From positions 50,849 through 114,848 of IMG/VR virus record IMGVR_UViG_3300029258_002722: 64,000 nucleotides of DNA; one strand, written 5' to 3'. Each line of letters begins with the position of its first letter. Within the stretch, counting starts at the first letter, position 1. Below are positions 1 to 64,000 of this stretch, piece after piece. A model generated the notes under the pieces. It was given only the letters and a program-made list of their open reading frames with translations. It made no database searches and had not been told where the DNA came from. The DNA comes from a virus. The position numbers were made by a program, and so were the translations under genes.

Positions 1-2
1 AA

Positions 3-47
3 TTAAAATCTATCGACATGCGTATGAAAGGAATTCAAATAATTTAG
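3..47 (+). CDS. C-terminal end of an upstream gene (partial)
   Basis: A reading frame is open from the window edge and ends in TAG just before the ribosome binding site of the next gene. It encodes LKSIDMRMKGIQII. A second frame is also open from base 2 to a TAA at 56-58, so the frame choice is uncertain. This frame is preferred because its codons suit the AT-rich usage of the neighbours and its stop sits just ahead of AGGAGAG. No function can be read from 14 residues. Confidence 0.35.
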   Translation, partial: LKSIDMRMKGIQII

Positions 48-58
48 GAGAGATTTAA

Positions 59-2734
59 ATGGGAAACATATACCCAAGTCAGACGAGATCAGTTGATCCA
101 TACGCGAGTTATCATAGTAATGTAGTCAATAGACTTACACGAATGATATCTCGAGGACAAGACTGTTTACATAGTCCGCACTCTATTGACGTGGAAATTG
201 ATTCAACATCTCCTCTCACTCACGTAGTTGTTAAATCAGGTGAGGTATTTAAAGATGATGTTTATTTTTCCGTAGACAATGATTTTACAGTAGATTTCAC
301 TGATCCACAATTTTATGTATCACCGCCGTTTAATGAAGCTGGATATTATTACGTTCTTTTAAATTATGAATTTGTCAAAGCAAGACCAGCTCCAAAAGGA
401 TCTATTCAATTACTCAAACCTACTGAAAGAGGTCTTTTTAATAAACAAGCGCATGTATTTCTTAAAGCAGTTAAAGTCACATTCAATGGCACAAATTTTG
501 AAATAGACTCAGTATACGACTGGGATCCTGAAAATGAAGATAATAAAAGAGAGTATTGTCAATACTATTTAGGAACTGAAAATTCATTACCTTGGCCATA
601 TAGACCAGAGTATGATGAAGGTCGTATAATATATGTAAGAGATAGAGATGAAGTTTATTATGGAATGCATGGAACCTGGGAAAGGTTTGGTGCAGTAAGA
701 GTTGTAGCAGATACAACTCTATGTGAAATTGGTCAAATGGTTTATGTTGGACTTGATGGAAAATGTCATCCTGCCTCAGCAACAAGTAATGCGACTTTAG
801 CAGATGCCGGAGTTCTTCAAGTCGGACCTGCTCATAATGGAGATGGTAAAGTAAGACTCTATGGTGAGATCGATCATGTCCCAATTGAACCGGGAAGAAC
901 AATTGAATATGGAGAGAATGTATATTTATCAAAGACACATCCTGGAACAGTTACAGATTTAATTCCTGGTGAATTTCCACAATTCTTAGGAGTTTGTGTA
1001 ACACCGGGTTCAAGTACTTTAGAATGTTCAATGTGGTTAACTCCCGCCAGAGTTATCGGAGAAGGCGGAGGTTCCCCAATTGAGGGAACTGGTGATTGGT
1101 ATGATAGATACCAAGATTTAATGCTCGCTTCAATTTATAAAAGATTAACTGTTGATACATTCATAAATCTCGATTTAGTTGATACCACAAAAACAACTGC
1201 CGAAATAAATACCCAAAATTTCCATATGGAAGGTCTTCCTGGAGATTGGTTTTATTCAAAATCTCTGTCTGAAGATTATGATTCAACCGCAGTTCAACAT
1301 TGTCAGTTAAGCGGTGACGGTACGGGAACTGTAATTTGGGAATTATCAAATGACGGCGGTGAAACTTGGGGTCCTGCTACATTAAATAGAATACATTACT
1401 TTGCAGAATATGTACTTGGTCTTGACTCAACTTCAGCTCTTGGATTTGTAATCGGAGAAGAAGTTGAAGGAAGTATAAGTCATAAGCGAGGTCATGTCTT
1501 ATGGACAGATAGTACGTCAGTAATTGGAATTAATTATACGACAGGTCCCAATGATTTCCAATTGGGGGAAACCATTGTCGGTAGTACGTCTGGAGCAACG
1601 GCAACATTAACATCTCTAGTTGATAAAACTCAAGAAAATGATTTAAGAGTGAGAGCTCAATTTATAACTTGGGCATCTTTAGATGATTATGGAGTCATAT
1701 ACGATCCTGACCAACGTATCGTACATAGTAATACAGATAATGCAAAGAATATTTCAACATTATATGCTGATGTTTATAAGACTCCGAGTGAAGATAATGA
1801 TGGGTTACCTAACTTAATAACTCCTTTGGAATCATGTAAGGACAACCTACAAGAGTTTGTTGGATCGACTGGAGATACTCAGACAACTCCTGTATATGGG
1901 TCTCATTATTTTATAGACTCGAGTGCTAATTTATCAATTGCAATTTCTCAACTTGACACAGCTCTTTATGCGTCATCTCCAACTGGAGAAATGGGTAACA
2001 TGAGAGATTACATGGGTAAAGTTAGCATAGGCGCTACAATGCCAAGTTATTCATCAATTCGATATATTTCCCAAGGTGATAATTTAACTTCATCAGTTGG
2101 GAATCTTGATGATGCAATTTATAATGAGGTGATGAGACACTCAGGGAACTCGACAATCCCAGATGGGGATAGTACTCCGAGTGTTCTTCTTGGAGGAAAT
2201 AAGAATGGTATTCTCCTAACTTCAAATACAACTCCGACTACAATTACTAATTTCGATGACGCAACTGCTGGAATTGAATTTACATTGATGATTGGAGATG
2301 ATAATACAACAATTCAAAATAGTGCCAACATTAGGTTAAAAGGAGCTAAAGACTTCTCACCTAATCAATTAGATAATATAACATTTATATATGGATCAAG
2401 TGGTTGGCATGAAATTTCAAGAAGTGATAATACTGATTTCACAAATGAATGGACTGAAGCAGACGGAGCTGTAACTGCAAAACATAACGATAAGTTCTTA
2501 ATTGATTCAACTTCATCATTTGAAATTACTTTACCACCTTCTCCAAAATTTGGCACAATGGTTACATTTGTTGATGGTGCTGGATTATGTAGTGTAAATA
2601 ATACAGTCGTTGGAAGAAATGGAGAAAGAATAATGGGGTTATCAGAGGACATGAACATAAATATAGATTATGCGTCCTTTAGTTTAGTATATTATAATTC
2701 GAGTAATGGCTGGAGAATTGCTTTTCAGCAATAA
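59..2734 (+). CDS. Large modular tail/baseplate-associated virion protein
   Basis: An 891-residue protein with no recognisable enzyme motif, built from modules that recur in this locus. Residues about 210-330 resemble a small beta-barrel decoration-type domain (an AGVLQVGP and GENVYLSKT region). Near residues 740-790 lies a module with NSANIRLKGAKDF and WHEISRS that is repeated in the next gene. The last 75 residues carry the ending found in phage fibres (NGERIMG, then SLVYYNSSNGWRI), also seen at 6279 and twice at 15154. AGGAGAG lies 7-13 bases before the ATG. It is inferred to be a tail or baseplate appendage from its modules and neighbours; the exact role is unknown. Confidence 0.6.
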   Translation: MGNIYPSQTRSVDPYASYHSNVVNRLTRMISRGQDCLHSPHSIDVEIDSTSPLTHVVVKSGEVFKDDVYFSVDNDFTVDFTDPQFYVSPPFNEAGYYYVLLNYEFVKARPAPKGSIQLLKPTERGLFNKQAHVFLKAVKVTFNGTNFEIDSVYDWDPENEDNKREYCQYYLGTENSLPWPYRPEYDEGRIIYVRDRDEVYYGMHGTWERFGAVRVVADTTLCEIGQMVYVGLDGKCHPASATSNATLADAGVLQVGPAHNGDGKVRLYGEIDHVPIEPGRTIEYGENVYLSKTHPGTVTDLIPGEFPQFLGVCVTPGSSTLECSMWLTPARVIGEGGGSPIEGTGDWYDRYQDLMLASIYKRLTVDTFINLDLVDTTKTTAEINTQNFHMEGLPGDWFYSKSLSEDYDSTAVQHCQLSGDGTGTVIWELSNDGGETWGPATLNRIHYFAEYVLGLDSTSALGFVIGEEVEGSISHKRGHVLWTDSTSVIGINYTTGPNDFQLGETIVGSTSGATATLTSLVDKTQENDLRVRAQFITWASLDDYGVIYDPDQRIVHSNTDNAKNISTLYADVYKTPSEDNDGLPNLITPLESCKDNLQEFVGSTGDTQTTPVYGSHYFIDSSANLSIAISQLDTALYASSPTGEMGNMRDYMGKVSIGATMPSYSSIRYISQGDNLTSSVGNLDDAIYNEVMRHSGNSTIPDGDSTPSVLLGGNKNGILLTSNTTPTTITNFDDATAGIEFTLMIGDDNTTIQNSANIRLKGAKDFSPNQLDNITFIYGSSGWHEISRSDNTDFTNEWTEADGAVTAKHNDKFLIDSTSSFEITLPPSPKFGTMVTFVDGAGLCSVNNTVVGRNGERIMGLSEDMNINIDYASFSLVYYNSSNGWRIAFQQ

Positions 2735-2752
2735 GTAAGGAGATCAAGAGAT

Positions 2753-3508
2753 ATGCCTAAACTGATTGAAATTAATAATAATGTTTATAGAAAACAACCT
2801 ACTGAAGCTGACTTTTTAAGACCTACTGGAATTCTTGCAGATTCAGTCGTTGTTATAAATGCATCACACGTTTCAACCCGAATTATTGAAACAGGATTTA
2901 GGTATGAGATAGGCGATAACCAATTAGAGGTTTATTTAAATGGTCAATATATTAGAGCAACTGAGTGGATTGATGGGCAATTATATGGTGAATATGAAGA
3001 GTATACAAATTACTCAATAAGATTTATCCCAGCTTATATTTCAATTGGAGATATTGTAAGATTCAGAGTTACAAGTGCTAATTATTCTTCAGTCTTTGCT
3101 GGCGGAGGAACTGGCGGTGCTGCTAAAGATATTACAGATCTCGAAAATAATTTAAGTCAATTGGGAAAAGAAGTATTTGGAGACAATTACGTTTTTGCTT
3201 ATACAGGAAATCCCTCAACCAGAAATATAGGTATTATGCCTGATAATGGTAATTCACCCGACTTATCTGGCTACAGAACATGGAAGACTGCAACTGCTGG
3301 AATTGATGTAGAGATTGTTAACTTTACACAATGTAGAGCTGATGACGTGAAAAATATTATATTCTCGAATGGACTGACAACTCTTAAACATAATGCGAAT
3401 ATTAAACTTCAAGGAGCTACTGACTTTTTGGGAGCTGCGGGAGATACTATTCAACTTATTTATGATGGGTCGGTCTGGTACGAATTGAATCGAAGTCTGA
3501 ATAGTTAA
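2753..3508 (+). CDS. Tail fibre/appendage protein with shared beta module
   Basis: A 251-residue predicted beta-rich protein. The first half holds a segment (NQLEVYLNGQYIRATEW) like the NG-rich beta domain repeated in later fibre genes. The C-terminal 70 residues (HNANIKLQGATDF, then WYELNRS) match the penultimate module of the preceding 891-residue protein, so the two genes share a building block. A good AAGGAG precedes the ATG and the gap to the upstream gene is only 18 bases, which suggests co-transcription. It is inferred to be a virion appendage component. Confidence 0.55.
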   Translation: MPKLIEINNNVYRKQPTEADFLRPTGILADSVVVINASHVSTRIIETGFRYEIGDNQLEVYLNGQYIRATEWIDGQLYGEYEEYTNYSIRFIPAYISIGDIVRFRVTSANYSSVFAGGGTGGAAKDITDLENNLSQLGKEVFGDNYVFAYTGNPSTRNIGIMPDNGNSPDLSGYRTWKTATAGIDVEIVNFTQCRADDVKNIIFSNGLTTLKHNANIKLQGATDFLGAAGDTIQLIYDGSVWYELNRSLNS

Positions 3509-3577
3509 ACATTTATACAAATTGATTAGTGTTAGAGAAGGTAATTAAACAAGAGACTTCGTAGGAGGAAATTACAC

Positions 3578-6127
3578 ATGTCTATTACAAAGATTCGTGG
3601 TGTACAGATTAAGGATCTTACCTTACTTAATCGACACGTAGACACAACTGCAGGAATTGAGTTCACAAAACTTGAACACGTTCCTTTAGCAACAGATGGG
3701 TTTAACTCACCAACTGTTGACATTGATTGGGGTAATCAAAAGATTACTAATCTTGCCGCTCCAATTCTTGGAACTGACGCTGCAAGAAAGTCTTATGTCG
3801 ATAATTTAGTAACAGGTTTGTTTTGGAAAGAACCTGCAAGATTCATGATTCAATATGTAAAAACAGATGCTGGCGCTCCAAGTGGAAGTGCCGCACAACT
3901 TGAAGTTTGTATTAATACAAACGATGATAAACTTTATCAACATGATGGTACAGCTTGGCAAGAAATAACTCTTGTTGATCAAGACCTTTTTGTATTTGGT
4001 AAATCAGGTACTGATACTTCAGGAAGTTCAGGAACTTATGTTCATGACAATAAAGTTTATGATTGGGATACTGGCGCTTGGACAAGCACAGATCCAGCTG
4101 TAAATGAAGCTCGCCTTATGAGACAAGAGTCTTATGAAGTTGATGAAGATACAGGTTGGACTTACAATGATGATGGCACAGCTTGGGTTCAATTCACAGG
4201 CGCTGGTCAAATCACAGCAGGTCCTGGTCTTGAGAAATCTGGAAATCAGATTTATGTTGCTGAAGATGGCATTAAAGAATCCATGATTGATTGGGGTAAT
4301 GGAGCAACTCAAGTTGACCTTGACGATGTTCCTGATGGTTCTTCATATGAAAGAGTTGCTGCAAGTCAATTATCTTCAGGTATTTATATTGATGCAACAA
4401 CTTCTTCAAAGGGTATTGCCTCATTTGATGGAAATGTATTCTCATTAACTTCTGGAGATGTCACAGTTGCTGCAGATGGTATTGACTCAAGTCATATTGA
4501 CTGGGGTACTGGCGCTGGGCAAGTTTCTCTTGATGACGTTCCTGATGGAACTTCATATGAAAGAGTTGCTGCTGCTCAATTATCTTCAGGTATTTATATT
4601 GATGCCACATCTTCCACAAAGGGTATTGCTTCATTTAGCAGTAATCACTTCACTGTAACAACTGGAGCTGTTGTAATTGCCACAGATGGAATTGATGATA
4701 CTCTAATTGATTTCGGTACTGGAGCAAATCAAGTAAATGCTGCAGATATTCCTTTAACAACTTCAGTCTCTGGACAAACTGACGTTCAAGCAGCTCTTGT
4801 AGCTCTTGAAACTGACACAACAAATCTTGATATTTTCAAGACTGTGAGTGTTGCTGGACAAGATGATCTTGTTGCTGATGGAAATACTGATACATTGACA
4901 TTTGTTGCTGGAACTGACATTGCAATCACAACTGATTCAACTTCAGGTGCTCTGACAATTAATAGCTCAGGTTCTTCAACATTGACAGCAAGTCTTGGTG
5001 TTGAAAGAGTTACAAATGATTTCAGACTTGACATTCTTGCAAATGGCGGTATTGCTTTAACTGGAAATGAAGTACGAGTTGAAGCTGCTGACATTATTGA
5101 TACAAGCAAAGGTCTTGAAATTGTTGGCGGAGACATTGCAATCAATACAAATTCAGAAGGCGGATTGATAATTGATTCAACTGCTGGAATTGGAATTGAC
5201 GTTGATGGTGTTGACACAAATATGATTGACTGGGGAACTTCAGGCGATCAAGTTAATGCATTGGCAATCCCAACTACCGTGACAATTGAGGGCGAAAATG
5301 ATGTTCAAAGCGCTCTTGTGGCACTTGAAACAGGATTGGGTAATGTAAATGCATATAGCACAGTTGCTGTTGCTGGGCAAGATAATCTTGTTGCTGATGG
5401 GCAAGACACTCTGACATTTGTTGCTGGAAATGATATTTCAATGACAACTGACTCAACAACCGGAGCATTGACAATTAATGCTCTTGGCGGAGATAATATC
5501 ACTGCAAGCTTAGGTTGTGAAAGAGTTGGCGATGATATTAGAGCAGACATTAAAGCAAGTGGAGGTATTGCTCTTGACGGTAATGAGTTAATCGCAGATG
5601 TTGATATCTTTAAGACAGTTTCTGTTGCTGGGCAAGATGACATTGTTGCTGATGGACTTGCTGACGCATTGACATTTGCTGCTGGACAAGATATTACAAT
5701 CACAACTGATTCAACTTCAGGAACTGTGACAATTGCAAGTTCTGGAGCTTCCACATTGACTGGAAGTCTGGGTGTTGAAAGAGTTGGCGATGACTTTAGA
5801 GCAGATCTTGTTGCCAATGGTGGAATTCGCTTAAGTGGAAATGAGATGGAAGTTGCTCTTGACTCTGGAGAAATTCTTTATAATGATGGCACAAGTGTTG
5901 TTGGACACACTCTTGTAATCAGAGAAACTCCGAGCGGAACAATTAATGGAGTGAACACAAGCTTTACTCTGGCAAATACTCCATCAAGTGACACTGAAGA
6001 ATTATTCCTCAATGGTGTTCTTCAAGAACCAGGCGGAGAAGATTATACAATATCTGGTACTTCAATCACAATGGTTGATGCACCAATTGCTGGCGACAGA
6101 TTAAAAGTCAGATATATTAGTGCTTAA
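3578..6127 (+). CDS. Repetitive long tail fibre protein
   Basis: An 849-residue fibre. The N-terminus has the classic phage fibre segment KITNLAAPILGTDAARKSYV (about residues 54-73), typical of proximal or attachment regions. The centre is made of internal repeats: three copies around SVAGQDDLVADG and TFVAGTDIAITTDSTSGALT, alternating with LGVERVxxDFRxDI and NGGIALTGNE segments, and two DWGxGAxQVSLDDVPDGxSYERVAA units. The last 70 residues form an NGVNTSFTLANTP...FLNGVLQEPG module found at the ends of many phage fibres. A strong GTAGGAGG precedes the ATG, and a hairpin terminator follows the stop. It probably forms a trimeric rod; the receptor is unknown. Confidence 0.8.
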   Translation: MSITKIRGVQIKDLTLLNRHVDTTAGIEFTKLEHVPLATDGFNSPTVDIDWGNQKITNLAAPILGTDAARKSYVDNLVTGLFWKEPARFMIQYVKTDAGAPSGSAAQLEVCINTNDDKLYQHDGTAWQEITLVDQDLFVFGKSGTDTSGSSGTYVHDNKVYDWDTGAWTSTDPAVNEARLMRQESYEVDEDTGWTYNDDGTAWVQFTGAGQITAGPGLEKSGNQIYVAEDGIKESMIDWGNGATQVDLDDVPDGSSYERVAASQLSSGIYIDATTSSKGIASFDGNVFSLTSGDVTVAADGIDSSHIDWGTGAGQVSLDDVPDGTSYERVAAAQLSSGIYIDATSSTKGIASFSSNHFTVTTGAVVIATDGIDDTLIDFGTGANQVNAADIPLTTSVSGQTDVQAALVALETDTTNLDIFKTVSVAGQDDLVADGNTDTLTFVAGTDIAITTDSTSGALTINSSGSSTLTASLGVERVTNDFRLDILANGGIALTGNEVRVEAADIIDTSKGLEIVGGDIAINTNSEGGLIIDSTAGIGIDVDGVDTNMIDWGTSGDQVNALAIPTTVTIEGENDVQSALVALETGLGNVNAYSTVAVAGQDNLVADGQDTLTFVAGNDISMTTDSTTGALTINALGGDNITASLGCERVGDDIRADIKASGGIALDGNELIADVDIFKTVSVAGQDDIVADGLADALTFAAGQDITITTDSTSGTVTIASSGASTLTGSLGVERVGDDFRADLVANGGIRLSGNEMEVALDSGEILYNDGTSVVGHTLVIRETPSGTINGVNTSFTLANTPSSDTEELFLNGVLQEPGGEDYTISGTSITMVDAPIAGDRLKVRYISA

Positions 6128-6143
6128 TCTTTAACCTTAAATA

Positions 6144-6177
6144 TGTAGATGGGAAGATTAATTTTTTCCCATCTACA
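6144..6177 (+). terminator. Rho-independent-like terminator after the 849-residue fibre gene
   Basis: A perfect 12-bp stem (TGTAGATGGGAA with TTCCCATCTACA) encloses a loop of about 10 bases and is followed by TTTTAC. It lies 17 bases after the stop codon. The T tract is short, so termination may be partial. Confidence 0.65.
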
Positions 6178-6278
6178 TTTTACAGATTATCGTTACACAT
6201 ATTAAATGTATTACTACATTACCTTTTTGATTTTAGCAGTTAAAAGTATGTAATTACATATCTAATAGGAGAAAACCT

Positions 6279-6971
6279 ATGGCAAGGACAAGGGTTAGAG
6301 GTTCACAACAATTAAATGCTGACCTAATCGATCTTAATGATACCCCGTCGTCCTATACAGGTTCTGGTGATTATTTAGTCAGAGTTAAGTCAACAACTGA
6401 CGGAATTGAATTTGTTGACAAAGATGTAATTCTTCCTCCCGTCTCTTGGGTAAATGAAATATTTACCTCAGATGGAAGTCAAAGAGTTTACACTTTATCA
6501 AATACGCCAAATGCAAGCTCTATCATTATTACTTTAGAAGGTATGGCATTAAGTATTGGTGCTTCGAATGATTATACAGTCTCAGGCACAACATTGACGA
6601 TTGACGCAAGTGTTGACTTAGAGTCTGGAATGAAAATTGACGTGAGCTATGTAACGTCAGATGGAATTGCAACACCGGGACTTAGGAATTGGTTTACTGT
6701 TGATGAAGATTATACTGCAGTAAATGGTGATCGAATGATCATTGACGCTACGTCAAGTCTTGAAATTGAATTACCTGTTTCTCCAAGTCTAAGTGATGAA
6801 GTATATTTCTTAGACGGACCTGGAGATTTTGCCACACAATTACCTGTGGTAAATAGGAATGGAGAAAAGATAATGAGATTGGATGAAAATATGACAATTG
6901 ACGTAAACAACGCTGGTTTTAGGTTAGTTTATTCAGGATCAGCTTGGGGTTGGTTAATATTCCCAGCATAA
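6279..6971 (+). CDS. Tail fibre protein, NG module plus NRNG module
   Basis: A 230-residue fibre-type protein. The N-terminus MARTRVRGSQQLNADLIDL is nearly the same as that of the next gene, which indicates a shared attachment segment. Residues about 60-130 carry the LEGMALSIGASNDYTVSG beta module, also in the next gene. The end carries the NRNGEKIMRLDENMTIDV module shared with the 891- and 266-residue proteins. TAGGAGAAAACCT gives a good ribosome binding site. It is inferred to be a short fibre or adaptor in the virion. Confidence 0.65.
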   Translation: MARTRVRGSQQLNADLIDLNDTPSSYTGSGDYLVRVKSTTDGIEFVDKDVILPPVSWVNEIFTSDGSQRVYTLSNTPNASSIIITLEGMALSIGASNDYTVSGTTLTIDASVDLESGMKIDVSYVTSDGIATPGLRNWFTVDEDYTAVNGDRMIIDATSSLEIELPVSPSLSDEVYFLDGPGDFATQLPVVNRNGEKIMRLDENMTIDVNNAGFRLVYSGSAWGWLIFPA

Positions 6972-6989
6972 ATTATAAGGAGAATTACA

Positions 6990-7790
6990 ATGGCAAGAAC
7001 AAAAGTTCGTGGTTCCCAGCAGCTTAATGCAACATTTTTGGATCTTACAGATACTCCTGTAGAGTATGGCACAAGTGCAGGATTCCTTACAGTTGTAAAT
7101 GACGCTGGCGACGCAATGGAGTTTAAAGATAAAAATGATATTTTACCACCTGTTGTATATTACAATGAAATATTCACTTCAGATGGGTCAACCCGTATTT
7201 ATTCATTAACCGCAGCGCCAGAAGTTGCCTCAGTCATTGTGACTTTAGAAGGTATGGCATTGAGTCAAGGCGGGTCAAATGATTATACAGTCTCAGGTTC
7301 TACATTGACAATTGACGCAAGTGTTGATTTAGAGTCTGGAATGAAAATCGACGTAACATATGTGTCAATTGACACTTCAGCAACTTCAGGAGTTACTTCA
7401 ATAAACTCTTCTCCAGCTGATCTCAGTGTTCAAGGCAATGTAACTAATTTAACAGTTGATGAAAACTCTGTTGGATTTGCTGCAGCATTACATATTGACA
7501 CAGATGGAAATCTCATTATGGCAGACGCTGATGCAACTTCAGTAATTCCATGTCATTTCCTTGCTGCAGAAACAGGAACTGGAATGAAACAAGTTCTTCT
7601 TCAAGGTTTTGCAAGAGATGATACTTGGTCTTGGAGTCCAGGCGATCCACTTTATGTTTCAACAACTGCCGGTGAACTTACTCAAACAGCTCCATCAGCA
7701 GAAAATGATAGAGTTCAGATAGTTGGTTATGCTGTGACCGCAACATTGATTTATTTTAACCCAGATTTTACAGATCTAACAATTGGGTAA
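6990..7790 (+). CDS. Tail fibre protein, NG module plus ETGTG module
   Basis: A 266-residue paralogue of the preceding gene over its first 130 residues, with a different C-terminal half. That half is the ETGTGMKQVLLQGFARDD...WSPGDPLYVSTTAG module, which recurs at 9122, 10522 and 10972. The swap of C-terminal domain behind a conserved N-terminus is direct evidence of modular exchange. AAGGAG lies just upstream and the gap to the previous gene is 18 bases. It is inferred to be a virion adhesin component. Confidence 0.65.
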   Translation: MARTKVRGSQQLNATFLDLTDTPVEYGTSAGFLTVVNDAGDAMEFKDKNDILPPVVYYNEIFTSDGSTRIYSLTAAPEVASVIVTLEGMALSQGGSNDYTVSGSTLTIDASVDLESGMKIDVTYVSIDTSATSGVTSINSSPADLSVQGNVTNLTVDENSVGFAAALHIDTDGNLIMADADATSVIPCHFLAAETGTGMKQVLLQGFARDDTWSWSPGDPLYVSTTAGELTQTAPSAENDRVQIVGYAVTATLIYFNPDFTDLTIG

Positions 7791-7839
7791 TTGAATAATT
7801 TAAACAATGAATACTTAATAACCTTAGGAGGAAAAAGAA

Positions 7840-8400
7840 ATGGCAGATGCAGATAAAATGTTTCTAGTTGAAAAAGGGCAATTTGTAGTTATTAGAGATG
7901 AAGCAGGAACCGAAGTTGGTTTTGGTTCGTTTACTGATTTTGAAAAATATTGTCCAATTGGAGAGTTCAATGTTGACTTGACAGCTAAAGTTTATATAGA
8001 CTATGAACCACATGCTTCAAGAAATATATTCATTGACTCTGAAGATCCATCAATTACAAATGCTGATATTCCTAATGCTTTATATGATGGACTTATCAGT
8101 AATGTTGATGTCATAAAAAGTCGAGTTGATGATCCTTTTTATGGTCTATCCTTAGCTGAAGCAAAAGCATTAAGAAAAGAACAACTTCAAGCTGAAGCAA
8201 ATGCAATTATTATTGCAAAATGGCCAGTATATACTCAGCTTAACATTAATGCTGGAATCGTTGGCACTGGCGATAAAACTGAAAAAGATGCTGACGTTGT
8301 TTCAGTAAGAGATGTATGTAATACAGAAGAAGCAAATGTAGATGCTGCTGCTGATATAAATGCAGTTAAAGCAATTACAGCAAGTTGGCCAAGTATTTAA
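7840..8400 (+). CDS. Hypothetical tail-locus protein with helical C-terminus
   Basis: A 186-residue protein of unrecognised family. The first half is mixed beta; the second half (from about ALRKEQLQAEANAIIIAKWP) is predicted helical. Its final residues (VDAAADINAVKAITA) resemble the end of the protein at 17364 (VDAAADKAAVKAVE), so the two may be distant paralogues. A strong TTAGGAGGA precedes the ATG. Position among fibre genes suggests a fibre accessory or small tail protein, but this is inference only. Confidence 0.5.
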   Translation: MADADKMFLVEKGQFVVIRDEAGTEVGFGSFTDFEKYCPIGEFNVDLTAKVYIDYEPHASRNIFIDSEDPSITNADIPNALYDGLISNVDVIKSRVDDPFYGLSLAEAKALRKEQLQAEANAIIIAKWPVYTQLNINAGIVGTGDKTEKDADVVSVRDVCNTEEANVDAAADINAVKAITASWPSI

Positions 8401-8423
8401 TTGAACATATCCTACGAAGATAA

Positions 8424-8460
8424 TGACGTTGCCTAATTCCCATTAAATTGGGCAACGTCA
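8424..8460 (+). terminator. Hairpin, likely terminator
   Basis: A 10-bp stem (TGACGTTGCC with GGCAACGTCA) lies between the 186-residue gene and the J-domain gene, followed by the weak T tract TATTTC. It would separate the fibre transcript from the next gene. Confidence 0.5.
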
Positions 8461-8486
8461 TATTTCAATAAGAAAGGATATCGCGA

Positions 8487-9113
8487 ATGGACGATTTAAT
8501 GGAAATCCTTTATCTATTATTTGGAGTGGATAAGGATTCAACTGAAGAAGACTTAAAGGAGTCATATAGACGAATTGCTAAAGAGTTTCATCCTGATAAG
8601 CATAAAGATATTGATCCGAATATCTTTATTGCTTTAGCAAGAGGGTATGAGATTTTAATAGAGAAATCAAAGAAAGAAGATTCCCCCGAAAACCCTGTTG
8701 AAAATAAAAAGGGTACTCCCACCGATACAATCCAAGAAACTGCAAAAATAAAAATATTAAATACATTCCGTAATTATATGTCCCAAGAAAAAATAAGTAA
8801 CATGATAAATAGTGATATTATCAATCACATTAAGATCCTTTTTGTAAATGAGAATGATATTATTAAAGATCTTAATGCAAACATAAGAAAAGATAATGAA
8901 ATATTAAGATCAATAAAAAATGGAATTAAATCAAACAATGAAAATGATGATCTTGGGTTTAAAGGTGTTATAAACAAAATGATCCGAAAACGACGTCGGA
9001 GTATAAAAGAAAATAAGAACAAAATTAAAATAAACGAAGTGGCAATTGAATTACTCAAATTATATTCATTTCAACCACATGAAGATATATTAAACCAAAC
9101 TCATCAAACGTAG
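8487..9113 (+). CDS. J-domain (DnaJ-like) co-chaperone protein
   Basis: A 208-residue protein with an N-terminal J domain (residues about 5-60) including the HPD signature at 35-37, the DLKESYRRIAKEF helix before it and the FIALARGYEIL helix after it. No G/F region, zinc-finger region or substrate-binding domain follows. The rest is charged and helical (coiled-coil-like, with RKDNEILRSIKNG), so it is a minimal class III type J protein. In this family the HPD motif stimulates Hsp70 ATPase. A phage version could steer host DnaK to phage clients such as fibres, an inference supported only by its place inside the fibre cluster. It ends in TAG. Confidence 0.8.
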   Translation: MDDLMEILYLLFGVDKDSTEEDLKESYRRIAKEFHPDKHKDIDPNIFIALARGYEILIEKSKKEDSPENPVENKKGTPTDTIQETAKIKILNTFRNYMSQEKISNMINSDIINHIKILFVNENDIIKDLNANIRKDNEILRSIKNGIKSNNENDDLGFKGVINKMIRKRRRSIKENKNKIKINEVAIELLKLYSFQPHEDILNQTHQT

Positions 9114-9121
9114 AGGTTAAT

Positions 9122-10510
9122 ATGCCAAGACAAGAGTTTACAGGAAATCAAATAAAAGACGGAACTATTTTCAGAGAAGATTTAAATACTACGATCTCTG
9201 GAAGAGCTCTCGTACGAAGAATATTAGAAGGAACTGGAATAAGCATCACATATGATGGAGCTGACTCAGGAACTGGAGATGTTACGATAAATGCCTATGT
9301 TGATCCAGGACTCTTAATTGATGATTCATCAGATTCAACTGCTCTTGTTTGGAGTTCTCATAAAACAAAAACTTCAATTGCTGATCTCATTGATGATAAT
9401 CTTATTTCAGATTCTTTCACTTGGAGTTCTGAAGAAATTAGAGCTGAAATAGACGGGTTGATTGATGATTACTCTGACTCAACAGCACAAGTTTGGAGTG
9501 CTCATAAAATCCAAGAAGATGTTTTAAATATCTTATTAAATCATATGAATAATCTTGTAATCCATAGAGAGATGAATGACTCAATTCAATCTGCTACAAC
9601 TCTATGGAGTTCTGAGAGAATTAAGCAAGCTATTTTAGCAAATGTTGGAGGTGGAGGAACTGGAGATGCCACAATATCTCGAGATACTTATGCTGATTTA
9701 TTAGACGGTGTTGCTTTCCTTAATTCAACATATGACAATTTTGATTCAACTGCTTATATAGATATCATAAATACAGATATGGTTCATGATGAAGATGAAA
9801 AGATTTATAACTTTGCAGCAGGAGAGATATTGCAAAGTCTTAATATATTTGACTCTGTTTCAGGAATGACAACTGTTGATAAATGTTTAATAAGCATTGA
9901 TTATGAAGATACAGGAACTCCAACAATTCAAGCTTCAGCAAATGGTGGAGCAAATTGGGACGCTGTCACATTAAATCAAATACATGAATTCTCATTTCCA
10001 GGTAATGATTTAAGACTTAAGTTTACTGGAGGAGGAAGTGGGTCAGTTATAAGTTGGGCAATTCTTTATAATTATGATGATGAAGCTGTCACATTAATTC
10101 CTGAACCAAAAGTATTTGAATTTACAACAAATCTTGAAAACCTTCAATATTCAGGAGATTCAATTCAATTAACTGTAAGTGAAAACTCAGTTGGAGTTGG
10201 TGCATCTCTTAATATGGATTCTTCAGGAGATCTATATGAAGCAATTACTGATTCAACTGCATTTGAGATATGTCAATTCTTAGCACTTGAAACAGGAACT
10301 GGCACAAAGAATGTCCTTATGAAAGGTTTATTAAGAAATGATGTTTGGTCATGGACTCCTGGTCAACTTATTTATTTAAGTACGACTTCAGGAATGTTAT
10401 CTCAAACACAACCTTCTTTATCAGGAGAATCTATTCAAGTTGTGGGATTTGCTCTTACAAGTAATATAATAAGTTTTAATCCTGATAAGACTTGGATTAC
10501 ATTAGCATAA
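9122..10510 (+). CDS. Tail fibre protein, IKDGTI N-terminus plus ETGTG module
   Basis: A 462-residue fibre-type protein. The N-terminus TGNQIKDGTIFREDLNTT followed by GTGDVTI is a common phage fibre attachment module and is repeated at 15154. Residues about 65-170 contain three to four WSSHKTK / WSSEEIRAEI / WSAHKIQ / WSSERIKQAI repeats, each ending near a DDxxDSTAxVWS segment. The C-terminus is the ETGTGTKNVLMKGLLRND...PGQLIYLSTTSG module shared with three neighbours. The gap after the J-domain gene is 8 bases. Confidence 0.65.
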   Translation: MPRQEFTGNQIKDGTIFREDLNTTISGRALVRRILEGTGISITYDGADSGTGDVTINAYVDPGLLIDDSSDSTALVWSSHKTKTSIADLIDDNLISDSFTWSSEEIRAEIDGLIDDYSDSTAQVWSAHKIQEDVLNILLNHMNNLVIHREMNDSIQSATTLWSSERIKQAILANVGGGGTGDATISRDTYADLLDGVAFLNSTYDNFDSTAYIDIINTDMVHDEDEKIYNFAAGEILQSLNIFDSVSGMTTVDKCLISIDYEDTGTPTIQASANGGANWDAVTLNQIHEFSFPGNDLRLKFTGGGSGSVISWAILYNYDDEAVTLIPEPKVFEFTTNLENLQYSGDSIQLTVSENSVGVGASLNMDSSGDLYEAITDSTAFEICQFLALETGTGTKNVLMKGLLRNDVWSWTPGQLIYLSTTSGMLSQTQPSLSGESIQVVGFALTSNIISFNPDKTWITLA

Positions 10511-10521
10511 AGGAAATTCCA

Positions 10522-10953
10522 ATGGCAAAATTTAGCTCATCCAATTTACCAAATTTATTTAATTTTAATTCATCACTTGAGAACCTTGAAGCTGCTGGGA
10601 ATACTACATTATTGAATATATCTGAAAATTCAGTAGGTATTGGAGCTTGTCTTGGTTACGATAGTACTGGAGATATTGTATTAACAAATGCTGATTCAAC
10701 ATCTTTAGTTATTTGCACATATATAGCAATTGAGACTGGTACATCAATCAAAGAAGTTATGATGAAAGGTCTTATTAGGAATGATGTATGGACATTATCT
10801 CCGGGAAGTGAAGTATATTTAAGCAACACATCTCCGGGATTATTGACAACTACAAAACCTATAAATCCTGATGATCTTGTTCAAGTAATTGGAGTTGCTA
10901 TAAATTCAAATACATTATTATTTGATCCAGATAAAACATGGTTGAGACTTTAA
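10522..10953 (+). CDS. Small fibre protein consisting mainly of the ETGTG module
   Basis: A 143-residue protein. The ATG at 10522 is chosen because AAAGGAAATTCC directly precedes it; a longer frame would begin inside the previous gene. It carries the ETGTSIKEVMMKGLIRNDVW...PGSEVYLS module and ends FDPDKTWLRL, almost a stand-alone copy of the C-terminal domain of its two neighbours. It looks like a duplicated domain that became its own gene. A virion role is inferred. Confidence 0.6.
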   Translation: MAKFSSSNLPNLFNFNSSLENLEAAGNTTLLNISENSVGIGACLGYDSTGDIVLTNADSTSLVICTYIAIETGTSIKEVMMKGLIRNDVWTLSPGSEVYLSNTSPGLLTTTKPINPDDLVQVIGVAINSNTLLFDPDKTWLRL

Positions 10954-10971
10954 TATAAAGGATAAAAAGAT

Positions 10972-11730
10972 ATGTCACTAATAAGAAACACAGATACGGG
11001 AATTCAATTTTTAGAAAAAGTTAAAACGAATGCTGACATCTCTGCTTATACCGCAATACAACTTTATGAAAAGCAATTAGGGTCACAAGGAACTTCCTCA
11101 AATACAGTCTATAGTCTTAAAACTGGACAATACTTTGTTGGAACTCATACCTTAATGGTCTTTGTAAATGGGCAAAAAGCTGAGATTAATGCAACTCCAA
11201 GCGATGAAACACAATACGAAGAAAATACCTCAACTGTAATTACATTTGGTGGGTCCTTATTAGACACAGATGTTATTGAATTTATAGTCGCTGGAGCTTA
11301 TGTTGTTGAAGATTTTACATCTAGTAATATGTTGATGTCACCTAATCCTGATAATCTTCAAGCAAATGGAATTAAAACAAATCTCAATGTAACCCAAAAT
11401 ACAATTGGTTTGGGAGCTTGTTTGGCAATCGATTCAACTTCAGGATATTTAATCGAAGCTTGTGCCGATTCAACTGCCTCAATAGTTCCTTGTCGGTATT
11501 TAGCTATTGAGACTGGCACAGGAGTTAAAGATGTTCTTGTTAAAGGATTTATACGAAATGATATATGGTCATTCTCTCCAGGTGATGATATTTATATGTC
11601 TGTAATATCAGGAGAAATAACTAATATTGAACCGATTGATGAAGGGGACGTTGTTCAATTTCTCGGTTATGCAACAACTTCATCAACTATTTATTTTGAT
11701 CCTGATAAGACATTCATAACATTAGGATAA
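10972..11730 (+). CDS. Tail fibre protein, NG module plus ETGTG module
   Basis: A 252-residue protein with an N-terminal beta module (YFVGTHTLMVFVNGQKAEI) of the kind seen at 2753 and 6279. The C-terminal module (ETGTGVKDVLVKGFIRNDIW...FDPDKTFITLG) is shared with 6990, 9122 and 10522. The order repeats the architecture at 6990 with a different N-terminus. It is inferred to be one of a nested series of interchangeable virion decorations. Confidence 0.6.
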   Translation: MSLIRNTDTGIQFLEKVKTNADISAYTAIQLYEKQLGSQGTSSNTVYSLKTGQYFVGTHTLMVFVNGQKAEINATPSDETQYEENTSTVITFGGSLLDTDVIEFIVAGAYVVEDFTSSNMLMSPNPDNLQANGIKTNLNVTQNTIGLGACLAIDSTSGYLIEACADSTASIVPCRYLAIETGTGVKDVLVKGFIRNDIWSFSPGDDIYMSVISGEITNIEPIDEGDVVQFLGYATTSSTIYFDPDKTFITLG

Positions 11731-11741
11731 GGAGTATTATA

Positions 11742-12884
11742 ATGTCTCAAGCAAATAAAATTAATCAAATTGAAACCGGAGATATTTCTAAGATAAATGA
11801 AATTGATGCAAGTACAATATCTCATATTTATAATATTGAAGCAAATTTCTCAGTTGTTCCAGCTGGGTTAATTATTCCATTGAATGATACAAATGTTCCA
11901 AATGGTTGGGAAAGATTCGCAAGCGCTGATGATAAAATGATAGTCGGAGCTGGGAATTCTTATGGAGTTAATACTTCTGGAGGAGATTACTCTTTAAATA
12001 TAAGTGAGACAACTTCAACTGCGGGAGCTCATACAACTTCAAGTCCTTATATTCCTATTCATGGAGAATATTGGGGAACTTTAGGGTCTTCTCCTAATTT
12101 AGGTTATGGTCAAACATCTGGCGGAGATCATTCTCATACAGTTAGTGGAAGTCCAGACTTTATTCCCTTATGTAATGATTTATTATTAATAAAAGCTACT
12201 CAGGATCTTAGTATTTTACCTGCTAATGCATTGCTTTTATCAGATGGTAATGTTGATGCATCAAGTTTGACAAATGTCCTTAGTGATAATAGATATATTA
12301 AATCAAATAGTTCGATAGGTCAAGTAGGAAGTTTATCAGTTCCATGCAATTATTCAAATGCTGGAAATCATTGGCATTTAGCTAATAAAATTAATTATAC
12401 TCATTCAGGATCACAATCTGTATATTCCATTGCTTATGATGGAAGTCACTCAGGTTCAGTCAATGTTAATATATCAGAGTCTATAAAGAAAGTATTGATT
12501 TCCGCTTGGACAAATGCAAGTAATGACTTTGAAATATTACCTAATATGATTGGAATGTATGAGAGTTTAACACCACCTGATGGTTGGATTTTATGTGATG
12601 GAAATAATGGAAGTCCTGACTTAAGAGATTACTTTATAGGATTGACAACAGATGGAAATGAAAATACAACAGGGGTTGGAGATAATACAATTGATATATC
12701 TTGTCCTTCAGTAAATCATTCATCATCTCATAATCATTATGGAAGTAATTACACTGCTTATTATCATGCTGATACTCAACATGGTACTTATAGTTGGTCT
12801 CATAGTCATACAGGATTTTCAGATAATGATGTTTCATTTTTACCTGAATATTATGCATTATCATTTATTATGAAAACAGCTTAA
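11742..12884 (+). CDS. Tail-collar-type fibre protein (copy 1 of 3)
   Basis: A 380-residue protein with two tail-collar (phage short-fibre tip) domains. The first starts at GLIIPLNDTNVPNGWERF, the second at GMYESLTPPDGWILCDGNNG with DLRDYFI. Each is followed by His-rich loops (HNHYGSNY, HSHTG) like those in phage collar and Mdp1-type proteins, where His clusters can bind metal ions in trimers. The N-terminus (INQIETGDISKINEI) is a short repeat shared by all three copies. The three genes are tandem with 10-15 base gaps, so gene amplification is clear. Host-surface binding is inferred. Confidence 0.75.
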   Translation: MSQANKINQIETGDISKINEIDASTISHIYNIEANFSVVPAGLIIPLNDTNVPNGWERFASADDKMIVGAGNSYGVNTSGGDYSLNISETTSTAGAHTTSSPYIPIHGEYWGTLGSSPNLGYGQTSGGDHSHTVSGSPDFIPLCNDLLLIKATQDLSILPANALLLSDGNVDASSLTNVLSDNRYIKSNSSIGQVGSLSVPCNYSNAGNHWHLANKINYTHSGSQSVYSIAYDGSHSGSVNVNISESIKKVLISAWTNASNDFEILPNMIGMYESLTPPDGWILCDGNNGSPDLRDYFIGLTTDGNENTTGVGDNTIDISCPSVNHSSSHNHYGSNYTAYYHADTQHGTYSWSHSHTGFSDNDVSFLPEYYALSFIMKTA

Positions 12885-12899
12885 TAAAGGAGTTCATAT

Positions 12900-14036
12900 A
12901 TGACAAGTATAAATAAAGTATTGGGAGTTGAAACTGGGGATATAGCTGAAATAAGTGAAATTGAATCTTCAAGTGTCGTAGGAATTATGGGAGTTGGAGT
13001 TGATTTTTCAGTTATCCCAATTGGACTTATAATTCCTTTCAATGATACTTCAATACCAAGTGGGTGGGAAAGATTTACTTCAGCGGATGATAAATTTTTA
13101 ATTGGGGCTGGAGATTCATATAATCCTGGAGACACTGGCGGTTCAACAAATGTTACAGTTAATGAATCTTCAAGTAATGCGGGTGCTCATAATCCTCCGG
13201 CATTCACAGCTCCAGCAGCAGGAATTAATTTTGCTAATGGTTATTATAATTCAGCTGGAACTGGATATGGAAATCATATTCATTCTGCAACAAGTGGTAC
13301 ATTCACTCCTGCATATAATGAAATTGTTTTAATTAAGTCATCTATAGAACATGCTGCATTTCCTGTTAATTCTACAATTTTATCATCTGGAAATGTAGAA
13401 ACCTCAGGATTAACTAATATAATAAATAATAATAGATATTTAAAATCAAATAGTTCTATAAATAGTAGTGGTCAAAGTTCTCTTTCAGTAAGCATAAGTA
13501 GTGCTGGAAATCATATACATAATAATGATTATAATAAAAAATATTGGACTTCTGGCCCAACAGCAACTGTAGATACTGTAAAAGTTTCTGGAGCACACAC
13601 TCCGTCAAATATATCATGTTCAATAAATAATGTTAATATAAGAAGAGTACAATTATCAGCTTGGACAAATGCTAGTCAAGAATTTAATTTAGACTCTAAT
13701 ATGATTGGAATGTATGAGAGCTTAACTCCACCAGAAGGTTGGATTTTATGTGATGGAAATAATGGAAGTCCTGACTTGAGAAATTATTTTGTTAATACAG
13801 TTAATGGTGGAAGTGAAGCATCTGGACAAGGAAATGGAACATTAAGTTATAGTTATGGTTCAGGACTTAATCATTCTAATACACATGATCATATTTCTTC
13901 TACACAAGTATTTGAATATACTGGTGGAATGAGACATTATGCAGACAGTAATTCTCATTCTCACACTTTATCATTTAGTAAATCATCTGGATACACTCCA
14001 CCTTATTATGCTCTTGTATTTATTATAAAACTATAA
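12900..14036 (+). CDS. Tail-collar-type fibre protein (copy 2 of 3)
   Basis: A 378-residue paralogue of the gene before it with the same order: N-terminal ETGDIAEISEIES repeat, the linker GIMGVGVDF, a first collar domain (IPFNDTSIPSGWERF) and a second (GMYESLTPPEGWILCDGNNG). The conserved collar starts contrast with divergent loops in the two His-rich regions (NHIHS, HIHNND, HSHTLS), as expected if the loops contact variable receptors. AAAGGAG is well placed. Confidence 0.75.
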   Translation: MTSINKVLGVETGDIAEISEIESSSVVGIMGVGVDFSVIPIGLIIPFNDTSIPSGWERFTSADDKFLIGAGDSYNPGDTGGSTNVTVNESSSNAGAHNPPAFTAPAAGINFANGYYNSAGTGYGNHIHSATSGTFTPAYNEIVLIKSSIEHAAFPVNSTILSSGNVETSGLTNIINNNRYLKSNSSINSSGQSSLSVSISSAGNHIHNNDYNKKYWTSGPTATVDTVKVSGAHTPSNISCSINNVNIRRVQLSAWTNASQEFNLDSNMIGMYESLTPPEGWILCDGNNGSPDLRNYFVNTVNGGSEASGQGNGTLSYSYGSGLNHSNTHDHISSTQVFEYTGGMRHYADSNSHSHTLSFSKSSGYTPPYYALVFIIKL

Positions 14037-14046
14037 GGAGTTATAT

Positions 14047-15141
14047 ATGTCAAATGTAAATAAAGTATTAGGTTATGAAACTGGAGATATTAATAAAGTT
14101 AATGAATTTGATAGTGGAGACATTATTGAGATAATGGGATTTGGAGTTGATTTCTCAGCAGTTCCCATTGGACTTATAGTTCCTTTAAATGATACTTCAG
14201 TACCTACTGGATGGGAAAGATTTGATTCTGCTGATAATAGGATGATTGTTGGAGCAGGAAGTACATATAGCGTAGGACAAACTGGAGGAAGTACTTCATT
14301 ATCAGGAGGAACTACAAATTCAAGTGCTCATTTAGGTAATACAATGAATGTTATTGCATTTAGTAGTCCTGGCGGTGGAGATGTCAGTAATGTTAACGCA
14401 ACTGATTCTCATTCTCATACTTGGTCAGGAAGTTATCTCCCTGATTATCAAAATGTTGTATTGATAAAAGCAACACAAGAGCACAAAACATTACCCAGTA
14501 AATCAATTGTTATGACTCAAGACAATACAAATCCTGGAAGTTTGACAAGTGTTTTTGAAGATGATAGATTTTTTAGAGGAAATTCAACAGTATCTCAAGG
14601 AAATAGTCAAAGTGCTTCATTCAGCACAACCGGTGAACATAGACATGGTGATCTTTACTTTAACTCTGGCGGTTTCGGCTCTACTGTTTTATATAGTGTT
14701 CAAGGTGGAAATCATAGTCATTCATTAAGTTCAATGTCAGTAACACAAAATATTAGAAGAGCTTATTTAAGAGCTTGGACAAATGCTTCTGCTGAATTTG
14801 AGTTGACTCCTAATATAATTGGAATGTATGAGTCTTTGACTCCACCGGAAGGTTGGGTTTTATGTGATGGGTCAAATGGAACTCCTAATTTAAGAGATCA
14901 TTTTATTATAGGATCGAGTTCAGGAAACACTGGAACAATTACTGGAAATGACACAATAAGTGGATCAGGAAGTTCAAGTACAAATGGACTACATAATCAT
15001 GTTGGGTCATTTAGATTTAATGTATTTTCAGGTATTAGTTATCATAATACTGATGAGAATAATCATAATCATAGTATAAGTATAAGTCAAGCATATGTTC
15101 CGCCTTACTATTCTTTATCATTTATTATGAAAGCAGCATAA
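14047..15141 (+). CDS. Tail-collar-type fibre protein (copy 3 of 3)
   Basis: A 364-residue third member of the tandem family: ETGDINKVNEFDSGD, IMGFGVDF, a first collar domain (VPLNDTSVPTGWERF) and a second (GMYESLTPPEGWVLCDGSNG). The loops between domains again diverge most. All three copies end in a similar strand (YSLSFIMKAA here), which suggests a conserved trimer-forming tip. Virion-tip adhesin is the likely role. Confidence 0.75.
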   Translation: MSNVNKVLGYETGDINKVNEFDSGDIIEIMGFGVDFSAVPIGLIVPLNDTSVPTGWERFDSADNRMIVGAGSTYSVGQTGGSTSLSGGTTNSSAHLGNTMNVIAFSSPGGGDVSNVNATDSHSHTWSGSYLPDYQNVVLIKATQEHKTLPSKSIVMTQDNTNPGSLTSVFEDDRFFRGNSTVSQGNSQSASFSTTGEHRHGDLYFNSGGFGSTVLYSVQGGNHSHSLSSMSVTQNIRRAYLRAWTNASAEFELTPNIIGMYESLTPPEGWVLCDGSNGTPNLRDHFIIGSSSGNTGTITGNDTISGSGSSSTNGLHNHVGSFRFNVFSGISYHNTDENNHNHSISISQAYVPPYYSLSFIMKAA

Positions 15142-15153
15142 AGGAAATATAAT

Positions 15154-15954
15154 ATGGGACGAACTCAATTAACTGGAGATCAAATTAAGGACGGAACTAT
15201 TTTAAGAGAAGACCTTAATACGACAACTTCCGGGCAAGCAGTTATTACAAAAGCTCTTCCAGGATCAGGAATTACAATGCAAAGTACTGGAGCTGATGAA
15301 GGAACCGGAGATGTTACATTTTCAGCAGGTCTTGAAAGAGTTGATAAAGACCATACTAATAATGGAGATGTTGTTTCATCAAATACTTATTTAATATGCG
15401 ATTCAACTTCAGCTGCTTTTACTTTAAAACTTCCTCCCAATCCTGAAGCAAATGATGAAGTTTATTTTTTAGATTTAAAAGGAAGTTTTGCAACTAATAA
15501 TTTAACCATTGATCGAAATGGTAATAATATAGACGGAGTTCAAAGTAATGTTATATGTGATGTTGATGACTTAGAGTTGAAATTTATGTTTATGGACTCT
15601 ACCTCATCTGACGTTGGATGGAAATTAGTTGTTACTCAATCATTCTCTCAAAGAATATGGAGTCTTCAAATTGTCGATGACGATTATGAAGCAAATGTTA
15701 ATGATCATATTTGGTTAGATGGAGATGGGACGTCAGCTATTAATATAACCTTACCAACTTCCGCTGAAGTCAATGCCGGAGATCGAATTAAAGTTACTGA
15801 CTTAAGCGGTCTAATGACTTCAAATGCTACAATCATTAATCGAAATGGCAGTAATATAATGAAGTTAGCAGAGAACTTTAATATTAATACAAATTATGTA
15901 ACTTGTACGTTTACTTACTTAGATTCAACAAGAGGTTGGGGAATTGAATTTTAA
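15154..15954 (+). CDS. Tail fibre protein with IKDGTI N-terminus and two NRNG modules
   Basis: A 266-residue protein. The N-terminal 60 residues (TGDQIKDGTILREDLNTT, GTGDVTF) duplicate those at 9122. Two tandem copies of the NRNG module follow: one with EVYFLDLKGSF and IDRNGNNIDG, the second with IKVTDLSG and INRNGSNIMKL, each ending in an FxYLDSTxGW strand. This module is widespread at phage fibre C-termini. The tandem duplication inside one protein, next to single copies at 59 and 6279, shows how these genes grow. Confidence 0.7.
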   Translation: MGRTQLTGDQIKDGTILREDLNTTTSGQAVITKALPGSGITMQSTGADEGTGDVTFSAGLERVDKDHTNNGDVVSSNTYLICDSTSAAFTLKLPPNPEANDEVYFLDLKGSFATNNLTIDRNGNNIDGVQSNVICDVDDLELKFMFMDSTSSDVGWKLVVTQSFSQRIWSLQIVDDDYEANVNDHIWLDGDGTSAINITLPTSAEVNAGDRIKVTDLSGLMTSNATIINRNGSNIMKLAENFNINTNYVTCTFTYLDSTRGWGIEF

Positions 15955-15972
15955 TTAAAAGGAGACAATATA

Positions 15973-16758
15973 ATGAGTGGAATATCAGCAATAATGGGAT
16001 TTGGTGCAGGAGGTGGTGGAAAAGTTTCTTCACAAGAATTTACTTCTTCAGGAGTTTGGATAAAACCTAATGATGTCAATTTAATTTCATTTATTTTAGT
16101 TGCTGGAGGCGGCGGGGGAGGTTATGGTTCCAATGTCGCAAGAATTTGTGGCGGAGGAGGCGGTGGCGGAGAAGTTGTAATTGGGTCTTTATATGTAACT
16201 GCTAATGTTTCAATTACAATTGGAGCGGGAGGAGCTGCTGGGCAACCTGCAAGTAATGGAGGAAGTACTTCAATCGAAGGTATTATTGCTAATGGAGGGA
16301 ATGCAGGATCATCTGGCTCAGGAGGAGGAGGTGGAGGAAGATTGTGGGCATTTAATTATTCAGAAAATGAAAATTTTTACACAAATGGAAATCAAAATCG
16401 AAATACATCCACATATTTACATTCACATGGAGGAGGAGGACCATTATTATATTCAATTGGTGGGTCTGCTGGCGGATGTGGGTATTACGAAGGGCAAGGT
16501 CAAGCATTTCCACAGGCAGGAGGATCTTCTCGAATGCTTGGGATGGCAAATGGAGGAAATACCGGAGGAACTGGCGGAGGCGGCGGCGGCGGTTGTTCTT
16601 ATATTGGCAATGGCGGAGCAGGCGGAGCAAGTGGCCAAACTGGATTTGCTGCGACAGGTTATGGGAATGGAGGCGGGGGAGGTTATGGAGCTTCAGGAGG
16701 TTCTCGAAACGGAGGAGCTGGCGCTCCAGGATATTGTATAGTATTTTGGAATGAATAA
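15973..16758 (+). CDS. Glycine-rich adhesin-like tail protein
   Basis: A 261-residue protein with a conserved start (MSGISAIMGFGAGGGG), a beta domain (FTSSGVWIKPNDVNLISFIL), then long polyglycine stretches including GGGGGEVVIG, GGGGGRLW and GGGGGGC, ending in PGYCIVFWNE. Polyglycine stretches alternating with variable loops recall the glycine-rich tip adhesins of T-even-like phages (gp38 type), where loops decide host range; that analogy is inference. A close relative lies at 31358, and two drastically shortened versions keep only the ends (38526 and 22589). TAAAAGGAG is the binding site. Confidence 0.65.
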   Translation: MSGISAIMGFGAGGGGKVSSQEFTSSGVWIKPNDVNLISFILVAGGGGGGYGSNVARICGGGGGGGEVVIGSLYVTANVSITIGAGGAAGQPASNGGSTSIEGIIANGGNAGSSGSGGGGGGRLWAFNYSENENFYTNGNQNRNTSTYLHSHGGGGPLLYSIGGSAGGCGYYEGQGQAFPQAGGSSRMLGMANGGNTGGTGGGGGGGCSYIGNGGAGGASGQTGFAATGYGNGGGGGYGASGGSRNGGAGAPGYCIVFWNE

Positions 16759-16764
16759 ATATAA

Positions 16765-16778
16765 GAACAAATTATAAA
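16765..16778 (+). promoter_or_regulatory. Late-type promoter element (copy a)
   Basis: GAACAAATTATAAA, preceded by ATATAA. This is an exact copy of the consensus found nine times in the window. It lies 35 bases before the next start codon, leaving room for a short leader with GGGAGG. The TATAAA part resembles the -10 region of T4 late promoters. Confidence 0.6.
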
Positions 16779-16799
16779 CGAAAGACGGGAGGAAATATA

Positions 16800-17342
16800 A
16801 TGTCTAATTATTCAGACTTCGTTACCGGCGGAGGAGGTTCTGGCGGAGGAATTAATGAAATTGAAATAAAACCAGATGAATTTATCATGGATGAAAATGA
16901 TACTGACATTGATGCTGGGACGATTTTCGATATCTTTGATACCGCAGACTTCTCTCCTGATGGGACAGGATCTATTTGGTTTAACTTTAATATGCCAGAT
17001 GGATTTGACATCACTAAGGACGTATTATTCGACTTAAAGTATGCTCTCAATGGAGCTGATAATTCAAAGTCAATAATTCTTGGCACAGATTGTTGGGCAG
17101 TTGATGAAACTGACACTCCAGTTGAAGGAAGTCCTGATGTAAGTGCTTCAGATACTTTAACTTCTTCATCAACAAATACTGGAAAAATGACAAGTGTCTC
17201 ATTAACTAATGGTAAAATTGCAAATGCTTTAATTGGATCAACAACTCAAAGATTTGCAGTTAAAATATCAAGAGAAGGTGTCACTGATACATACACTGGA
17301 ACTTTTCAGTTAATGAGTGTAAGAGTATATCAAGCATCATAA
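16800..17342 (+). CDS. Hypothetical virion protein with glycine linker
   Basis: A 180-residue protein. A short Gly-rich hinge (VTGGGGSGGGINEI) follows the N-terminus, and the rest (FNFNMPDGFDITKDVLFDLKY and GTFQLMSVRVYQ) looks like a beta-sandwich. No family is recognised. It has its own late-type promoter element and a strong GGGAGGAAAT site, which suggests high late expression and supports a structural role. Confidence 0.5.
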   Translation: MSNYSDFVTGGGGSGGGINEIEIKPDEFIMDENDTDIDAGTIFDIFDTADFSPDGTGSIWFNFNMPDGFDITKDVLFDLKYALNGADNSKSIILGTDCWAVDETDTPVEGSPDVSASDTLTSSSTNTGKMTSVSLTNGKIANALIGSTTQRFAVKISREGVTDTYTGTFQLMSVRVYQAS

Positions 17343-17363
17343 TAAACTTAAGGAGAAAATAAA

Positions 17364-18026
17364 ATGGCAAAAGTTTATATTAAATATACCCCAGTTAAAG
17401 CAGGTCTTACAGGATCTGAATTTTTAGCACCTTTTCTTGATGAACATTTCAATGGAGTTACTTTTTCTGGAGTTATCTCAGATGATATGATTCACTTTGG
17501 ATATATTGAAGGAGATGGCGATCTTGTAAGTAAAGCTCTTATGACAATTGAAGGAAGATTTTCAATTAAAAAGATAACTGAAGATGAGCTTATTGGATTT
17601 GCTGAAGATAATTATGTTCCAATTGATGATGGAATCACTCCACCAATGACTCTTGTTGATTATTTAGGAACTCATTCAATTACAGTCTCTGATGAATTAG
17701 CTTCTGTAAAAGCTATGAAGAAAGTCCTATTCAAAGAAGTTGCTAAAAAACAATTTGATGATTATAATGACCTTATCGCAGATGTTTGTAGAGTCGTTAC
17801 ATTATTGAATGGACATTATCCTGATCTTGATGCTCCAACAAAAGCAGCAGTCGATGCAAATATGACAACTCTCAAAGCAATTTATGATCAAGCTTCTTGT
17901 GTTGCATCTCTTGATAGCATGGTTACTAATTTGCAAACTATATTAACCGGTTATTATACAGCTTGTGTAAATGTCGACGCTGCTGCTGATAAAGCTGCTG
18001 TAAAAGCTGTTGAATATAATGGGTAA
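17364..18026 (+). CDS. Hypothetical tail-locus protein with helical C-terminus
   Basis: A 220-residue protein, unrecognised. The N-terminal 80 residues are predicted alpha/beta and the rest helical with repeated VxxxxTLLNGHYPDL / LDSMVTNLQTIL segments. The end (VDAAADKAAVKAVE) resembles that of the 186-residue protein at 7840. Both genes close a block of fibre genes, which suggests a common accessory role such as fibre assembly; this is speculative. Confidence 0.45.
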   Translation: MAKVYIKYTPVKAGLTGSEFLAPFLDEHFNGVTFSGVISDDMIHFGYIEGDGDLVSKALMTIEGRFSIKKITEDELIGFAEDNYVPIDDGITPPMTLVDYLGTHSITVSDELASVKAMKKVLFKEVAKKQFDDYNDLIADVCRVVTLLNGHYPDLDAPTKAAVDANMTTLKAIYDQASCVASLDSMVTNLQTILTGYYTACVNVDAAADKAAVKAVEYNG

Positions 18027-18045
18027 TAAATAGGGAGGTATTATT

Positions 18046-19128
18046 ATGCCAATTCCCTCAAGACCTTTTTGGGTAACTTCAGGTGAAAATAGGTCAAAAA
18101 CAAAAGGAAATACTTTTAGACAAGCTGATGAACCAGCAAATCCTAATGAGAGAGATTGCTGGTTTTCCGCAGATGATGGACAAGTATATTATTATTATGA
18201 TGGAGAATTTATAAATTATACTCCTACTTATAGTCAGGGATTTTCAGTTGGTGGAAACGTTGGGCCAGTTTCATCAATTCAAAGAATTACATTTCCATTT
18301 GACTCCGGTACGGCAGATTATGTTGGAAATTTAAATTCAACATTAAGAGATGCTGCTGGAGTTAATGATTCAACTTATGGTTATGTCATGGGTGGAACGA
18401 ATGGATCTGTTAGTCAAAATGCAATTCGATCATTTGAATTTCCATTTGACTCTGGTACCGCTACAACTGCTGGGACTTTATCATCGTCAGTAAACGCTCC
18501 GGCAGGTTGTAATTCCTCAACCCATGGTTTTAATATGGGCGGTTATACTGGAAGTGTTCTTGTTTCAACAATTCAAAGAATTATATTTCCTTTTACGAGT
18601 GGAACCGCTGCAACAGTTGGAAATTTATCAACTACAACTGATACTCAGGGAGGATGTAATTCTTCACTCCATGGTTATTCAGTTGGAGCATATCAAGATA
18701 CCGCTTACGCATCTACAATTGATAGAATTACATTTCCATTTTCTTCAGGAACCGCAAGTCATACTGGAAATTTATCAGGAAAGCGATATTGGAATCAATG
18801 TTGTAACTCATCTAATCATGGTTTTAATATTTCTGGCGCCATAAATGGTTCAAGAATATCTACAATTGATAGATTTGCTTTCCCATTAGACTCTGGCACC
18901 GCTTCGGCAGTTGGAAACTTAATTGGCACAAATTATACACATGCCGTAGTTAATTCAACTAATTATGGTTATTGTATTGGCGGTTATGGAAGTGTTTATT
19001 TTTCTTATATTCAAAGAATACTTTTTCCATTTGCTTCAGGCACCGCTTCAAATGTAGGAAATTTAAATACTACTTCAAGCGAACAAAGTGGAATTGATAA
19101 TACAGACTTTGTTTCAATGTTTGTTTAA
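18046..19128 (+). CDS. Six-repeat beta-propeller-like adhesin (copy 1 of 6)
   Basis: A 360-residue protein. An N-terminal domain of about 70 residues (EPANPNERDCWFSADDGQVYYY) is followed by exactly six units of about 45 residues, each with a core like IQRITFPFDSGTADYVGNL followed by a NSSxHGFxxGG segment, and a closing GIDNTDFVSMF. Six kelch-like units suggest a six-bladed propeller. Such phage repeat proteins have no known enzyme motif, so surface or glycan binding is inferred. It is the first of six paralogues spread to 31.2 kb. Confidence 0.65.
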   Translation: MPIPSRPFWVTSGENRSKTKGNTFRQADEPANPNERDCWFSADDGQVYYYYDGEFINYTPTYSQGFSVGGNVGPVSSIQRITFPFDSGTADYVGNLNSTLRDAAGVNDSTYGYVMGGTNGSVSQNAIRSFEFPFDSGTATTAGTLSSSVNAPAGCNSSTHGFNMGGYTGSVLVSTIQRIIFPFTSGTAATVGNLSTTTDTQGGCNSSLHGYSVGAYQDTAYASTIDRITFPFSSGTASHTGNLSGKRYWNQCCNSSNHGFNISGAINGSRISTIDRFAFPLDSGTASAVGNLIGTNYTHAVVNSTNYGYCIGGYGSVYFSYIQRILFPFASGTASNVGNLNTTSSEQSGIDNTDFVSMFV

Positions 19129-19146
19129 TATAAGGAGCTTAATAAT

Positions 19147-20214
19147 ATGGCAATTAATATACCAAAGAAAGTAAAAGGTTATACACATATTCAAGCAGAA
19201 GCTCCTTCCGGAAATATAACAGGAGGAGACACTTGGTTTGACACAATTCTTGAATATGGAAGAGTATGGGATGATAATGAAAATAGATGGAAAGTTATAA
19301 TTGATGGAAAAGGATTTGGGTATAATTGTGGTGGCACAAATTATGTATCATCTATTGATAGAATTCAATTTCCTTTCGATTCAGGAACTTCTACAATAAT
19401 TGGAAATTTAAATGATTCTCCCGGCAATTGCGCAGGTTGTAATTCAAGTCAGTATGGATTTGTGATGGGTGGTCAAACAGGAGCGGGTCCGACATTGACT
19501 TCAACTATTGAAAGATTTACTTTTCCATTTGATTCAGGAAATTCTTCAAATGTTGGGAATTTATCATCAACATTTTATTCAATCGGAGGTTGTAATTCAT
19601 CTCAACATGGTTTTACAATGGGAGGAGCTCCGGGAGGTGGATTATATACTTCTAATATAAATAGAATTATTTTTCCTTTTTCTTCAGGAACTTCATCAGT
19701 TGTTGGGAATTTAAATTATTCAGCAGCTGCAAATACTGCTCAAGTAAATTCATCTATAAGAGGATATACTTTAGCAGGATATAATGGAGTTGCATATTCA
19801 TCTAGAATTATGAGAATTGATTTTCCTTTTTCATCTGGAATATCATCACATGTTGGAAATATGGCTCACAGTGGTTCTAATCCAATGGGTTGTAATTCTT
19901 CAGAATATGGATATGCAATGGGAGTATTTAATGCTGGAGTTGCTCATTCACATATAAATAGAATTATGTTTCCATTCAATTCAGGAACTTCTTCAAATGT
20001 TGGAAATTTATCTACAAGTAAAATATCAGGTGCTGGAGTAAATTCATCATCTCACGGATATTTTATGGGAGGGAATGAATCACTAACGTCTATCGTTGAA
20101 AAGTTTATTTTTCCATTTGATTCAGGAATAAGTTTAGTAATTGGAAATTTAACTACTAATAAGTCATACGGTGCTCCAGTAGACACAACTGACTTTAATG
20201 GTTTATTTGATTAA
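19147..20214 (+). CDS. Six-repeat beta-propeller-like adhesin (copy 2 of 6)
   Basis: A 355-residue paralogue with an N-terminal domain (SGNITGGDTWFDTILEYGRV), six units with cores such as IERFTFPFDSGNSSNVGNL, and the closing PVDTTDFNGLF. The framework residues FPFDSG and VGNL are constant while the residues between NSS and the next core vary, as expected for a propeller with variable top loops. It follows copy 1 after 18 bases with AAGGAG, so the two are likely co-translated. Confidence 0.65.
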   Translation: MAINIPKKVKGYTHIQAEAPSGNITGGDTWFDTILEYGRVWDDNENRWKVIIDGKGFGYNCGGTNYVSSIDRIQFPFDSGTSTIIGNLNDSPGNCAGCNSSQYGFVMGGQTGAGPTLTSTIERFTFPFDSGNSSNVGNLSSTFYSIGGCNSSQHGFTMGGAPGGGLYTSNINRIIFPFSSGTSSVVGNLNYSAAANTAQVNSSIRGYTLAGYNGVAYSSRIMRIDFPFSSGISSHVGNMAHSGSNPMGCNSSEYGYAMGVFNAGVAHSHINRIMFPFNSGTSSNVGNLSTSKISGAGVNSSSHGYFMGGNESLTSIVEKFIFPFDSGISLVIGNLTTNKSYGAPVDTTDFNGLFD

Positions 20215-20243
20215 ACAATTTATAATACGCGAATAGGTGAATA

Positions 20244-21320
20244 ATGAATCCAAGAAAAATCTTAATGATTGATAAAGGGCAACCGTTTAATTTAACAACT
20301 CCTTATGAAGAACCTTTAGGAGGAAGTGAGACTTCATTCCTTCTATTATCGCAAGGACTGGCAGAAAATAATGAGTCGGTTATATTGTTAACCAATTCTC
20401 AAATAAACGTGCCTAATCAGAGTTTTAATAGGTTATTGCATAACGTAAATAACCTTCCTCAGATATTACCAGAGTCAGACATTGTTATATTAAATAGGTG
20501 TTTACCTGAAGAAGTATTTATGTCAGATAAGAGAATCTTTTATTATACACATGATGCTTATGACCAAGATCATATATTATATTGGTTAGTGAATCCTAAA
20601 GTTGTTGATAGGATTGAAAAGATATTATGTGTAAGTGAATGGCAAAAGGAAACATTATCAAAATATTATGGGGTTGATAAAGATAAATTTGCTGTAATAG
20701 GCAACTCTATCGACCCCTTTCTATTTTCAGGATATACTGAAAGAAAAGATAATAAGTTAATCTTTGCTTCAATACCATATAAAGGAATTGATGTATTAGC
20801 TGACTTATATAAAGACATATGTCATGAAACTAAAAGAGATGACTTAGAGTTTCATATATTTTCTTCAATGAATATATATGGAGACACTCAAGGCGATAGA
20901 GATTATGAGCAAGCATTCTCTGAATTACAAAGGACGAAAGGTTGTATATTACATAATGCTGTATCAATGAAAGAATTAGCATATGAGTTTGCTTCAAGTT
21001 CTTTAATGATTCATCCTCAGACTTATCATGAGTCTTTTGGAATTAATTATGTAATGGCACAAGCGGCAGGTTGTCTTCCAGTTACTATTAATGACGGAGC
21101 TGTTAATGAAGTCATTGATAATAATCGAACTGGTTTTATTACAATGGGAAAAACAATTTATAATGAAGAATGTTATAATGAGTTTATTAAAATATGTAGC
21201 ATCTTATTAGATCCTTATCAAACTAAAGATTACTTATATAAGGATAGAGTTAGAGCTCAAAAGTTTGCTCAACAATGGACATTCTTAAATACAGCAAAAC
21301 GATTGTTAGAAATACTATAA
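20244..21320 (+). CDS. GT4-type (GT-B) glycosyltransferase
   Basis: A 358-residue protein with the family 4 glycosyltransferase layout. The N-terminal domain has the donor-side loop EPLGGSETSFLLLSQGLA (about residues 27-44). The C-terminal Glycos_transf_1 domain has FASIPYKGIDVLADLY and the diagnostic PQTYHESFGINYVMAQAAG with the E-x7-E-like nucleotide-sugar binding region. It would transfer a sugar from an activated donor in the cytoplasm. Placement between propeller genes suggests it modifies a phage tail protein or the host surface, but the acceptor is unknown. The start context is GCGAATAGGTGAATAATG. Confidence 0.8.
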   Translation: MNPRKILMIDKGQPFNLTTPYEEPLGGSETSFLLLSQGLAENNESVILLTNSQINVPNQSFNRLLHNVNNLPQILPESDIVILNRCLPEEVFMSDKRIFYYTHDAYDQDHILYWLVNPKVVDRIEKILCVSEWQKETLSKYYGVDKDKFAVIGNSIDPFLFSGYTERKDNKLIFASIPYKGIDVLADLYKDICHETKRDDLEFHIFSSMNIYGDTQGDRDYEQAFSELQRTKGCILHNAVSMKELAYEFASSSLMIHPQTYHESFGINYVMAQAAGCLPVTINDGAVNEVIDNNRTGFITMGKTIYNEECYNEFIKICSILLDPYQTKDYLYKDRVRAQKFAQQWTFLNTAKRLLEIL

Positions 21321-21487
21321 TACTGTCCTCCCATAGGGGAATAATGGTATAATTCATTTAATTATACTTTAGATTAAATATAAGCAATAATGTGCTAAAT
21401 TCTATATGGTTTTCCTATAGGACAAGGTACATTTTTTTTAAAGATACATTTCAGTTCGTTTCTTAACTAAGAGTTGGAGATAAAATT

Positions 21488-22576
21488 ATGCCAATGATAA
21501 AAGGTCAGAATAGAAAAGGATTACAATATAAACAAAATGTCGATCCGAGCAATCCTAATACAGGGGATTCTTATTATTATAAAGATGAAGGAGATATAAA
21601 AGTAAGAGGAGACTCTGAATGGAAAAGAGTATTAGGTGGATATGGACCGGGAGATAAATATGGTTATGTAGCAGGAGGTCGGCCAGCTCCAAATAAATCT
21701 TCAACAATAAGTAGGATGACTTTCCCATTTGACTCAGGGACTGCTTCAATAATAGGAACATTGTCAGGAAGTCGAGCATATTTTGGAGCATGCAATTCAT
21801 CTAATTATGGATTTGTAATAGGCGGAGAACAAGGTTCGGGATATATTTCAACTATTGGTAGAATTGAATTTCCATTTGACTCAGGAAGTTCAAGTCATGT
21901 AGGAAATTTACCAGTTATTTCAAGATATGCGGCAGCTTGTAATTCTTCAATTCATGGTTATAATATGGGAGGTTACCCTTCTCTTGCAGCATCATTTGTT
22001 CATAGATTTACTTTTCCATTTGACTCAGGAACTGCAGATCGTGTTGGAGATTTATCAGGATTAAGAAGTCATGCAATGAATTGTTGTAATTCTTCTCAAC
22101 ATGGATATTTAATAGGCGGTTATAATGGATCTCTTGCGACGACAAATATACATCGAATAACATTTCCATTTGATTCAGGAACTGTCCCAGTGACTGGAAA
22201 TTTAAGTGGCTCAAGAAGAAGTGGTTCTCAATTTAATTCATCAACTCATGGATTTCATTGTGGAGGTTATAGTGGAGGAATTATATCTTCAATTGAGAGA
22301 ATGGAATTTCCATTTGACTCAGGAACTTCAAATAATGTTGGCAATTTAAACTCTACTGCAAATCAATTATCAGGAAATAATTCAACTGAACATGGATTTT
22401 CAATTGGTGGATCAAATGCTAGTGGAGATCATTCATTTATAAGTAGGATTACATTTCCATTTTCTTCAGGTTCTTCTTCAGTTGTTGGAAATTTATCATA
22501 TGCTTGTGAAGGGTCTGCATCATTTGACGGAGTTGATTTTGTTTCATTATTTAATCCAGGTGGAACTAATTCATAA
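21488..22576 (+). CDS. Six-repeat beta-propeller-like adhesin (copy 3 of 6)
   Basis: A 362-residue paralogue: N-terminal domain (DPSNPNTGDSYYYKDEGDIKV), six units with cores such as IGRIEFPFDSGSSSHVGNL, ending ASFDGVDFVSLFNPGG. The 167-base gap before it contains a palindrome (TCCTATAGGA) and an eight-base T tract but no late-type promoter element. The start is preceded by GAGTTGGAG. Confidence 0.65.
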   Translation: MPMIKGQNRKGLQYKQNVDPSNPNTGDSYYYKDEGDIKVRGDSEWKRVLGGYGPGDKYGYVAGGRPAPNKSSTISRMTFPFDSGTASIIGTLSGSRAYFGACNSSNYGFVIGGEQGSGYISTIGRIEFPFDSGSSSHVGNLPVISRYAAACNSSIHGYNMGGYPSLAASFVHRFTFPFDSGTADRVGDLSGLRSHAMNCCNSSQHGYLIGGYNGSLATTNIHRITFPFDSGTVPVTGNLSGSRRSGSQFNSSTHGFHCGGYSGGIISSIERMEFPFDSGTSNNVGNLNSTANQLSGNNSTEHGFSIGGSNASGDHSFISRITFPFSSGSSSVVGNLSYACEGSASFDGVDFVSLFNPGGTNS

Positions 22577-22588
22577 AGGAGAATTATA

Positions 22589-22627
22589 ATGTCAGGAATT
22601 TCAGCAATAATATTTTGGAGTGAATAA
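22589..22627 (+). CDS. Twelve-residue relic of the glycine-rich adhesin family
   Basis: An ATG with an excellent site (AAAGGAGAATTATA) opens MSGISAIIFWSE and then a stop. The first seven residues equal the start of the 261-residue glycine-rich protein, and IFWSE equals its end (VFWNE) with one change, so the middle has been removed in frame. It is either a deletion relic or a translated micropeptide. It was found by reading the gap by eye, and expression is uncertain. Confidence 0.5.
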   Translation: MSGISAIIFWSE

Positions 22628-22633
22628 TATAAT

Positions 22634-22939
22634 ATGAAAATTGATAAATGCGAATTTAAGGAATGCGAAGAAAAGATAAAAATAGACAATCATCATATAC
22701 ACTCTTTATCAAAAGGAGGAAAAGACAAACCTTGGAATAAATGTAAAGTATGTCCTAATTGTCATAGGAAGATTCATATGGGTGAGATTATAATTGAGGG
22801 AAGATTTGAGACAACTGCAGGAAATACAATTGTATATAGAAATAAAGGGGAGAAATCAATAACAGGTTTTCAAGATCCTCCTGTTTGGTTATACCAAGAT
22901 TTGAGAGGAGAAACCAATGAAAGTATTAATAGTAGATGA
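22634..22939 (+). CDS. HNH endonuclease-like zinc protein
   Basis: A 101-residue protein with paired cysteines (C6, C11), the HHIH cluster at residues 20-23 and C40/C43 in CPNCHRKIH ending at H48. This is the zinc-binding beta-beta-alpha core of small HNH proteins. Free-standing HNH nucleases cut DNA and often behave as homing elements in phage genomes, so this may be mobile. Its end overlaps the next gene's start by 23 bases. A purely structural zinc role is also possible because no second domain is present. Confidence 0.7.
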   Translation: MKIDKCEFKECEEKIKIDNHHIHSLSKGGKDKPWNKCKVCPNCHRKIHMGEIIIEGRFETTAGNTIVYRNKGEKSITGFQDPPVWLYQDLRGETNESINSR

Positions 22940-24125
22940 TGAAAAACAAATAGTTAAATTATTATTCGAGTTTCTTAAATTATCAAACTTTGAGTCTGTA
23001 AAGTCTTATGGAATAAAAGATGCTTTAGATAAATTTGATAATACATTTGATGTAGCTATTATAGATCGTTATTTACAAGATGGTGATGGCGTTCATTTAG
23101 CTAAGAAACTTAAAAAAATAAAACCATCTATTAAAGTTATTATAATGAGTGGAGGAGGAAATAAATTCTTCTCTGATATCAATACAATGCTTTCATCTGG
23201 AATAAATTCAATATTATTCAAACCTTTCACCAAAGAAGAATTATTCAATCAATTAACACAATTTCATATATACAACTTTTCTGCTGAAGATAAATTAAAG
23301 TTCATTCAAGACATTATTGATATGGCAAATAACTCAGATGATATTTTAGATATCATTAAGACTATTGTCCATATGATTAAAGACTTTATGCAAGTTGATG
23401 TTGCTGGATTAAGACTTAAACATATGAATGATTACCCATACTTTACAACAAAAGGTTTTCCTGACAACTTTATAAAAGAAGAGATGTCTTTATGTCCTAA
23501 GACTAAATTGTTTGATAAAGACCCGATTCTTGATTGTATGTGCGGTAACATAATACAAAGGAAACTTTCATCTGACTTACCATGTATAACTGATTATGGA
23601 AGTTTCTTTACTGGTGAGTCTACAAAGATATTAAAAGAAATTGATAAAGATAAGTTTAGAGATATTTGTAATAAATATGGTTATGAGACAGTTGCCCTAA
23701 TACCTCTTAAAGAAAATGAAATTACTTATGGTCTATTACAAATCAATGATAAGAGAGTTAATGCTCTTAATTTAAAAGATGTATTATTTTTAGAAGAAGT
23801 ATCTAAATGTATTTGTATAGCTGTAAGTAGAGCTATATTGGAAATTAAAGAAAGCAAGTTATATGAACTCCAAGGATTATTGTCAAATCTTACTAAAGAT
23901 TGTCATGAGCTGAATCAACCTATTATGATTTTATTAGGACTTTCAAATATATTAAGTGAACCTAAAAAGTTAACAGAGAAAAGACTTAATGATCTTAAAA
24001 ATGCCACAACTCGATTAATGTTCACTACTAAAAAGATCACCCATATGTTATCTGAAAAATCATATGATGTTAAAGAGTTCTTCGATTCAGGTCTTATGTT
24101 AACCAATAAAGAACAGGAGAAATAA
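22917..24125 (+). CDS. REC-GAF-HisKA signalling protein lacking the ATPase domain
   Basis: A 402-residue protein. A receiver domain (residues 1-118) keeps the acidic pair D7-D8, phosphoacceptor D50 in VAIIDRY, S78 in IIMSGG and K102 in FKPF. A GAF domain follows (about 130-315) with CMCGNIIQ, GSFFTGES and YETVALIPLKEN...GLLQINDKR, a pattern common in bacterial hybrid sensor kinases. Then comes a HisKA-like helix with DCHELNQPIMILLG (about residue 334). No HATPase_c domain follows, so it cannot phosphorylate itself. It may act as a phosphate sink or decoy for a host phosphorelay. Host origin is likely. Confidence 0.75.
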   Translation: MKVLIVDDEKQIVKLLFEFLKLSNFESVKSYGIKDALDKFDNTFDVAIIDRYLQDGDGVHLAKKLKKIKPSIKVIIMSGGGNKFFSDINTMLSSGINSILFKPFTKEELFNQLTQFHIYNFSAEDKLKFIQDIIDMANNSDDILDIIKTIVHMIKDFMQVDVAGLRLKHMNDYPYFTTKGFPDNFIKEEMSLCPKTKLFDKDPILDCMCGNIIQRKLSSDLPCITDYGSFFTGESTKILKEIDKDKFRDICNKYGYETVALIPLKENEITYGLLQINDKRVNALNLKDVLFLEEVSKCICIAVSRAILEIKESKLYELQGLLSNLTKDCHELNQPIMILLGLSNILSEPKKLTEKRLNDLKNATTRLMFTTKKITHMLSEKSYDVKEFFDSGLMLTNKEQEK

Positions 24126-24126
24126 C

Positions 24127-25176
24127 ATGAAAAAATATCCAATAGGAATGTATTGTATATGGCCAGATCATGACTATATCGAAAGATGTATTCAAGCAGG
24201 TGTTAATACAATTGGAGTTGTCATGACTAACTTCTCTTTAGAAGAAGATATATCCCATGATCACTATGGACATTACTTTGAAGTCATAGAGATGTTAGAA
24301 AAATATTCAAAAGATGATAGAGTCGATATAGTCCTCATACCTACCTTAAATACATGCTTCGCTGATAAACCTGAAAGAATGTGTTTCCATGATGGAGAAA
24401 AATACCTTAGACGAACACCTTGTCCATTAAGTAAAGAATGGATTTCTTCAAGACTTAATATAGTTGCAAAATTAGTTAGTGTTTATAATGTCAAAAGTGT
24501 AATGTTTGATGTTGAGCATTATAATTGGAGAACTCCAGCAGTTGAAGAAATATGGGATGGTAAATGGAAACCTGACCATAAATGTCATTGTCCAAGATGT
24601 AAAGACTTTACTAAAAAAGAACAATGGAAGCTTCATCATAAGGAATTTAAAACACAACTTAAGAAAATGAATTTAGATGAGTCAGGACAATTAGCTTATT
24701 TCAATCTTTGGAACTTTGATAAATATACTGGAAAGAAATGGTTATGGACTGAGAAGACTTATCCTATACATAAGAAACCAAGTAAATCATTATTTTGGAA
24801 ACATCATTCAAGTATGTGGGGAAGAAAATTCTTTGCTAGATTATTATATGGACAAAAGGTTCATATATCAGCTGGTCTTTGGATAGAGCGATTTACAGCT
24901 AATGATTTTATAGATTATATTGAACTCATGGGTAAGAAGTCTATATATGATGGATTTTGGATTTACCCTCAAGCAAGATTATCTAAACACACAAGATTTA
25001 AAAGAGACACTCAAGAAGATAGATATAAAGGTAAAGAATACTTTGGTCTTATTGATGATCCTCATGCCGAAGGTTCTAATGTAAACTTCTTCCTTAACTT
25101 AAAAGAAGTTATTGAAGAAATAAAAGATTATAGAAAGGGTTGGATATTTAAGTTGAGAAACTTGATTAAACTTTAG
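24127..25176 (+). CDS. Hypothetical TIM-barrel-like protein
   Basis: A 349-residue protein of unrecognised family. Its N-terminus (YPIGMYCIWPDHDYIERCIQ) and the spaced strands GVNTIGVVM, VDIVLIPTLN and VKSVMFDVEHYNW look like successive beta strands of an alpha/beta barrel. The acidic pair in FDVEHYN sits where catalytic acids lie in many glycoside hydrolases, an inference only. A CHCPRC motif near residue 157 could bind metal. It starts two bases after the previous stop, so it is translationally coupled to the signalling protein. It ends in TAG. Confidence 0.5.
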   Translation: MKKYPIGMYCIWPDHDYIERCIQAGVNTIGVVMTNFSLEEDISHDHYGHYFEVIEMLEKYSKDDRVDIVLIPTLNTCFADKPERMCFHDGEKYLRRTPCPLSKEWISSRLNIVAKLVSVYNVKSVMFDVEHYNWRTPAVEEIWDGKWKPDHKCHCPRCKDFTKKEQWKLHHKEFKTQLKKMNLDESGQLAYFNLWNFDKYTGKKWLWTEKTYPIHKKPSKSLFWKHHSSMWGRKFFARLLYGQKVHISAGLWIERFTANDFIDYIELMGKKSIYDGFWIYPQARLSKHTRFKRDTQEDRYKGKEYFGLIDDPHAEGSNVNFFLNLKEVIEEIKDYRKGWIFKLRNLIKL

Positions 25177-25185
25177 GTAAAGAAA

Positions 25186-25329
25186 ATGAAAGTGATTAAA
25201 GAAATTGATTCAATAAAGAGAATAAGAAAACCAGTAGCTCCGCCTTCTAAAACATTTGGAGGAACTCCTAAACAAAATAATAAACGTAATAGGAAAAAGA
25301 GCAAACAAGATATTAAAAATAATTACTAA
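25186..25329 (+). CDS. Small basic hypothetical protein
   Basis: A 47-residue protein too short for most gene finders. It starts MKVIKEIDSIKRIRKP and has a lysine- and asparagine-rich, strongly basic tail (NNKRNRKKSKQDIKN), so it may bind nucleic acid. GGTAAAGAAA is a weak site, but the frame exactly fills the gap between two genes (10 bases after one, 15 before the next). Confidence 0.5.
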   Translation: MKVIKEIDSIKRIRKPVAPPSKTFGGTPKQNNKRNRKKSKQDIKNNY

Positions 25330-25344
25330 TTGGAGGATTATATA

Positions 25345-26400
25345 ATGCCAATCGCAGTCGATTCTAAAAATTGGGGTCCTGAATATACTCAAGGAGTTGC
25401 TCCATCAAATCCTAAAAATGGAACATCTTGGTTTGATACTTCTGAAAATAAGTTAAAAGTTTATGATGGTCCGAATACAAGTTGGACTTGGATAAGAATG
25501 CCAGTTCCAGGATTTGGGTTAGTTGCAGGTGGATATAATGTTTCAACAAATGTTGATAAAATTATATTTCCTTTTGACTCAGGAACTACTTCAACTGTTG
25601 GGACTTTATCAAGAGCAGCAGATTGTAGAGGAGCATGTTGTAATTCAACTGATTATGGATTTATATTTGGAAGTTATGGAACTGCTCATACATCTGCAAT
25701 TGATAGATTGACATTTCCTTTCGATTCAGGATCTTCAGTTCATATTGGTAATTTATCTCAAAGTAATAATACTTCTGGAGCATATAATTCATCTGAGCAT
25801 GGATTTAATACAGGCGGAGGTTATGGAGCAGACCAATCTCATGTATCAAGAATATTATTTCCATTTGCTTCAGGAACTGCAAGTAATGTTGGGACTTTAA
25901 CTACTTCATCAGAAGGAGTTTCAGGATGTAATTCTTCTGTACACGGTTTTACATTCTTTGGATATTCCGGAGCATATCAAACAAATATTGAAAGAATTAC
26001 ATTCCCATTCAATTCAGGAACCGCAAGTCATGTAGGAAATACTTCAATAGGAAGAAACTCTGGTAATGCATGTAATTCATCTGAACATGGTTATTTATTT
26101 GGAGGAAATGGGTCTCCAGGAAGAATCTCAGCAGTCGATAGAATAACATTTCCATTTGCTTCAGGAACTGCAAGTCATCTTAGTAATTTATCTCAAAGTA
26201 ATTATAATATGGCGGGTTGCAATTCAGATACTTATGGATATTCAAGTGGTGGAAGATTAGTTTCAGTAAGAGTATCTACAGTTGAGAGATTTACCTTTCC
26301 ATTTTCTTCAGGAACTTCTTCAATTGTTGGAAATATAAGTGCATCAAAGAACTATTGTGGAGGAATTGATAATACTGATTTCAATAATATGTTTGTGTAA
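25345..26400 (+). CDS. Six-repeat beta-propeller-like adhesin (copy 4 of 6)
   Basis: A 351-residue paralogue: N-terminal domain (APSNPKNGTSWFDTSENKLKV), six units with cores such as IERITFPFNSGTASHVGNT, ending GIDNTDFNNMF. The ATG at 25345 is chosen because TTGGAGGATTATATA precedes it with proper spacing; an upstream TTG in frame overlaps the site itself. Confidence 0.65.
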   Translation: MPIAVDSKNWGPEYTQGVAPSNPKNGTSWFDTSENKLKVYDGPNTSWTWIRMPVPGFGLVAGGYNVSTNVDKIIFPFDSGTTSTVGTLSRAADCRGACCNSTDYGFIFGSYGTAHTSAIDRLTFPFDSGSSVHIGNLSQSNNTSGAYNSSEHGFNTGGGYGADQSHVSRILFPFASGTASNVGTLTTSSEGVSGCNSSVHGFTFFGYSGAYQTNIERITFPFNSGTASHVGNTSIGRNSGNACNSSEHGYLFGGNGSPGRISAVDRITFPFASGTASHLSNLSQSNYNMAGCNSDTYGYSSGGRLVSVRVSTVERFTFPFSSGTSSIVGNISASKNYCGGIDNTDFNNMFV

Positions 26401-26411
26401 TGTTATATAAA

Positions 26412-26425
26412 GAACAAACTATAAA
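26412..26425 (+). promoter_or_regulatory. Late-type promoter element (copy b)
   Basis: GAACAAACTATAAA followed by TACG, one base away from the consensus. It lies 25 bases before the next start codon and opens the transcription unit that includes the large glycosyltransferase. Confidence 0.6.
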
Positions 26426-26449
26426 TACGAATAATTAAATGGTGAACTC

Positions 26450-26689
26450 ATGAAAGATAAAATTGAAATGTGTTGGAATAAGGATGAATTTAAAAACTTA
26501 ACTGAAAAAGAGGTTAGGTTTAATATTAAGAAACGTGAAGAATTAATAGGTGATATGGTAGGAAGTTTATATCCTAGTATATTAGAAAATGAAATATCTT
26601 TATTAAACGAATGTCTTGAACACATTAAAATGCGAAAGGATGCTATATGGCACAAACAATTGAACATCTCGAAAAAGCATTACTTATAG
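26450..26689 (+). CDS. Small helical hypothetical protein
   Basis: A 79-residue charged, predicted helical protein (LTEKEVRFNIKKREEL and ENEISLLNECLEHI), with no recognised family. The site before the ATG is only GGTGAAC. It overlaps the next small gene by 43 bases. The arrangement of two overlapping small genes and a glycosyltransferase behind one late-type promoter suggests a single operon. Confidence 0.45.
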   Translation: MKDKIEMCWNKDEFKNLTEKEVRFNIKKREELIGDMVGSLYPSILENEISLLNECLEHIKMRKDAIWHKQLNISKKHYL

Positions 26690-26922
26690 TCATTGAGAAT
26701 AGAGATAATATTAAAAACTTTGATATGCTATATGATCAATTAGATAATGCAATATGTCATTATAAAATTGAAAAGAGACTTCCTCCTTATGATGAAGAAA
26801 GAGACAATGAGGATAAATTCAAAACTGAATTAACATTCGAAGAACAGAGACATGGGAGATTTGTGAATGATAAAGAGACCAGCGAAGATAGGACCGAAGA
26901 AGAAACGAAAAAGAGTTCTTAA
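26647..26922 (+). CDS. Small acidic helical hypothetical protein
   Basis: A 91-residue protein: helical first half (EHLEKALLIVIENRDNI), acidic second half ending ETSEDRTEEETKKSS. The AAAGGATG site lies inside the previous gene. Its end overlaps the glycosyltransferase start by 56 bases, so translation is coupled. No family is recognised. Confidence 0.45.
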   Translation: MAQTIEHLEKALLIVIENRDNIKNFDMLYDQLDNAICHYKIEKRLPPYDEERDNEDKFKTELTFEEQRHGRFVNDKETSEDRTEEETKKSS

Positions 26923-28720
26923 TACTGATAGAAAGATAACTCCTGTATTAAGAGAAAAAAGTGAGTTTATAGAATTGGTGAAAACCATAAGAGAAAAGGT
27001 AGATAAATCTATGAAAACTGAAAAAGTAGGTTTTGGTAATCCATGTTTTATTAAAATGCTAAGACAACTTGAAATTCAAATAAGAGCGAATAGTCAATTC
27101 GATCAAGCAACATGGGAAACATTATCAGAGTTACCTGATTGGGAATATCGAATTGTCCAAGACTTTATATTAAGAGTTAATATGGCAAAGGATTCTGGAG
27201 ATTTAAACTTTGTCTATAAAATGTATGAGCAAGCTGATAAGTTATTACCTTCTAAAGTAAATCCAAAATATGACTTATTAATATGCTGTGTTAAAAGAGA
27301 TGAGAAAGATATATGTTTAACAGATGCTTGGAATAGACTCATTGTCCCTAATGGACTTAAACATAAGATCATTGAGATATGGGGTTATCAAGTAACTAAA
27401 GGAAGAAACTTTGCTGTTGAACAAGCATTGAAATTAGGAGCAAGATACTTACTCTTTATAGACGATGATGTTATAGCTCCTAATAATGCTTTAATGAAAT
27501 TATATAACTTAATGAAAGAAGAGGAAGCTCCAGCAACTTCAGCATTATATTATAAAAAGGTTGAACCTTTGGAAGCTCCATTTGAAAATGATGGAGGTGA
27601 GATTATAATTCCAAAGACAGATAAGCTTAAAGCAAATGAAGAAGCAGCTTCTCATATTCAACCTGCTAATAAAATATGTGGAATGGGATTTGCATTATTG
27701 GATTTAAAACAAATCACTCAGGACGTGGCATTACCGTTGTTTTGGGAGTTTGGAGCACCAGATGGATATTGGTCAATGGGAGAAGACGCATTCTTCACTC
27801 AGAACCTATTTGAACGGACTAAGAAAGCTTGTCTCATAGACACATCAATTAAATGTTTACATATGGATAAAGTATGGAAGAGGATATATGGAGAAAGAGA
27901 TAATGAAGTTGTATATTCCACTGGCATATGGGATCATACTGACATTAAACATTTTGAAAGAATGCGTGTCCCTCCTGAGTATCCTCTTATATTAGTTTGT
28001 ATTCCAACGAGAGATGATAAAGAACCTGTAGCATGTAACCTTGATGAACTTATGTTATTAAGAGGTTATAGGACAGAGTTATTCAGACCTTTTGGAATGG
28101 GAGTTGATGAGGTAAGAAATGTATGTGCTCAGGAAGCTCTTAAAAGGGAAGCTCAATATTTACTCTTTATTGATAATGATGTATTGCCACCTCAGACTGG
28201 ACTTGTTAAGTTATTAGAGCACATGGAAAATATTGATGAACCTTGTGTCATATCAGGTAATTATTATATGAAAGGCGATCCTGATGATTCAGCATCTTTA
28301 CAATTAGATCCTGATAACAAGAGACATCCAGGAATTGTTACTGATATGAATAGGACAAGAGTATTCAAAGGTGGCAATTTATTTAAATGCAATTGGTTAA
28401 TTGGATTAGGGTTTGCTCTTATAGACACAACTATATTTAAGCAAGCAAGACAACCTTGGTTTCAATGTTATGCTAAAGGGAAACATTCTGATGTGAATGA
28501 GGATGCTCATTTTACTGAATTATGTTTTCAAAATGGATATAATGTATATATTGATCCAAAGATTGAATGTCTTCATATAGACTTTAACAATCAAATGATA
28601 TATGGGAAGTTTGATCCAAATAAAAAGTATGCTCAATTTCCTAATATGTTAACACAATATAGATTATTTACAAGAGAACCTATTGCTCATGAGGTGAAAT
28701 CTGAAATAAAAGAAAAGTAA
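26867..28720 (+). CDS. Double GT-A (GT2-like) glycosyltransferase
   Basis: A 617-residue protein with two tandem GT-A-like domains. The first has YLLFIDDDVIAPNNALMKL with D199-D201. The second has YLLFIDNDVLPPQTGLVKL with D436-x-D438. These DxD motifs normally hold the metal and sugar nucleotide. Each domain also has the matching downstream signature (ICGMGFALLDLKQ then SMGEDAFFT; LIGLGFALIDTTIF then DVNEDAHFTELC), so both may be active. A basic N-terminal segment (KKKRKR) precedes them. It may glycosylate tail proteins or host glycans; the acceptor is unknown. Confidence 0.75.
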   Translation: MIKRPAKIGPKKKRKRVLNTDRKITPVLREKSEFIELVKTIREKVDKSMKTEKVGFGNPCFIKMLRQLEIQIRANSQFDQATWETLSELPDWEYRIVQDFILRVNMAKDSGDLNFVYKMYEQADKLLPSKVNPKYDLLICCVKRDEKDICLTDAWNRLIVPNGLKHKIIEIWGYQVTKGRNFAVEQALKLGARYLLFIDDDVIAPNNALMKLYNLMKEEEAPATSALYYKKVEPLEAPFENDGGEIIIPKTDKLKANEEAASHIQPANKICGMGFALLDLKQITQDVALPLFWEFGAPDGYWSMGEDAFFTQNLFERTKKACLIDTSIKCLHMDKVWKRIYGERDNEVVYSTGIWDHTDIKHFERMRVPPEYPLILVCIPTRDDKEPVACNLDELMLLRGYRTELFRPFGMGVDEVRNVCAQEALKREAQYLLFIDNDVLPPQTGLVKLLEHMENIDEPCVISGNYYMKGDPDDSASLQLDPDNKRHPGIVTDMNRTRVFKGGNLFKCNWLIGLGFALIDTTIFKQARQPWFQCYAKGKHSDVNEDAHFTELCFQNGYNVYIDPKIECLHIDFNNQMIYGKFDPNKKYAQFPNMLTQYRLFTREPIAHEVKSEIKEK

Positions 28721-28731
28721 GGAGATATCTA

Positions 28732-28899
28732 TTGACTGATAATACATGTGAAGATTGTTTTCATTGGAAAGATCTAAATAGTGGGTCTTTAGGACAATGT
28801 AGATGTGAAGAGTCTCCGAATTACAATTGTGTTTTACCTAAGTTAAATGAGATATGTAAAAAATATACTGACAAAAAGGAGATAAGTAATGTCAAATAA
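28732..28899 (+). CDS. Small Cys-rich zinc-ribbon-like protein
   Basis: A 55-residue protein read from TTG at 28732, which is preceded by AAGGAGATATCTA. It contains CEDCFHW, QCRCEE, YNCV and EICKKYTD, seven cysteines in the spacing of the small CxxC-H-F/W proteins common in phages. It overlaps the next gene start by 11 bases. The protein at 49588 has a related CLDCIHF start. The TTG start makes it easy to miss. Zinc binding is inferred; the function is unknown. Confidence 0.55.
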   Translation: MTDNTCEDCFHWKDLNSGSLGQCRCEESPNYNCVLPKLNEICKKYTDKKEISNVK

Positions 28900-29992
28900 A
28901 TGGTCAGGTGTTAAGTCAATAGTTGATTATTATCAAGATGAAGAACCAAGCAATCCTAAAGAAGGGGAGATTTGGTATCGTCCAAGCGCTAAATCTTCTT
29001 ATTTATATAATGGAACTGAATTTAGAATTGTGAGAGGATATGATAGTATTGTCGGAAGATATGGATATGATATAGGAGGGGTTTCATCATCCAGATTTTC
29101 TACAATAGATAGAGTATTGTTTCCATTTGACTCAGGAACTTCAACCGTAGTTAGTAATTTGACTCAAGAGTCTACTGGAGCAGCGGCTGCTAATTCTTCT
29201 CAATATGGTTTTATAATGGGAGGGGAAGGAAATGCAGGAGCGACTACAAGTTTAATTAATAGAATTGATTTCCCATTTGACTCAGGGACTTCAACTACAC
29301 TCGGTGGATTAAGTTATTCAAGACACCATTCAGCAGGATGTAATTCAACAATTCATGGATTTACAATGGGAGGGTCTGGAGGATCTTATCATTCAAGGAT
29401 TGACAGAATAACTTTTCCATTCAATTCTGGAAATAGTTCTAATGTTGGAAATTTAAGTGCTTCAACTTCATATAATGCAGGATCTAATTCATCAAATTAT
29501 GGTTTTTCTTCTGCTGGATTTTATCATGACGGATCTTATCATCGTCAAACTACAATTAATAGATTAACATTTCCATTTGACTCTGGCCCAGCAAATCATG
29601 TTGGAAATTTAGCTATTACTTCAAGCGGAACTTATTCATCTCCAGCATGTAATTCGTCAACTCATTCTTATCAACTGGGAGGATATATAACTGGCGGAGA
29701 TGTTTATTCAACTATTGCTCGATGGACATTTCCATTTGACTCTGGAACCGCAAATAATGTTGGAACATTATCAGTATCTCTTAAAAATTCACATACAACT
29801 GTAAATTCAAGTAATTATGGATATTCGATGGGAGGATATAGACAAGATCAACCAGTTCCTTATCAATCAACAATTGAAAGATTTTTATTTCCATTTGACT
29901 CAGGAACTGCCTCATCAGTCGGAAATTTAACTACGACAAAATCAAATACAGTAGGAGTTGATGAAACAGACTTTGTAACTCAATTTATATAA
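28889..29992 (+). CDS. Six-repeat beta-propeller-like adhesin (copy 5 of 6)
   Basis: A 367-residue paralogue, the longest of the six: N-terminal domain (EPSNPKEGEIWYRPSAKSSYL), six units with cores such as INRLTFPFDSGPANHVGNL, ending GVDETDFVTQF. Loop lengths vary more here, for example the long loop before unit 4 (FYHDGSYHRQ), which may reflect adaptation of the binding surface. AAAAAGGAG lies before the ATG. Confidence 0.65.
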   Translation: MSNKWSGVKSIVDYYQDEEPSNPKEGEIWYRPSAKSSYLYNGTEFRIVRGYDSIVGRYGYDIGGVSSSRFSTIDRVLFPFDSGTSTVVSNLTQESTGAAAANSSQYGFIMGGEGNAGATTSLINRIDFPFDSGTSTTLGGLSYSRHHSAGCNSTIHGFTMGGSGGSYHSRIDRITFPFNSGNSSNVGNLSASTSYNAGSNSSNYGFSSAGFYHDGSYHRQTTINRLTFPFDSGPANHVGNLAITSSGTYSSPACNSSTHSYQLGGYITGGDVYSTIARWTFPFDSGTANNVGTLSVSLKNSHTTVNSSNYGYSMGGYRQDQPVPYQSTIERFLFPFDSGTASSVGNLTTTKSNTVGVDETDFVTQFI

Positions 29993-30002
29993 GGAGTTTA
30001 TC

Positions 30003-30113
30003 ATGTTTAACTTTATAAAACTTTGGTTAATATATTTATTAGCATATGAAGATTTATTAAATAGAGAAGAAGTTGAAGATGAATGGGATTTAATAGAGAA
30101 ATGCTGGCATTGA
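30003..30113 (+). CDS. Small hypothetical protein with hydrophobic N-terminus
   Basis: A 36-residue protein (MFNFIKLWLIYLLAYEDLL, then the acidic NREEVEDEWDLIEKCWH). A well spaced AAGGAG precedes the ATG and the gene fills the gap after the fifth propeller. The first 14 residues are hydrophobic and could insert in a membrane. Confidence 0.5.
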   Translation: MFNFIKLWLIYLLAYEDLLNREEVEDEWDLIEKCWH

Positions 30114-30130
30114 TACAATTACGTTTTAAA

Positions 30131-30144
30131 GAACAAATTATAAA
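30131..30144 (+). promoter_or_regulatory. Late-type promoter element (copy c)
   Basis: An exact GAACAAATTATAAA preceded by TTTTAAA, 36 bases before the start of the sixth propeller gene. Confidence 0.6.
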
Positions 30145-30166
30145 ATCAACTTAGGAGATATAAATT

Positions 30167-31234
30167 ATGTCATTATCTCAGATAAAATCGTTAATTACAT
30201 ATAGACAAACAGAGACACCTGTCAATCCAAAGAAAGGTGAAATGTGGTTACACACAGTTTCTCAAGTTATAAAGTTATGGAAAGGGAGTGAATGGGAAAT
30301 AATTTGGGGAGGATCTGCAAAAGGAAGTGAATACGGATATATACTTGGAGGACATATTGGTTCTTATGTTTCAGGAATTGATAGAATTACTTTCCCATTT
30401 GATTCAGGAAATTCTTCAAATGTTGGTAAGTTAACTTCAGCTAGATATCAAGGAAGTGGTTGTAATTCTTCAGCATATGGGTTTTCTTCTACAGGAAATC
30501 CATCATCTGGTGTTTATTTGTCAAATATTGAAAGAATTGAATTTCCTTTTGACTCAGGAACAGCAAGTCAAGTTGGGAATACTTCTAGTCAAAAAGGTTA
30601 TATTAAAAGTGGTTTTAATTGTTCAACATATGGATATGTATGTGGCGGTTATAATGGTTCTACAGATTTATCAACAATTGATAGAATTGTATTTCCTCAA
30701 GACTCTGGAACAACAAGTCAAGTTGGAAGTTTAACAGCTCAAAGATATGATTATGCTGGATTCAATTCTTCTGAACATGGATTTTGCTCCGCTGGATATA
30801 GGTTTTCAGGATTTGTAACTCTTTCAAATATTGATAGATTGACATTTCCTTTTGACTCAGGAACGTCAAGTATAACTGGAAATTTAACAATTAATTGTAG
30901 ATATCCCTCAGGTTGTAATTCTTCTGAACATGGATTTAATATGGGAGGATCCCCATCAACGGCAGTTTCAAATATTGAAAGAATGTCATTTCCATTTGAC
31001 TCAGGAACTGCAAGTCATGTTGGAAATTTAAATAATACAATATCGGATGCTTGTGGAGGAATTAATTCAACTATACATGGATTTAATGCGGGAGGATATT
31101 CTTATTTTTCAAATATTGAAAGATTGACATTTCCTTTCAATTCAGGAACGTCAAGTATAACTGGACATCTTTCAATTGGAAAAAATGGCGGAACTGGAGT
31201 TGATGGGGTTGACTTCGTTACTCAATTTGTATAA
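30167..31234 (+). CDS. Six-repeat beta-propeller-like adhesin (copy 6 of 6)
   Basis: A 355-residue paralogue with an N-terminal domain (TPVNPKKGEMWLHTVSQVI), six units (for example IDRLTFPFDSGTSSITGNL; unit 3 has FPQDSG in place of FPFDSG) and the closing GVDGVDFVTQF. It has its own late-type promoter element, unlike copies 1-5, which suggests that the adhesins may be expressed at different levels. A 123-base AT-rich gap with a weak hairpin (CTATAC...GTATAG) follows. Confidence 0.65.
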   Translation: MSLSQIKSLITYRQTETPVNPKKGEMWLHTVSQVIKLWKGSEWEIIWGGSAKGSEYGYILGGHIGSYVSGIDRITFPFDSGNSSNVGKLTSARYQGSGCNSSAYGFSSTGNPSSGVYLSNIERIEFPFDSGTASQVGNTSSQKGYIKSGFNCSTYGYVCGGYNGSTDLSTIDRIVFPQDSGTTSQVGSLTAQRYDYAGFNSSEHGFCSAGYRFSGFVTLSNIDRLTFPFDSGTSSITGNLTINCRYPSGCNSSEHGFNMGGSPSTAVSNIERMSFPFDSGTASHVGNLNNTISDACGGINSTIHGFNAGGYSYFSNIERLTFPFNSGTSSITGHLSIGKNGGTGVDGVDFVTQFV

Positions 31235-31357
31235 AATCTATACTCACCATATAAGAATATGTATAGAATTTATAATATTATTACATATAACTAATCAGAG
31301 AAAGTAAATAAGTTACAATACAATAATTCCCCTATATGGGTTAAGGAGAAATATAAA

Positions 31358-32185
31358 ATGAGTGATATTAAAGTATCTCAAATAATGGGATTTGGAGCAG
31401 GAGGCGGAGGACTTGTATCTTCACAAATATTCTCATCTTCAGGTATTTGGACAGTCCCCTCAGGTGTTACAGTTTGTAATATACTTTTAATTGGAGCAGG
31501 CGGCGGAGGAACTGGTTTCGACGGAGGAACTACAGTTGGAATGGGAGGAGGCGGAGGCGGAGAAATGATCTCAGGTTCCGTTTTTCTTAAAGGAGAAACT
31601 TCAATTTCAATTACAATTGGTGCTGGCGGAGCAGGTGGGGGTGTTGGACTTCAAGGTTCAAATGGAGGAAATTCTTTATTTGGATCAAATATTATTTCTC
31701 ATGGGGGACTTGCTGCTTCAGCTCCATATTCAAGAGGTTCTTATGGGTATTATGGAGGATATGGAGGAGCAAGTGATATATCATATTTTGATGTAAATAG
31801 TGGAACTTCTAGATCTTCATTTTCAAATTATGGAATGCGTGGTGGGCAAATTAATTATTATGGATTGCCAGGAATTCCAGGAATTATAGGTCCTACTTTA
31901 ATGAGCATTGGAGGCTCGGGTGGAGGACAAGGATATTATAATGGAACTCATACAGATTCCAAAGGATCTGATTCAATGTATGCTGTAGGGGGATCTGCTG
32001 GAACGGGAAGTGGCGGAGGCGGCGGAGGCGGAGCTGGACTTGAAGATGGTGGAGCTGGCGGAGCAGGAGCTGGCGGAAACGGTGCCAATGGTGGGATTGG
32101 AGCAGGTGGCGGTGGAGGTTGTGGTTGGAGTAATACTGGCGGTGATGGTGGTGATGGTTATTGTGTTGTATTTTGGAATGAATAA
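31358..32185 (+). CDS. Glycine-rich adhesin-like tail protein (paralogue)
   Basis: A 275-residue relative of the protein at 15973: start IMGFGAGGGGLVSSQIFSSS, beta domain with GVTVCNILLIGAGGGG, long polyglycine runs (GSGGGGGGGAG, GAGGAGAGGNGANGG) and the same ending YCVVFWNE. The two share ends and framework but differ in the loops between glycine stretches (for example YSRGSYGYYGGYGG here). This suits a host-range adhesin family. TTAAGGAG is upstream. Confidence 0.65.
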   Translation: MSDIKVSQIMGFGAGGGGLVSSQIFSSSGIWTVPSGVTVCNILLIGAGGGGTGFDGGTTVGMGGGGGGEMISGSVFLKGETSISITIGAGGAGGGVGLQGSNGGNSLFGSNIISHGGLAASAPYSRGSYGYYGGYGGASDISYFDVNSGTSRSSFSNYGMRGGQINYYGLPGIPGIIGPTLMSIGGSGGGQGYYNGTHTDSKGSDSMYAVGGSAGTGSGGGGGGGAGLEDGGAGGAGAGGNGANGGIGAGGGGGCGWSNTGGDGGDGYCVVFWNE

Positions 32186-32208
32186 TTAAATAGGAGAAAT
32201 TAAAGAAC

Positions 32209-33162
32209 ATGACTGAAAACACAAGAGATTTAGTGAAGAGTGAAAACTTAAATGACAAAGTTAATTCAAAGTTTATACAATTAATCAAGTCAGAGGAATA
32301 TCCATTAGAAGTTAGAGAAGGAGTAAATGAGGTAATGAATATCATAGGTCAGGAAAAATCAATAACTGACTTATACCCGGAAGAGTTAGCAGAGATTCCA
32401 ATTTCTCAATCTCATTTTCAAGATCAAGCTGTGCAATATTCTCAGCATTTTACTTCTCATAAAAAATTAAGACAAGCTTTAATGGAAATGCAAGATCGTA
32501 TCAATGCTTTATATGCTGCAAAAACAGGACAAAAGAAAGCAATTCTTAAAGTTAAAAGAATTGAATTTGAAATGGAGAATCTATATAAGGAATTAGAAAA
32601 AGCAAAAGAAGATGCAAAGACCACAAGAGCTGCTTCTGGTAAAGAACCAAGCGATTATGAAATACGAAGATGGGAATTAACAATTTCTGAAAAAGAAGTT
32701 GATCAAGAAGAGGCAGAAAGAGGACTTAAAGATGCTTCCCATCTTATTAAAGATGCAATATTAAAAGTTGATCATCAACGAAAATTAGTTGATAGGTATA
32801 AGAAAGAAGTTGAAGAGTCAGGGTTATCATATGAAGAAAGTGAAGCAGTATATTATGTAATGTACTTCACATCTGAAGCTGAAAATCAGTTACGAACAGG
32901 AGATCATCAAATTGACCGTGGGACTAATAAAGCAATTGCTCAAATGCCAGAAGTATTAAGAAAGAAAATTCAAAGTAATATATCATTTCTAAGAGAAAAG
33001 TTATTCGGAGATGATCCTCACCCTGTCGATGGGGATTATCTTTTTATTATATATAGGGATCAATTTGAACCTAAGAAAACAGGACCTGGAGAATTTGAAG
33101 GAATGAAATTGGAGGATTTTTTAGGTATACAAACAATTAAATTATTATCAAAAGAGGAATGA
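32209..33162 (+). CDS. Hypothetical coiled-coil protein
   Basis: A 317-residue largely helical protein. Residues about 85-210 are rich in heptad-like charged repeats (KVKRIEFEMENLYKELEKA and ISEKEVDQEEAERGLKDAS), predicting a long coiled coil. The C-terminus (HPVDGDYLFIIYRDQFEP, then LEDFLGIQTIKLLS) is more globular. No family is recognised. It follows a virion adhesin by 23 bases and precedes a small gene by one base; a structural or assembly role is possible. Confidence 0.5.
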   Translation: MTENTRDLVKSENLNDKVNSKFIQLIKSEEYPLEVREGVNEVMNIIGQEKSITDLYPEELAEIPISQSHFQDQAVQYSQHFTSHKKLRQALMEMQDRINALYAAKTGQKKAILKVKRIEFEMENLYKELEKAKEDAKTTRAASGKEPSDYEIRRWELTISEKEVDQEEAERGLKDASHLIKDAILKVDHQRKLVDRYKKEVEESGLSYEESEAVYYVMYFTSEAENQLRTGDHQIDRGTNKAIAQMPEVLRKKIQSNISFLREKLFGDDPHPVDGDYLFIIYRDQFEPKKTGPGEFEGMKLEDFLGIQTIKLLSKEE

Positions 33163-33163
33163 T

Positions 33164-33367
33164 ATGAAACTCTTTGCAGTTGGTAAGTATATCAACAAAA
33201 CTGAAGACGGAATTATATGGACTCTTGAAGGTATTTATGATGATGAGGAAAGAGCTATTAAGAGATGCACTGATCATACATATTTTGTAGGTCCTCTTGA
33301 ATTGAATAAAGACTTTCCTATTGAGACAATTGAATGGCCAGGAGGTTATTACCCAATAGAAAAATAA
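33164..33367 (+). CDS. Small hypothetical protein
   Basis: A 67-residue protein (MKLFAVGKYINKTEDGIIWT, DDEERAIKRCTD, ending WPGGYYPIEK). It looks like the small soluble alpha/beta proteins (a strand with a one-turn DEERA helix) often seen in phages, with no assigned function. It starts one base after the previous stop and is the last plus-strand gene before a convergent minus-strand unit. Confidence 0.55.
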   Translation: MKLFAVGKYINKTEDGIIWTLEGIYDDEERAIKRCTDHTYFVGPLELNKDFPIETIEWPGGYYPIEK

Positions 33368-33379
33368 ACAAAAAAAGAA

Positions 33380-33413
33380 GGAGGTAGGTAAAATTTGTCA
33401 AAACCCTACCTCC
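33380..33413 (-). terminator. Terminator for the minus-strand RNA region
   Basis: A perfect 9-bp stem (GGAGGTAGG with CCTACCTCC) and 16-base loop. Read on the minus strand it is followed by CTTCTTTTTTTGTTT, a strong T tract. It would end transcription coming from the RNA elements and, in the other direction, hinder readthrough from the plus-strand genes. Confidence 0.75.
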
Positions 33414-33420
33414 CCTTTCC

Positions 33421-33470
33421 CATTCGTAATAGGAATCGAACCTATGTCCAAAGCTTATGAGACTTAAGAC
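33421..33470 (-). pseudogene. tRNA-Met(CAU)-like 3' half, degenerate
   Basis: Read on the minus strand, a canonical T arm (ATAGG-TTCGATT-CCTAT) follows an anticodon loop CTCATAA (anticodon CAU, as in elongator tRNA-Met) flanked by AAGT and GCTT (4 bp including one G-U). The four-base spacing between the arms is normal for a tRNA. The 3' acceptor strand TACGAATG has only a partial partner (CATT) at the right distance upstream, and no proper D arm or CCA is seen. It is therefore a decayed tRNA gene or a 3'-half tRNA segment such as attachment sites carry. Confidence 0.4.
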
Positions 33471-33489
33471 CCACCCGGTAAAATGTAAT

Positions 33490-33534
33490 GATCAGGTAAA
33501 ATCTCGACTCTAGAAATCAAGTAAAACCCTGATC
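33490..33534 (-). ncRNA. Composite hairpin with a 7-bp outer and 5-6-bp inner stem
   Basis: On the minus strand GATCAGG pairs perfectly with CCTGATC. Inside, symmetric linkers GTTTTA and ATTTTA enclose a second stem (CTTGAT with GTCGAG, including G-U pairs) closed by the 7-base loop TTCTAGA. The layout resembles an acceptor stem and an anticodon arm without D or T arms, with CUA at the anticodon position. It lies between a minus-strand promoter-like element and a terminator, so it is probably transcribed. Calling it an armless tRNA would be speculation. Confidence 0.4.
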
Positions 33535-33583
33535 GACCAAATAACTATTAAAATATGAAAGAAGGATTTAAAATATATCATAA

Positions 33584-33597
33584 ATAAATATATATAG
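33584..33597 (-). promoter_or_regulatory. Minus-strand promoter-like element (copy 5)
   Basis: CTATATATATTTAT on the minus strand, one base from the shared CTATATATATTAAT motif that lies upstream of every minus-strand unit here. It sits 50 bases before the composite hairpin and would drive the RNA region separately from the gene upstream. Confidence 0.45.
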
Positions 33598-33616
33598 CAG
33601 CATTTATTATCCATAA

Positions 33617-34879
33617 TTATATTAGAGGATTTATAAGTTTGAAATTAGTTGATCCCATTTGAATATCAGATGTCCCTCTCAGATGTTTTGGAATTGTAAT
33701 TTCTTCATCTTCATCTTTATATCTTTGATGAGTACGAACCCAATGTTTAATATGTTTCATCCTTCCGGTTTGAGTAAGAGGAGATCTTCGTGCTCGAAAT
33801 AAAGATTTAACTTGTTCATAATCCACATAAAATGTAGCTTTACATTTATCTTCCTCAGCAACCACAGTCCATAAATTCTTTTCTTTTACTAATTTATTTA
33901 TATCAAGTAATTCTGAAGTAGTTTTAGCACATACAATTCCTTGTTTAAATAAAAGATCACCATCTGCATTATGATCAAGATCATCGAAAAATTCATCCGA
34001 TTTTCCAAGTTTAACTGCTTTTTTCATCTTTTTATTAAACCAATTTGGGAATATGACTCCTACTGAATTATGTTTAAAATTTATTACACAAGGACTTTTA
34101 CTAATACAAGACGTTGAATCACTTGAGATTGAAAATCTATATAATGCATATGATCTTGATTTTTTTGGAAATGTTTCTGGAACTAATGTACCCTTTGGAA
34201 TACTTTCTGGTTTTAAATATAATGCAGATAATATAATATTTTTTATTGAATTCTGTTGTCCATTCTGATTAAATACTAACAAACGTTCCTCATTATCATT
34301 ATGGACAATACATGAAGATATAGTATGTATCAAAGGTTTTGTATAATCTGCCAGAAATAATCCGTTCCAATCATCATCCTTAAACCTATCAAATAGATCT
34401 TCATCTTTAAATGGATTATTATCATTATTCATAAATGGAGCAAAATGAGGACCTTGATTTATAATAAAATTCAATTGAGTATTAGAAACTCTGAACGAAT
34501 TATCAAACATAAGGTTTGTTATATTTTTAGTAGAATCATATGAAATTAACGATGTCTCTACTATATCAGCAAAGTCATCATTTCCCCACCAATCTTTCAT
34601 ATGAAGCTTTTTGATATCTTTCATTGACACAGTTAATTTATCCCAATCTCCATTTGTGGATTTCCATTTACCATGCAATGTCCAAGGGTTTTTCCAATAC
34701 AATTGAGCAAGATGATCATTGCTTTTTAATCGGACTCCTTCATCTCCTTCATCCTGACCCAAAAATTTTAAATCTGATAATATGATTTCAACTTGACCGG
34801 TTGAATTATCTTTTTTATATTCACCTGCTAATGTTTTAATTTCTCCATTATAATTATGGATTGTAATTCGTGCTTTCAT
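33617..34879 (-). CDS. Hypothetical protein with HWVR-type C-terminus
   Basis: A 420-residue protein, the only minus-strand gene for 15 kb on either side. No catalytic motif is recognised in the first 350 residues. The C-terminal 75 residues (RARRSPLTQTGRMKHIKHWV, then TIPKHLRGTSDIQMG) resemble a conserved tail seen in phage and mobile-element proteins, with an H-W-V-R core, IPxHLRG and a closing G. GGAGAAAATT gives a good site. It has its own promoter-like element upstream, so it is expressed separately from the tail genes, perhaps early. The function is unknown. Confidence 0.5.
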   Translation of the reverse strand: MKARITIHNYNGEIKTLAGEYKKDNSTGQVEIILSDLKFLGQDEGDEGVRLKSNDHLAQLYWKNPWTLHGKWKSTNGDWDKLTVSMKDIKKLHMKDWWGNDDFADIVETSLISYDSTKNITNLMFDNSFRVSNTQLNFIINQGPHFAPFMNNDNNPFKDEDLFDRFKDDDWNGLFLADYTKPLIHTISSCIVHNDNEERLLVFNQNGQQNSIKNIILSALYLKPESIPKGTLVPETFPKKSRSYALYRFSISSDSTSCISKSPCVINFKHNSVGVIFPNWFNKKMKKAVKLGKSDEFFDDLDHNADGDLLFKQGIVCAKTTSELLDINKLVKEKNLWTVVAEEDKCKATFYVDYEQVKSLFRARRSPLTQTGRMKHIKHWVRTHQRYKDEDEEITIPKHLRGTSDIQMGSTNFKLINPLI

Positions 34880-34969
34880 AATTTTCTCCTTTTATAGTTT
34901 GTCATTTTTAATCTTTTAAATTGCACCTATGTGCTTTAAGATACAAACAACGTTATACTTTAATTAAAA

Positions 34970-34983
34970 ATTAATATATATAG
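34970..34983 (-). promoter_or_regulatory. Minus-strand promoter-like element (copy 1)
   Basis: An exact CTATATATATTAAT on the minus strand, 91 bases before the start of the 420-residue gene. A TTGTTC lies 17 bases further upstream, a possible -35, and is the complement of the GAACAA of the divergent late-type element at 35000. Confidence 0.5.
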
Positions 34984-34999
34984 TACGAACTTCTTTATA

Positions 35000-35013
35000 G
35001 AACAAAAACTAAA
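35000..35013 (+). promoter_or_regulatory. Late-type promoter element (copy d, variant)
   Basis: GAACAAAAACTAAA, two or three changes from the consensus, 29 bases before the next plus-strand start. It stands back to back with a minus-strand element. Confidence 0.4.
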
Positions 35014-35041
35014 TTGCTTATCCAGAACTAAAGGGGATATT

Positions 35042-35353
35042 ATGAAAGATTTATCTAATGAAGTTATCGAAGAATTCTCATTTACTAATGAGCAATTAAA
35101 AGAAATGAATGACAAGAATGTAATATTTAGTGGAGAGATATGTAGCAAATGTAAAGTTTATGCTAACGTTCCCAGATTAAAAATTACTTGGAAATGTCAT
35201 AATTGTAAGACAGTGAATGATTTTGATTTTCAGCATGTAACACTTCCCTTTATAGATCCTGAAGTAGGTCCATCGAAAAGACGAATTGAATATCCATTAA
35301 GTTATTCAAGTATGAGTAATCAATGGGACTATTACGATGGAGAATTTTTTTGA
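35042..35353 (+). CDS. Zinc-ribbon protein
   Basis: A 103-residue protein. A CSKCKVYANVPRLKITWKCH segment followed by NCKTVNDF gives two CxxC pairs (about residues 36-61) spaced like a zinc ribbon. The tail (RRIEYPLSYSSMSNQWDYYD) is aromatic-rich. Zinc ribbons of this size bind nucleic acid or act as protein adaptors; which applies here is unknown. Its TGA overlaps the ATG of the next gene. Confidence 0.6.
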   Translation: MKDLSNEVIEEFSFTNEQLKEMNDKNVIFSGEICSKCKVYANVPRLKITWKCHNCKTVNDFDFQHVTLPFIDPEVGPSKRRIEYPLSYSSMSNQWDYYDGEFF

Positions 35354-35484
35354 TGAAAAAAAAGTTGTATAAGTTTATTGATTGGTTAAGGTATCCAGCT
35401 ATGATAATTATAGCTGGAATTGCAATTGCTATTTACTTTTCAATGGAGTGGTTAGATAAATTTATAGATAATCTTGGAGCTTAA
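35353..35484 (+). CDS. Small one-helix membrane protein
   Basis: A 43-residue protein with a TGATG start overlap, a basic N-terminus (MKKKLYKFIDWLRY), one membrane segment (PAMIIIAGIAIAIYF) and a short acidic tail. It is absent from most gene calls because of its size. The topology (positive N-terminus inside) suits a spanin- or holin-like small phage membrane protein, but there is no specific family evidence. Confidence 0.6.
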   Translation: MKKKLYKFIDWLRYPAMIIIAGIAIAIYFSMEWLDKFIDNLGA

Positions 35485-35486
35485 TT

Positions 35487-36260
35487 ATGATAGACTTATA
35501 TTTGCATTATTTAAATGAAATGGATATGAATCCAACTGCTTTTGTGACTCAGAATGTGACATTAATATCTACAAAAAAAGATTTTGGTTTAGTTATTTAC
35601 AATGCTGGTTTAAATATTAAAGCAGGTACTGTTATATACTTTAAACTTCCTTTGTTTAAGACATTAAAGAATTTCAAAGGTGTTGATAAGAAAGCTTCTA
35701 TGCAAACAGTAAGAGATACTAGTGCATTGATTAGAGAGAATAGAGTATATGATGAATTTGAAGCTAGAACATCTTCATCTAATATGGGAAAGACTATTAA
35801 AATCACAAGTTTACATGAATCAGATTTATTTGAGTCTAATACAAAATTTGTATTCCATAATGATAATCTTATGAAGATGATCTTTACTATGGGAATTGCA
35901 AAATATGATGGAGTAGTTGAAGCTGATGTAAAGTTTGCTAAATATAAAACTGTAAGTTTTAAAGGGAAGAGATTTAGAGTTAACCCAACTGGGTATTTAT
36001 TCTTTGTAGATGATTATTCTCCAGAGTGGGTAGTATATAATGCAAAAGATGAAGGTATTACAAAATTAACTCCTGAGCATTTTAAAATAATCAACTTTGT
36101 AAGAACCTATTATATTAAAAATCATATAGGTCCAATGATTAGAGTGCTTAGTAAACATACAGGAGTTAAACTTAAAGAATTATATGAATTATTTCCTAAT
36201 GGACCTGGAAGAAGCTTAAATAAATTAGCAGGTCTCCCAAATCATAAAGGAATAATATAA
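35487..36260 (+). CDS. DsrC/TusE-like protein lacking the catalytic cysteines
   Basis: A 257-residue protein. The C-terminal part (from about residue 160) matches the DsrC/TusE fold: GYLFFVDDYSPEWVVYNAKD, then ITKLTPEHFKIINFVRTYYI, then KELYELFPNGPGRSLNKLAGLP. In DsrC and TusE the end is a flexible arm with one or two redox cysteines that carry sulfur. Here it reads GLPNHKGII with no cysteine, so sulfur transfer is unlikely. The N-terminal 150 residues are an extra domain of unknown type beginning MIDLYLHYLNE. It may be a regulatory or decoy version acting on host Tus/Dsr partners. It overlaps the next gene by one base. Confidence 0.7.
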   Translation: MIDLYLHYLNEMDMNPTAFVTQNVTLISTKKDFGLVIYNAGLNIKAGTVIYFKLPLFKTLKNFKGVDKKASMQTVRDTSALIRENRVYDEFEARTSSSNMGKTIKITSLHESDLFESNTKFVFHNDNLMKMIFTMGIAKYDGVVEADVKFAKYKTVSFKGKRFRVNPTGYLFFVDDYSPEWVVYNAKDEGITKLTPEHFKIINFVRTYYIKNHIGPMIRVLSKHTGVKLKELYELFPNGPGRSLNKLAGLPNHKGII

Positions 36261-36442
36261 TGGAAGATACTATGTTGAAGAAGAAATGTGGTCATTGTGA
36301 TGGCAATCTTACTCTTATGGAATCATGTAGAAGTGATGATCCTAACACAGTATATTTAGTTGAGAGATGTCTCTATTGTGGCACACATCCTCATAATGAA
36401 GTTGCCAGATTAGCAGATGATCAAGGTGGATTAAATCAATAA
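36260..36442 (+). CDS. Small zinc-ribbon protein
   Basis: A 60-residue protein with CGHCDGNL and CLYCGTHPH (two CxxC pairs about 25 residues apart), a typical zinc ribbon. The TAATG overlap with the DsrC-like gene implies coupled translation. Such small ribbons are common in phages and their partners are unknown. Confidence 0.6.
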   Translation: MEDTMLKKKCGHCDGNLTLMESCRSDDPNTVYLVERCLYCGTHPHNEVARLADDQGGLNQ

Positions 36443-36453
36443 GGAAACCTATA

Positions 36454-36885
36454 ATGATAATACGAAAACGAGCTGAATGTTGGATTATACAAAACGGCAA
36501 AATATGGGTAGGTATTAAAGATGGTAAAATAACAATACCTGGCGGAACCCTTGAAGGAGAAGAGACTCCTGTTGTTGCTGCTGTAAGAGAAACTAAAGAA
36601 GAAGTGGGAATATCAGCTAAGAATTTAAAATTAATATGTGATGACTTAGTTGTTAGAGATTCTTGGAATGGTTGGACTCATGCTCAGACATATTCTTATA
36701 AAGCAGACTTTGGAGGGATTGATGAAAGTCTATTAGGAAATGGTCCAGAAGGAAGTTTCCATAGAGCTTTAATTCCAGTTAAAAGATTAGAGACTTACTT
36801 TACAAAGTTATTAAAGAGTGAAGATTATTTCAAAGAAATTGCTGAACAAAACTTATGGATTATAAGGAAGTTAACAAATGATTAA
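36454..36885 (+). CDS. Nudix hydrolase
   Basis: A 143-residue protein with a complete Nudix box at residues about 31-53: GTLEGEETPVVAAVRETKEE followed by VGI, matching G-x5-E-x7-R-E-x2-E-E-x-G-U. The glutamates hold the metal that positions a diphosphate-linked substrate such as a modified nucleotide, NAD or capped RNA. The substrate cannot be told from the sequence. A C-terminal strand-helix completes the fold at normal family length. The last 8 bases overlap the next gene. Confidence 0.85.
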   Translation: MIIRKRAECWIIQNGKIWVGIKDGKITIPGGTLEGEETPVVAAVRETKEEVGISAKNLKLICDDLVVRDSWNGWTHAQTYSYKADFGGIDESLLGNGPEGSFHRALIPVKRLETYFTKLLKSEDYFKEIAEQNLWIIRKLTND

Positions 36886-37360
36886 TAAATATCTTAAATA
36901 CTTACAAGAAAATAAACATATTACATTAAATTCAAATGCTCCATGTGCTGCATATGAAGCAGTATATGAAAAGAAATGTCCTCATATAAGGGGACGATGT
37001 CCTAACCAGCATGAGGAAAAAGATTGGAATGGAATATTTGTAGATGCTCATCTTGAAGATAAATGGTTAAATAATTTAAAAAATATAAAAGGTATCGAAA
37101 TGAGATCTTCATGTGAAGGTCATGATAAAGATTGGGTATCTTTTGTAATTTTTAGATTTACTAAAAAATGTAAATATTCTTCTGAAGAACTTGAAAAGAG
37201 AATTGAAGCAACTGATAAAATCACCAAATGTAGTGCTCATATTGGAAGAGGTGAAGGAAAATTAAGAATAGTAGTTGCTGCTCCAATTTGGTATGGTCAT
37301 AAAGATTGGAAACGATGGTGGAAAACATTAGCAAAAAGAATTAAGATAGCAATCAAATAG
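36878..37360 (+). CDS. Hypothetical Cys/His-containing protein
   Basis: A 160-residue protein starting MINKYLKYLQE, a start motif like that of the DsrC-like protein nearby. It has cysteines in CAAYEA, KKCPHIRGRCPN and RSSCEGH, which could bind a metal, and a basic tryptophan-rich tail (YGHKDWKRWWKTLAKRI). Similar Cys-His proteins occur in large phages without an assigned role. It ends in TAG. Confidence 0.5.
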   Translation: MINKYLKYLQENKHITLNSNAPCAAYEAVYEKKCPHIRGRCPNQHEEKDWNGIFVDAHLEDKWLNNLKNIKGIEMRSSCEGHDKDWVSFVIFRFTKKCKYSSEELEKRIEATDKITKCSAHIGRGEGKLRIVVAAPIWYGHKDWKRWWKTLAKRIKIAIK

Positions 37361-37434
37361 GAAAATTAGGATTTAAAGAAGAAGGAATTTCTTTTGTGAT
37401 GAATGTATAGATAATCTTTGAGTATCTCGGTAGA

Positions 37435-37448
37435 GAACAAAATTAAAA
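37435..37448 (+). promoter_or_regulatory. Late-type promoter element (copy e, variant)
   Basis: GAACAAAATTAAAA, about three changes from the consensus, 38 bases before the fibre gene start. A small hairpin (CGGTA with TACCG) then precedes the GGAGG site. Confidence 0.4.
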
Positions 37449-37486
37449 TAATATAACGGTAATAAATATATACCGGAGGAAATCAA

Positions 37487-38503
37487 ATGGCAGAGAGAAC
37501 TTATAATTTAACTAGAGCAGACATTACTCGAGGTTATATCACAGAAGCTGATATAGGCACTATAAATGGAGTAACCGCTGACTTCACAGATTTGTCTTCG
37601 ACAAATATAACTGTAAATGCTATACAAGAAATTAAAGGAATTGGTTATGATCCTTCTTCTGTAGCTGAATATGGTGTGTTATATGTAAAAACCGACGGTA
37701 ATATTTATTTTGTAAATGAGTCAGGTGATAGATTTACATTAAACAATGTATCAGCTGATGGAACTGAATTTATATTAAAAGAAAGGTCAACTGATCCAGC
37801 AGCTCCTGCTTCAGGTTATGGTAAGATATATATCAAAGATGATAATAATATTTATTTCATAAATGATAATGGAGATGGTTATCAAATAAATGCTTCCTCA
37901 TTCTCATCTGAAAATTACTTTTCACTTGGCGGAGAATTACCAGGACCTTACCCAGCAATGAGAAGATGTACAATAGACTCTTCAACAGGAGATATCTTAG
38001 ATACAACTTCAGGAATTGATATTATGTTTTCCAGTGATACAACTGCTGGACTTGATATGGAACTTATTGCTGATAAGTTTTGGAATGCTGTATGGAATGA
38101 TGTCGCTGACTTTCAATTATTATATCCTAATGAAAAAAAGATTCATGGCAAATGTTATTATGACACAGCAGAAGGCGCTAAAATTTGTGATAAAGAATGT
38201 CAAATGGCAGTTATGGGTATTGCTTCAAATACTTTTGGATTTGGAGTTGGAGTAAGAAAAGATAAAGCTGTTCCAATTGCCGTAGCAGGATGGACATTAG
38301 CTTATGTTGATAAAGAATATCCGATAGGAACTCCATTAATGAATAATGCAAATGGTGATCTTACTGAAATGTCAAGAGATATGATTAAAGAATATCCTGA
38401 AAGAATTGTTGCCTTATATAAGAAGAAAGAACCTAGTAAATTATGGGGACCTCCAACTAAAGAAATTGAAGTTGATGGAAGACATTGGGTAAAAGTAAAA
38501 TAA
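37487..38503 (+). CDS. Tail fibre protein with G2-peptidase-like C-terminus
   Basis: A 338-residue fibre protein. Residues about 55-140 have two copies of a GVLYVKTDGNIYFVNESGD / GKIYIKDDNNIYFINDNGD module. From about residue 230 the C-terminus (QMAVMGIASNTFGFGVGVRK, PIAVAGWTLAYVDKEYPIGT) resembles the intramolecular chaperone (peptidase G2-like) domain of phage fibres and tailspikes, which helps trimer folding and may be cleaved off. Catalytic residues cannot be assigned with confidence. A CGGAGG site and a late-type element precede it. Confidence 0.65.
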   Translation: MAERTYNLTRADITRGYITEADIGTINGVTADFTDLSSTNITVNAIQEIKGIGYDPSSVAEYGVLYVKTDGNIYFVNESGDRFTLNNVSADGTEFILKERSTDPAAPASGYGKIYIKDDNNIYFINDNGDGYQINASSFSSENYFSLGGELPGPYPAMRRCTIDSSTGDILDTTSGIDIMFSSDTTAGLDMELIADKFWNAVWNDVADFQLLYPNEKKIHGKCYYDTAEGAKICDKECQMAVMGIASNTFGFGVGVRKDKAVPIAVAGWTLAYVDKEYPIGTPLMNNANGDLTEMSRDMIKEYPERIVALYKKKEPSKLWGPPTKEIEVDGRHWVKVK

Positions 38504-38525
38504 TCTTTTTTAAGGAGAATATATT

Positions 38526-38651
38526 ATGAGTGGTGTTTCAGCAATTATGGGTATCGGAGCAGGAGGCGGCGGAGGATCTTCGACTTCATCAGGAGGTTGG
38601 GCAGGAGGAAATGGAGCACCCGGATATTGTGTTGTAATTTGGAATGAATAA
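38526..38651 (+). CDS. Miniature glycine-rich adhesin (ends only)
   Basis: A 41-residue protein: MSGVSAIMGIGAGGGGGSST, then SSGGWAGGNGAPGYCVVIWNE. It keeps the start and end of the glycine-rich adhesins at 15973 and 31358 but lacks about 220 central residues. AAGGAGAATATATT precedes the ATG. The retained N- and C-termini suggest that they form the attachment or assembly parts, and the missing centre the receptor-binding part. Confidence 0.55.
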   Translation: MSGVSAIMGIGAGGGGGSSTSSGGWAGGNGAPGYCVVIWNE

Positions 38652-38671
38652 CTTTAATGACTCTATATTAA

Positions 38672-38685
38672 GAACAAAATATAAA
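38672..38685 (+). promoter_or_regulatory. Late-type promoter element (copy f)
   Basis: GAACAAAATATAAA, one change from the consensus, 17 bases before the next start codon, so the leader is very short (the AAGGAG lies directly after it). Confidence 0.55.
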
Positions 38686-38701
38686 ATAAGGAGATTTTAA
38701 A

Positions 38702-39046
38702 ATGGCAGATTATGCACAAATAATTGATGGCGTTGTTAATCGAATTGTAATTGATAAACAATCTGATCTTGATGCTCTATTAGCAAAAGGTTTAGAGATT
38801 CAGGACGTTACTGAGGAAGACCCAAAACCAAGTACAGGTTGGACATATGATGGGAATGATTATCATGCTCCAGTATATGAATGGGCGAAAATAGTAAGTG
38901 ATGCTGTTGATTCAATTGTTGAATATAATGACGTTGACGCTCAAGCTGCAATTGCTGGAGGAGATAATTTAGTAAACATTGATCAAATAATTCCAAAACC
39001 TGAAGTAGGTTGGGGTTATGCAGATGGAATATTCACAGCACCTTAA
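38702..39046 (+). CDS. Two-repeat GW-motif virion protein (copy 1)
   Basis: A 114-residue protein made of two repeats of about 57 residues, each with YAQIIDGVVNRIV / AKIVSDAVDSIVE and ending PKPSTGWTYDGNDYHAP / PKPEVGWGYADGIFTAP. The PxPxxGWxYxxxxFxxP ending is a frequent phage tail or fibre-tip module. The next gene has the same two-repeat plan, so a dimeric unit was duplicated. A structural role is likely. Confidence 0.6.
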   Translation: MADYAQIIDGVVNRIVIDKQSDLDALLAKGLEIQDVTEEDPKPSTGWTYDGNDYHAPVYEWAKIVSDAVDSIVEYNDVDAQAAIAGGDNLVNIDQIIPKPEVGWGYADGIFTAP

Positions 39047-39061
39047 TAAGGAAAATAAAAT

Positions 39062-39406
39062 ATGGCAAAATATGTTCAAGTAGAGAATAATGTTGTAGTT
39101 GTTGAATTTGGGAGTCCTTTTGTTGCTGACAATTTGATAGCTCAAGGCAAAACAATTATCGACGTTACAGACATAATTCCTCAACCTACAATTGGTTGGA
39201 CATATGAGAATGATGAATTTGACATGCCATTAATTCCACATGCTTTAATTGAAGACAATGTAGTCACTAACATTGTAAATTTATATAGAATTGAATCTTG
39301 GTATAGGATTGAAGAGCTTGGAGAGAACTTTATAGATCTCACAAATAAAAGTCCAATACCAGAAGTGGGTTGGAGTTATATAGACGAAAAATTCATTGCT
39401 CAATAA
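39062..39406 (+). CDS. Two-repeat GW-motif virion protein (copy 2)
   Basis: A 114-residue paralogue of the preceding gene with two repeats (YVQVENNVVVVEF...PQPTIGWTYENDEF and HALIEDNVVTNIV...PIPEVGWSYIDEKF). Length and repeat phase are identical although the sequences have diverged, so the duplication is old. AAGGAAAATAAAAT is upstream. Confidence 0.6.
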   Translation: MAKYVQVENNVVVVEFGSPFVADNLIAQGKTIIDVTDIIPQPTIGWTYENDEFDMPLIPHALIEDNVVTNIVNLYRIESWYRIEELGENFIDLTNKSPIPEVGWSYIDEKFIAQ

Positions 39407-39427
39407 TAAGTGAAAGGCGAATGATTT

Positions 39428-40732
39428 ATGAATGAATACAAAGCATTATCAATATTCGGTGGAGCTAAGTGCACACTTGAATGTAAATATTGTTACATTA
39501 AGAAGACTGAAGCGATAAAGAATATGGATAAGGATCTAATGAAGTGGTTAGAAGATCCTAAAATCCCTGACGTAATTAATAAAGATGAAGTAACCATCCT
39601 CTCATTATGGGGCGGGGAACCAACTTTACATTTAGACATTATTTCTGACAACTTTGATAAGTATAAAAAATTGTTTCCAAATTTAACGGAAGTTTCAATT
39701 TCATCAAATATGACATTTCCAAAACATTTTGATAAATTTTCAAAGACACTCTCAGAAAACAAACTGGGACTGTCTTTGCAAATATCAGATGATGGATTAT
39801 TTAATGAAGAAAACAGAGGGTTAAAGGATGAAATATTAATAAAGAATACTATTAAAATTGTTAAGACATTGGTCAAACATAAATGTGTATTTAATTATCA
39901 TTTTAAATCAACTGGAAGTATTGATAACTTTAAGACATTAACCAATGACGATAAAGCATTTGAATACTTCTCTCATTATAATGACTTTGCTGGAATGATT
40001 AAGGATATTATTGGAGATAAATTCAAACCTATGCAAATAGGAGAATCCATAATATGTCCAGGAGCTTATACATCTAACGATGGAAAAATATTCAGTAATT
40101 ACTTAACTAATACAGCAAGATTATTACACGAAGGAAGATTTAAGGAACTAAAAAATATAGTTCCTGTTTTAGTATACCCAGATAGATGGGCATCCTCAAT
40201 AGTTAGGATGAGAGATTATACAAATAAGCAGAGAGAATTTACATGCTCTGCTGGTGACTCTAATGTTTCAATTGATACAATGAATGGAATGCATTTATGT
40301 CACAGACCTTTATACTTTGTATATGATGATCATGTTAACTCAATTGCAACTCTTGATAATGATACCAACGACGATGTTGATTATTTAAAGAGTGGGATTG
40401 TTGAAGTATATAAGAAATATTATAAACTTGATCATAAATTTATGAAATTACACATGAGATCATTGCATGATAATTATACTCATAGAGTTTGTACTGCTAC
40501 AGCAACGATTATGGAATGTGCAAGTTCTAATCAAGTAAGTCCTATATACAAAGATAAAAGAGCTGCTGAAGTATTGGCGATATTTTTAAATGCATGTTCA
40601 TATTGTCCTATAGAAAATTTCTTTGTAACATCCTCTTGGCATGTAACTCCATTAAGTGTAATAAGATTATTTGGTAATGGAGCATTTGAATTAATAAATA
40701 AAATTGTATCTAATGCGAGGAAAAGCGAATAA
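39428..40732 (+). CDS. Radical SAM enzyme, SPASM-like (first of a pair)
   Basis: A 434-residue protein. The radical SAM cluster motif CTLECKYCY (C15, C19, C22) and the SAM-binding LSLWGGEPTLH segment are clear in the first 80 residues. The C-terminal half has further cysteines (EFTCSAGD, HLCHRPLY, VCTATATIMEC, ACSYCPIEN) like the auxiliary Fe-S ligands of SPASM or Twitch proteins that modify peptides. The ATG is preceded by GAAAGGCGAATG. Its last base is shared with the next radical SAM gene (TAATG), so the two are co-translated and may act together. Confidence 0.8.
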   Translation: MNEYKALSIFGGAKCTLECKYCYIKKTEAIKNMDKDLMKWLEDPKIPDVINKDEVTILSLWGGEPTLHLDIISDNFDKYKKLFPNLTEVSISSNMTFPKHFDKFSKTLSENKLGLSLQISDDGLFNEENRGLKDEILIKNTIKIVKTLVKHKCVFNYHFKSTGSIDNFKTLTNDDKAFEYFSHYNDFAGMIKDIIGDKFKPMQIGESIICPGAYTSNDGKIFSNYLTNTARLLHEGRFKELKNIVPVLVYPDRWASSIVRMRDYTNKQREFTCSAGDSNVSIDTMNGMHLCHRPLYFVYDDHVNSIATLDNDTNDDVDYLKSGIVEVYKKYYKLDHKFMKLHMRSLHDNYTHRVCTATATIMECASSNQVSPIYKDKRAAEVLAIFLNACSYCPIENFFVTSSWHVTPLSVIRLFGNGAFELINKIVSNARKSE

Positions 40733-42036
40733 TGAAATCTTACCAAGAAGAAAATAACAAACTTGTAACTGACATAATTAGGAAGAGGCATTTAAGTGCT
40801 TATTTAGGAAAAAGGGATCCGGATATATTAGAAAGTTATAATTCAATTGAATTAATAATTGATAAGAAATGCAATTTAGCATGTAAGTATTGTTATTATA
40901 ATAAGTTTGGCGATCAATATTATAATGAAGAAAGTCTTAAGAAAGAGAATATATTAAAGAATGCAAGAGAATTTAATAAATGGTTAATGGACAATAAGGT
41001 TAGGACTCAAATCTTATTATTTTCAGGAGAGATATTAAATAGAAAAATAGGATTAGAGTTAATTGATATATTCTCTGAATATTCTCAAACGTATGGAGCT
41101 GTTACAATTCCTAGCAATGGGACATTCTTGACTGATGAAAAGAAAACAAATGAAATTCAAGAAGCTGTTAAAGATAAAGAGATAATGATAAGTCTTTCAG
41201 TTGAAGGATTTCATTGTGAGATATCAAGACCCTATAAAGGGAAAATTAAAGACATAAGAGATGAAGCATATTATGAAAGAGCATTCCAATTTGTAAAAGA
41301 AAATAAACGTTCTGGTTTCCATCCAATGATTCATTCATCTAATATTTATAAATGGAAAGATAATATTGATTGGTATATTGATATGTATAAGAAATATGAT
41401 ATTCCAATTAAATCTTTATATTTATTAGAGGTAAGAAATTCAGATTGGAATAAGGAAGAGATAAAAGAATTTGGAAGTTTTATGGAGTATTTGGTTGAGG
41501 TTGCATATAAAAGAATATGCAATTCAGATCATGATACAATGGTTGACTATATTTTATCTAAAAAAGGATTGAATATATTATCTACATTATTTACAACTAC
41601 GGTAAGAGGTATAGGTTGTTCAATTCAATCTTCATTAATGATAAGACTTGGAGATATGACAATTGTCCCATGTCATAGATTGGCATATAAATGGTTTGAA
41701 ATAGGGAAACTTAAACTTCCTGAATTTGAAGTATATGATGTAAAGAAACCTGAGTTAATGATTTCAATAGAGTCATGCTTAACAAAGAATTTTCCTAAAT
41801 GTGATCATTGCACATTATTTAATACTTTATGCGGAAGTGGATGTTTAGGATCTCAATTTGAAAATTCATATGATTTGTTTTATCCTAATGATGTTGTTTG
41901 TATGCTAGAACATACTAAGATAATATCATTAGTTAAAGGGTTAAAGAAAGTTGGAGTGTTTTATTCATTATTGGATAAAATAAATAATAGCAAACGTGAA
42001 AGTTTGGTGGAAATTGATAAACTTTTTTGTAATTAA
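40732..42036 (+). CDS. Radical SAM/SPASM enzyme (second of a pair)
   Basis: A 434-residue protein, the same length as its partner but diverged. CNLACKYCYY (C47, C51, C54) is the Fe-S motif, with ILLFSGEILNR as the GGE-like region. The C-terminal SPASM pattern is strong: GCSIQSSLMIRLGDMTIVPC, then KCDHCTLFNTLCGSGCLG and VVCMLEH, typical of anaerobic sulfatase-maturase or RiPP-maturase enzymes with two auxiliary clusters. The natural substrates of that family are peptides or proteins, so the small proteins downstream are candidates. Confidence 0.85.
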   Translation: MKSYQEENNKLVTDIIRKRHLSAYLGKRDPDILESYNSIELIIDKKCNLACKYCYYNKFGDQYYNEESLKKENILKNAREFNKWLMDNKVRTQILLFSGEILNRKIGLELIDIFSEYSQTYGAVTIPSNGTFLTDEKKTNEIQEAVKDKEIMISLSVEGFHCEISRPYKGKIKDIRDEAYYERAFQFVKENKRSGFHPMIHSSNIYKWKDNIDWYIDMYKKYDIPIKSLYLLEVRNSDWNKEEIKEFGSFMEYLVEVAYKRICNSDHDTMVDYILSKKGLNILSTLFTTTVRGIGCSIQSSLMIRLGDMTIVPCHRLAYKWFEIGKLKLPEFEVYDVKKPELMISIESCLTKNFPKCDHCTLFNTLCGSGCLGSQFENSYDLFYPNDVVCMLEHTKIISLVKGLKKVGVFYSLLDKINNSKRESLVEIDKLFCN

Positions 42037-42051
42037 ATAAATGGAGAAATT

Positions 42052-42570
42052 ATGCAATCATTTGAAGAAATAAAAACTGAAATTACTGAATTTATTAATG
42101 GACCAAGATTAAATACTATCTTTGAAGGGTCTGCTTCTATTGTAAAAGAGATTATGGAAAAGATGTTTTATTGTGCTGAGATATTATATAAAGATGAGAA
42201 GATAAAGGAAGATGATGATAAGGTAATTACAGAACTTGATCTTACTAAAATGACTGACTTGGTAATGTTCAATACTTTAGAGAGACAAACGTCTGAAGAT
42301 GATATTAAAATTCTTAAAAGTATGTCAATGTTTTTATATAATTATAATCAAAATACATTGAAGTTAGAATCTATTTCTATTAGAGTATCATTTTTGACAA
42401 ATTTCCTAGATGGATTTTTGTCATTTAGAGATTGTATTCATTTATTTAAAAGTCTATCAGAAAGATTAAGAACTTATCAATCATTTAACCCTCCATCATT
42501 TGAATTATCAAAACATTATATTGATACAATTTTTAGTTGTTCTGATAAGGATGTTAAAGATAAGGAGTAA
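42052..42570 (+). CDS. Hypothetical helical protein in the radical SAM cluster
   Basis: A 172-residue, mainly helical protein (ITEFINGPRLNTIFEGSASI, MEKMFYCAEILYKDEKI). No family is recognised. It follows the second radical SAM gene by 15 bases and precedes a Cys-rich protein by 3 bases, so it is part of the same unit. A partner or chaperone role is possible. Confidence 0.5.
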   Translation: MQSFEEIKTEITEFINGPRLNTIFEGSASIVKEIMEKMFYCAEILYKDEKIKEDDDKVITELDLTKMTDLVMFNTLERQTSEDDIKILKSMSMFLYNYNQNTLKLESISIRVSFLTNFLDGFLSFRDCIHLFKSLSERLRTYQSFNPPSFELSKHYIDTIFSCSDKDVKDKE

Positions 42571-42573
42571 TTT

Positions 42574-43041
42574 ATGTCATTCGTATGGTCTGATGCTGAA
42601 CAAGTAAAAGCAAGTCATTATGAGGAATTAAAAGATAACATAAATACGGTGCGTTCAGATATTGGTCTTAGTTCTTGGTCTTGGTCATCAGTACCTGTTA
42701 CAAAAGGATCATATTTAACTCCTTATAATCCTACTGATGAAGTAAGAAACGCTCTTGATGATACAGATAATAATAATGTATGTACTGCAAATTATATAAA
42801 TCAATATGTCCCTTATTGTGGAACTGCTGAATCAGTTGATAATGCTGGGTATAATGGGGGTTTTCATGGATGTTATGGATATTGCAGTATTTATTGGACA
42901 CCTAATTACACAACAATTTTAAATAGTGATAATGCAGCATATGATCCAGGATGTTCAACTGATAATTCATCTGCTAATACAGATTGGCATGCATCTGTCC
43001 AATATAATTGGTTACATTATTATAACCCATCGAATGTATAA
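42574..43041 (+). CDS. Cysteine- and aromatic-rich protein, candidate radical SAM substrate
   Basis: A 155-residue protein. The N-terminus MSFVWSDAEQVKASHYEELK is a helical segment also found in fibre-like proteins and, in reduced form, in the next gene. From residue 65 it is rich in Asn, Tyr, Gly and Cys (NVCTANYINQYVPYC, FHGCYGYCSIYW, DPGCSTDN), giving five cysteines among aromatic residues. This composition is unusual for a cytoplasmic phage protein and fits either a virion surface repeat or a peptide modified by the radical SAM pair. Neither is proven. Confidence 0.5.
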   Translation: MSFVWSDAEQVKASHYEELKDNINTVRSDIGLSSWSWSSVPVTKGSYLTPYNPTDEVRNALDDTDNNNVCTANYINQYVPYCGTAESVDNAGYNGGFHGCYGYCSIYWTPNYTTILNSDNAAYDPGCSTDNSSANTDWHASVQYNWLHYYNPSNV

Positions 43042-43052
43042 GGAGTATAAAT

Positions 43053-43310
43053 ATGTCATTTACTTGGACAGCACCAAAAGGAAAAGGGTTATATGTTTTA
43101 AAAGAAGTATTAACTGAAATGAGAGATAATACAGATTATTTAGATAATAATCAGGTTCCTTGTCTTACACATAATGGTACCAGATATGATATTGAATATG
43201 TTGATGATAAAACTTCAGAAAATACAGCATTTTGTGATGGTGCTGTTACTGTGGATTATGGCGCTGAATGGTTTCCAAGATGTGTTGGACAATCTGGAGC
43301 TGCCCCATAA
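43053..43310 (+). CDS. Small Cys-containing protein related to its neighbour
   Basis: An 85-residue protein starting MSFTWTAPKGKGLYVLKEVL, the same MSFxW plus helix plan as the 155-residue protein before it. It then has VPCLTHNGTRYDIEYVD, AFCDGAVTVDYG and PRCVGQSG: three cysteines beside aromatic or glycine residues. AAGGAG is upstream. It may be a second, smaller substrate or a virion protein. Confidence 0.5.
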   Translation: MSFTWTAPKGKGLYVLKEVLTEMRDNTDYLDNNQVPCLTHNGTRYDIEYVDDKTSENTAFCDGAVTVDYGAEWFPRCVGQSGAAP

Positions 43311-43337
43311 TATTTTAATTAAGGAGAATGAGAGAAT

Positions 43338-43847
43338 ATGTCAAAGAAAATAACTGAAGCTCAAACATTTGAAAACCCTGATGACAAAAAAGAATTAAAA
43401 GAAGTTACAATTGAAAAAGGCACTGGAAAAGTAATATCAATGACAGAGAAAGATGATACCGAAGATGTCATTGAGGATGTTATTGAAGAAGAGGAAGATG
43501 AAAATACTGAGAATCTTCTTGATAAAGTAATTGGAAGTGGAGATGATGTTCCTGACTTTGATTTAGAACCTGAGGAAAATCCTCATATTGATGATTTCAC
43601 TTCATCGAATGAGGGTGGAGTTCCTCCAGTAACTTCAATTCAAATTAGTGAAGAAGATAGATTGAGAGTATTAGTAGCTCAATTACAAATGCAAAATCTT
43701 GAAACTGAAAGTAAGCTTGTTGAGCAAAAGCATGGACGAAAAGTCGATGAGCTTAACAGACTCATTGCGGATTATAAAGTAACATATAATGTTCCAGATG
43801 ATTGGGCATTACATGGACCAACTGGTACATTTAATAAAAAGCAATAA
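43338..43847 (+). CDS. Acidic, partly disordered protein with coiled coil
   Basis: A 169-residue protein. Residues about 45-95 are very acidic (VIEDVIEEEEDENTENLLD) and predicted disordered; residues 110-150 (EEDRLRVLVAQLQMQNLETE) form a predicted coiled coil; the end (VPDDWALHGPTGTFNKKQ) is short. Such acidic-tail-plus-coil proteins in phages are often scaffold- or assembly-related, but there is no specific homology visible. Confidence 0.45.
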   Translation: MSKKITEAQTFENPDDKKELKEVTIEKGTGKVISMTEKDDTEDVIEDVIEEEEDENTENLLDKVIGSGDDVPDFDLEPEENPHIDDFTSSNEGGVPPVTSIQISEEDRLRVLVAQLQMQNLETESKLVEQKHGRKVDELNRLIADYKVTYNVPDDWALHGPTGTFNKKQ

Positions 43848-43869
43848 TAAGTCAAAAGGAGTAACTTAA

Positions 43870-44160
43870 ATGTCAGATCAAGCAAGCAGATTATCCCAGA
43901 GGTTTCTGGAAATACTTAGCTCTAAAAACGGCAAGGAACTATTTGAAATTCTTGACGAGTTGATGACTGTTCTTGAAACTAAAGATGATCCCGACATGAC
44001 AGAGGTATGTCTTGTAGGAAATTTATCTGAGTTTGTTGAGAAATTTCAAATAATGAGACATAACTTAAAGTCATATTCAGAGGGTAAAACGACTCTATTG
44101 GGTGATAGGCTTAGCGAATTGTATGAAAACAATGACCATGAGGGACTCTTTAGTAAATAA
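43870..44160 (+). CDS. Small helical hypothetical protein
   Basis: A 96-residue helical protein (RLSQRFLEILSSKNGKELFE, EILDELMTVLETKDD). No family is recognised. AAAAGGAGTAAC is a good site, and the gene sits between the acidic protein and the peptidase. Confidence 0.5.
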   Translation: MSDQASRLSQRFLEILSSKNGKELFEILDELMTVLETKDDPDMTEVCLVGNLSEFVEKFQIMRHNLKSYSEGKTTLLGDRLSELYENNDHEGLFSK

Positions 44161-44178
44161 TTATAAAGGGAGGAACTG

Positions 44179-44667
44179 ATGAGAAATTTGAATGATAAGA
44201 TTCCTGGAGCACCCAACTTTAGGTATGGCGAATTTGTAAAATCAATGACTGCTATAAGACATGGAATTGATAATATTCCTACTGATGAAAATGTTTGGTT
44301 AAGTATTGAAAAGTTAGCAGTTAATGTCTTACAACCTATAAGAAATCAGTTTGGAAGACTCAGGATTGAATCAGGTTATCGTTGTCCAGAGTTAAATGTA
44401 AAAATTGGTGGAAGTAGTACAAGTAATCATTGCAGGGGAGAAGCTGCAGATATTGAACCAGTCGAATCCAATATTACATTAATTGAAATTTTTAATTTTA
44501 TTGTTGGGAAACTTGAGTATAGAAATACAATTGCTGAGTATTTTCCTAATGGGTGGATTCATATAGACTATAGAGAATATGCTAACTCTAAAATTATTAA
44601 ATTGAAAGACACAACTTATCATTATGCGAAAGTTGCTCCAGAGTTTGTGAATAAATTATATGCATAA
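44179..44667 (+). CDS. M15-family zinc peptidase (endolysin-type)
   Basis: A 162-residue protein of the peptidase M15 (D-Ala-D-Ala carboxypeptidase/endopeptidase) family. SGYRCPELN is the conserved entry, SNHCRGEAADIE provides H84 and D91, and GWIHIDYRE provides H128 as the third zinc ligand. These enzymes cut peptidoglycan peptide cross-links. There is no signal peptide, so it needs a holin or acts from the virion. With no membrane gene adjacent, the function could be lysis or cell-wall digestion at entry. Confidence 0.85.
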   Translation: MRNLNDKIPGAPNFRYGEFVKSMTAIRHGIDNIPTDENVWLSIEKLAVNVLQPIRNQFGRLRIESGYRCPELNVKIGGSSTSNHCRGEAADIEPVESNITLIEIFNFIVGKLEYRNTIAEYFPNGWIHIDYREYANSKIIKLKDTTYHYAKVAPEFVNKLYA

Positions 44668-44712
44668 ATAAAATCCCTAGCAATTAAGTTTAACTCTTAT
44701 GAGGAAACTTAT

Positions 44713-45132
44713 ATGCTTAAAATTGTATATCAAGATTATAATAAATTATCATCTCCATATATCATTCAAGGTCTTGAAGAAAAGGGTTTTAGAGTTAAGT
44801 TTTATAGAAACTTTAGCACTCTCTTTGATACAAAAGATAAACATCCTAAAAATGTAGATCTTTACATGATTGATATGTGCGTTAGTTATTGCAATTACAG
44901 TAACAAAATTAAAATAATGGATGATATATCAAAGAATACAATTCCTATTTTATTTTTAACAGATCCATTACAACAATGTAAAAAAGTTTTAAGACATTGT
45001 ATGACTAATGATATGTACTTTACAACATTCAAACCTTTATTTATGACAGATGATTTATATAAGGATGTTGAAAGAGCAATATCTATAAAAAGGATGATCC
45101 TTAATGCTAAGAGATACGATTCCTGGAAGTAG
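44713..45132 (+). CDS. Receiver (REC)-like single-domain protein
   Basis: A 139-residue protein that fits a receiver fold: strands at IVYQDY, VDLYMIDMC (aspartate at the phosphoacceptor position, about residue 54), IPILFLTDP (threonine at the switch position) and FKPLF (lysine at the conserved K position). The first acidic pair is reduced to one Asp, so phosphorylation is uncertain. It overlaps the next gene by 29 bases. It may be a phage decoy of host response regulators. Confidence 0.5.
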   Translation: MLKIVYQDYNKLSSPYIIQGLEEKGFRVKFYRNFSTLFDTKDKHPKNVDLYMIDMCVSYCNYSNKIKIMDDISKNTIPILFLTDPLQQCKKVLRHCMTNDMYFTTFKPLFMTDDLYKDVERAISIKRMILNAKRYDSWK

Positions 45133-45562
45133 TCAAAGATTTAAGCAGGATCCTAATACTGGGATTCTTTTTTTTTATGATCAAAGTCGGGCAATGTACG
45201 TAAGTACGGATAGAGAAACTTATACATTTGGCATTGATCATAAAAAAATTAAAAGACCAAGATGGATGTTATTGACTGGCAGAGTTAATGCATTAACAAA
45301 TGGTTATCCAGTTCCTCGAGATGGAATAATTACCTGCCTTACAATAACTACACAAAATATAGCAGCAAATACAATTTTTAGAATAAGATCCACAGTTTCA
45401 GGATCTGATATAACGTCAATTCAATTATCAGGAACTTCCTTTAATAAGATTGACAATTTGAAAGTTAATATAAATCAAAACGATCACATTAGAGTGCTTG
45501 CTGATGTAGTAACTGGGCAAATTGATTATCCAGTTTTTACATTAGAAATCGCCTGGAGGTAA
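45104..45562 (+). CDS. Small virion protein with fibre-type beta domain
   Basis: A 152-residue beta-rich protein. Its pattern (ILFFYDQSRAMYVSTDRETY, then ALTNGYPVPRDGIITCLTI) parallels the C-terminal domain of the 424-residue protein at 51535 (MYMYDSTAGVFMSFDRPQAV, then SGVLIPENAIITKI). A shared phage head- or tail-decoration domain is therefore likely. The start inside the receiver-like gene is preceded by AAAGGATGATCC. Confidence 0.55.
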   Translation: MLRDTIPGSSQRFKQDPNTGILFFYDQSRAMYVSTDRETYTFGIDHKKIKRPRWMLLTGRVNALTNGYPVPRDGIITCLTITTQNIAANTIFRIRSTVSGSDITSIQLSGTSFNKIDNLKVNINQNDHIRVLADVVTGQIDYPVFTLEIAWR

Positions 45563-45563
45563 C

Positions 45564-45824
45564 ATGGTTTCAACATCTGAGTATAAAAAACTTCTTAAAA
45601 ATCATGCTAAGTTTAAAATTGTTAAGAAGACTCCTCAATCACTTAGCGAGAGCGGTGAAGACAAAGGGATATTATTCAATGTTCAGTTGAAAAGAGTTCA
45701 AGGAAGAATTACTACATTAGAAAATAAAATTAAAGAGTGTAAAGATAAGAAAATAAAGCTTACTCTTGAAATGTCTCTAAGAAAAGAGAAAGCTAAATTA
45801 AAGACATTAAATGGAGATGTATAA
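45564..45824 (+). CDS. Small coiled-coil protein
   Basis: An 86-residue basic protein. After a basic N-terminal segment, residues 40-84 (VQLKRVQGRITTLENKIKEC, KKIKLTLEMSLRKEKAKL) form a predicted coiled coil. The start lies two bases after the previous stop and the TAATG end overlaps the next start, so the three genes are coupled. Confidence 0.5.
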   Translation: MVSTSEYKKLLKNHAKFKIVKKTPQSLSESGEDKGILFNVQLKRVQGRITTLENKIKECKDKKIKLTLEMSLRKEKAKLKTLNGDV

Positions 45825-47656
45825 TGAATCCTATTGACTTATACTTAGAAGGTATGTTCTCAGATAACATGACAGAATATGAGTTTGTAGTTGAAGGAGA
45901 AATTCTTGATAAACTTAAAGCGGTTATGTCAAAGTTTTCAAGAGTTAAAAAACCTTCAGGTGATGAGAAAAAACAAGGACAGGAACTTCTTAAGTCTAAG
46001 GAGTCTGATCCTAAATATAGACAAATTCATAAAATGGTTACAAATCATTTTAATGAATTTAAAAAGTCAAGAAAAGCTCCTGCATCAAAACTTAAAAAAG
46101 ATTTAGCAGATGTTACTGAGTTTGGTGTAGCTAATCTTCTTAGTACCGTATATATAGGTATAATGGAAGTTGTAATGATTTATGGTAGGTCGATAACTTA
46201 TGCAGTACCCATCTCATTTGTTGCCTCGCTAGTATGGATATTAGCTCAAATGCCAGCTCCAATTATTGCAAAACTTGTTACAAGAACTGATAAACAATCT
46301 AAAGATATTAGTTTACAAATATCTAAAGAAATGGGTGATACAGGTGATTTGATTTCAATTATTGCAACAATACTTTCATTTTTATCAGCAATAGTATATA
46401 CGATTCCTACAACTATGGCAATTGGGGCAATTGGAGTTTGGGCAGGAGCTATTGTAATTATATTATCTATGGTAAAAATGTTATGGGGAATTTCAATTGG
46501 TATCAAAAAGAATAATTGGAAGACATATGAAAAGACTCTTACAAAAGGAAAGAAAACTCTTGTTGGAGAAAATATTGAATATACATTACAAGAACATACT
46601 GACTCATTAGTTTTCATTGCTTCATTAAGAGAGTCTATAATGCAGTCAGTTAAAGATGATAATCATAAAGCATTTATATTAGATGAAGCTACTGATTATG
46701 AAATATTATATTATACAGTTGAAGGAACCTTCCCAGAAAATAGAGAAGGTATATCTGAAATATTATTAGATATGATTTCAGAGACTCTTGGATATGACTT
46801 TATAGAACCTGATGTTTCTTCAGTTGGAATATTAGGAAGTATATTAAGTGAAACAATCAATCATGATATTCTTCATGGTGAAAGTTTTTATTTAACTGAA
46901 GCAAAGGTTGATGCTGCTAAGTTAGAGAAATTACAAAAACTTAAAACTGCAGCAAGAAAAGCTATGTTCAAAGCTCATCCTGATCATACTCCGGGATATG
47001 CAGATATGTCAGCTGCTGAAAAAGCAAAAGTCAATGCAAGATCTGAAGAAGCTGCTGAGAAACTTAAAGCAGCTGGCGAAAGATATGACACATATAAATC
47101 AACCGGAAGAGATCCAGGACCTGGTCCAAGAAAGAGACCTAGTGGAGGATCTGGCGGAGCTGGAGGAGCGGGTCAAGGTTCTTGGTGGACTCGACAAGAC
47201 TCTTCATGGTGGAAAGATATAGCTGGTAAGATGAAATATCCAAAGAATATGTTTATGGATCTTATGGGAAGTGTTAAAGGAGCTTCTGAGTTAGGAGCAA
47301 AAATGAAAATAAATCCCGCATTGGCTGGTGGATTTATTATACTCTCAGGTGCTGCAGCTGCTGCTCTATTAATGACTATGAGTTATAAAGCATATAGTCG
47401 ACTTGCATCAAAAGCTGCAAGAGCATGTAGAGGTAAATCATTTAAAGTTAAGTCAGCATGTATGTTGACATTTGAAATAAAAGCTACACAAGCAAGAATT
47501 ATAGATCTTAGAAAAGCAGAAAAGTTATGTACTAAAATAAGAAAACATGCTGATCAAACATCATGTTCTCAAGCATTAAATGGAAGAATTAAAGTTCTTA
47601 GAAGTAATATAAAAGATATGGAAAGTGAACTAAGCAATCTTAAAAAAGCAGCATAA
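45824..47656 (+). CDS. Large membrane-associated protein with J-like segment
   Basis: A 610-residue protein. Two hydrophobic blocks (about 105-150, with IGIMEVVMIYG and SFVASLVWILAQM; about 180-230, with IIATILSFLSAIVYTIP and AGAIVIILSMVKMLW) hold three to four membrane segments; a third lies near 500 (GGFIILSGAAAAALLMTM). Residues about 365-420 look like a degenerate J domain: ARKAMFKAHPDHTP with HPD followed by a helix. A Gly-Pro-rich linker (GPGPRKRPSGGSGGAGGAG) follows. Membrane segments inside a structural region suggest an ejected or pore-forming virion protein, or a tape-measure-like component; the start MNPIDLYLEG may be a capsid-targeting signal. Confidence 0.55.
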   Translation: MNPIDLYLEGMFSDNMTEYEFVVEGEILDKLKAVMSKFSRVKKPSGDEKKQGQELLKSKESDPKYRQIHKMVTNHFNEFKKSRKAPASKLKKDLADVTEFGVANLLSTVYIGIMEVVMIYGRSITYAVPISFVASLVWILAQMPAPIIAKLVTRTDKQSKDISLQISKEMGDTGDLISIIATILSFLSAIVYTIPTTMAIGAIGVWAGAIVIILSMVKMLWGISIGIKKNNWKTYEKTLTKGKKTLVGENIEYTLQEHTDSLVFIASLRESIMQSVKDDNHKAFILDEATDYEILYYTVEGTFPENREGISEILLDMISETLGYDFIEPDVSSVGILGSILSETINHDILHGESFYLTEAKVDAAKLEKLQKLKTAARKAMFKAHPDHTPGYADMSAAEKAKVNARSEEAAEKLKAAGERYDTYKSTGRDPGPGPRKRPSGGSGGAGGAGQGSWWTRQDSSWWKDIAGKMKYPKNMFMDLMGSVKGASELGAKMKINPALAGGFIILSGAAAAALLMTMSYKAYSRLASKAARACRGKSFKVKSACMLTFEIKATQARIIDLRKAEKLCTKIRKHADQTSCSQALNGRIKVLRSNIKDMESELSNLKKAA

Positions 47657-47671
47657 AGGAATTCGCGAATA

Positions 47672-48121
47672 ATGAAAAATTATATTAGCTGGGAAGAGTA
47701 CATCGAAGACTGTCATATATTAGCTGAGTTGATTAAAGAAAAACAGTTAAATAACCTACCAATCATCTCCATATCACGCGGTGGGTTTTTACCTGGACTC
47801 ATAGTAAGTCATGACAATGAAAACCCTAAAATACAGGTTATTGGAGTCGATTCATATAGCGATAAAGGAGATGTCACAGAAAGAAGACATGAGCTTAAAA
47901 TTGAACAAACTCCTACATCAATTTATACTTCAGTTTTAATAATTGATGATTTAGTTGACTCAGGAAGAACTCTAGATAATGTTAAATCTTATTTTACTTT
48001 ATTAGGAACAACAGTCCACACTGCAGTCTTATATAGCAAACATATAAATTATAGTGTTGATGTAAAATGCAAAGAACTTAATCCAAAAGATTGGATTGTG
48101 TTTCCATATGAAAAAGGATAA
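47672..48121 (+). CDS. Phosphoribosyltransferase
   Basis: A 149-residue protein with the PRPP-binding motif VLIIDDLVDSGRTL (residues 88-101), the SISRGGFLPG loop before it (33-42) and a flexible-loop region near VTERR. This matches type I phosphoribosyltransferases such as the Gpt/Hpt group, which attach ribose-phosphate to a purine. The base cannot be determined. In phages such enzymes supply nucleotide salvage for DNA synthesis. The start context CGCGAATAATG resembles that of several other non-structural genes here. Confidence 0.8.
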   Translation: MKNYISWEEYIEDCHILAELIKEKQLNNLPIISISRGGFLPGLIVSHDNENPKIQVIGVDSYSDKGDVTERRHELKIEQTPTSIYTSVLIIDDLVDSGRTLDNVKSYFTLLGTTVHTAVLYSKHINYSVDVKCKELNPKDWIVFPYEKG

Positions 48122-48137
48122 AAAAATACTTACCAAA

Positions 48138-48155
48138 AAGGGACGCAAGTCCCTT
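48138..48155 (-). terminator. Terminator for the distal minus-strand operon
   Basis: A perfect 7-bp stem (AAGGGAC, loop GCAA, GTCCCTT). On the minus strand it is followed by TTTGG after the TT of the stem, giving a run of five T. It lies between convergent genes. Confidence 0.65.
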
Positions 48156-48158
48156 CCC

Positions 48159-48179
48159 CATTATGGAATATCCATAATG
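48159..48179. terminator. Second hairpin between convergent genes
   Basis: CATTATGG and CCATAATG form an 8-bp stem with a 5-base loop. It lacks a T tract and may act as a roadblock or RNA-stabilising hairpin next to the first one. Confidence 0.4.
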
Positions 48180-48183
48180 AGTA

Positions 48184-48615
48184 TTAATGTATTGTAGCAT
48201 CTTCCGGAGTATCGTAAATAGCTTTGCCGGTAAACGTTGCAGGTCTCATAGATCTAATTATCTTGAGCTGATCTTCAACAGGTCTGAATTGCAATTTCAT
48301 TCTATGCATAACACTTATAACTTTTTCAGAAATACTTTTAACAAGTACAGTGTTTGCCATAAGAATGTTAACCATTCTTTCCAGCTCAAGCTCCACTTTG
48401 CCTCCATTTTCTGCTAAAATCTTAGCAGTCTCTTCAGTTATAAGAGACATCAGGAACATCATTTCCCTTTCAGTTAGAAGCTCAATTACGCCGATAACAT
48501 ATTGCTGAAATTCAATCTTTGTAATCTGCCTGGTAAAGATGGCACTCATAATTTCAAGTTCTCTATCAGTGATTTGATTTTCCAGAAAATTCATAGTTAA
48601 TTTATTATAATCCAT
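48184..48615 (-). CDS. Helical protein, minus-strand paralogue family (member 1)
   Basis: A 143-residue helical protein. The ATG at 48615 is chosen because GGAGG lies 8 bases upstream; an in-frame ATG 15 bases earlier overlaps that site. The pattern RELEIMSAIFTRQITKIEFQ followed by ELLTEREMMFLMSLI is shared with the genes at 48653 and 49808. It vaguely recalls DUF2059-type helical proteins, an uncertain link. It is the last gene of a two-gene operon ending at a terminator. Confidence 0.55.
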   Translation of the reverse strand: MDYNKLTMNFLENQITDRELEIMSAIFTRQITKIEFQQYVIGVIELLTEREMMFLMSLITEETAKILAENGGKVELELERMVNILMANTVLVKSISEKVISVMHRMKLQFRPVEDQLKIIRSMRPATFTGKAIYDTPEDATIH

Positions 48616-48652
48616 TTGTATATCCTCCATTTTAAGTTTACGTAATTACGTT

Positions 48653-49006
48653 TTATAATCTTATTTCAAGTTTCATATCACACAATACTTTCATGGTCTT
48701 TTTAGTTAGATTGACAATTATATCACCATTCTCAATCAAACTTATTGCTTCCATTAAACTATCAAATTCTGCCTCAGTCATCTTCTCTCCTCTAAGAAGT
48801 TTAAGATTTTCTTTATTACCTGCCATAGAAATCATATAATTAATTTCATCATCATCCAGAATATCAATTAAGTTATTGACATATTTTTCATAAATACCTT
48901 TTGTAAATTCAACATTTATGACTGTTGAGAGTCTTTCCATATCTGCTTTGATAAACTCATCACTAAGCATTTCCCAAAGTTTTTCTTTTCTATTTTCTTT
49001 TGTCAT
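48653..49006 (-). CDS. Helical protein, minus-strand paralogue family (member 2)
   Basis: A 117-residue protein: ADMERLSTVINVEFTKGIYE, then ILDDDEINYMISMAGNKENL, then a terminal strand MKLEIRL that matches MKLQFRP of its neighbour. It is the first gene of the operon that starts at the promoter-like element at 49099. AAGGAAAAAATATT is the binding site. The long leader (about 90 bases) holds a palindrome with DnaA-box sequence. Confidence 0.55.
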   Translation of the reverse strand: MTKENRKEKLWEMLSDEFIKADMERLSTVINVEFTKGIYEKYVNNLIDILDDDEINYMISMAGNKENLKLLRGEKMTEAEFDSLMEAISLIENGDIIVNLTKKTMKVLCDMKLEIRL

Positions 49007-49042
49007 AATATTTTTTCCTTATTTAAAGTTATTATTAAAAAG

Positions 49043-49063
49043 TTATCCACACAATGTGGATTA
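49043..49063. promoter_or_regulatory. Palindrome with two inverted DnaA-box-like sites
   Basis: TTATCCACA, a three-base spacer CAA, then TGTGGATTA. The first arm equals the strong DnaA box; the second arm read in reverse is TAATCCACA, one base away. It lies between a minus-strand promoter-like element and its first gene, so it could equally be an operator for the nearby XRE protein. Confidence 0.45.
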
Positions 49064-49098
49064 CTATTAAAGGTAGAGATAATAAGTCTTCTCTATTT

Positions 49099-49112
49099 AT
49101 TAATATATATAG
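49099..49112 (-). promoter_or_regulatory. Minus-strand promoter-like element (copy 2)
   Basis: An exact CTATATATATTAAT on the minus strand, 93 bases before the start at 49006 and just after the terminator that ends the upstream operon. Confidence 0.5.
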
Positions 49113-49138
49113 TAGTATGTTTAATAATGAATCCAAAA

Positions 49139-49177
49139 AAGAAGCGGGGGTGTTTACAAAATCCCCCGTAGCTTCTT
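49139..49177 (-). terminator. Terminator after the XRE gene
   Basis: GAAGC and CCCCC segments pair across a 9-base loop with a 3-base bulge (AAGAAGC-GGGGG with CCCCC-GTA-GCTTCTT). On the minus strand a run of six T follows. It lies directly after the stop of the XRE regulator. Confidence 0.75.
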
Positions 49178-49180
49178 CAT

Positions 49181-49564
49181 TTATTTAATCTTATTAAGAT
49201 AGTCAAGAGCATCATCTCTATGTTTAACATCTCCAGCTCTACATAGTCTATATAATTTTTCATAATGACCATGCTCTAATTCATACTTATTTTTTAACCC
49301 TTTAATTATATTCAACATTCCATTATCTGGGGATCCCATTGTCAATGTGGAAGATCTAAGATTAAATACAATAGCAAATTCATCAACTTTATTGAATGAA
49401 ATGCCAGTTCCGGCAGTTTCAACTTTAGCTATATAACTGCGTGAGACTGCCATTAATTTTGAAAGTTCTTCTTGATTTAAACCTTTATCCTTTCTCCAAA
49501 ACTTCACACCTTTACCAATTCTTTGTAACATCTTCTTGTTTCTCTGTTCTTTGCTTAATGCCAT
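49181..49564 (-). CDS. XRE-family helix-turn-helix regulator
   Basis: A 127-residue protein with an N-terminal HTH_3 (lambda Cro/CI-like) domain: VKFWRKDKGLNQEELSKLMA then VSRSYIAKVETAG, residues about 22-55, where SRSYIAKVE is the recognition helix. A helical C-terminal part (LNIIKGLKNKYELEHGHYEK) could mediate oligomerisation. The ATG at 49564 has AAGGAG at proper spacing; a TTG two codons upstream is too close to that site. It probably binds an operator in this operon region. It is the last gene of a five-gene operon. Confidence 0.8.
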   Translation of the reverse strand: MALSKEQRNKKMLQRIGKGVKFWRKDKGLNQEELSKLMAVSRSYIAKVETAGTGISFNKVDEFAIVFNLRSSTLTMGSPDNGMLNIIKGLKNKYELEHGHYEKLYRLCRAGDVKHRDDALDYLNKIK

Positions 49565-49587
49565 TTTCAATACTCCTTGTCTTTTCT

Positions 49588-49815
49588 TTAATAATAGTCT
49601 GGGTCAATACCAACGTTAACGTCATTGTCTTCGTCGATTTCAAGCTGTAAACCTTTTCGAGTTTGGTCGCTTATACTATAAGAACCACAAGTCGAAGTGA
49701 TTTCATTATATTTCTTACCTGTCTCTGGACATTCATCTGAAAGATCGAAATGAATACAATCTAAACATAACTCGCCAGGTTCTTCCATCCCATCAAATAA
49801 TATGTCACTACTCAT
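49588..49815 (-). CDS. Small Cys-containing acidic protein
   Basis: A 75-residue protein with LCLDCIHFDLSDECPETGKK then STCGSYSISD, a CxxC-x-H-F start and two later cysteines. It parallels the Cys-rich protein at 28732. The C-terminus is acidic (EIDEDNDVNVGIDPDYY). A small zinc-binding protein is inferred. It overlaps the upstream gene by 8 bases. Confidence 0.5.
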   Translation of the reverse strand: MSSDILFDGMEEPGELCLDCIHFDLSDECPETGKKYNEITSTCGSYSISDQTRKGLQLEIDEDNDVNVGIDPDYY

Positions 49816-50131
49816 TTTCCTTTCCTTTTAATAATTGCATGGTTGTTAAAATAATATTACGTTTCTTTATTATATTTCTCAGTATTTGAGATCTCTCATA
49901 TAGTTCTTTCTCATGGGTAATTCCTCCAAGCATATCTGTATATAAATAAAACTCTTCCCTTGTAAGATTGGGTATGAGTTTTTCAATGTACTCAGTATAT
50001 AATTTTGGAGTAAGTTGTTTCCCTATAAAGTTAGATAATCTTTCAATCTCTTGATCAATAATAGAAGATTTGACTACGTAATAAAATATTTCCATCCTCT
50101 TGCCTATATTTGAACTCCATTTTTCAGTCAT
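49808..50131 (-). CDS. Helical protein, minus-strand paralogue family (member 3)
   Basis: A 107-residue protein. IDQEIERLSNFIGKQLTPKL then LIPNLTREEFYLYTDMLGG follow the same helix plan as the genes at 48184 and 48653. The start chosen overlaps the previous stop as ATGA with GGGGGTGG ahead; a start 7 codons earlier is possible. Its presence in the XRE operon links the two operons by content. Confidence 0.5.
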   Translation of the reverse strand: MTEKWSSNIGKRMEIFYYVVKSSIIDQEIERLSNFIGKQLTPKLYTEYIEKLIPNLTREEFYLYTDMLGGITHEKELYERSQILRNIIKKRNIILTTMQLLKGKENE

Positions 50132-50589
50132 TCCACCCCCATAGCTAAACATATTTGCTTATAAAAATATTCAACTTTTACAGAAAACATTGGATCATTT
50201 TCAATTATGTATATCCTATCCCAATGTGCATATAATGGATTCTTTTTAGATCTTATTTCAATTTTATCACCTGAATATTCAATTAACGAAACATTATCTT
50301 TATGAAGCATTACCAATATCTTTTGCACTTCTTGATTATCAACAGCTTGATAAAGTAATGGAAATTGCATGAATCCTTTACTATCAAGTGTATTAGCTAA
50401 CGATGAAGCTATACGACCAAGCTCAAGAGCAGTTCCTTTAGATTTATACTCATCCCTTATCGTATCAATTTTTATCCATGCTTTATCTTTATCGGGATTA
50501 TGATACATCATAACATCTATAATTTCATCTTCAGCAATCAAAACTTCAACATTATGTTTATATGTTTCAGTGTCTGTAAATTTTATCAT
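50128..50589 (-). CDS. Hypothetical protein in the XRE/radical SAM operon
   Basis: A 153-residue alpha/beta protein (VEVLIAEDEIIDVMMYH, DEYKSKGTALELGRIASSLA, HWDRIYIIENDPMFSVKVEY). No family is recognised. It starts two bases after the radical SAM stop and ends overlapping the next gene by 4 bases, so the operon is tightly coupled. Confidence 0.5.
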   Translation of the reverse strand: MIKFTDTETYKHNVEVLIAEDEIIDVMMYHNPDKDKAWIKIDTIRDEYKSKGTALELGRIASSLANTLDSKGFMQFPLLYQAVDNQEVQKILVMLHKDNVSLIEYSGDKIEIRSKKNPLYAHWDRIYIIENDPMFSVKVEYFYKQICLAMGVE

Positions 50590-50591
50590 AT

Positions 50592-51368
50592 TTAATTCCT
50601 TTTATGTTCATATACAAGTTTGAGACGTCTTATTGCTTGTTCATATGGGACACCACAATTTCCACAAGGTTCTGTGTTATATAAGTTATTATATAAAGTT
50701 TTATCATCATCCCAAATTGTGCCAATATGTCTACAAACTGGAGATTCACTTATATGAATATTACCTTTTTCAGTTATAAAAGGTTTACAATTATTTTTAG
50801 TGTGTATTGCAGTGATCACATCTTTAAATGTAGTACAATCATTTGAATACCCACATGATAATAAGTTAAAACAATTTGGAACTTGTCTTACATAAGTTGA
50901 ATATTTTGACCAATCCTTTCCTTTAGCTCTTCCTAATTGATCAACTACAGCTAACTCATTGGAAATATATCCAAGTTTGAGTTTACGCTTAATTGAAGTG
51001 AAAAGAGTATTTGTTGACTTAACTCTTTTATACAATCCCTTAATTGCTGATATCTGAATAGAAAATAAGAATTTATTATTCAACTCAATTAGTTTATCTT
51101 TGATAGTTTTATTATATAAAAACTTACCATTTGAAGTAAGAATAATCATAGCATCTGTGTTATATAATATATACTCAAATAGTTCTAAAAAGTTAGGATG
51201 ATCAGTAGGTTCTCCCCCACTTATTAATAATGAGGTAGGACGATACAATTGTGTAAATTTACATATTTGAGATACTGTGTCCATAGTTGCATGTTCTCCA
51301 TCCTCATTATAACTTCCCATACAATGAGGACATTCCATGTCACAATATTGTGTTAATTGGAATATCAT
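50592..51368 (-). CDS. Radical SAM protein (single domain)
   Basis: A 258-residue protein with the Fe-S motif CDMECPHCM (C9, C13, C16) at the extreme N-terminus and SLLISGGEPTDHPNF as the SAM-binding GGE region. Later cysteines (NCFNLLSCGYSNDC, ESPVCRHIG, EPCGNCGVPYE) may bind an extra cluster. It resembles SPASM-less radical SAM proteins that modify peptides or cofactors. AAGGAGGGTAACTATT is a strong site. It heads an operon with an XRE regulator on the strand opposite to the other radical SAM genes. Confidence 0.8.
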   Translation of the reverse strand: MIFQLTQYCDMECPHCMGSYNEDGEHATMDTVSQICKFTQLYRPTSLLISGGEPTDHPNFLELFEYILYNTDAMIILTSNGKFLYNKTIKDKLIELNNKFLFSIQISAIKGLYKRVKSTNTLFTSIKRKLKLGYISNELAVVDQLGRAKGKDWSKYSTYVRQVPNCFNLLSCGYSNDCTTFKDVITAIHTKNNCKPFITEKGNIHISESPVCRHIGTIWDDDKTLYNNLYNTEPCGNCGVPYEQAIRRLKLVYEHKRN

Positions 51369-51412
51369 AATAGTTACCCTCCTTAAAAAATTAGTTAAAA
51401 CTCCTCCTAGTA

Positions 51413-51426
51413 ATTAATATATATAA
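51413..51426 (-). promoter_or_regulatory. Minus-strand promoter-like element (copy 3)
   Basis: TTATATATATTAAT on the minus strand, one base from the shared motif, 45 bases before the radical SAM start. A TTGTTC lies upstream as a possible -35. Two ribosome-binding-like AGGAGG sequences follow in the leader. Confidence 0.5.
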
Positions 51427-51445
51427 TGAACCATACTTTATATAA

Positions 51446-51459
51446 GAACAAATTACAAA
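51446..51459 (+). promoter_or_regulatory. Late-type promoter element (copy g, variant)
   Basis: GAACAAATTACAAA, one change from the consensus, 76 bases before the next plus-strand gene and back to back with the minus-strand element. Confidence 0.5.
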
Positions 51460-51534
51460 GAATACATTGAATTTTTATAATTTGAACCTCCGAAAACTTA
51501 TAACATAATAAATTACTTTAATGGAGGAAATATC

Positions 51535-52809
51535 ATGGCACAAATGTGGACATGCATAATTAAAAATGACGGGGCAAGTCCTGTCATGATTGAGGATCTG
51601 GGTATCACTGTTGATGCAACATCTCAGATAGATTTTCATGAACAATTTGATTATACAGATATTGCAGATAGTGATGATCTTAGAGATCTTGTAACTGCTG
51701 GAACTTTAGTTATAAATGATGGGACGTCTGATTTAAGTCCAGCAGATGGTACTGACTTTTTAGCTATTGTACATATTTATTATCTTGAAGATTATTTAGG
51801 TGATAATTATTATACACAAACTGAATTAGGAACTTCTGGGCAATCTTCAGTTCATTGGGATAATATTACAAATGTTCCTGACTTTGGAAGTCTTCATTGG
51901 ATAGATCCTGGTATTGCAAGAATTATTCAATTTTCAGCAACCCCACCACCTGCTCCGGCAGCTGGAGATTTTTATATAGACACAGATGATGATCATCTAT
52001 ATAAATATAATGGAGCAACATGGGATGATCAAGGTGCTCCAACAACTGGCGATAGAGTTATTGACTTAGACTCGACTGCTCAAGTTGTTTTTGAATGGGG
52101 CGGAGCTTCTTGGGATATTGAACATATACCTTCTGAGGGAGATGCTATTATTATCACTGATGATGGTGATGGTAAATCAGCAATGTACACTTATACAAAT
52201 GCAAATGAGTGGGTAAAAATTGCTGACGTTGATATTCTTTCAGGAACTTTACAGCAAGCATATGAGAATGGTTCTACAATTACAATTACAGATGTGGCAG
52301 GACCTGTAACATATGATTCTTCTTCATCAACTTCTTCAGCAATTAATATAACTCCAATTAACGTTACTCCAACTACGAATCTTACTGATGGAGATATTCA
52401 AAACATTGATGGAAGAATGTATATGTATGATTCAACTGCTGGAGTATTCATGTCATTTGACAGACCTCAAGCTGTATTTGGGAGAAAAGGTAAAACTCAA
52501 AATCAATTCCTCAATGTATATGTTGGTGGAATGGCAAGTAATAATTCTGGAGTTCTTATTCCCGAAAATGCAATTATTACAAAGATTTGGGGAATGCTTA
52601 AAGATCCTGGGGTTGTTGATATTGAAATATATAAGAATGATAATTATACAACTGCAATCGCTACATTAGAATTTACAGCTTCTGATAAAGAAGTATTAGC
52701 TGATGTAAATGTTACTTTAACTGCAGAAGATCATCTTCAAGCATATGCAGTAAATGCAACTAAAGTTGATGATGTTGTTATATTAGTTGAATATGCTTAT
52801 ACAAAATAA
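51535..52809 (+). CDS. Tail protein with N-terminal DLG domain
   Basis: A 424-residue protein. Residues 1-80 are the domain AQMWTCIIKNDGASPVMIED...LVTAGTLVINDGTSDL, shared with two genes downstream and widespread in phage fibres, where it usually attaches to the virion. Residues about 130-235 hold a DFYIDTDDDHLYKYNGATWD module. The C-terminal 130 residues (MYMYDSTAGVFMSFDRP and AIITKIWG) match the protein at 45104. ATGGAGGAAATATC gives a good site, and a strong terminator follows. Confidence 0.65.
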   Translation: MAQMWTCIIKNDGASPVMIEDLGITVDATSQIDFHEQFDYTDIADSDDLRDLVTAGTLVINDGTSDLSPADGTDFLAIVHIYYLEDYLGDNYYTQTELGTSGQSSVHWDNITNVPDFGSLHWIDPGIARIIQFSATPPPAPAAGDFYIDTDDDHLYKYNGATWDDQGAPTTGDRVIDLDSTAQVVFEWGGASWDIEHIPSEGDAIIITDDGDGKSAMYTYTNANEWVKIADVDILSGTLQQAYENGSTITITDVAGPVTYDSSSSTSSAINITPINVTPTTNLTDGDIQNIDGRMYMYDSTAGVFMSFDRPQAVFGRKGKTQNQFLNVYVGGMASNNSGVLIPENAIITKIWGMLKDPGVVDIEIYKNDNYTTAIATLEFTASDKEVLADVNVTLTAEDHLQAYAVNATKVDDVVILVEYAYTK

Positions 52810-52818
52810 ATAGTGAAA

Positions 52819-52843
52819 TGTGGGAGTTATTATAGCTCCCACA
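52819..52843 (+). terminator. Rho-independent terminator
   Basis: An 8-bp perfect stem (TGTGGGAG with CTCCCACA) and 9-base loop, followed by CTTTTATTTTA. It lies 10 bases after the stop of the 424-residue gene. Confidence 0.75.
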
Positions 52844-52877
52844 CTTTTATTTTACCTTAAAATGCGGAGTTTATACT

Positions 52878-54971
52878 GTGGCAATTATAGCTATTAATAA
52901 TACAGGAAGTCGAATTTTAATTGAAGACCTTGGAAAGTTTATAGATTCATCTGCCTCCGTAGATTTAACTGATATATTTGAAAAAGAAGAAATATCTAGT
53001 TCTGATGATTTATTAGTATATGTTTTATCAGGAGATATTACAATAAATGATGGAACTCAAGATTTAAATATTTCTGATGGTATTAAACAAATTACAATTC
53101 AGACAGAGTGGGAAGATCTTGAAGAACTCCCTCCTCATGCACTTGATCAACACACTGACGTCCCACCAAAACCAGAAACTGGAGAAACTGTTTTACAATG
53201 TGATGATGGAACAAATACTTGGATTATAACTCCGCCAACAATTAATTCAATTGATGATATTCCCGGAGTTCCTGAAGTTCCAGCTTCAGGAGATAATTAT
53301 TTAAGAATTGAAGATGGTGTAATTAAATGGGGAAGTTCTCCTTCCAAATCTCCATCTGTTCAAGTAAGAAGATCAACTCAATATTCAGATATTCCATTAA
53401 CTTGGACAGACTTTTATTTTGATTTAACTGACATTGAAACATACTCTGATGTATTGGAACATGATGATGTTAATCAAGATAGAATATTGATCAAAGAAAA
53501 AGGTTTATATCAAATAGGATACCATTTTGATTTCGATGATCAAGTTGAAGTCAGAGTTAGAATAAATGATACGACAGTTATAAATGGAAGTTATAGAAAT
53601 TGTGGAGAACTTGGAGATGTTAATGATTTTCAAGGGACTGCATCTAATGCATTCTTTGTTAATTTAACTGAAAATGATTATATTACAATGCAAGTTATGT
53701 CATCATCAACTGCTGAAAATATAATGATTGACGCTAATTTAATCATTAATAAAATGGAAGGTATTTCTGGAGTTCCAGGACCTCCTGGTGGAACTATTCA
53801 AGTAAATGATAATGGTACTGAGGTTGTTGAATTTGCAAATGTTATGAATTTTGAAGGTGGAGTTGATGTAACAGCTGACTCAACATCTTCAGTTACAATA
53901 AATATATCTGGAGTTCCTGAAGAATTACCAGCGGTTGAAGCAAGAAGAACTACAAATTATAATTGCACAACAACATTTACAGATATTTTATTTGATCAGA
54001 CAGATGTTGAAAATAACACTGATGTAATTTATCATGATAATTCAAATACAGATCGAATATATGTTGAAGAAGATGGAATATATTGTGTTTATTATAAATC
54101 TCAAATGATGGCAACTGGTTCAACTCGTAGGAGTGAAGCAAGAGTTAGAGTAAATGATAGCGATGTAATTCCAGCAAGTGAAGGATTTTTAAATTCTTAT
54201 CAAAATGAAATCCATCACATGACTGATATTTTTGTAGTTGAGTTGGATGCTGATGATTATATAACTCTCCAATTAAGATCAACTTCAACTCCAGTTATTG
54301 CATACCCACCTTCTATATTAGGGATTTTTAAATTAAAAGGATCAAAAGGTTCTCAGGGAGATAAAGGTGAAAAAGGAGATCCAGGAAGTGGGGCAGCTCC
54401 TAATATTTTCAAAGATGATTCTTTAGTTGTAGGAAATGTTGAAGAAATAAATTTTGAAGGAGATAATATAACTGTAACTGAAGATTCAACTTCAAAAGTT
54501 ACAATAACTGTGGATGAGAGTGGAGGATTTACTCCAAAAATAATACAATGTTATAATACAACATCTGTGAATATCAATCAAGCAACTCCCCAAGCTATTT
54601 CTTGGGGCGGAGAGGATGTTAAGGATGATGACTATTATTCTCATTCAAATTCATCTAATAATACAAGAATTTATGCAGATGTTGCTGGATATTATAAATT
54701 GACTTATAGCATAAATACTGACAATGCTGATAATTCAAGAACAACAATACGAACTAGAGTTAGAAGAGATGGCAGTACTTATGAAGATAGAGGTACCGCT
54801 TATTCATATATGAGAAATACAACTGATGATAAAGCAACAAATAATGCATCATTTATAATAAATCTTTCAGCGAATGAATATGTGGAAATTCTTGGAGATC
54901 AAGAGGGGTCTTCAGGCACAACAGGAACTATAATTGATGAATCGTGGATTTCTTTAGAATTTATAAGATAA
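52878..54971 (+). CDS. Tail protein with collagen-like linkers and C1q-like jelly rolls
   Basis: A 697-residue protein read from GTG with GCGGAG upstream. Residues 1-75 are the DLG domain shared with its neighbours. Three jelly-roll domains of about 130 residues follow (starting VQVRRSTQYSDIPLTWTDFY, VEARRTTNYNCTTTFTDILF and IQCYNTTSVNINQATPQAIS), each with the C1q/TNF-like pattern of a YQIGYHFDF-type strand and FFVNLTENDYITMQ. Collagen-like GxY stretches link them (GVPGPPGGT; GSQGDKGEKGDPG). Such proteins form trimers, so a bacterial-surface-binding trimeric fibre is likely. Confidence 0.75.
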   Translation: MAIIAINNTGSRILIEDLGKFIDSSASVDLTDIFEKEEISSSDDLLVYVLSGDITINDGTQDLNISDGIKQITIQTEWEDLEELPPHALDQHTDVPPKPETGETVLQCDDGTNTWIITPPTINSIDDIPGVPEVPASGDNYLRIEDGVIKWGSSPSKSPSVQVRRSTQYSDIPLTWTDFYFDLTDIETYSDVLEHDDVNQDRILIKEKGLYQIGYHFDFDDQVEVRVRINDTTVINGSYRNCGELGDVNDFQGTASNAFFVNLTENDYITMQVMSSSTAENIMIDANLIINKMEGISGVPGPPGGTIQVNDNGTEVVEFANVMNFEGGVDVTADSTSSVTINISGVPEELPAVEARRTTNYNCTTTFTDILFDQTDVENNTDVIYHDNSNTDRIYVEEDGIYCVYYKSQMMATGSTRRSEARVRVNDSDVIPASEGFLNSYQNEIHHMTDIFVVELDADDYITLQLRSTSTPVIAYPPSILGIFKLKGSKGSQGDKGEKGDPGSGAAPNIFKDDSLVVGNVEEINFEGDNITVTEDSTSKVTITVDESGGFTPKIIQCYNTTSVNINQATPQAISWGGEDVKDDDYYSHSNSSNNTRIYADVAGYYKLTYSINTDNADNSRTTIRTRVRRDGSTYEDRGTAYSYMRNTTDDKATNNASFIINLSANEYVEILGDQEGSSGTTGTIIDESWISLEFIR

Positions 54972-54982
54972 GGAGAATATAA

Positions 54983-55294
54983 ATGCCTTTACAAGCAACA
55001 ATTACATTTGACAATGGAATAACTTTACAAGAGGGATATGTTGTAATCAATAATGTATGTATTACATATTTGAATCCAAGTCATGTAGATATTTCAGTGT
55101 TAATTTATAAAGATGCTACAGCATATAATGATGAAAAATCTGAAGTTATTGCATTAAAGCATTTATGTACATCTACTTCATTTGAAACTTATTTTTCAGA
55201 AAGTGTGTTGGGTGAAGCATTTAAAACTCCATTAACACAGAGCTATGCATTTTTACAAACATTGCCATTATATGGAGGAGCGATAATAGTATGA
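54983..55294 (+). CDS. Small hypothetical virion protein
   Basis: A 103-residue protein starting with a beta pattern (PLQATITFDNGITLQEGYVV) of tail-completion or fibre-edge type. No family is recognised. AAGGAG is upstream and the TATGATT end overlaps the next gene by 4 bases. Confidence 0.5.
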   Translation: MPLQATITFDNGITLQEGYVVINNVCITYLNPSHVDISVLIYKDATAYNDEKSEVIALKHLCTSTSFETYFSESVLGEAFKTPLTQSYAFLQTLPLYGGAIIV

Positions 55295-56277
55295 TTATTA
55301 ATATAACGAATACAACAGATACCATACTTTCAATTAATGATTTAACAATAACTTTACTTCCTCATGAAACTAAAGATATTGCATTACTTAAAAAATTATA
55401 TGAAATATCGTCCTCCGATGATTTAGTTAAACATATATCTTCTGGTAAAATAATTGTAAATAATGGGACTGATGATTTAACAATTACAGAAGCAATACAA
55501 TTTGTTGTAGTTCAAAAAGAAACCGGTCCAACTGATATTGCAGATAAACCTTGGGTTCATCAATCTTCAAGACCTTTCGGAACAGTAACTTATTTTACCG
55601 GAGCGGGAGATAATTTAGGATTTCATCCTCCTGGTATGACTTATGGATACGGTACGTTATTTGAAAATGTGCATACTACTGATAGTACTGCGACTTTAGA
55701 ATATATTTATTTTGATTTTAATATGATTGCTAATAAAACATTTTTACATGAAGGATATATCACATGGAGTGATGCTGAACTTGATACGGTAAGTATGGAA
55801 GTTGTCCCACGTGTTACAACTGTTGAATTAGGATCGAATACATTTTTTAATTTATATGGCGGTTATATGGTAATTCCAGCAGCTGGAGATGGTTACTTTG
55901 ATGTTCCAGCGATTAATTTACTTGCTGGAACTGCATCATTAGATTGTGGTCTTATATATATGCCAATAAATGAACTTGGTGAGAGAACTCCTTCATTTTG
56001 GAATGCAGAATATGATCCAGATGAACACATATTTAAAAATGTAGCGCCCGCTCCATTTGGAGATGGAGAATATAATATGTTTGCAGCAGAGATTGTTCTA
56101 TTTAGATTTATTAATAGGATACCTTTATTAAAGAGTGGATTTTTATGTTTGCAAACATCTGACGTTGAAGAAATTGGACACGGAATGAGAGTAAGAGCTG
56201 TTCTTGAAACTCGAGGAGAAAATCATGATTGGAAATTTGCTGCCTGGTTAACTCTTAATAGAGCGAAGACAGTATAA
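55291..56277 (+). CDS. Tail protein with N-terminal DLG domain (third copy)
   Basis: A 328-residue protein. Residues 1-80 (INITNTTDTILSINDLTITL, then HISSGKIIVNNGTDDL) are the third copy of the domain in the two upstream genes. The rest is a beta-rich domain with FNLYGGYMVIPAAGDGYFDV and HIFKNVAPAPFGDG. The three genes share an attachment module with different tips, the same design as the fibre cluster at the left of the window. Confidence 0.6.
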   Translation: MIINITNTTDTILSINDLTITLLPHETKDIALLKKLYEISSSDDLVKHISSGKIIVNNGTDDLTITEAIQFVVVQKETGPTDIADKPWVHQSSRPFGTVTYFTGAGDNLGFHPPGMTYGYGTLFENVHTTDSTATLEYIYFDFNMIANKTFLHEGYITWSDAELDTVSMEVVPRVTTVELGSNTFFNLYGGYMVIPAAGDGYFDVPAINLLAGTASLDCGLIYMPINELGERTPSFWNAEYDPDEHIFKNVAPAPFGDGEYNMFAAEIVLFRFINRIPLLKSGFLCLQTSDVEEIGHGMRVRAVLETRGENHDWKFAAWLTLNRAKTV

Positions 56278-56316
56278 CTTATAACTAAAAGTCGCACGAC
56301 AAGGAACCCCCAACCC

Positions 56317-57810
56317 ATGATCGTAGGAATAATTGATATTGCATGTTTCTCAAATGATAAAGGACTTTATAGCAAGTATACAAATTCATCAATGCATTCA
56401 ATAATGCCACAAGTTATTGGATCTTATGCTGAAAGACTTGGAAATTTAGTTTGGTATTATCCATGCTTTGATTTAAATACTTTATATGATGATATAAATT
56501 TAAATGTTGATATTGTATTTATTTCATCATATACGATGAATGCCTATCTTGCGTATGCAATCGCTAATATATATAGACAACATGGAATCACAACTGTAAT
56601 TGGAGGACCTCATGCAAGGTCATTTCCTGAAGATTGTAGGAAATACTTTGATTATGTTATTGGGTTATGTGACTTTGATCTAATTAAAAAATTATTAAGA
56701 ACACATAATGATAGAGATACTTTAGGTATTCACTTAACTAATGATACACAACCTGATTCATTACCTTCTATAAAAGAACGATGGGATTTTTTATTAGAAG
56801 TTTATAAGAAGACTCCAAAGGCAGTTAATTTACCTGTTCCAGTATTATCAAGTACAGGATGTGTAAATGATTGTGAATTTTGTATAGACTCACAACAAAA
56901 ATTCAAACCATTTCCAATTAGTGATGTAAGGAATGATCTTTTATTTTTAAAGAGACAAAATAAGAAATTCAATGTCTTATGGCATGATCCTAATTTTGGA
57001 ATTAGATTTGATCATAATATGGATGTTATTGAGCAGGTTGATGCTGATAACTTATCTCATATATGTGAAATGAATATACATAAATTAACTGAAAGAAATT
57101 GTATTACATTACAAAAAAATAATATTATTGCAGTAGCTCCAGGATTGGAGTCATGGAAATCTTATGGTTGTAAATCATTAAAGGGTTTGCAAATTTCAGA
57201 TCCAATTAAAAAAGTAAGATATATAAATGAAACAATGAAGATGGTTAATAAGTATATTCCAATTATCCAATTGAATATGATATTTGGTTTAGACATTGAT
57301 ACAAAGATTAGTCATGAAGATGCATTTACTTTAACTGAAATCCTTATGAGAAAGACTCCGGGTATATATACCAACTTTCAAACATTAACTATTTTCGGAG
57401 AGTCAACTCCAATAGGAAAAACTCTTGAAAAAGATGATAGAGTTCTAAATATTCCTTTTCATTTATTGAATGGATTTTCATATTCAAATGTAAAATTATT
57501 ATGTGACCCTTCTAAGTTTTATATGTCATATGCTTATTTATTAAAAGCTGAAAAGTCATTCAAATTATTATGCAGGAGAGTAAGTAAATGCAAACCATTT
57601 TATGGAAAATTATTTTATTTTCTTAAGAATTTAACAGGTCGATTAGATATTGACCATTTTATTAACTTGTCTGATAAGATAAAATACAATCAAGATTATC
57701 ATAACTTTTTTACAGGTAAGAGTAAAGATATACCAAAGGAATTATACAAATCTATCGAAGGAGATTTAGGTAAGTTTTATAATTTTTTACCAGACAATGT
57801 TTTCGATTAA
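56317..57810 (+). CDS. B12-binding-type radical SAM protein
   Basis: A 497-residue protein. The N-terminal about 120 residues form a cobalamin-binding-like Rossmann domain (DIVFISSYTMNAYLAYAIA, then TVIGGPHARSFPED). The radical SAM domain has CVNDCEFCI (C182, C186, C189) and a later GLESWKSYGCKSLKGL strand typical of BchE/HpnR-like enzymes that methylate or rearrange lipids, antibiotics or peptides. The DxHxxG cobalamin motif is not evident, so cofactor use is uncertain. The phosphoesterase gene follows 11 bases on. The substrate is unknown. Confidence 0.7.
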   Translation: MIVGIIDIACFSNDKGLYSKYTNSSMHSIMPQVIGSYAERLGNLVWYYPCFDLNTLYDDINLNVDIVFISSYTMNAYLAYAIANIYRQHGITTVIGGPHARSFPEDCRKYFDYVIGLCDFDLIKKLLRTHNDRDTLGIHLTNDTQPDSLPSIKERWDFLLEVYKKTPKAVNLPVPVLSSTGCVNDCEFCIDSQQKFKPFPISDVRNDLLFLKRQNKKFNVLWHDPNFGIRFDHNMDVIEQVDADNLSHICEMNIHKLTERNCITLQKNNIIAVAPGLESWKSYGCKSLKGLQISDPIKKVRYINETMKMVNKYIPIIQLNMIFGLDIDTKISHEDAFTLTEILMRKTPGIYTNFQTLTIFGESTPIGKTLEKDDRVLNIPFHLLNGFSYSNVKLLCDPSKFYMSYAYLLKAEKSFKLLCRRVSKCKPFYGKLFYFLKNLTGRLDIDHFINLSDKIKYNQDYHNFFTGKSKDIPKELYKSIEGDLGKFYNFLPDNVFD

Positions 57811-57821
57811 GAGGTGGTATA

Positions 57822-58505
57822 ATGAGAACTTTGATTCTTTCAGATTTACATTTAGGAAGTCCATTATTTTGTAGTAAGAATGTCATTAGTAGTATTATTA
57901 AAGAACCATATAAGGAGATATTTATACTTGGTGATGTAATTGATGTATGGGAAGAAAAGGTAGAAACTATAAAAAAAGAGTATAGAGATTTAATTAATGT
58001 TATTAATGAGAGAGCTATTGATATTGACATTACAATTGTAAAAGGTAATCATGACCCTGACGGATATATACTAAAAGATATATTTCCTAATTGTATTATT
58101 AAAACTAAATGTGCTTATATGGATAATGGAACTATACTTATTCATGGAAATGAAAATGATCATTTCATTAGAGATTTTTCATGGGTAGCAAATGTGTTTT
58201 ATAAATTATATAAATGTCTTTCAAGAATTGGTATAAATATTAGAGAACCATTTAGAGATTTGTTTTATTCAATTGCATCAAAAAGAGGTAAGAATTATTT
58301 CAATGATTTAGTCTTGAAAGTTGAGAAAGAGACTTGTGATAATTACAAGAGAGCTTATAAAAATATAGTTATGGGTCATACACATTTACCAAAAGTTGTT
58401 ATAGCTAAAGACTTTAGATATGTTAATTGTGGTGATTGGATTCATAATATGTCATATGTCATATACGATGAGCAAAAAGATAAATTTATTTTGCATGACA
58501 ATTAG
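57822..58505 (+). CDS. Calcineurin-like metallophosphoesterase
   Basis: A 227-residue protein with all core motifs in order: LSDLHLGSP (D8, H10), LGDVIDVW, KGNHDPDGY, ILIHGNEND and MGHTHLPKV, which hold the two metal ions. This order is close to LpxH (UDP-2,3-diacylglucosamine pyrophosphohydrolase) and related esterases. The preceding radical SAM gene makes a joint lipid or glycolipid modification plausible, though unproven. It ends in TAG, and the next gene starts 20 bases on. Confidence 0.75.
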   Translation: MRTLILSDLHLGSPLFCSKNVISSIIKEPYKEIFILGDVIDVWEEKVETIKKEYRDLINVINERAIDIDITIVKGNHDPDGYILKDIFPNCIIKTKCAYMDNGTILIHGNENDHFIRDFSWVANVFYKLYKCLSRIGINIREPFRDLFYSIASKRGKNYFNDLVLKVEKETCDNYKRAYKNIVMGHTHLPKVVIAKDFRYVNCGDWIHNMSYVIYDEQKDKFILHDN

Positions 58506-58525
58506 GAGATACTCAAATATTTCAA

Positions 58526-59326
58526 ATGATAATATATAAAGCAACCAATATAATATCTAAAAAATGTTACATTGGCCAAACTAAATTTTCTTTAGATAAA
58601 AGAAAAACTCTTCATCTAAATAGTTCTAAGAGAAATAAAGATAATTTGTATTTTTATAATTCATTACGAAAACATGGTAGTGATAATTTTGAATGGAAAA
58701 TATTATGTGAATGTGATAGTAAAGAAGAATTAGATGAAATGGAATTTCATTATATTAAACAATATAATTCTTTATCTCCAAATGGTTATAACTTAACTCT
58801 TGGTGGAGAAGGAACTCATGGATATAAGAGATCTCCAGATCAGATAGAAAGAATGAGTAAAAATGCAAAGATATTTTGGAAAAATGTATCAGACGAATAT
58901 AAAAAAGAATTTTCAAATAGAATAAAGAATCTTCATACAGGAAAGAAATTAACTAAAGATCACAAATTGAATATTAGCAAATCTAGAAAAGGAAAAGGTC
59001 CAAAAAATATATCAGAAGAACACAAGAAAAAGATTGGAGATGGAGTAAGAGGACAAAAAAGAACAACACATACAAAAAAATTGATGAAGCAAAATCAATT
59101 AGGAAAAAATAATAGTTTTTATGGAAAATGTCATACTAAAGAACAACTTGAAAAAATGAGTAGGACTATATTTCATATACTTGATGAAAACGGTGATATA
59201 CATAAAACAAAAGTTTTTTCTGTGTGGTGTAAAGAAAATAATATTAAAGCTTCAAGTCTTCATTACCAATCTCTTAAAAATAAATTTTTTAATGGATATA
59301 AAGTCATCAAAAAAATCAAAATATAA
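58526..59326 (+). CDS. GIY-YIG homing-type endonuclease
   Basis: A 266-residue protein. The GIY-YIG core is IYKATNIISKKCYIGQT (residues 3-19), with a downstream arginine (R26) and a glutamate in MEFHYIKQYN. Two to three NUMOD3-type DNA-binding repeats follow (TGKKLTKDHKLNISKSRKGK, SEEHKKKIGDGVRG), then a helix-turn-helix-like segment (VFSVWCKENNIKASSLHY). This is the layout of phage free-standing homing endonucleases (SegA type). The weak binding site (AGGAG, 17 bases upstream) and isolated position suit a mobile gene. Confidence 0.85.
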   Translation: MIIYKATNIISKKCYIGQTKFSLDKRKTLHLNSSKRNKDNLYFYNSLRKHGSDNFEWKILCECDSKEELDEMEFHYIKQYNSLSPNGYNLTLGGEGTHGYKRSPDQIERMSKNAKIFWKNVSDEYKKEFSNRIKNLHTGKKLTKDHKLNISKSRKGKGPKNISEEHKKKIGDGVRGQKRTTHTKKLMKQNQLGKNNSFYGKCHTKEQLEKMSRTIFHILDENGDIHKTKVFSVWCKENNIKASSLHYQSLKNKFFNGYKVIKKIKI

Positions 59327-59354
59327 TCCCTCCGTAATCCCACCATGTGTGATC

Positions 59355-59380
59355 GCCGGAGTCTTAAGTTAGACTCCGGC
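59355..59380. terminator. Strong hairpin between convergent genes
   Basis: A perfect 10-bp GC-rich stem (GCCGGAGTCT with AGACTCCGGC) and loop TAAGTT. No T tract follows on either strand, so it may act as a bidirectional terminator of the weak type. Confidence 0.5.
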
Positions 59381-59411
59381 ACCCCCATTAGCTCTCCCCA
59401 ATCTAATTACA

Positions 59412-59906
59412 TTATGCTACTTTCTTTTTAGGCATATATCTATTTGGATTCAACATTACATCCAGGATATATCTCTGAATTTTTGGGCAGAATTCTTGAT
59501 AAATAGTTCCCAGGCGATTATTCCTGTATTTATCAAAACCCATAGAGCTTGGAATATAAATCTCATCATCAAAAATCCAATTTACACGGACTCCAACTCC
59601 AAGATCGTCATCTTCATATTTAAGGTTATTTGTTACATAACCTACTGCCATAACACAAATTGAAGTTGATGACGGACCAAATGCCTTTAGGTATATAATA
59701 TCACCCATTCTAACTTCCATCATTGCATTTGCAATTTCAGGAACTTCGGTCAAATTAAATCCTACACAAGCATAACCTTGTTTAAGAAATTCATCAACCA
59801 TCCAGGCGCTGCCATATCGAGCACCCCAACCCCACATCCTTCTGCCATGTAATAAAGCATTAATAACAGGATCCGGAATTACTTTACGTGAAGCTAACTT
59901 TTTCAT
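59412..59906 (-). CDS. EVE/PUA-like domain protein
   Basis: A 164-residue protein starting at the ATG with GCGAGAG upstream (an in-frame TTG lies 36 bases earlier). The order WGWGARYGSAWMVDEFLKQG, VEVRMGDIIYLKAF, then VMAVGYV and GVRVNWIF resembles EVE/PUA-like domains that read modified nucleic-acid bases, where tryptophans form the pocket. The link is by pattern only. It has its own promoter-like element and operator-like palindrome, so its regulation differs from that of the tail genes. Confidence 0.5.
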   Translation of the reverse strand: MKKLASRKVIPDPVINALLHGRRMWGWGARYGSAWMVDEFLKQGYACVGFNLTEVPEIANAMMEVRMGDIIYLKAFGPSSTSICVMAVGYVTNNLKYEDDDLGVGVRVNWIFDDEIYIPSSMGFDKYRNNRLGTIYQEFCPKIQRYILDVMLNPNRYMPKKKVA

Positions 59907-59986
59907 AAGTCTCTCGCTTTCGCTCAAAAATAAGTTGAGCAATAAAATTAATAAACGTCTTCAATGAGGAAGACAAATAAGTAAAA

Positions 59987-60007
59987 AATTGATCCAACTG
60001 ATCAATT
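59987..60007. promoter_or_regulatory. Operator-like palindrome
   Basis: AATTGATC, five-base spacer CAACT, GATCAATT: a perfect 8-bp inverted repeat. It lies 8 bases downstream of the minus-strand promoter-like element, where a repressor would block transcription of the EVE-like gene. Confidence 0.45.
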
Positions 60008-60014
60008 ATCACTA

Positions 60015-60028
60015 ATTAATATATTTAG
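60015..60028 (-). promoter_or_regulatory. Minus-strand promoter-like element (copy 4)
   Basis: CTAAATATATTAAT on the minus strand, one base from the shared motif, 109 bases before the EVE-like gene. Confidence 0.45.
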
Positions 60029-60072
60029 AACATACTTCTTAAAATAAAAACCTTTTCTTTATCAATTAAGAA

Positions 60073-60086
60073 GAACAAAATATAAA
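60073..60086 (+). promoter_or_regulatory. Late-type promoter element (copy h)
   Basis: GAACAAAATATAAA followed by TACC, one change from the consensus. It lies 39 bases before the first of the three small paralogues and divergent to the minus-strand element. Confidence 0.6.
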
Positions 60087-60124
60087 TACCTTTGCACACA
60101 ACAATAAACCATGGAGGAAATATC

Positions 60125-60358
60125 ATGAGTACAAATAGATGTGATTCAGGACACAGTAAAGGCGTTTCAACTTCTTGTATGCACTGTGACAATTTAGGAC
60201 TTGTTAATGGCGAAATTCTTGTTGAATATGACGCAGCGAATAACAAACCTGAAGTTAAGAAATTTAGATGCAAATATTGTGGAGTTGTATCAAACCAAAT
60301 CAACCCACACAACCTTGTAATTTCACAAGCTGAATGGGATGCCTATATGGCAATGTAA
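60125..60358 (+). CDS. Small paralogue A with zinc ribbon (upstream of metacaspase)
   Basis: A 77-residue protein; ATGGAGGAAATATC supports the ATG at 60125. Two CxxC pairs (CMHC at 18-21, CKYC at 49-52) form a zinc ribbon around EILVEYDAANNKPEV. It ends NLVISQAEWDAYMAM. The two following genes keep the xVxxxDxxxNxPEV core and the QAExDAYxAM ending but have lost most cysteines. This strong conservation of a short C-terminal motif in three tandem genes is unusual and may mark a binding or processing signal. Confidence 0.6.
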   Translation: MSTNRCDSGHSKGVSTSCMHCDNLGLVNGEILVEYDAANNKPEVKKFRCKYCGVVSNQINPHNLVISQAEWDAYMAM

Positions 60359-60385
60359 TAACCATTTTTAAAGGAGAATATTAAA

Positions 60386-60670
60386 ATGGCAGATAAACAA
60401 TTATTTACAAATTCAAAGATCAACAATGGCGGACAAGCGGTTGGAAATCATTGCACAGGTATTGGTCAATTAAAGAAAACAGTTATTTTGAAATATGATC
60501 AATCAATTAATCAACCAGAAGTATTTATCGTTCAGGATCCTAATACAGGAGAATATCAATATACTGATATTGATGCAAGAGACCTTGTATTAACTCAAGC
60601 TGAAATTGATGCATATCTTGCAATGAAAACAATTCCAGCTCAGGATCCTTGGTATCAACCTCTTGTTTAA
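60386..60670 (+). CDS. Small paralogue B (upstream of metacaspase)
   Basis: A 94-residue protein: NSKINNGGQAVGNHCTGIGQ, VILKYDQSINQPEVFIV, DPNTGEYQYTD, then LVLTQAEIDAYLAMK and a 15-residue tail (TIPAQDPWYQPLV). One cysteine remains where paralogue A has its first CxxC. The zinc ribbon has decayed but the fold and the QAExDAY motif persist. AAAGGAG is upstream. Confidence 0.6.
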   Translation: MADKQLFTNSKINNGGQAVGNHCTGIGQLKKTVILKYDQSINQPEVFIVQDPNTGEYQYTDIDARDLVLTQAEIDAYLAMKTIPAQDPWYQPLV

Positions 60671-60709
60671 AGAGGCATGTTTTAAAAATTTAAAATTAAG
60701 GAGATAATT

Positions 60710-60952
60710 ATGTCACTTGAAGGAGAAAAAAGAACCACTGGTCCAAATATAAATAATGAAGCACCTGGTGTTGGAGCACATTGTCAAGGAACTGGTCAGA
60801 TGAAAAGAACTATTCTTAGAGAAGCTGACGCAACAGGTCCTGAGGTTGTTAGAGTTTCAGATCCTCAAACAGGATATGCCGAAACCTTTGTAAATACAAT
60901 GGGCAGAACATACACTCAGGCGGAGTATGATGCTTATAAAGCAATGACTTAA
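60710..60952 (+). CDS. Small paralogue C (upstream of metacaspase)
   Basis: An 80-residue protein: NINNEAPGVGAHCQGTGQMK, LREADATGPEVVRVSDPQTG, then RTYTQAEYDAYKAMT. It ends directly on the shared motif. AAGGAGATAATT is a strong site. It is separated from the metacaspase by a hairpin, so expression of the two need not be equal. Confidence 0.6.
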   Translation: MSLEGEKRTTGPNINNEAPGVGAHCQGTGQMKRTILREADATGPEVVRVSDPQTGYAETFVNTMGRTYTQAEYDAYKAMT

Positions 60953-60962
60953 TATATAAGGA

Positions 60963-61007
60963 AATGTCCAGTTCACATACTTGAGAATAGTTTGTTGACT
61001 GGACATT
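60963..61007 (+). terminator. Hairpin between paralogue C and the metacaspase
   Basis: A perfect 10-bp stem (AATGTCCAGT with ACTGGACATT) and 25-base loop, followed by ATATTTTATATG. It may terminate most transcripts from the late-type promoter and leave low metacaspase expression. Confidence 0.6.
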
Positions 61008-61016
61008 ATATTTTAT

Positions 61017-61892
61017 ATGAAAAAAGCTCTATTGGTTGGAATTAATAAGTATTCGGATACTCCTCTGAGAGGTTGTGTAAATGATTGTGTTTTGATGTAT
61101 AAAGTCCTTTCTGAAAAGTTTGGATTTGATACAAAGAATATTAATCTTATTACTGATCATGAGTGCACAAAAGAAAATATCCTACGCAATCTCAAATTAT
61201 TAACATCCAATGTTAAAGTTGGAGATACTATTTATTTTCATTACAGTGGACATGGATCTCAAGTAGTTGTAAATGATTGGTCAAATACAACTGAGGCAGA
61301 TGGTCTTGATGAAATACTTTGTCCTGTTGATCTTAGCTGGGATGATCCATTGAGAGATAATGATTTAAATAGAATTTTCAGGTCAGTTCCTGTTGGAGTA
61401 AATGCAGTTGTTGTATTAGACTGCTGTCATTCAGGATCTGGGTTAAGGAATTCACCTCGTTATATTTCAGAGTATGAGTCTGAACAACATGACTGGGTGA
61501 ATAGATTTTGTCCACCTCCCCCATCAAATATACTTTCAAATCCAAAGATATCCATAGACGATCATCTTGGTTTTTTAATGCCAAAGACGAATCCAAAGGA
61601 TTTACAAACTGTAAGAAATTCATTTCTCACCAATACAATAAAACAAGGTAATGCCATTCTTATCTCAGGTTGTCAGGAAAACCAAACAAGTGCTGACGCG
61701 TGGATTGGGGGAAGATATCAAGGAGCTTTAACTTACACTCTTGTTAAAATGCTTCAAAAAAATGATTACAAAATGAAATTTAGAAGTGTGGTTAAAGCAG
61801 TTAATAAAAATTTACATCGAAGAGGTTTCGATCAAAATCCTCAATTAGAATGCAAAGATATATTCTTTGATAAAAATTTCTTATTCGTCTAA
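61017..61892 (+). CDS. Metacaspase (caspase-like, peptidase C14)
   Basis: A 291-residue protein with the complete type I metacaspase core. The start strand is KKALLVGINKYSDTPLRGCV. The catalytic histidine is H79 in FHYSGHGSQ. EADGLDEILCPVD is the substrate-pocket loop. The catalytic cysteine is C137 in VLDCCHSGS. LISGCQENQTSAD and GALTYTLVKML complete the p10-like part. These enzymes cut after Arg or Lys, normally calcium-activated. There is no signal peptide or extra domain. Bacterial versions act in stress and cell death; phage copies are rarely noted. No ribosome binding site is visible; the start lies 9 bases after a hairpin. Confidence 0.85.
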   Translation: MKKALLVGINKYSDTPLRGCVNDCVLMYKVLSEKFGFDTKNINLITDHECTKENILRNLKLLTSNVKVGDTIYFHYSGHGSQVVVNDWSNTTEADGLDEILCPVDLSWDDPLRDNDLNRIFRSVPVGVNAVVVLDCCHSGSGLRNSPRYISEYESEQHDWVNRFCPPPPSNILSNPKISIDDHLGFLMPKTNPKDLQTVRNSFLTNTIKQGNAILISGCQENQTSADAWIGGRYQGALTYTLVKMLQKNDYKMKFRSVVKAVNKNLHRRGFDQNPQLECKDIFFDKNFLFV

Positions 61893-61903
61893 GGAGAATC
61901 ATA

Positions 61904-62494
61904 ATGAGCGATTCTATATATAAATTGAAAAAGACTTTAGTTGATTTTGTTGCAAATACTAAGTTGTATCCATTTCCTGGCTTTATATTGTTTGGGGAGG
62001 CAAGTTATAAAGTCAAGGGTCCTTTAATGAGAAAGATCCTTAATGAAATTCAGCCAGGTGATATTTTAATAAGAATGTACGGTCATTACATTGGGTCTTA
62101 TTTTATTCCAGGATATTGGACACATGCTGCTCATTACGAAGGACCTAATAATGTAATTCATATGCTTGGAGAAGGAATTGTTGAAGAAGACATACTTACA
62201 TTTTTAAGATGTGATGATGTAGCTTTATTGAGATCTAAAAAAGGAACCGAGTCTGTTCAGGCAGCAATTAAAGAAGCAAGATTTTTATTAGACAAATCTA
62301 ATAATGATCCAAATTATAAAATAAGATATGACTATGACTTTAAATCAGGAAATACTAATTTTTATTGTACTGAATTTGTTGCTCATATTCATAAATTAAA
62401 TTATCCTAAAGATAAAATGATAATGCCTGATAAGTTTCCTAAAGATCCTGATTTAGAAATCATAATTCCTGGACGCAGAGAAGGTTCTATTTAA
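61904..62494 (+). CDS. Permuted NlpC/P60-like (YiiX-type) papain-fold protein
   Basis: A 196-residue protein with the order typical of the YiiX/EbsB permuted group: LNEIQPGDILIRMYG, then GYWTHAAHYEGPNNVIHML (H74), then VALLRSKKG and finally FYCTEFVAHI (C155). In this group the His and Cys are permuted relative to classical NlpC/P60. They hydrolyse amide or ester bonds in cell wall or lipids. No signal peptide. It follows the metacaspase after 11 bases with AAGGAG, so the two proteases are likely co-expressed. Confidence 0.7.
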   Translation: MSDSIYKLKKTLVDFVANTKLYPFPGFILFGEASYKVKGPLMRKILNEIQPGDILIRMYGHYIGSYFIPGYWTHAAHYEGPNNVIHMLGEGIVEEDILTFLRCDDVALLRSKKGTESVQAAIKEARFLLDKSNNDPNYKIRYDYDFKSGNTNFYCTEFVAHIHKLNYPKDKMIMPDKFPKDPDLEIIIPGRREGSI

Positions 62495-62500
62495 TATAAA

Positions 62501-62514
62501 GAACAAATTATAAA
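62501..62514 (+). promoter_or_regulatory. Late-type promoter element (copy i)
   Basis: An exact GAACAAATTATAAA preceded by ATATAAA, 43 bases before the next start codon. It starts a new transcription unit after the protease genes. Confidence 0.6.
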
Positions 62515-62543
62515 TGACAATACGTAATCGTTAAAGGAAATTG

Positions 62544-63068
62544 ATGATGATATTAGGAAAACTTTCGGAACCTATTCACGATGATTTTTCAGTCACAGAT
62601 GTCAATGACACACTAGTTCCCGGAATAGACAGCACTGCTTTCACATATCATATCTTCAATGAAAATGGCGATGAAGTAACTTCCACAGTTCCTGTTACAA
62701 TAACCGAGTTAGGTTTTGGTCATTATAGAAGTACATTTACTCCAAATGTTATTGGAGTATGGATGCTTGCTGTTTATCATCCTGTATATTTTCCTTGGGG
62801 AAAGACGGGAACTATTCAAGTATTCTCTCAAGACTTTGATTCAATGGTTATTCTTATTAAGAGAATCCTTGGTCTTGTTCAAGAGAACTTTAATATTAGC
62901 GATACAGTATACGACGATAACAATAATATGCTTTCGAGCAAAATTAAAATATATGATGATGGTTATCCTGTCGGAGGCAATCAGGGAATAATTGCCACTT
63001 ACAATGTTACAGCAGACTATGATTCAGATAGTTGTCGAATGATTTCTTATAAAGTAGAGAAGGTATAG
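62544..63068 (+). CDS. Hypothetical virion protein
   Basis: A 174-residue beta-rich protein (GIDSTAFTYHIFNENGDEVT, VTITELGFGHYRSTFTPNVI, TGTIQVFSQDF). The Ig-like start and the WMLAVYHPVYFPWG segment resemble phage head- or tail-tube-side proteins. AAAGGAAATTG precedes three candidate starts (TTG, ATG, ATG); the first ATG is used here. It ends in TAG, and the late-type promoter supports a structural role. Confidence 0.5.
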   Translation: MMILGKLSEPIHDDFSVTDVNDTLVPGIDSTAFTYHIFNENGDEVTSTVPVTITELGFGHYRSTFTPNVIGVWMLAVYHPVYFPWGKTGTIQVFSQDFDSMVILIKRILGLVQENFNISDTVYDDNNNMLSSKIKIYDDGYPVGGNQGIIATYNVTADYDSDSCRMISYKVEKV

Positions 63069-63076
63069 GTGAATAT

Positions 63077-63331
63077 ATGTCAGCTTTAGCTCTTGCAACA
63101 AGAGGAATGATAAAACCTTGTTGTGGAATTGGTCCGACTGATGTCAAATATACAGGATTTATAAGAAAAGAAGATGATATTTTCAAACCAATTATCAAAC
63201 TTGAAAGATTTTATGTAGAGGATGATGACGTCCCTACCAGAGAATCCTTACGAGGAACTATTGAAGTGACCGAAGTTAAATTTATTGAAGATATAACTGG
63301 GGAGAATAATGAAAATAAAGAAAAGAATTAA
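63077..63331 (+). CDS. Small hypothetical protein
   Basis: An 84-residue protein starting MSALALATRGMIKPCCGIGP, with an acidic middle (FYVEDDDVPTRESLRGTIEV). The CC pair and short beta pattern recall small tail-tube-associated proteins, but there is no firm match. Its end overlaps the kinase start by 23 bases. Confidence 0.45.
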   Translation: MSALALATRGMIKPCCGIGPTDVKYTGFIRKEDDIFKPIIKLERFYVEDDDVPTRESLRGTIEVTEVKFIEDITGENNENKEKN

Positions 63332-64000
63332 AGATTTAAATATTTTAGTAATTGGCGATATAATGCTGGACAAATATGTTATTGGAAATGTGGATAGGAT
63401 AAGTCCTGAAGCTCCTGTTGGTGTTGTTTGTGTTAAAAATGAATACTCCACATTAGGAGGAAGTGGTAATGTGATCAGTAACTTAGCTTCTCTTGGAGTT
63501 AAAGTAAGTTGTATTTCAAGAGTTGGAGTTGATGAAGCTGGAATTGAAATAGCAAATAAATTGGATGAGTTGAAAGTTTCCCATTATTTAGCAATAGATG
63601 ATATTCCAACCATTCAAAAAGAAAGAGTTATATCTAATAATTATCAAATGATAAGAATAGATAGAGAAAAAATAAAACTTTGTAAAGATATTGTGCTTGA
63701 TAAAATTCTTATAGCATTGAAAAAAGAAATTGAAAAAGAACCTGACATTATTATTGTATCTGATTATGCTAAAGGAATTATAACAGAAGAAATAATGAAT
63801 GTCTTAAGCAAAGTATCTATTAAAATTATTGTAGATCCTAAACCAATTAATGTGCATTTATACAAAAATGTATATATGCTAACTCCTAATAATGATGAAT
63901 ATTTTAAAATGATTGATCCATTACACGGTCCTGAAGCAGAGGAAGTATGTGAATATGTTTTACATACAAAAGGTAAAGATGGAATGGTCTTATATGATAA
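63309..64000 (+). CDS. HldE/RfaE-like heptose kinase (partial, runs off the window)
   Basis: At least 230 residues, cut by the window end. The start ILVIGDIMLDKYVIGNVDRI then SPEAPVGVVCV is the signature of the PfkB-family kinase domain of D-glycero-beta-D-manno-heptose-7-phosphate kinase (HldE/RfaE). LGGSGNVISNLASLGVKV and IIVSDYAKGIITEEIM follow as expected. HldE makes ADP-heptose for LPS inner core. A phage copy may modify host LPS or tail glycans, or counter ADP-heptose-based sensing. Whether the cytidylyltransferase half is present cannot be seen. GGGGAGAATA is the binding site. Confidence 0.8.
   Translation, partial: MKIKKRIKDLNILVIGDIMLDKYVIGNVDRISPEAPVGVVCVKNEYSTLGGSGNVISNLASLGVKVSCISRVGVDEAGIEIANKLDELKVSHYLAIDDIPTIQKERVISNNYQMIRIDREKIKLCKDIVLDKILIALKKEIEKEPDIIIVSDYAKGIITEEIMNVLSKVSIKIIVDPKPINVHLYKNVYMLTPNNDEYFKMIDPLHGPEAEEVCEYVLHTKGKDGMVLYD

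Follow-up and report, generated by a model that had tools for sequence, protein, structure and literature searches.

Gene content and organization of the locus

The window analysed here is a 64,000-nucleotide stretch of DNA that forms the final 64 kb of a 114,848-bp IMG/VR virus record (designated G000 in record-level comparisons). It carries many tail-fibre-like genes and an M15 endolysin gene at 44179–44667, and it therefore derives from a phage of bacteria. Decoration-like genes are also present, and at least six paralogues of 355–367 aa with repeated GG...R..FPFDSGT units, kelch/propeller-like and probably tail-associated, lie at 18046–31234. Rfam and tRNA scans gave no matches.

Positions 60125–62494 hold five open reading frames on the plus strand, all of them at the positions assigned in the initial annotation. 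The first three encode small proteins. Paralogue A (60125–60358, 77 aa) has two CxxC pairs and is zinc-ribbon-like, and paralogues B (60386–60670, 94 aa) and C (60710–60952, 80 aa) carry DPxTG in place of the second CxxC pair. Pairwise BLASTP gave E values of 2e-11 for A–B, 9e-10 for A–C and 9e-18 for B–C, and the QAExDAYxAM and HC motifs are common to the three proteins, confirming that they are true paralogues, as had been proposed. A tandem pair of 114-aa paralogues was also found at 38702–39406; small-protein duplication is therefore not unusual in this phage.

The fourth gene (61017–61892) encodes a metacaspase and is preceded by a hairpin at 60953–61020 on the same strand, with perfect 10-bp arms (AATGTCCAGT/ACTGGACATT) followed by a U-rich run. 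The predicted stability of the hairpin is -26.5 kcal/mol (z = -4.9), a value reached by none of 200 shuffled sequences. Both its outer helix and the U-rich run extend to the metacaspase start codon. The window contains no further copies of the hairpin, and promoter-like matches around it were not above chance. A Shine-Dalgarno (SD) match of at least 4 nt was present in 56 of the 58 window genes checked, and the metacaspase gene is one of the two that have none; the other is a GIY-YIG homing-endonuclease-like open reading frame at 58526–59326. It is possible that the hairpin is the terminator of the A/B/C genes, a control structure of the metacaspase gene, or both, and metacaspase expression appears to be under separate control through the hairpin and the SD-less start.

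The fifth gene (61904–62494) starts 11 nt past the metacaspase gene with a strong SD sequence, and it encodes a 196-aa permuted papain-like protein of the C92 (YaeF/YiiX) family with a WTHAA His motif and a YCTE Cys motif. The match to Pfam PF05708 (E = 3.3e-7, 30.9 bits against a curated cut-off of 27) bears out the earlier description of a permuted papain-fold protein beside the metacaspase. Upstream of the five genes, outside the range covered by that description, a gene on the minus strand (59412–59942) encodes an EVE/YTH-like (PUA-fold) protein of 164–176 aa, depending on the start.

The metacaspase and its conserved residues

Metacaspases are caspase-like protein-cutting enzymes that are best known from cell death in plants, yeast and bacteria, and they are discussed as kin of the ancestors of cell-death proteases. 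The 291-aa product of 61017–61892 matched Pfam Peptidase_C14 (PF00656, E = 5.6e-34) over residues 2–281, spanning both p20 and p10. The closest solved structure in a PDB search was Arabidopsis metacaspase-4 (E = 3e-33), and the AlphaFold2 model (pLDDT 80) gave plant metacaspases 4 and 9 as its top Foldseek matches. The protein is thus very probably a metacaspase-family enzyme. Its p20 and p10 regions lie in a single chain, with the p10 motif QTSADA at residues 223–228. The catalytic domain begins at residue 2, leaving no place for the N-terminal prodomain of type I metacaspases, and about 70 residues separate the p20 and p10 motifs, compared with the linker of about 160–180 aa that defines type II. 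No membrane anchor was predicted.

The catalytic residues named in the initial annotation, H79 and C137, were correctly positioned and show no variation among the 30 aligned phage proteins. The same holds for C20, D23, S77 and D135, the expected Arg/Lys pocket, which we take from motif spacing to correspond to the acidic S1 pocket residues C92, D95, S156 and D211 of Trypanosoma brucei MCA2. The EADGLDE stretch, previously read as the pocket, is instead the acidic region of the putative calcium site, where D95 and E99 are each conserved in 28 of the 30 proteins and D114 in all; W108, C219 and D227 are likewise identical throughout the alignment. Since C20, D23, S77, H79, D135 and C137 are invariant among divergent phage proteins, activity is presumably under selection. 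Judged from these residues, the protein is predicted to be an active cysteine endopeptidase that cleaves after Arg or Lys, and it probably needs calcium.

Phage relatives and their changing neighbourhoods

Relatives of the metacaspase were found in the GenBank phage LR745208 (485 kb) and at 36 IMG/VR loci. L021 duplicates LR745208 and L013 and L024 are near-identical, and the set contains 31 distinct metacaspase-like phage relatives, or 32 with the protein of the window. Most of the records that carry phage metacaspases are fragments. A tree was built from the window's protein, the 31 phage proteins and 32 bacterial relatives, with the distant caspases L036–L039 set aside. The result showed that the window's metacaspase falls in a phage-only clade with L007, L008 and L009 (support 100/100), nested in a larger phage clade (96/82). 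Phage and bacterial labels interleave in the tree, so that six changes are needed and at least four are forced, implying more than one origin of the phage family or exchange with bacteria.

The neighbourhoods differ among these phages. In the syntenic loci L008 and L009 genes for a family-A DNA polymerase, a clamp loader and a single-stranded DNA-binding protein (SSB) are followed in order by the metacaspase gene, RecA and an EVE-like gene, so that SSB and RecA flank the metacaspase, in a block that also includes QueC- and/or DpdA-like genes. In L007 it is found among tail-fibre-like genes and an HD-domain gene, with a QueC-like gene about 2.4 kb off. The metacaspase genes of L031 and L032 adjoin an amidase and an M15 endolysin gene, respectively, and tail or baseplate genes are among the neighbours in L007, L011 and L034. 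Between the syntenic records G002 and G003 the metacaspases are 55% identical, compared with 73–75% for RecA, the polymerase and the clamp loader, as expected for a fast-evolving accessory gene.

The phage proteins also vary in architecture. A membrane anchor was predicted in six of the 32, at the C-terminus in L010–L012 and L015 and at the N-terminus in L014 and L016. Two others contain an active-site intein with an HNH endonuclease (L034:4651–6615 and L035:4516–6594; Pfam Intein_splicing, E = 9.9e-17 and 6.5e-21), inserted directly past the catalytic His-Gly (SGHG|C...HN|SQV), the kind of conserved site that inteins favour.

The C92 gene was present in just two of 30 other metacaspase-bearing records, in one of them 111 kb and in the other about 6 kb away from the metacaspase gene; the homologue at 111 kb, in G002, is 33% identical (E = 1.5e-34). 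C92 was accordingly rejected as a conserved partner, and it is at most a co-transcribed neighbour of the metacaspase. Relatives of A, B and C were found neither in IMG/VR viral contigs nor in GenBank phages by single-sequence and alignment searches, nor did whole-record searches of the 30 other viral records with a metacaspase gene, many of them fragments, find any. On these searches, the three proteins seem private to the virus of the window, and they were dropped as candidate conserved partners.

A proposed accessory role and its alternatives

The reading we favour, tentatively and at somewhat less than even probability, is that the enzyme is an accessory Arg/Lys endopeptidase, spread horizontally, for host takeover or counter-defence. 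Large phages would hold the metacaspase as a moron-type gene passed between them, and the protease would act inside the infected cell on host proteins, or less likely on phage proteins. The role in takeover or counter-defence, taken alone, is about as probable, perhaps slightly less so. The Pfam, PDB and fold matches and the invariant active-site and pocket residues argue for a working protease, and its accessory nature is consistent with 31 distinct phage relatives, with phage and bacterial sequences interleaved in the tree, and with contexts as different as an SSB/RecA/polymerase/DpdA block, tail fibres, an endolysin and baseplate genes. However, the six membrane-anchored copies and the two adjoining endolysins would also fit an envelope or lysis role, and the linkage to an EVE-like gene may point to a DNA-related one. 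The 32 phage copies, with their strictly conserved active sites, form a testable set for asking what bacterial viruses do with a death-type protease.

A role as a lysis factor, in which the metacaspase would act on proteins of the membrane or envelope to time or execute lysis, is unlikely. Endolysin genes lie within 1 kb of the metacaspase gene in G024/L031 (Amidase_2, 2e-22) and G025/L032 (M15_4, 1e-16), holin-like or lipoprotein genes are neighbours in L030, L031, L035 and L041, and six of the phage enzymes have the N- or C-terminal anchors noted above. However, such proximity to an endolysin was seen in just two of 31 records, in a search that took in three endolysin families. The separation is 16.4 kb in the window and 9.5, 18 and 123 kb in G001, G009 and G015, respectively, and in G002 and G003 the metacaspase gene is part of a replication block. 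Genes for small membrane proteins or lipoproteins were as frequent within three genes of the metacaspase (10.9%) as further out (10.6%, p = 1.0), and the window's own enzyme is anchorless. A general lysis-cassette role was therefore rejected on the mixed distances to genes of these three endolysin families and the lack of membrane-gene enrichment, and with it the lysis module suggested for the window; the enzyme may serve lysis in the two small phages with an adjoining endolysin.

It is rather unlikely that the EVE/YTH-like protein recruits or controls the metacaspase on binding to modified DNA or RNA, the modification perhaps being 7-deazaguanine. The EVE-like gene is the only neighbour in the window whose linkage to a metacaspase recurs in another phage lineage. 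Its product is 38% identical to the protein encoded downstream of metacaspase and RecA in L001/L008, with a homologue also in L009, and the two genes lie within 1.5 kb of each other in the window, L008 and L009, that is, in three phages of two lineages (1.2 kb in G002). G000 and G002 have only about 11 proteins in common, and three of them (EVE-like, metacaspase and C92) are encoded within this one 3-kb locus; by our estimate, random placement of both genes in a 115-kb record would bring them equally close roughly 2–3% of the time. The proteins common to G000 and G002 also include a gene pair at G000:C1:5895–8554 (L004), 40–41% identical, of which the second encodes an ARPP-1 protein and the first has no family assigned. 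The link between the EVE-like and metacaspase genes, drawn from two independent cases, is suggestive.

Full-length QueE-like genes were found only in G000, G002 and G003 among 31 records, the same phages that show the EVE-like linkage, and weaker radical-SAM matches occur in other records. QueC- and DpdA-like genes are present in G001–G003. Loci with QueE-, QueC- and DpdA-like genes are G000:C1:17405–18079, G002:C1:199492–205180 and G001:C1:30471–30629. Such genes suggest that the four phages in the metacaspase clade of the window modify DNA with 7-deazaguanine. Reading of modified bases is known or predicted for EVE domains (PMC7641849); that the EVE-like protein of the window reads 7-deazaguanine is only an idea.

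The assignment itself comes from fold. The window's protein matched no Pfam family at E ≤ 1, the Pfam EVE model included, and its AlphaFold2 model (pLDDT 71) matched PH1033, MJECL36, YTH domains and the EVE-HNH enzyme VcaM4I in Foldseek (probability about 1.00), with modest E values (6e-4 to 6e-3) and TM scores (0.3–0.5). A sortase identity was considered (PDB E = 8e-4; Pfam 0.026 for the L008 homologue) and discarded, as the protein has no sortase catalytic Cys motif and the fold search led to EVE/YTH domains. Against a link to the metacaspase, besides the modest fold match (E about 1e-3), the two genes are divergent in the window and separated by RecA in G002 and G003, these two records are kin and so provide only two independent cases with the window, L007 has no EVE-like gene, and an EVE-like relative in a prophage (L129:5004–5450), which adjoins an integrase gene, has no metacaspase nearby. 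Control or targeting of the metacaspase by an EVE/YTH-fold protein that reads modified nucleic acid, with 7-deazaguanine as one possible modification, is an improbable proposal, although it names a specific candidate partner in place of A, B and C. If true, it would tie proteolysis in the infected cell to DNA chemistry, whether of the phage or of the host.

A role in phage-encoded defence or in superinfection exclusion, with the enzyme acting like the caspase effectors of bacterial immunity (TIR–caspase pairs), is similarly improbable. The metacaspase matched a generic PADLOC caspase profile (1.7e-25), and the four distant caspases on proviral contigs adjoin TIR-like genes (L036:5612–6001, L037:5578–5955, L038:1790–2200 and L039:3934–4844), with ThsB profile matches in both of those tested (L037 and L038). 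However, these TIR-linked caspases align only to about residues 1–141 of the window's enzyme, beside which there is no TIR-like gene of the Thoeris-like arrangement, nor any NTPase, CARF or other sensor gene.

Still less probable is a virion-maturation protease acting on structural proteins. The window is full of tail-fibre-like and decoration-like genes, and L007, L011 and L034 have tail or baseplate genes near the metacaspase, but the metacaspase was not seen tied to capsid genes, it occupies a replication block in G002 and G003, and its patchy distribution is unlike that of an essential maturation protease.

The proposal of the initial annotation that the metacaspase cleaves these paralogues or is inhibited by them is highly improbable for A, B and C alike: the genes adjoin the metacaspase gene and are paralogous, but they were found in none of the 30 other metacaspase-bearing records, many of them fragments, the hairpin splits them from the metacaspase, and the Arg positions near the motif, taken as a possible mark of targets, are not conserved. 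Arg precedes QAE by six residues in B and by four in C, out of register, A has no Arg near the motif and its nearest Lys or Arg is 18 residues away, and a Lys or Arg within 10 residues of the motif is expected by chance in 54–65% of cases. They are probably small phage proteins unrelated to the enzyme. Of the earlier reading, the metacaspase, its intact active site and its position in a phage genome next to A, B, C and the permuted papain-fold protein are upheld; a module made up of these genes is not supported, as their linkage is not kept in related phages. Relatives have the metacaspase without A, B and C, C92 lies apart from it in the two records where it was found, and a search of phage genomes for the same neighbourhood found the arrangement in none of the 30 other metacaspase-bearing records.

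Comparison with known systems

The window's enzyme is a member of a known family. The phage clade, its variants with a membrane anchor or an intein and the link to the EVE-like gene seem not to have been described in the open-licence papers searched, where the only description of phage metacaspases found was that of metacaspase operons of Clostridium botulinum, which are phage-related (PMC3501461); an overview of jumbo phages (PMC7824862) does not mention caspases. The C. botulinum operons, likened here by description only, resemble the present case in placing metacaspase genes within phage-like gene sets. Eukaryotic giant viruses (medusavirus and HaV01) encode a metacaspase whose suggested role is to modulate death or stress of the host (PMC6450098); these enzymes, also likened by description, are likewise virus-encoded, but their viruses infect eukaryotes.

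The EVE/YTH domains of PH1033, MJECL36 and VcaM4I resemble the 59412–59942 protein in predicted fold, whereas the phage protein is stand-alone and its sequence lies below Pfam detection. Metacaspases of Myxococcota, Nitrospirota and Thermodesulfobacteriota are 36–42% identical to the window's enzyme over the whole length and have the same architecture; in contrast, the gene of the window falls in a phage clade apart from them, and no recognisable phage genes surround the bacterial sister sequences L043–L046. The metacaspases of MEROPS C14B (for example Arabidopsis metacaspases 4 and 9, yeast Mca1 and T. brucei MCA2) have in common with the phage enzyme the fold, the His/Cys dyad, the basic S1 pocket residues, the acidic calcium-site region and the QTSAD p10 motif. 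Compared with them, the window's enzyme is phage-encoded, has no N-terminal prodomain and a p20–p10 linker of about 70 aa, and carries a Trp, Trp108, that is invariant in the phage set.
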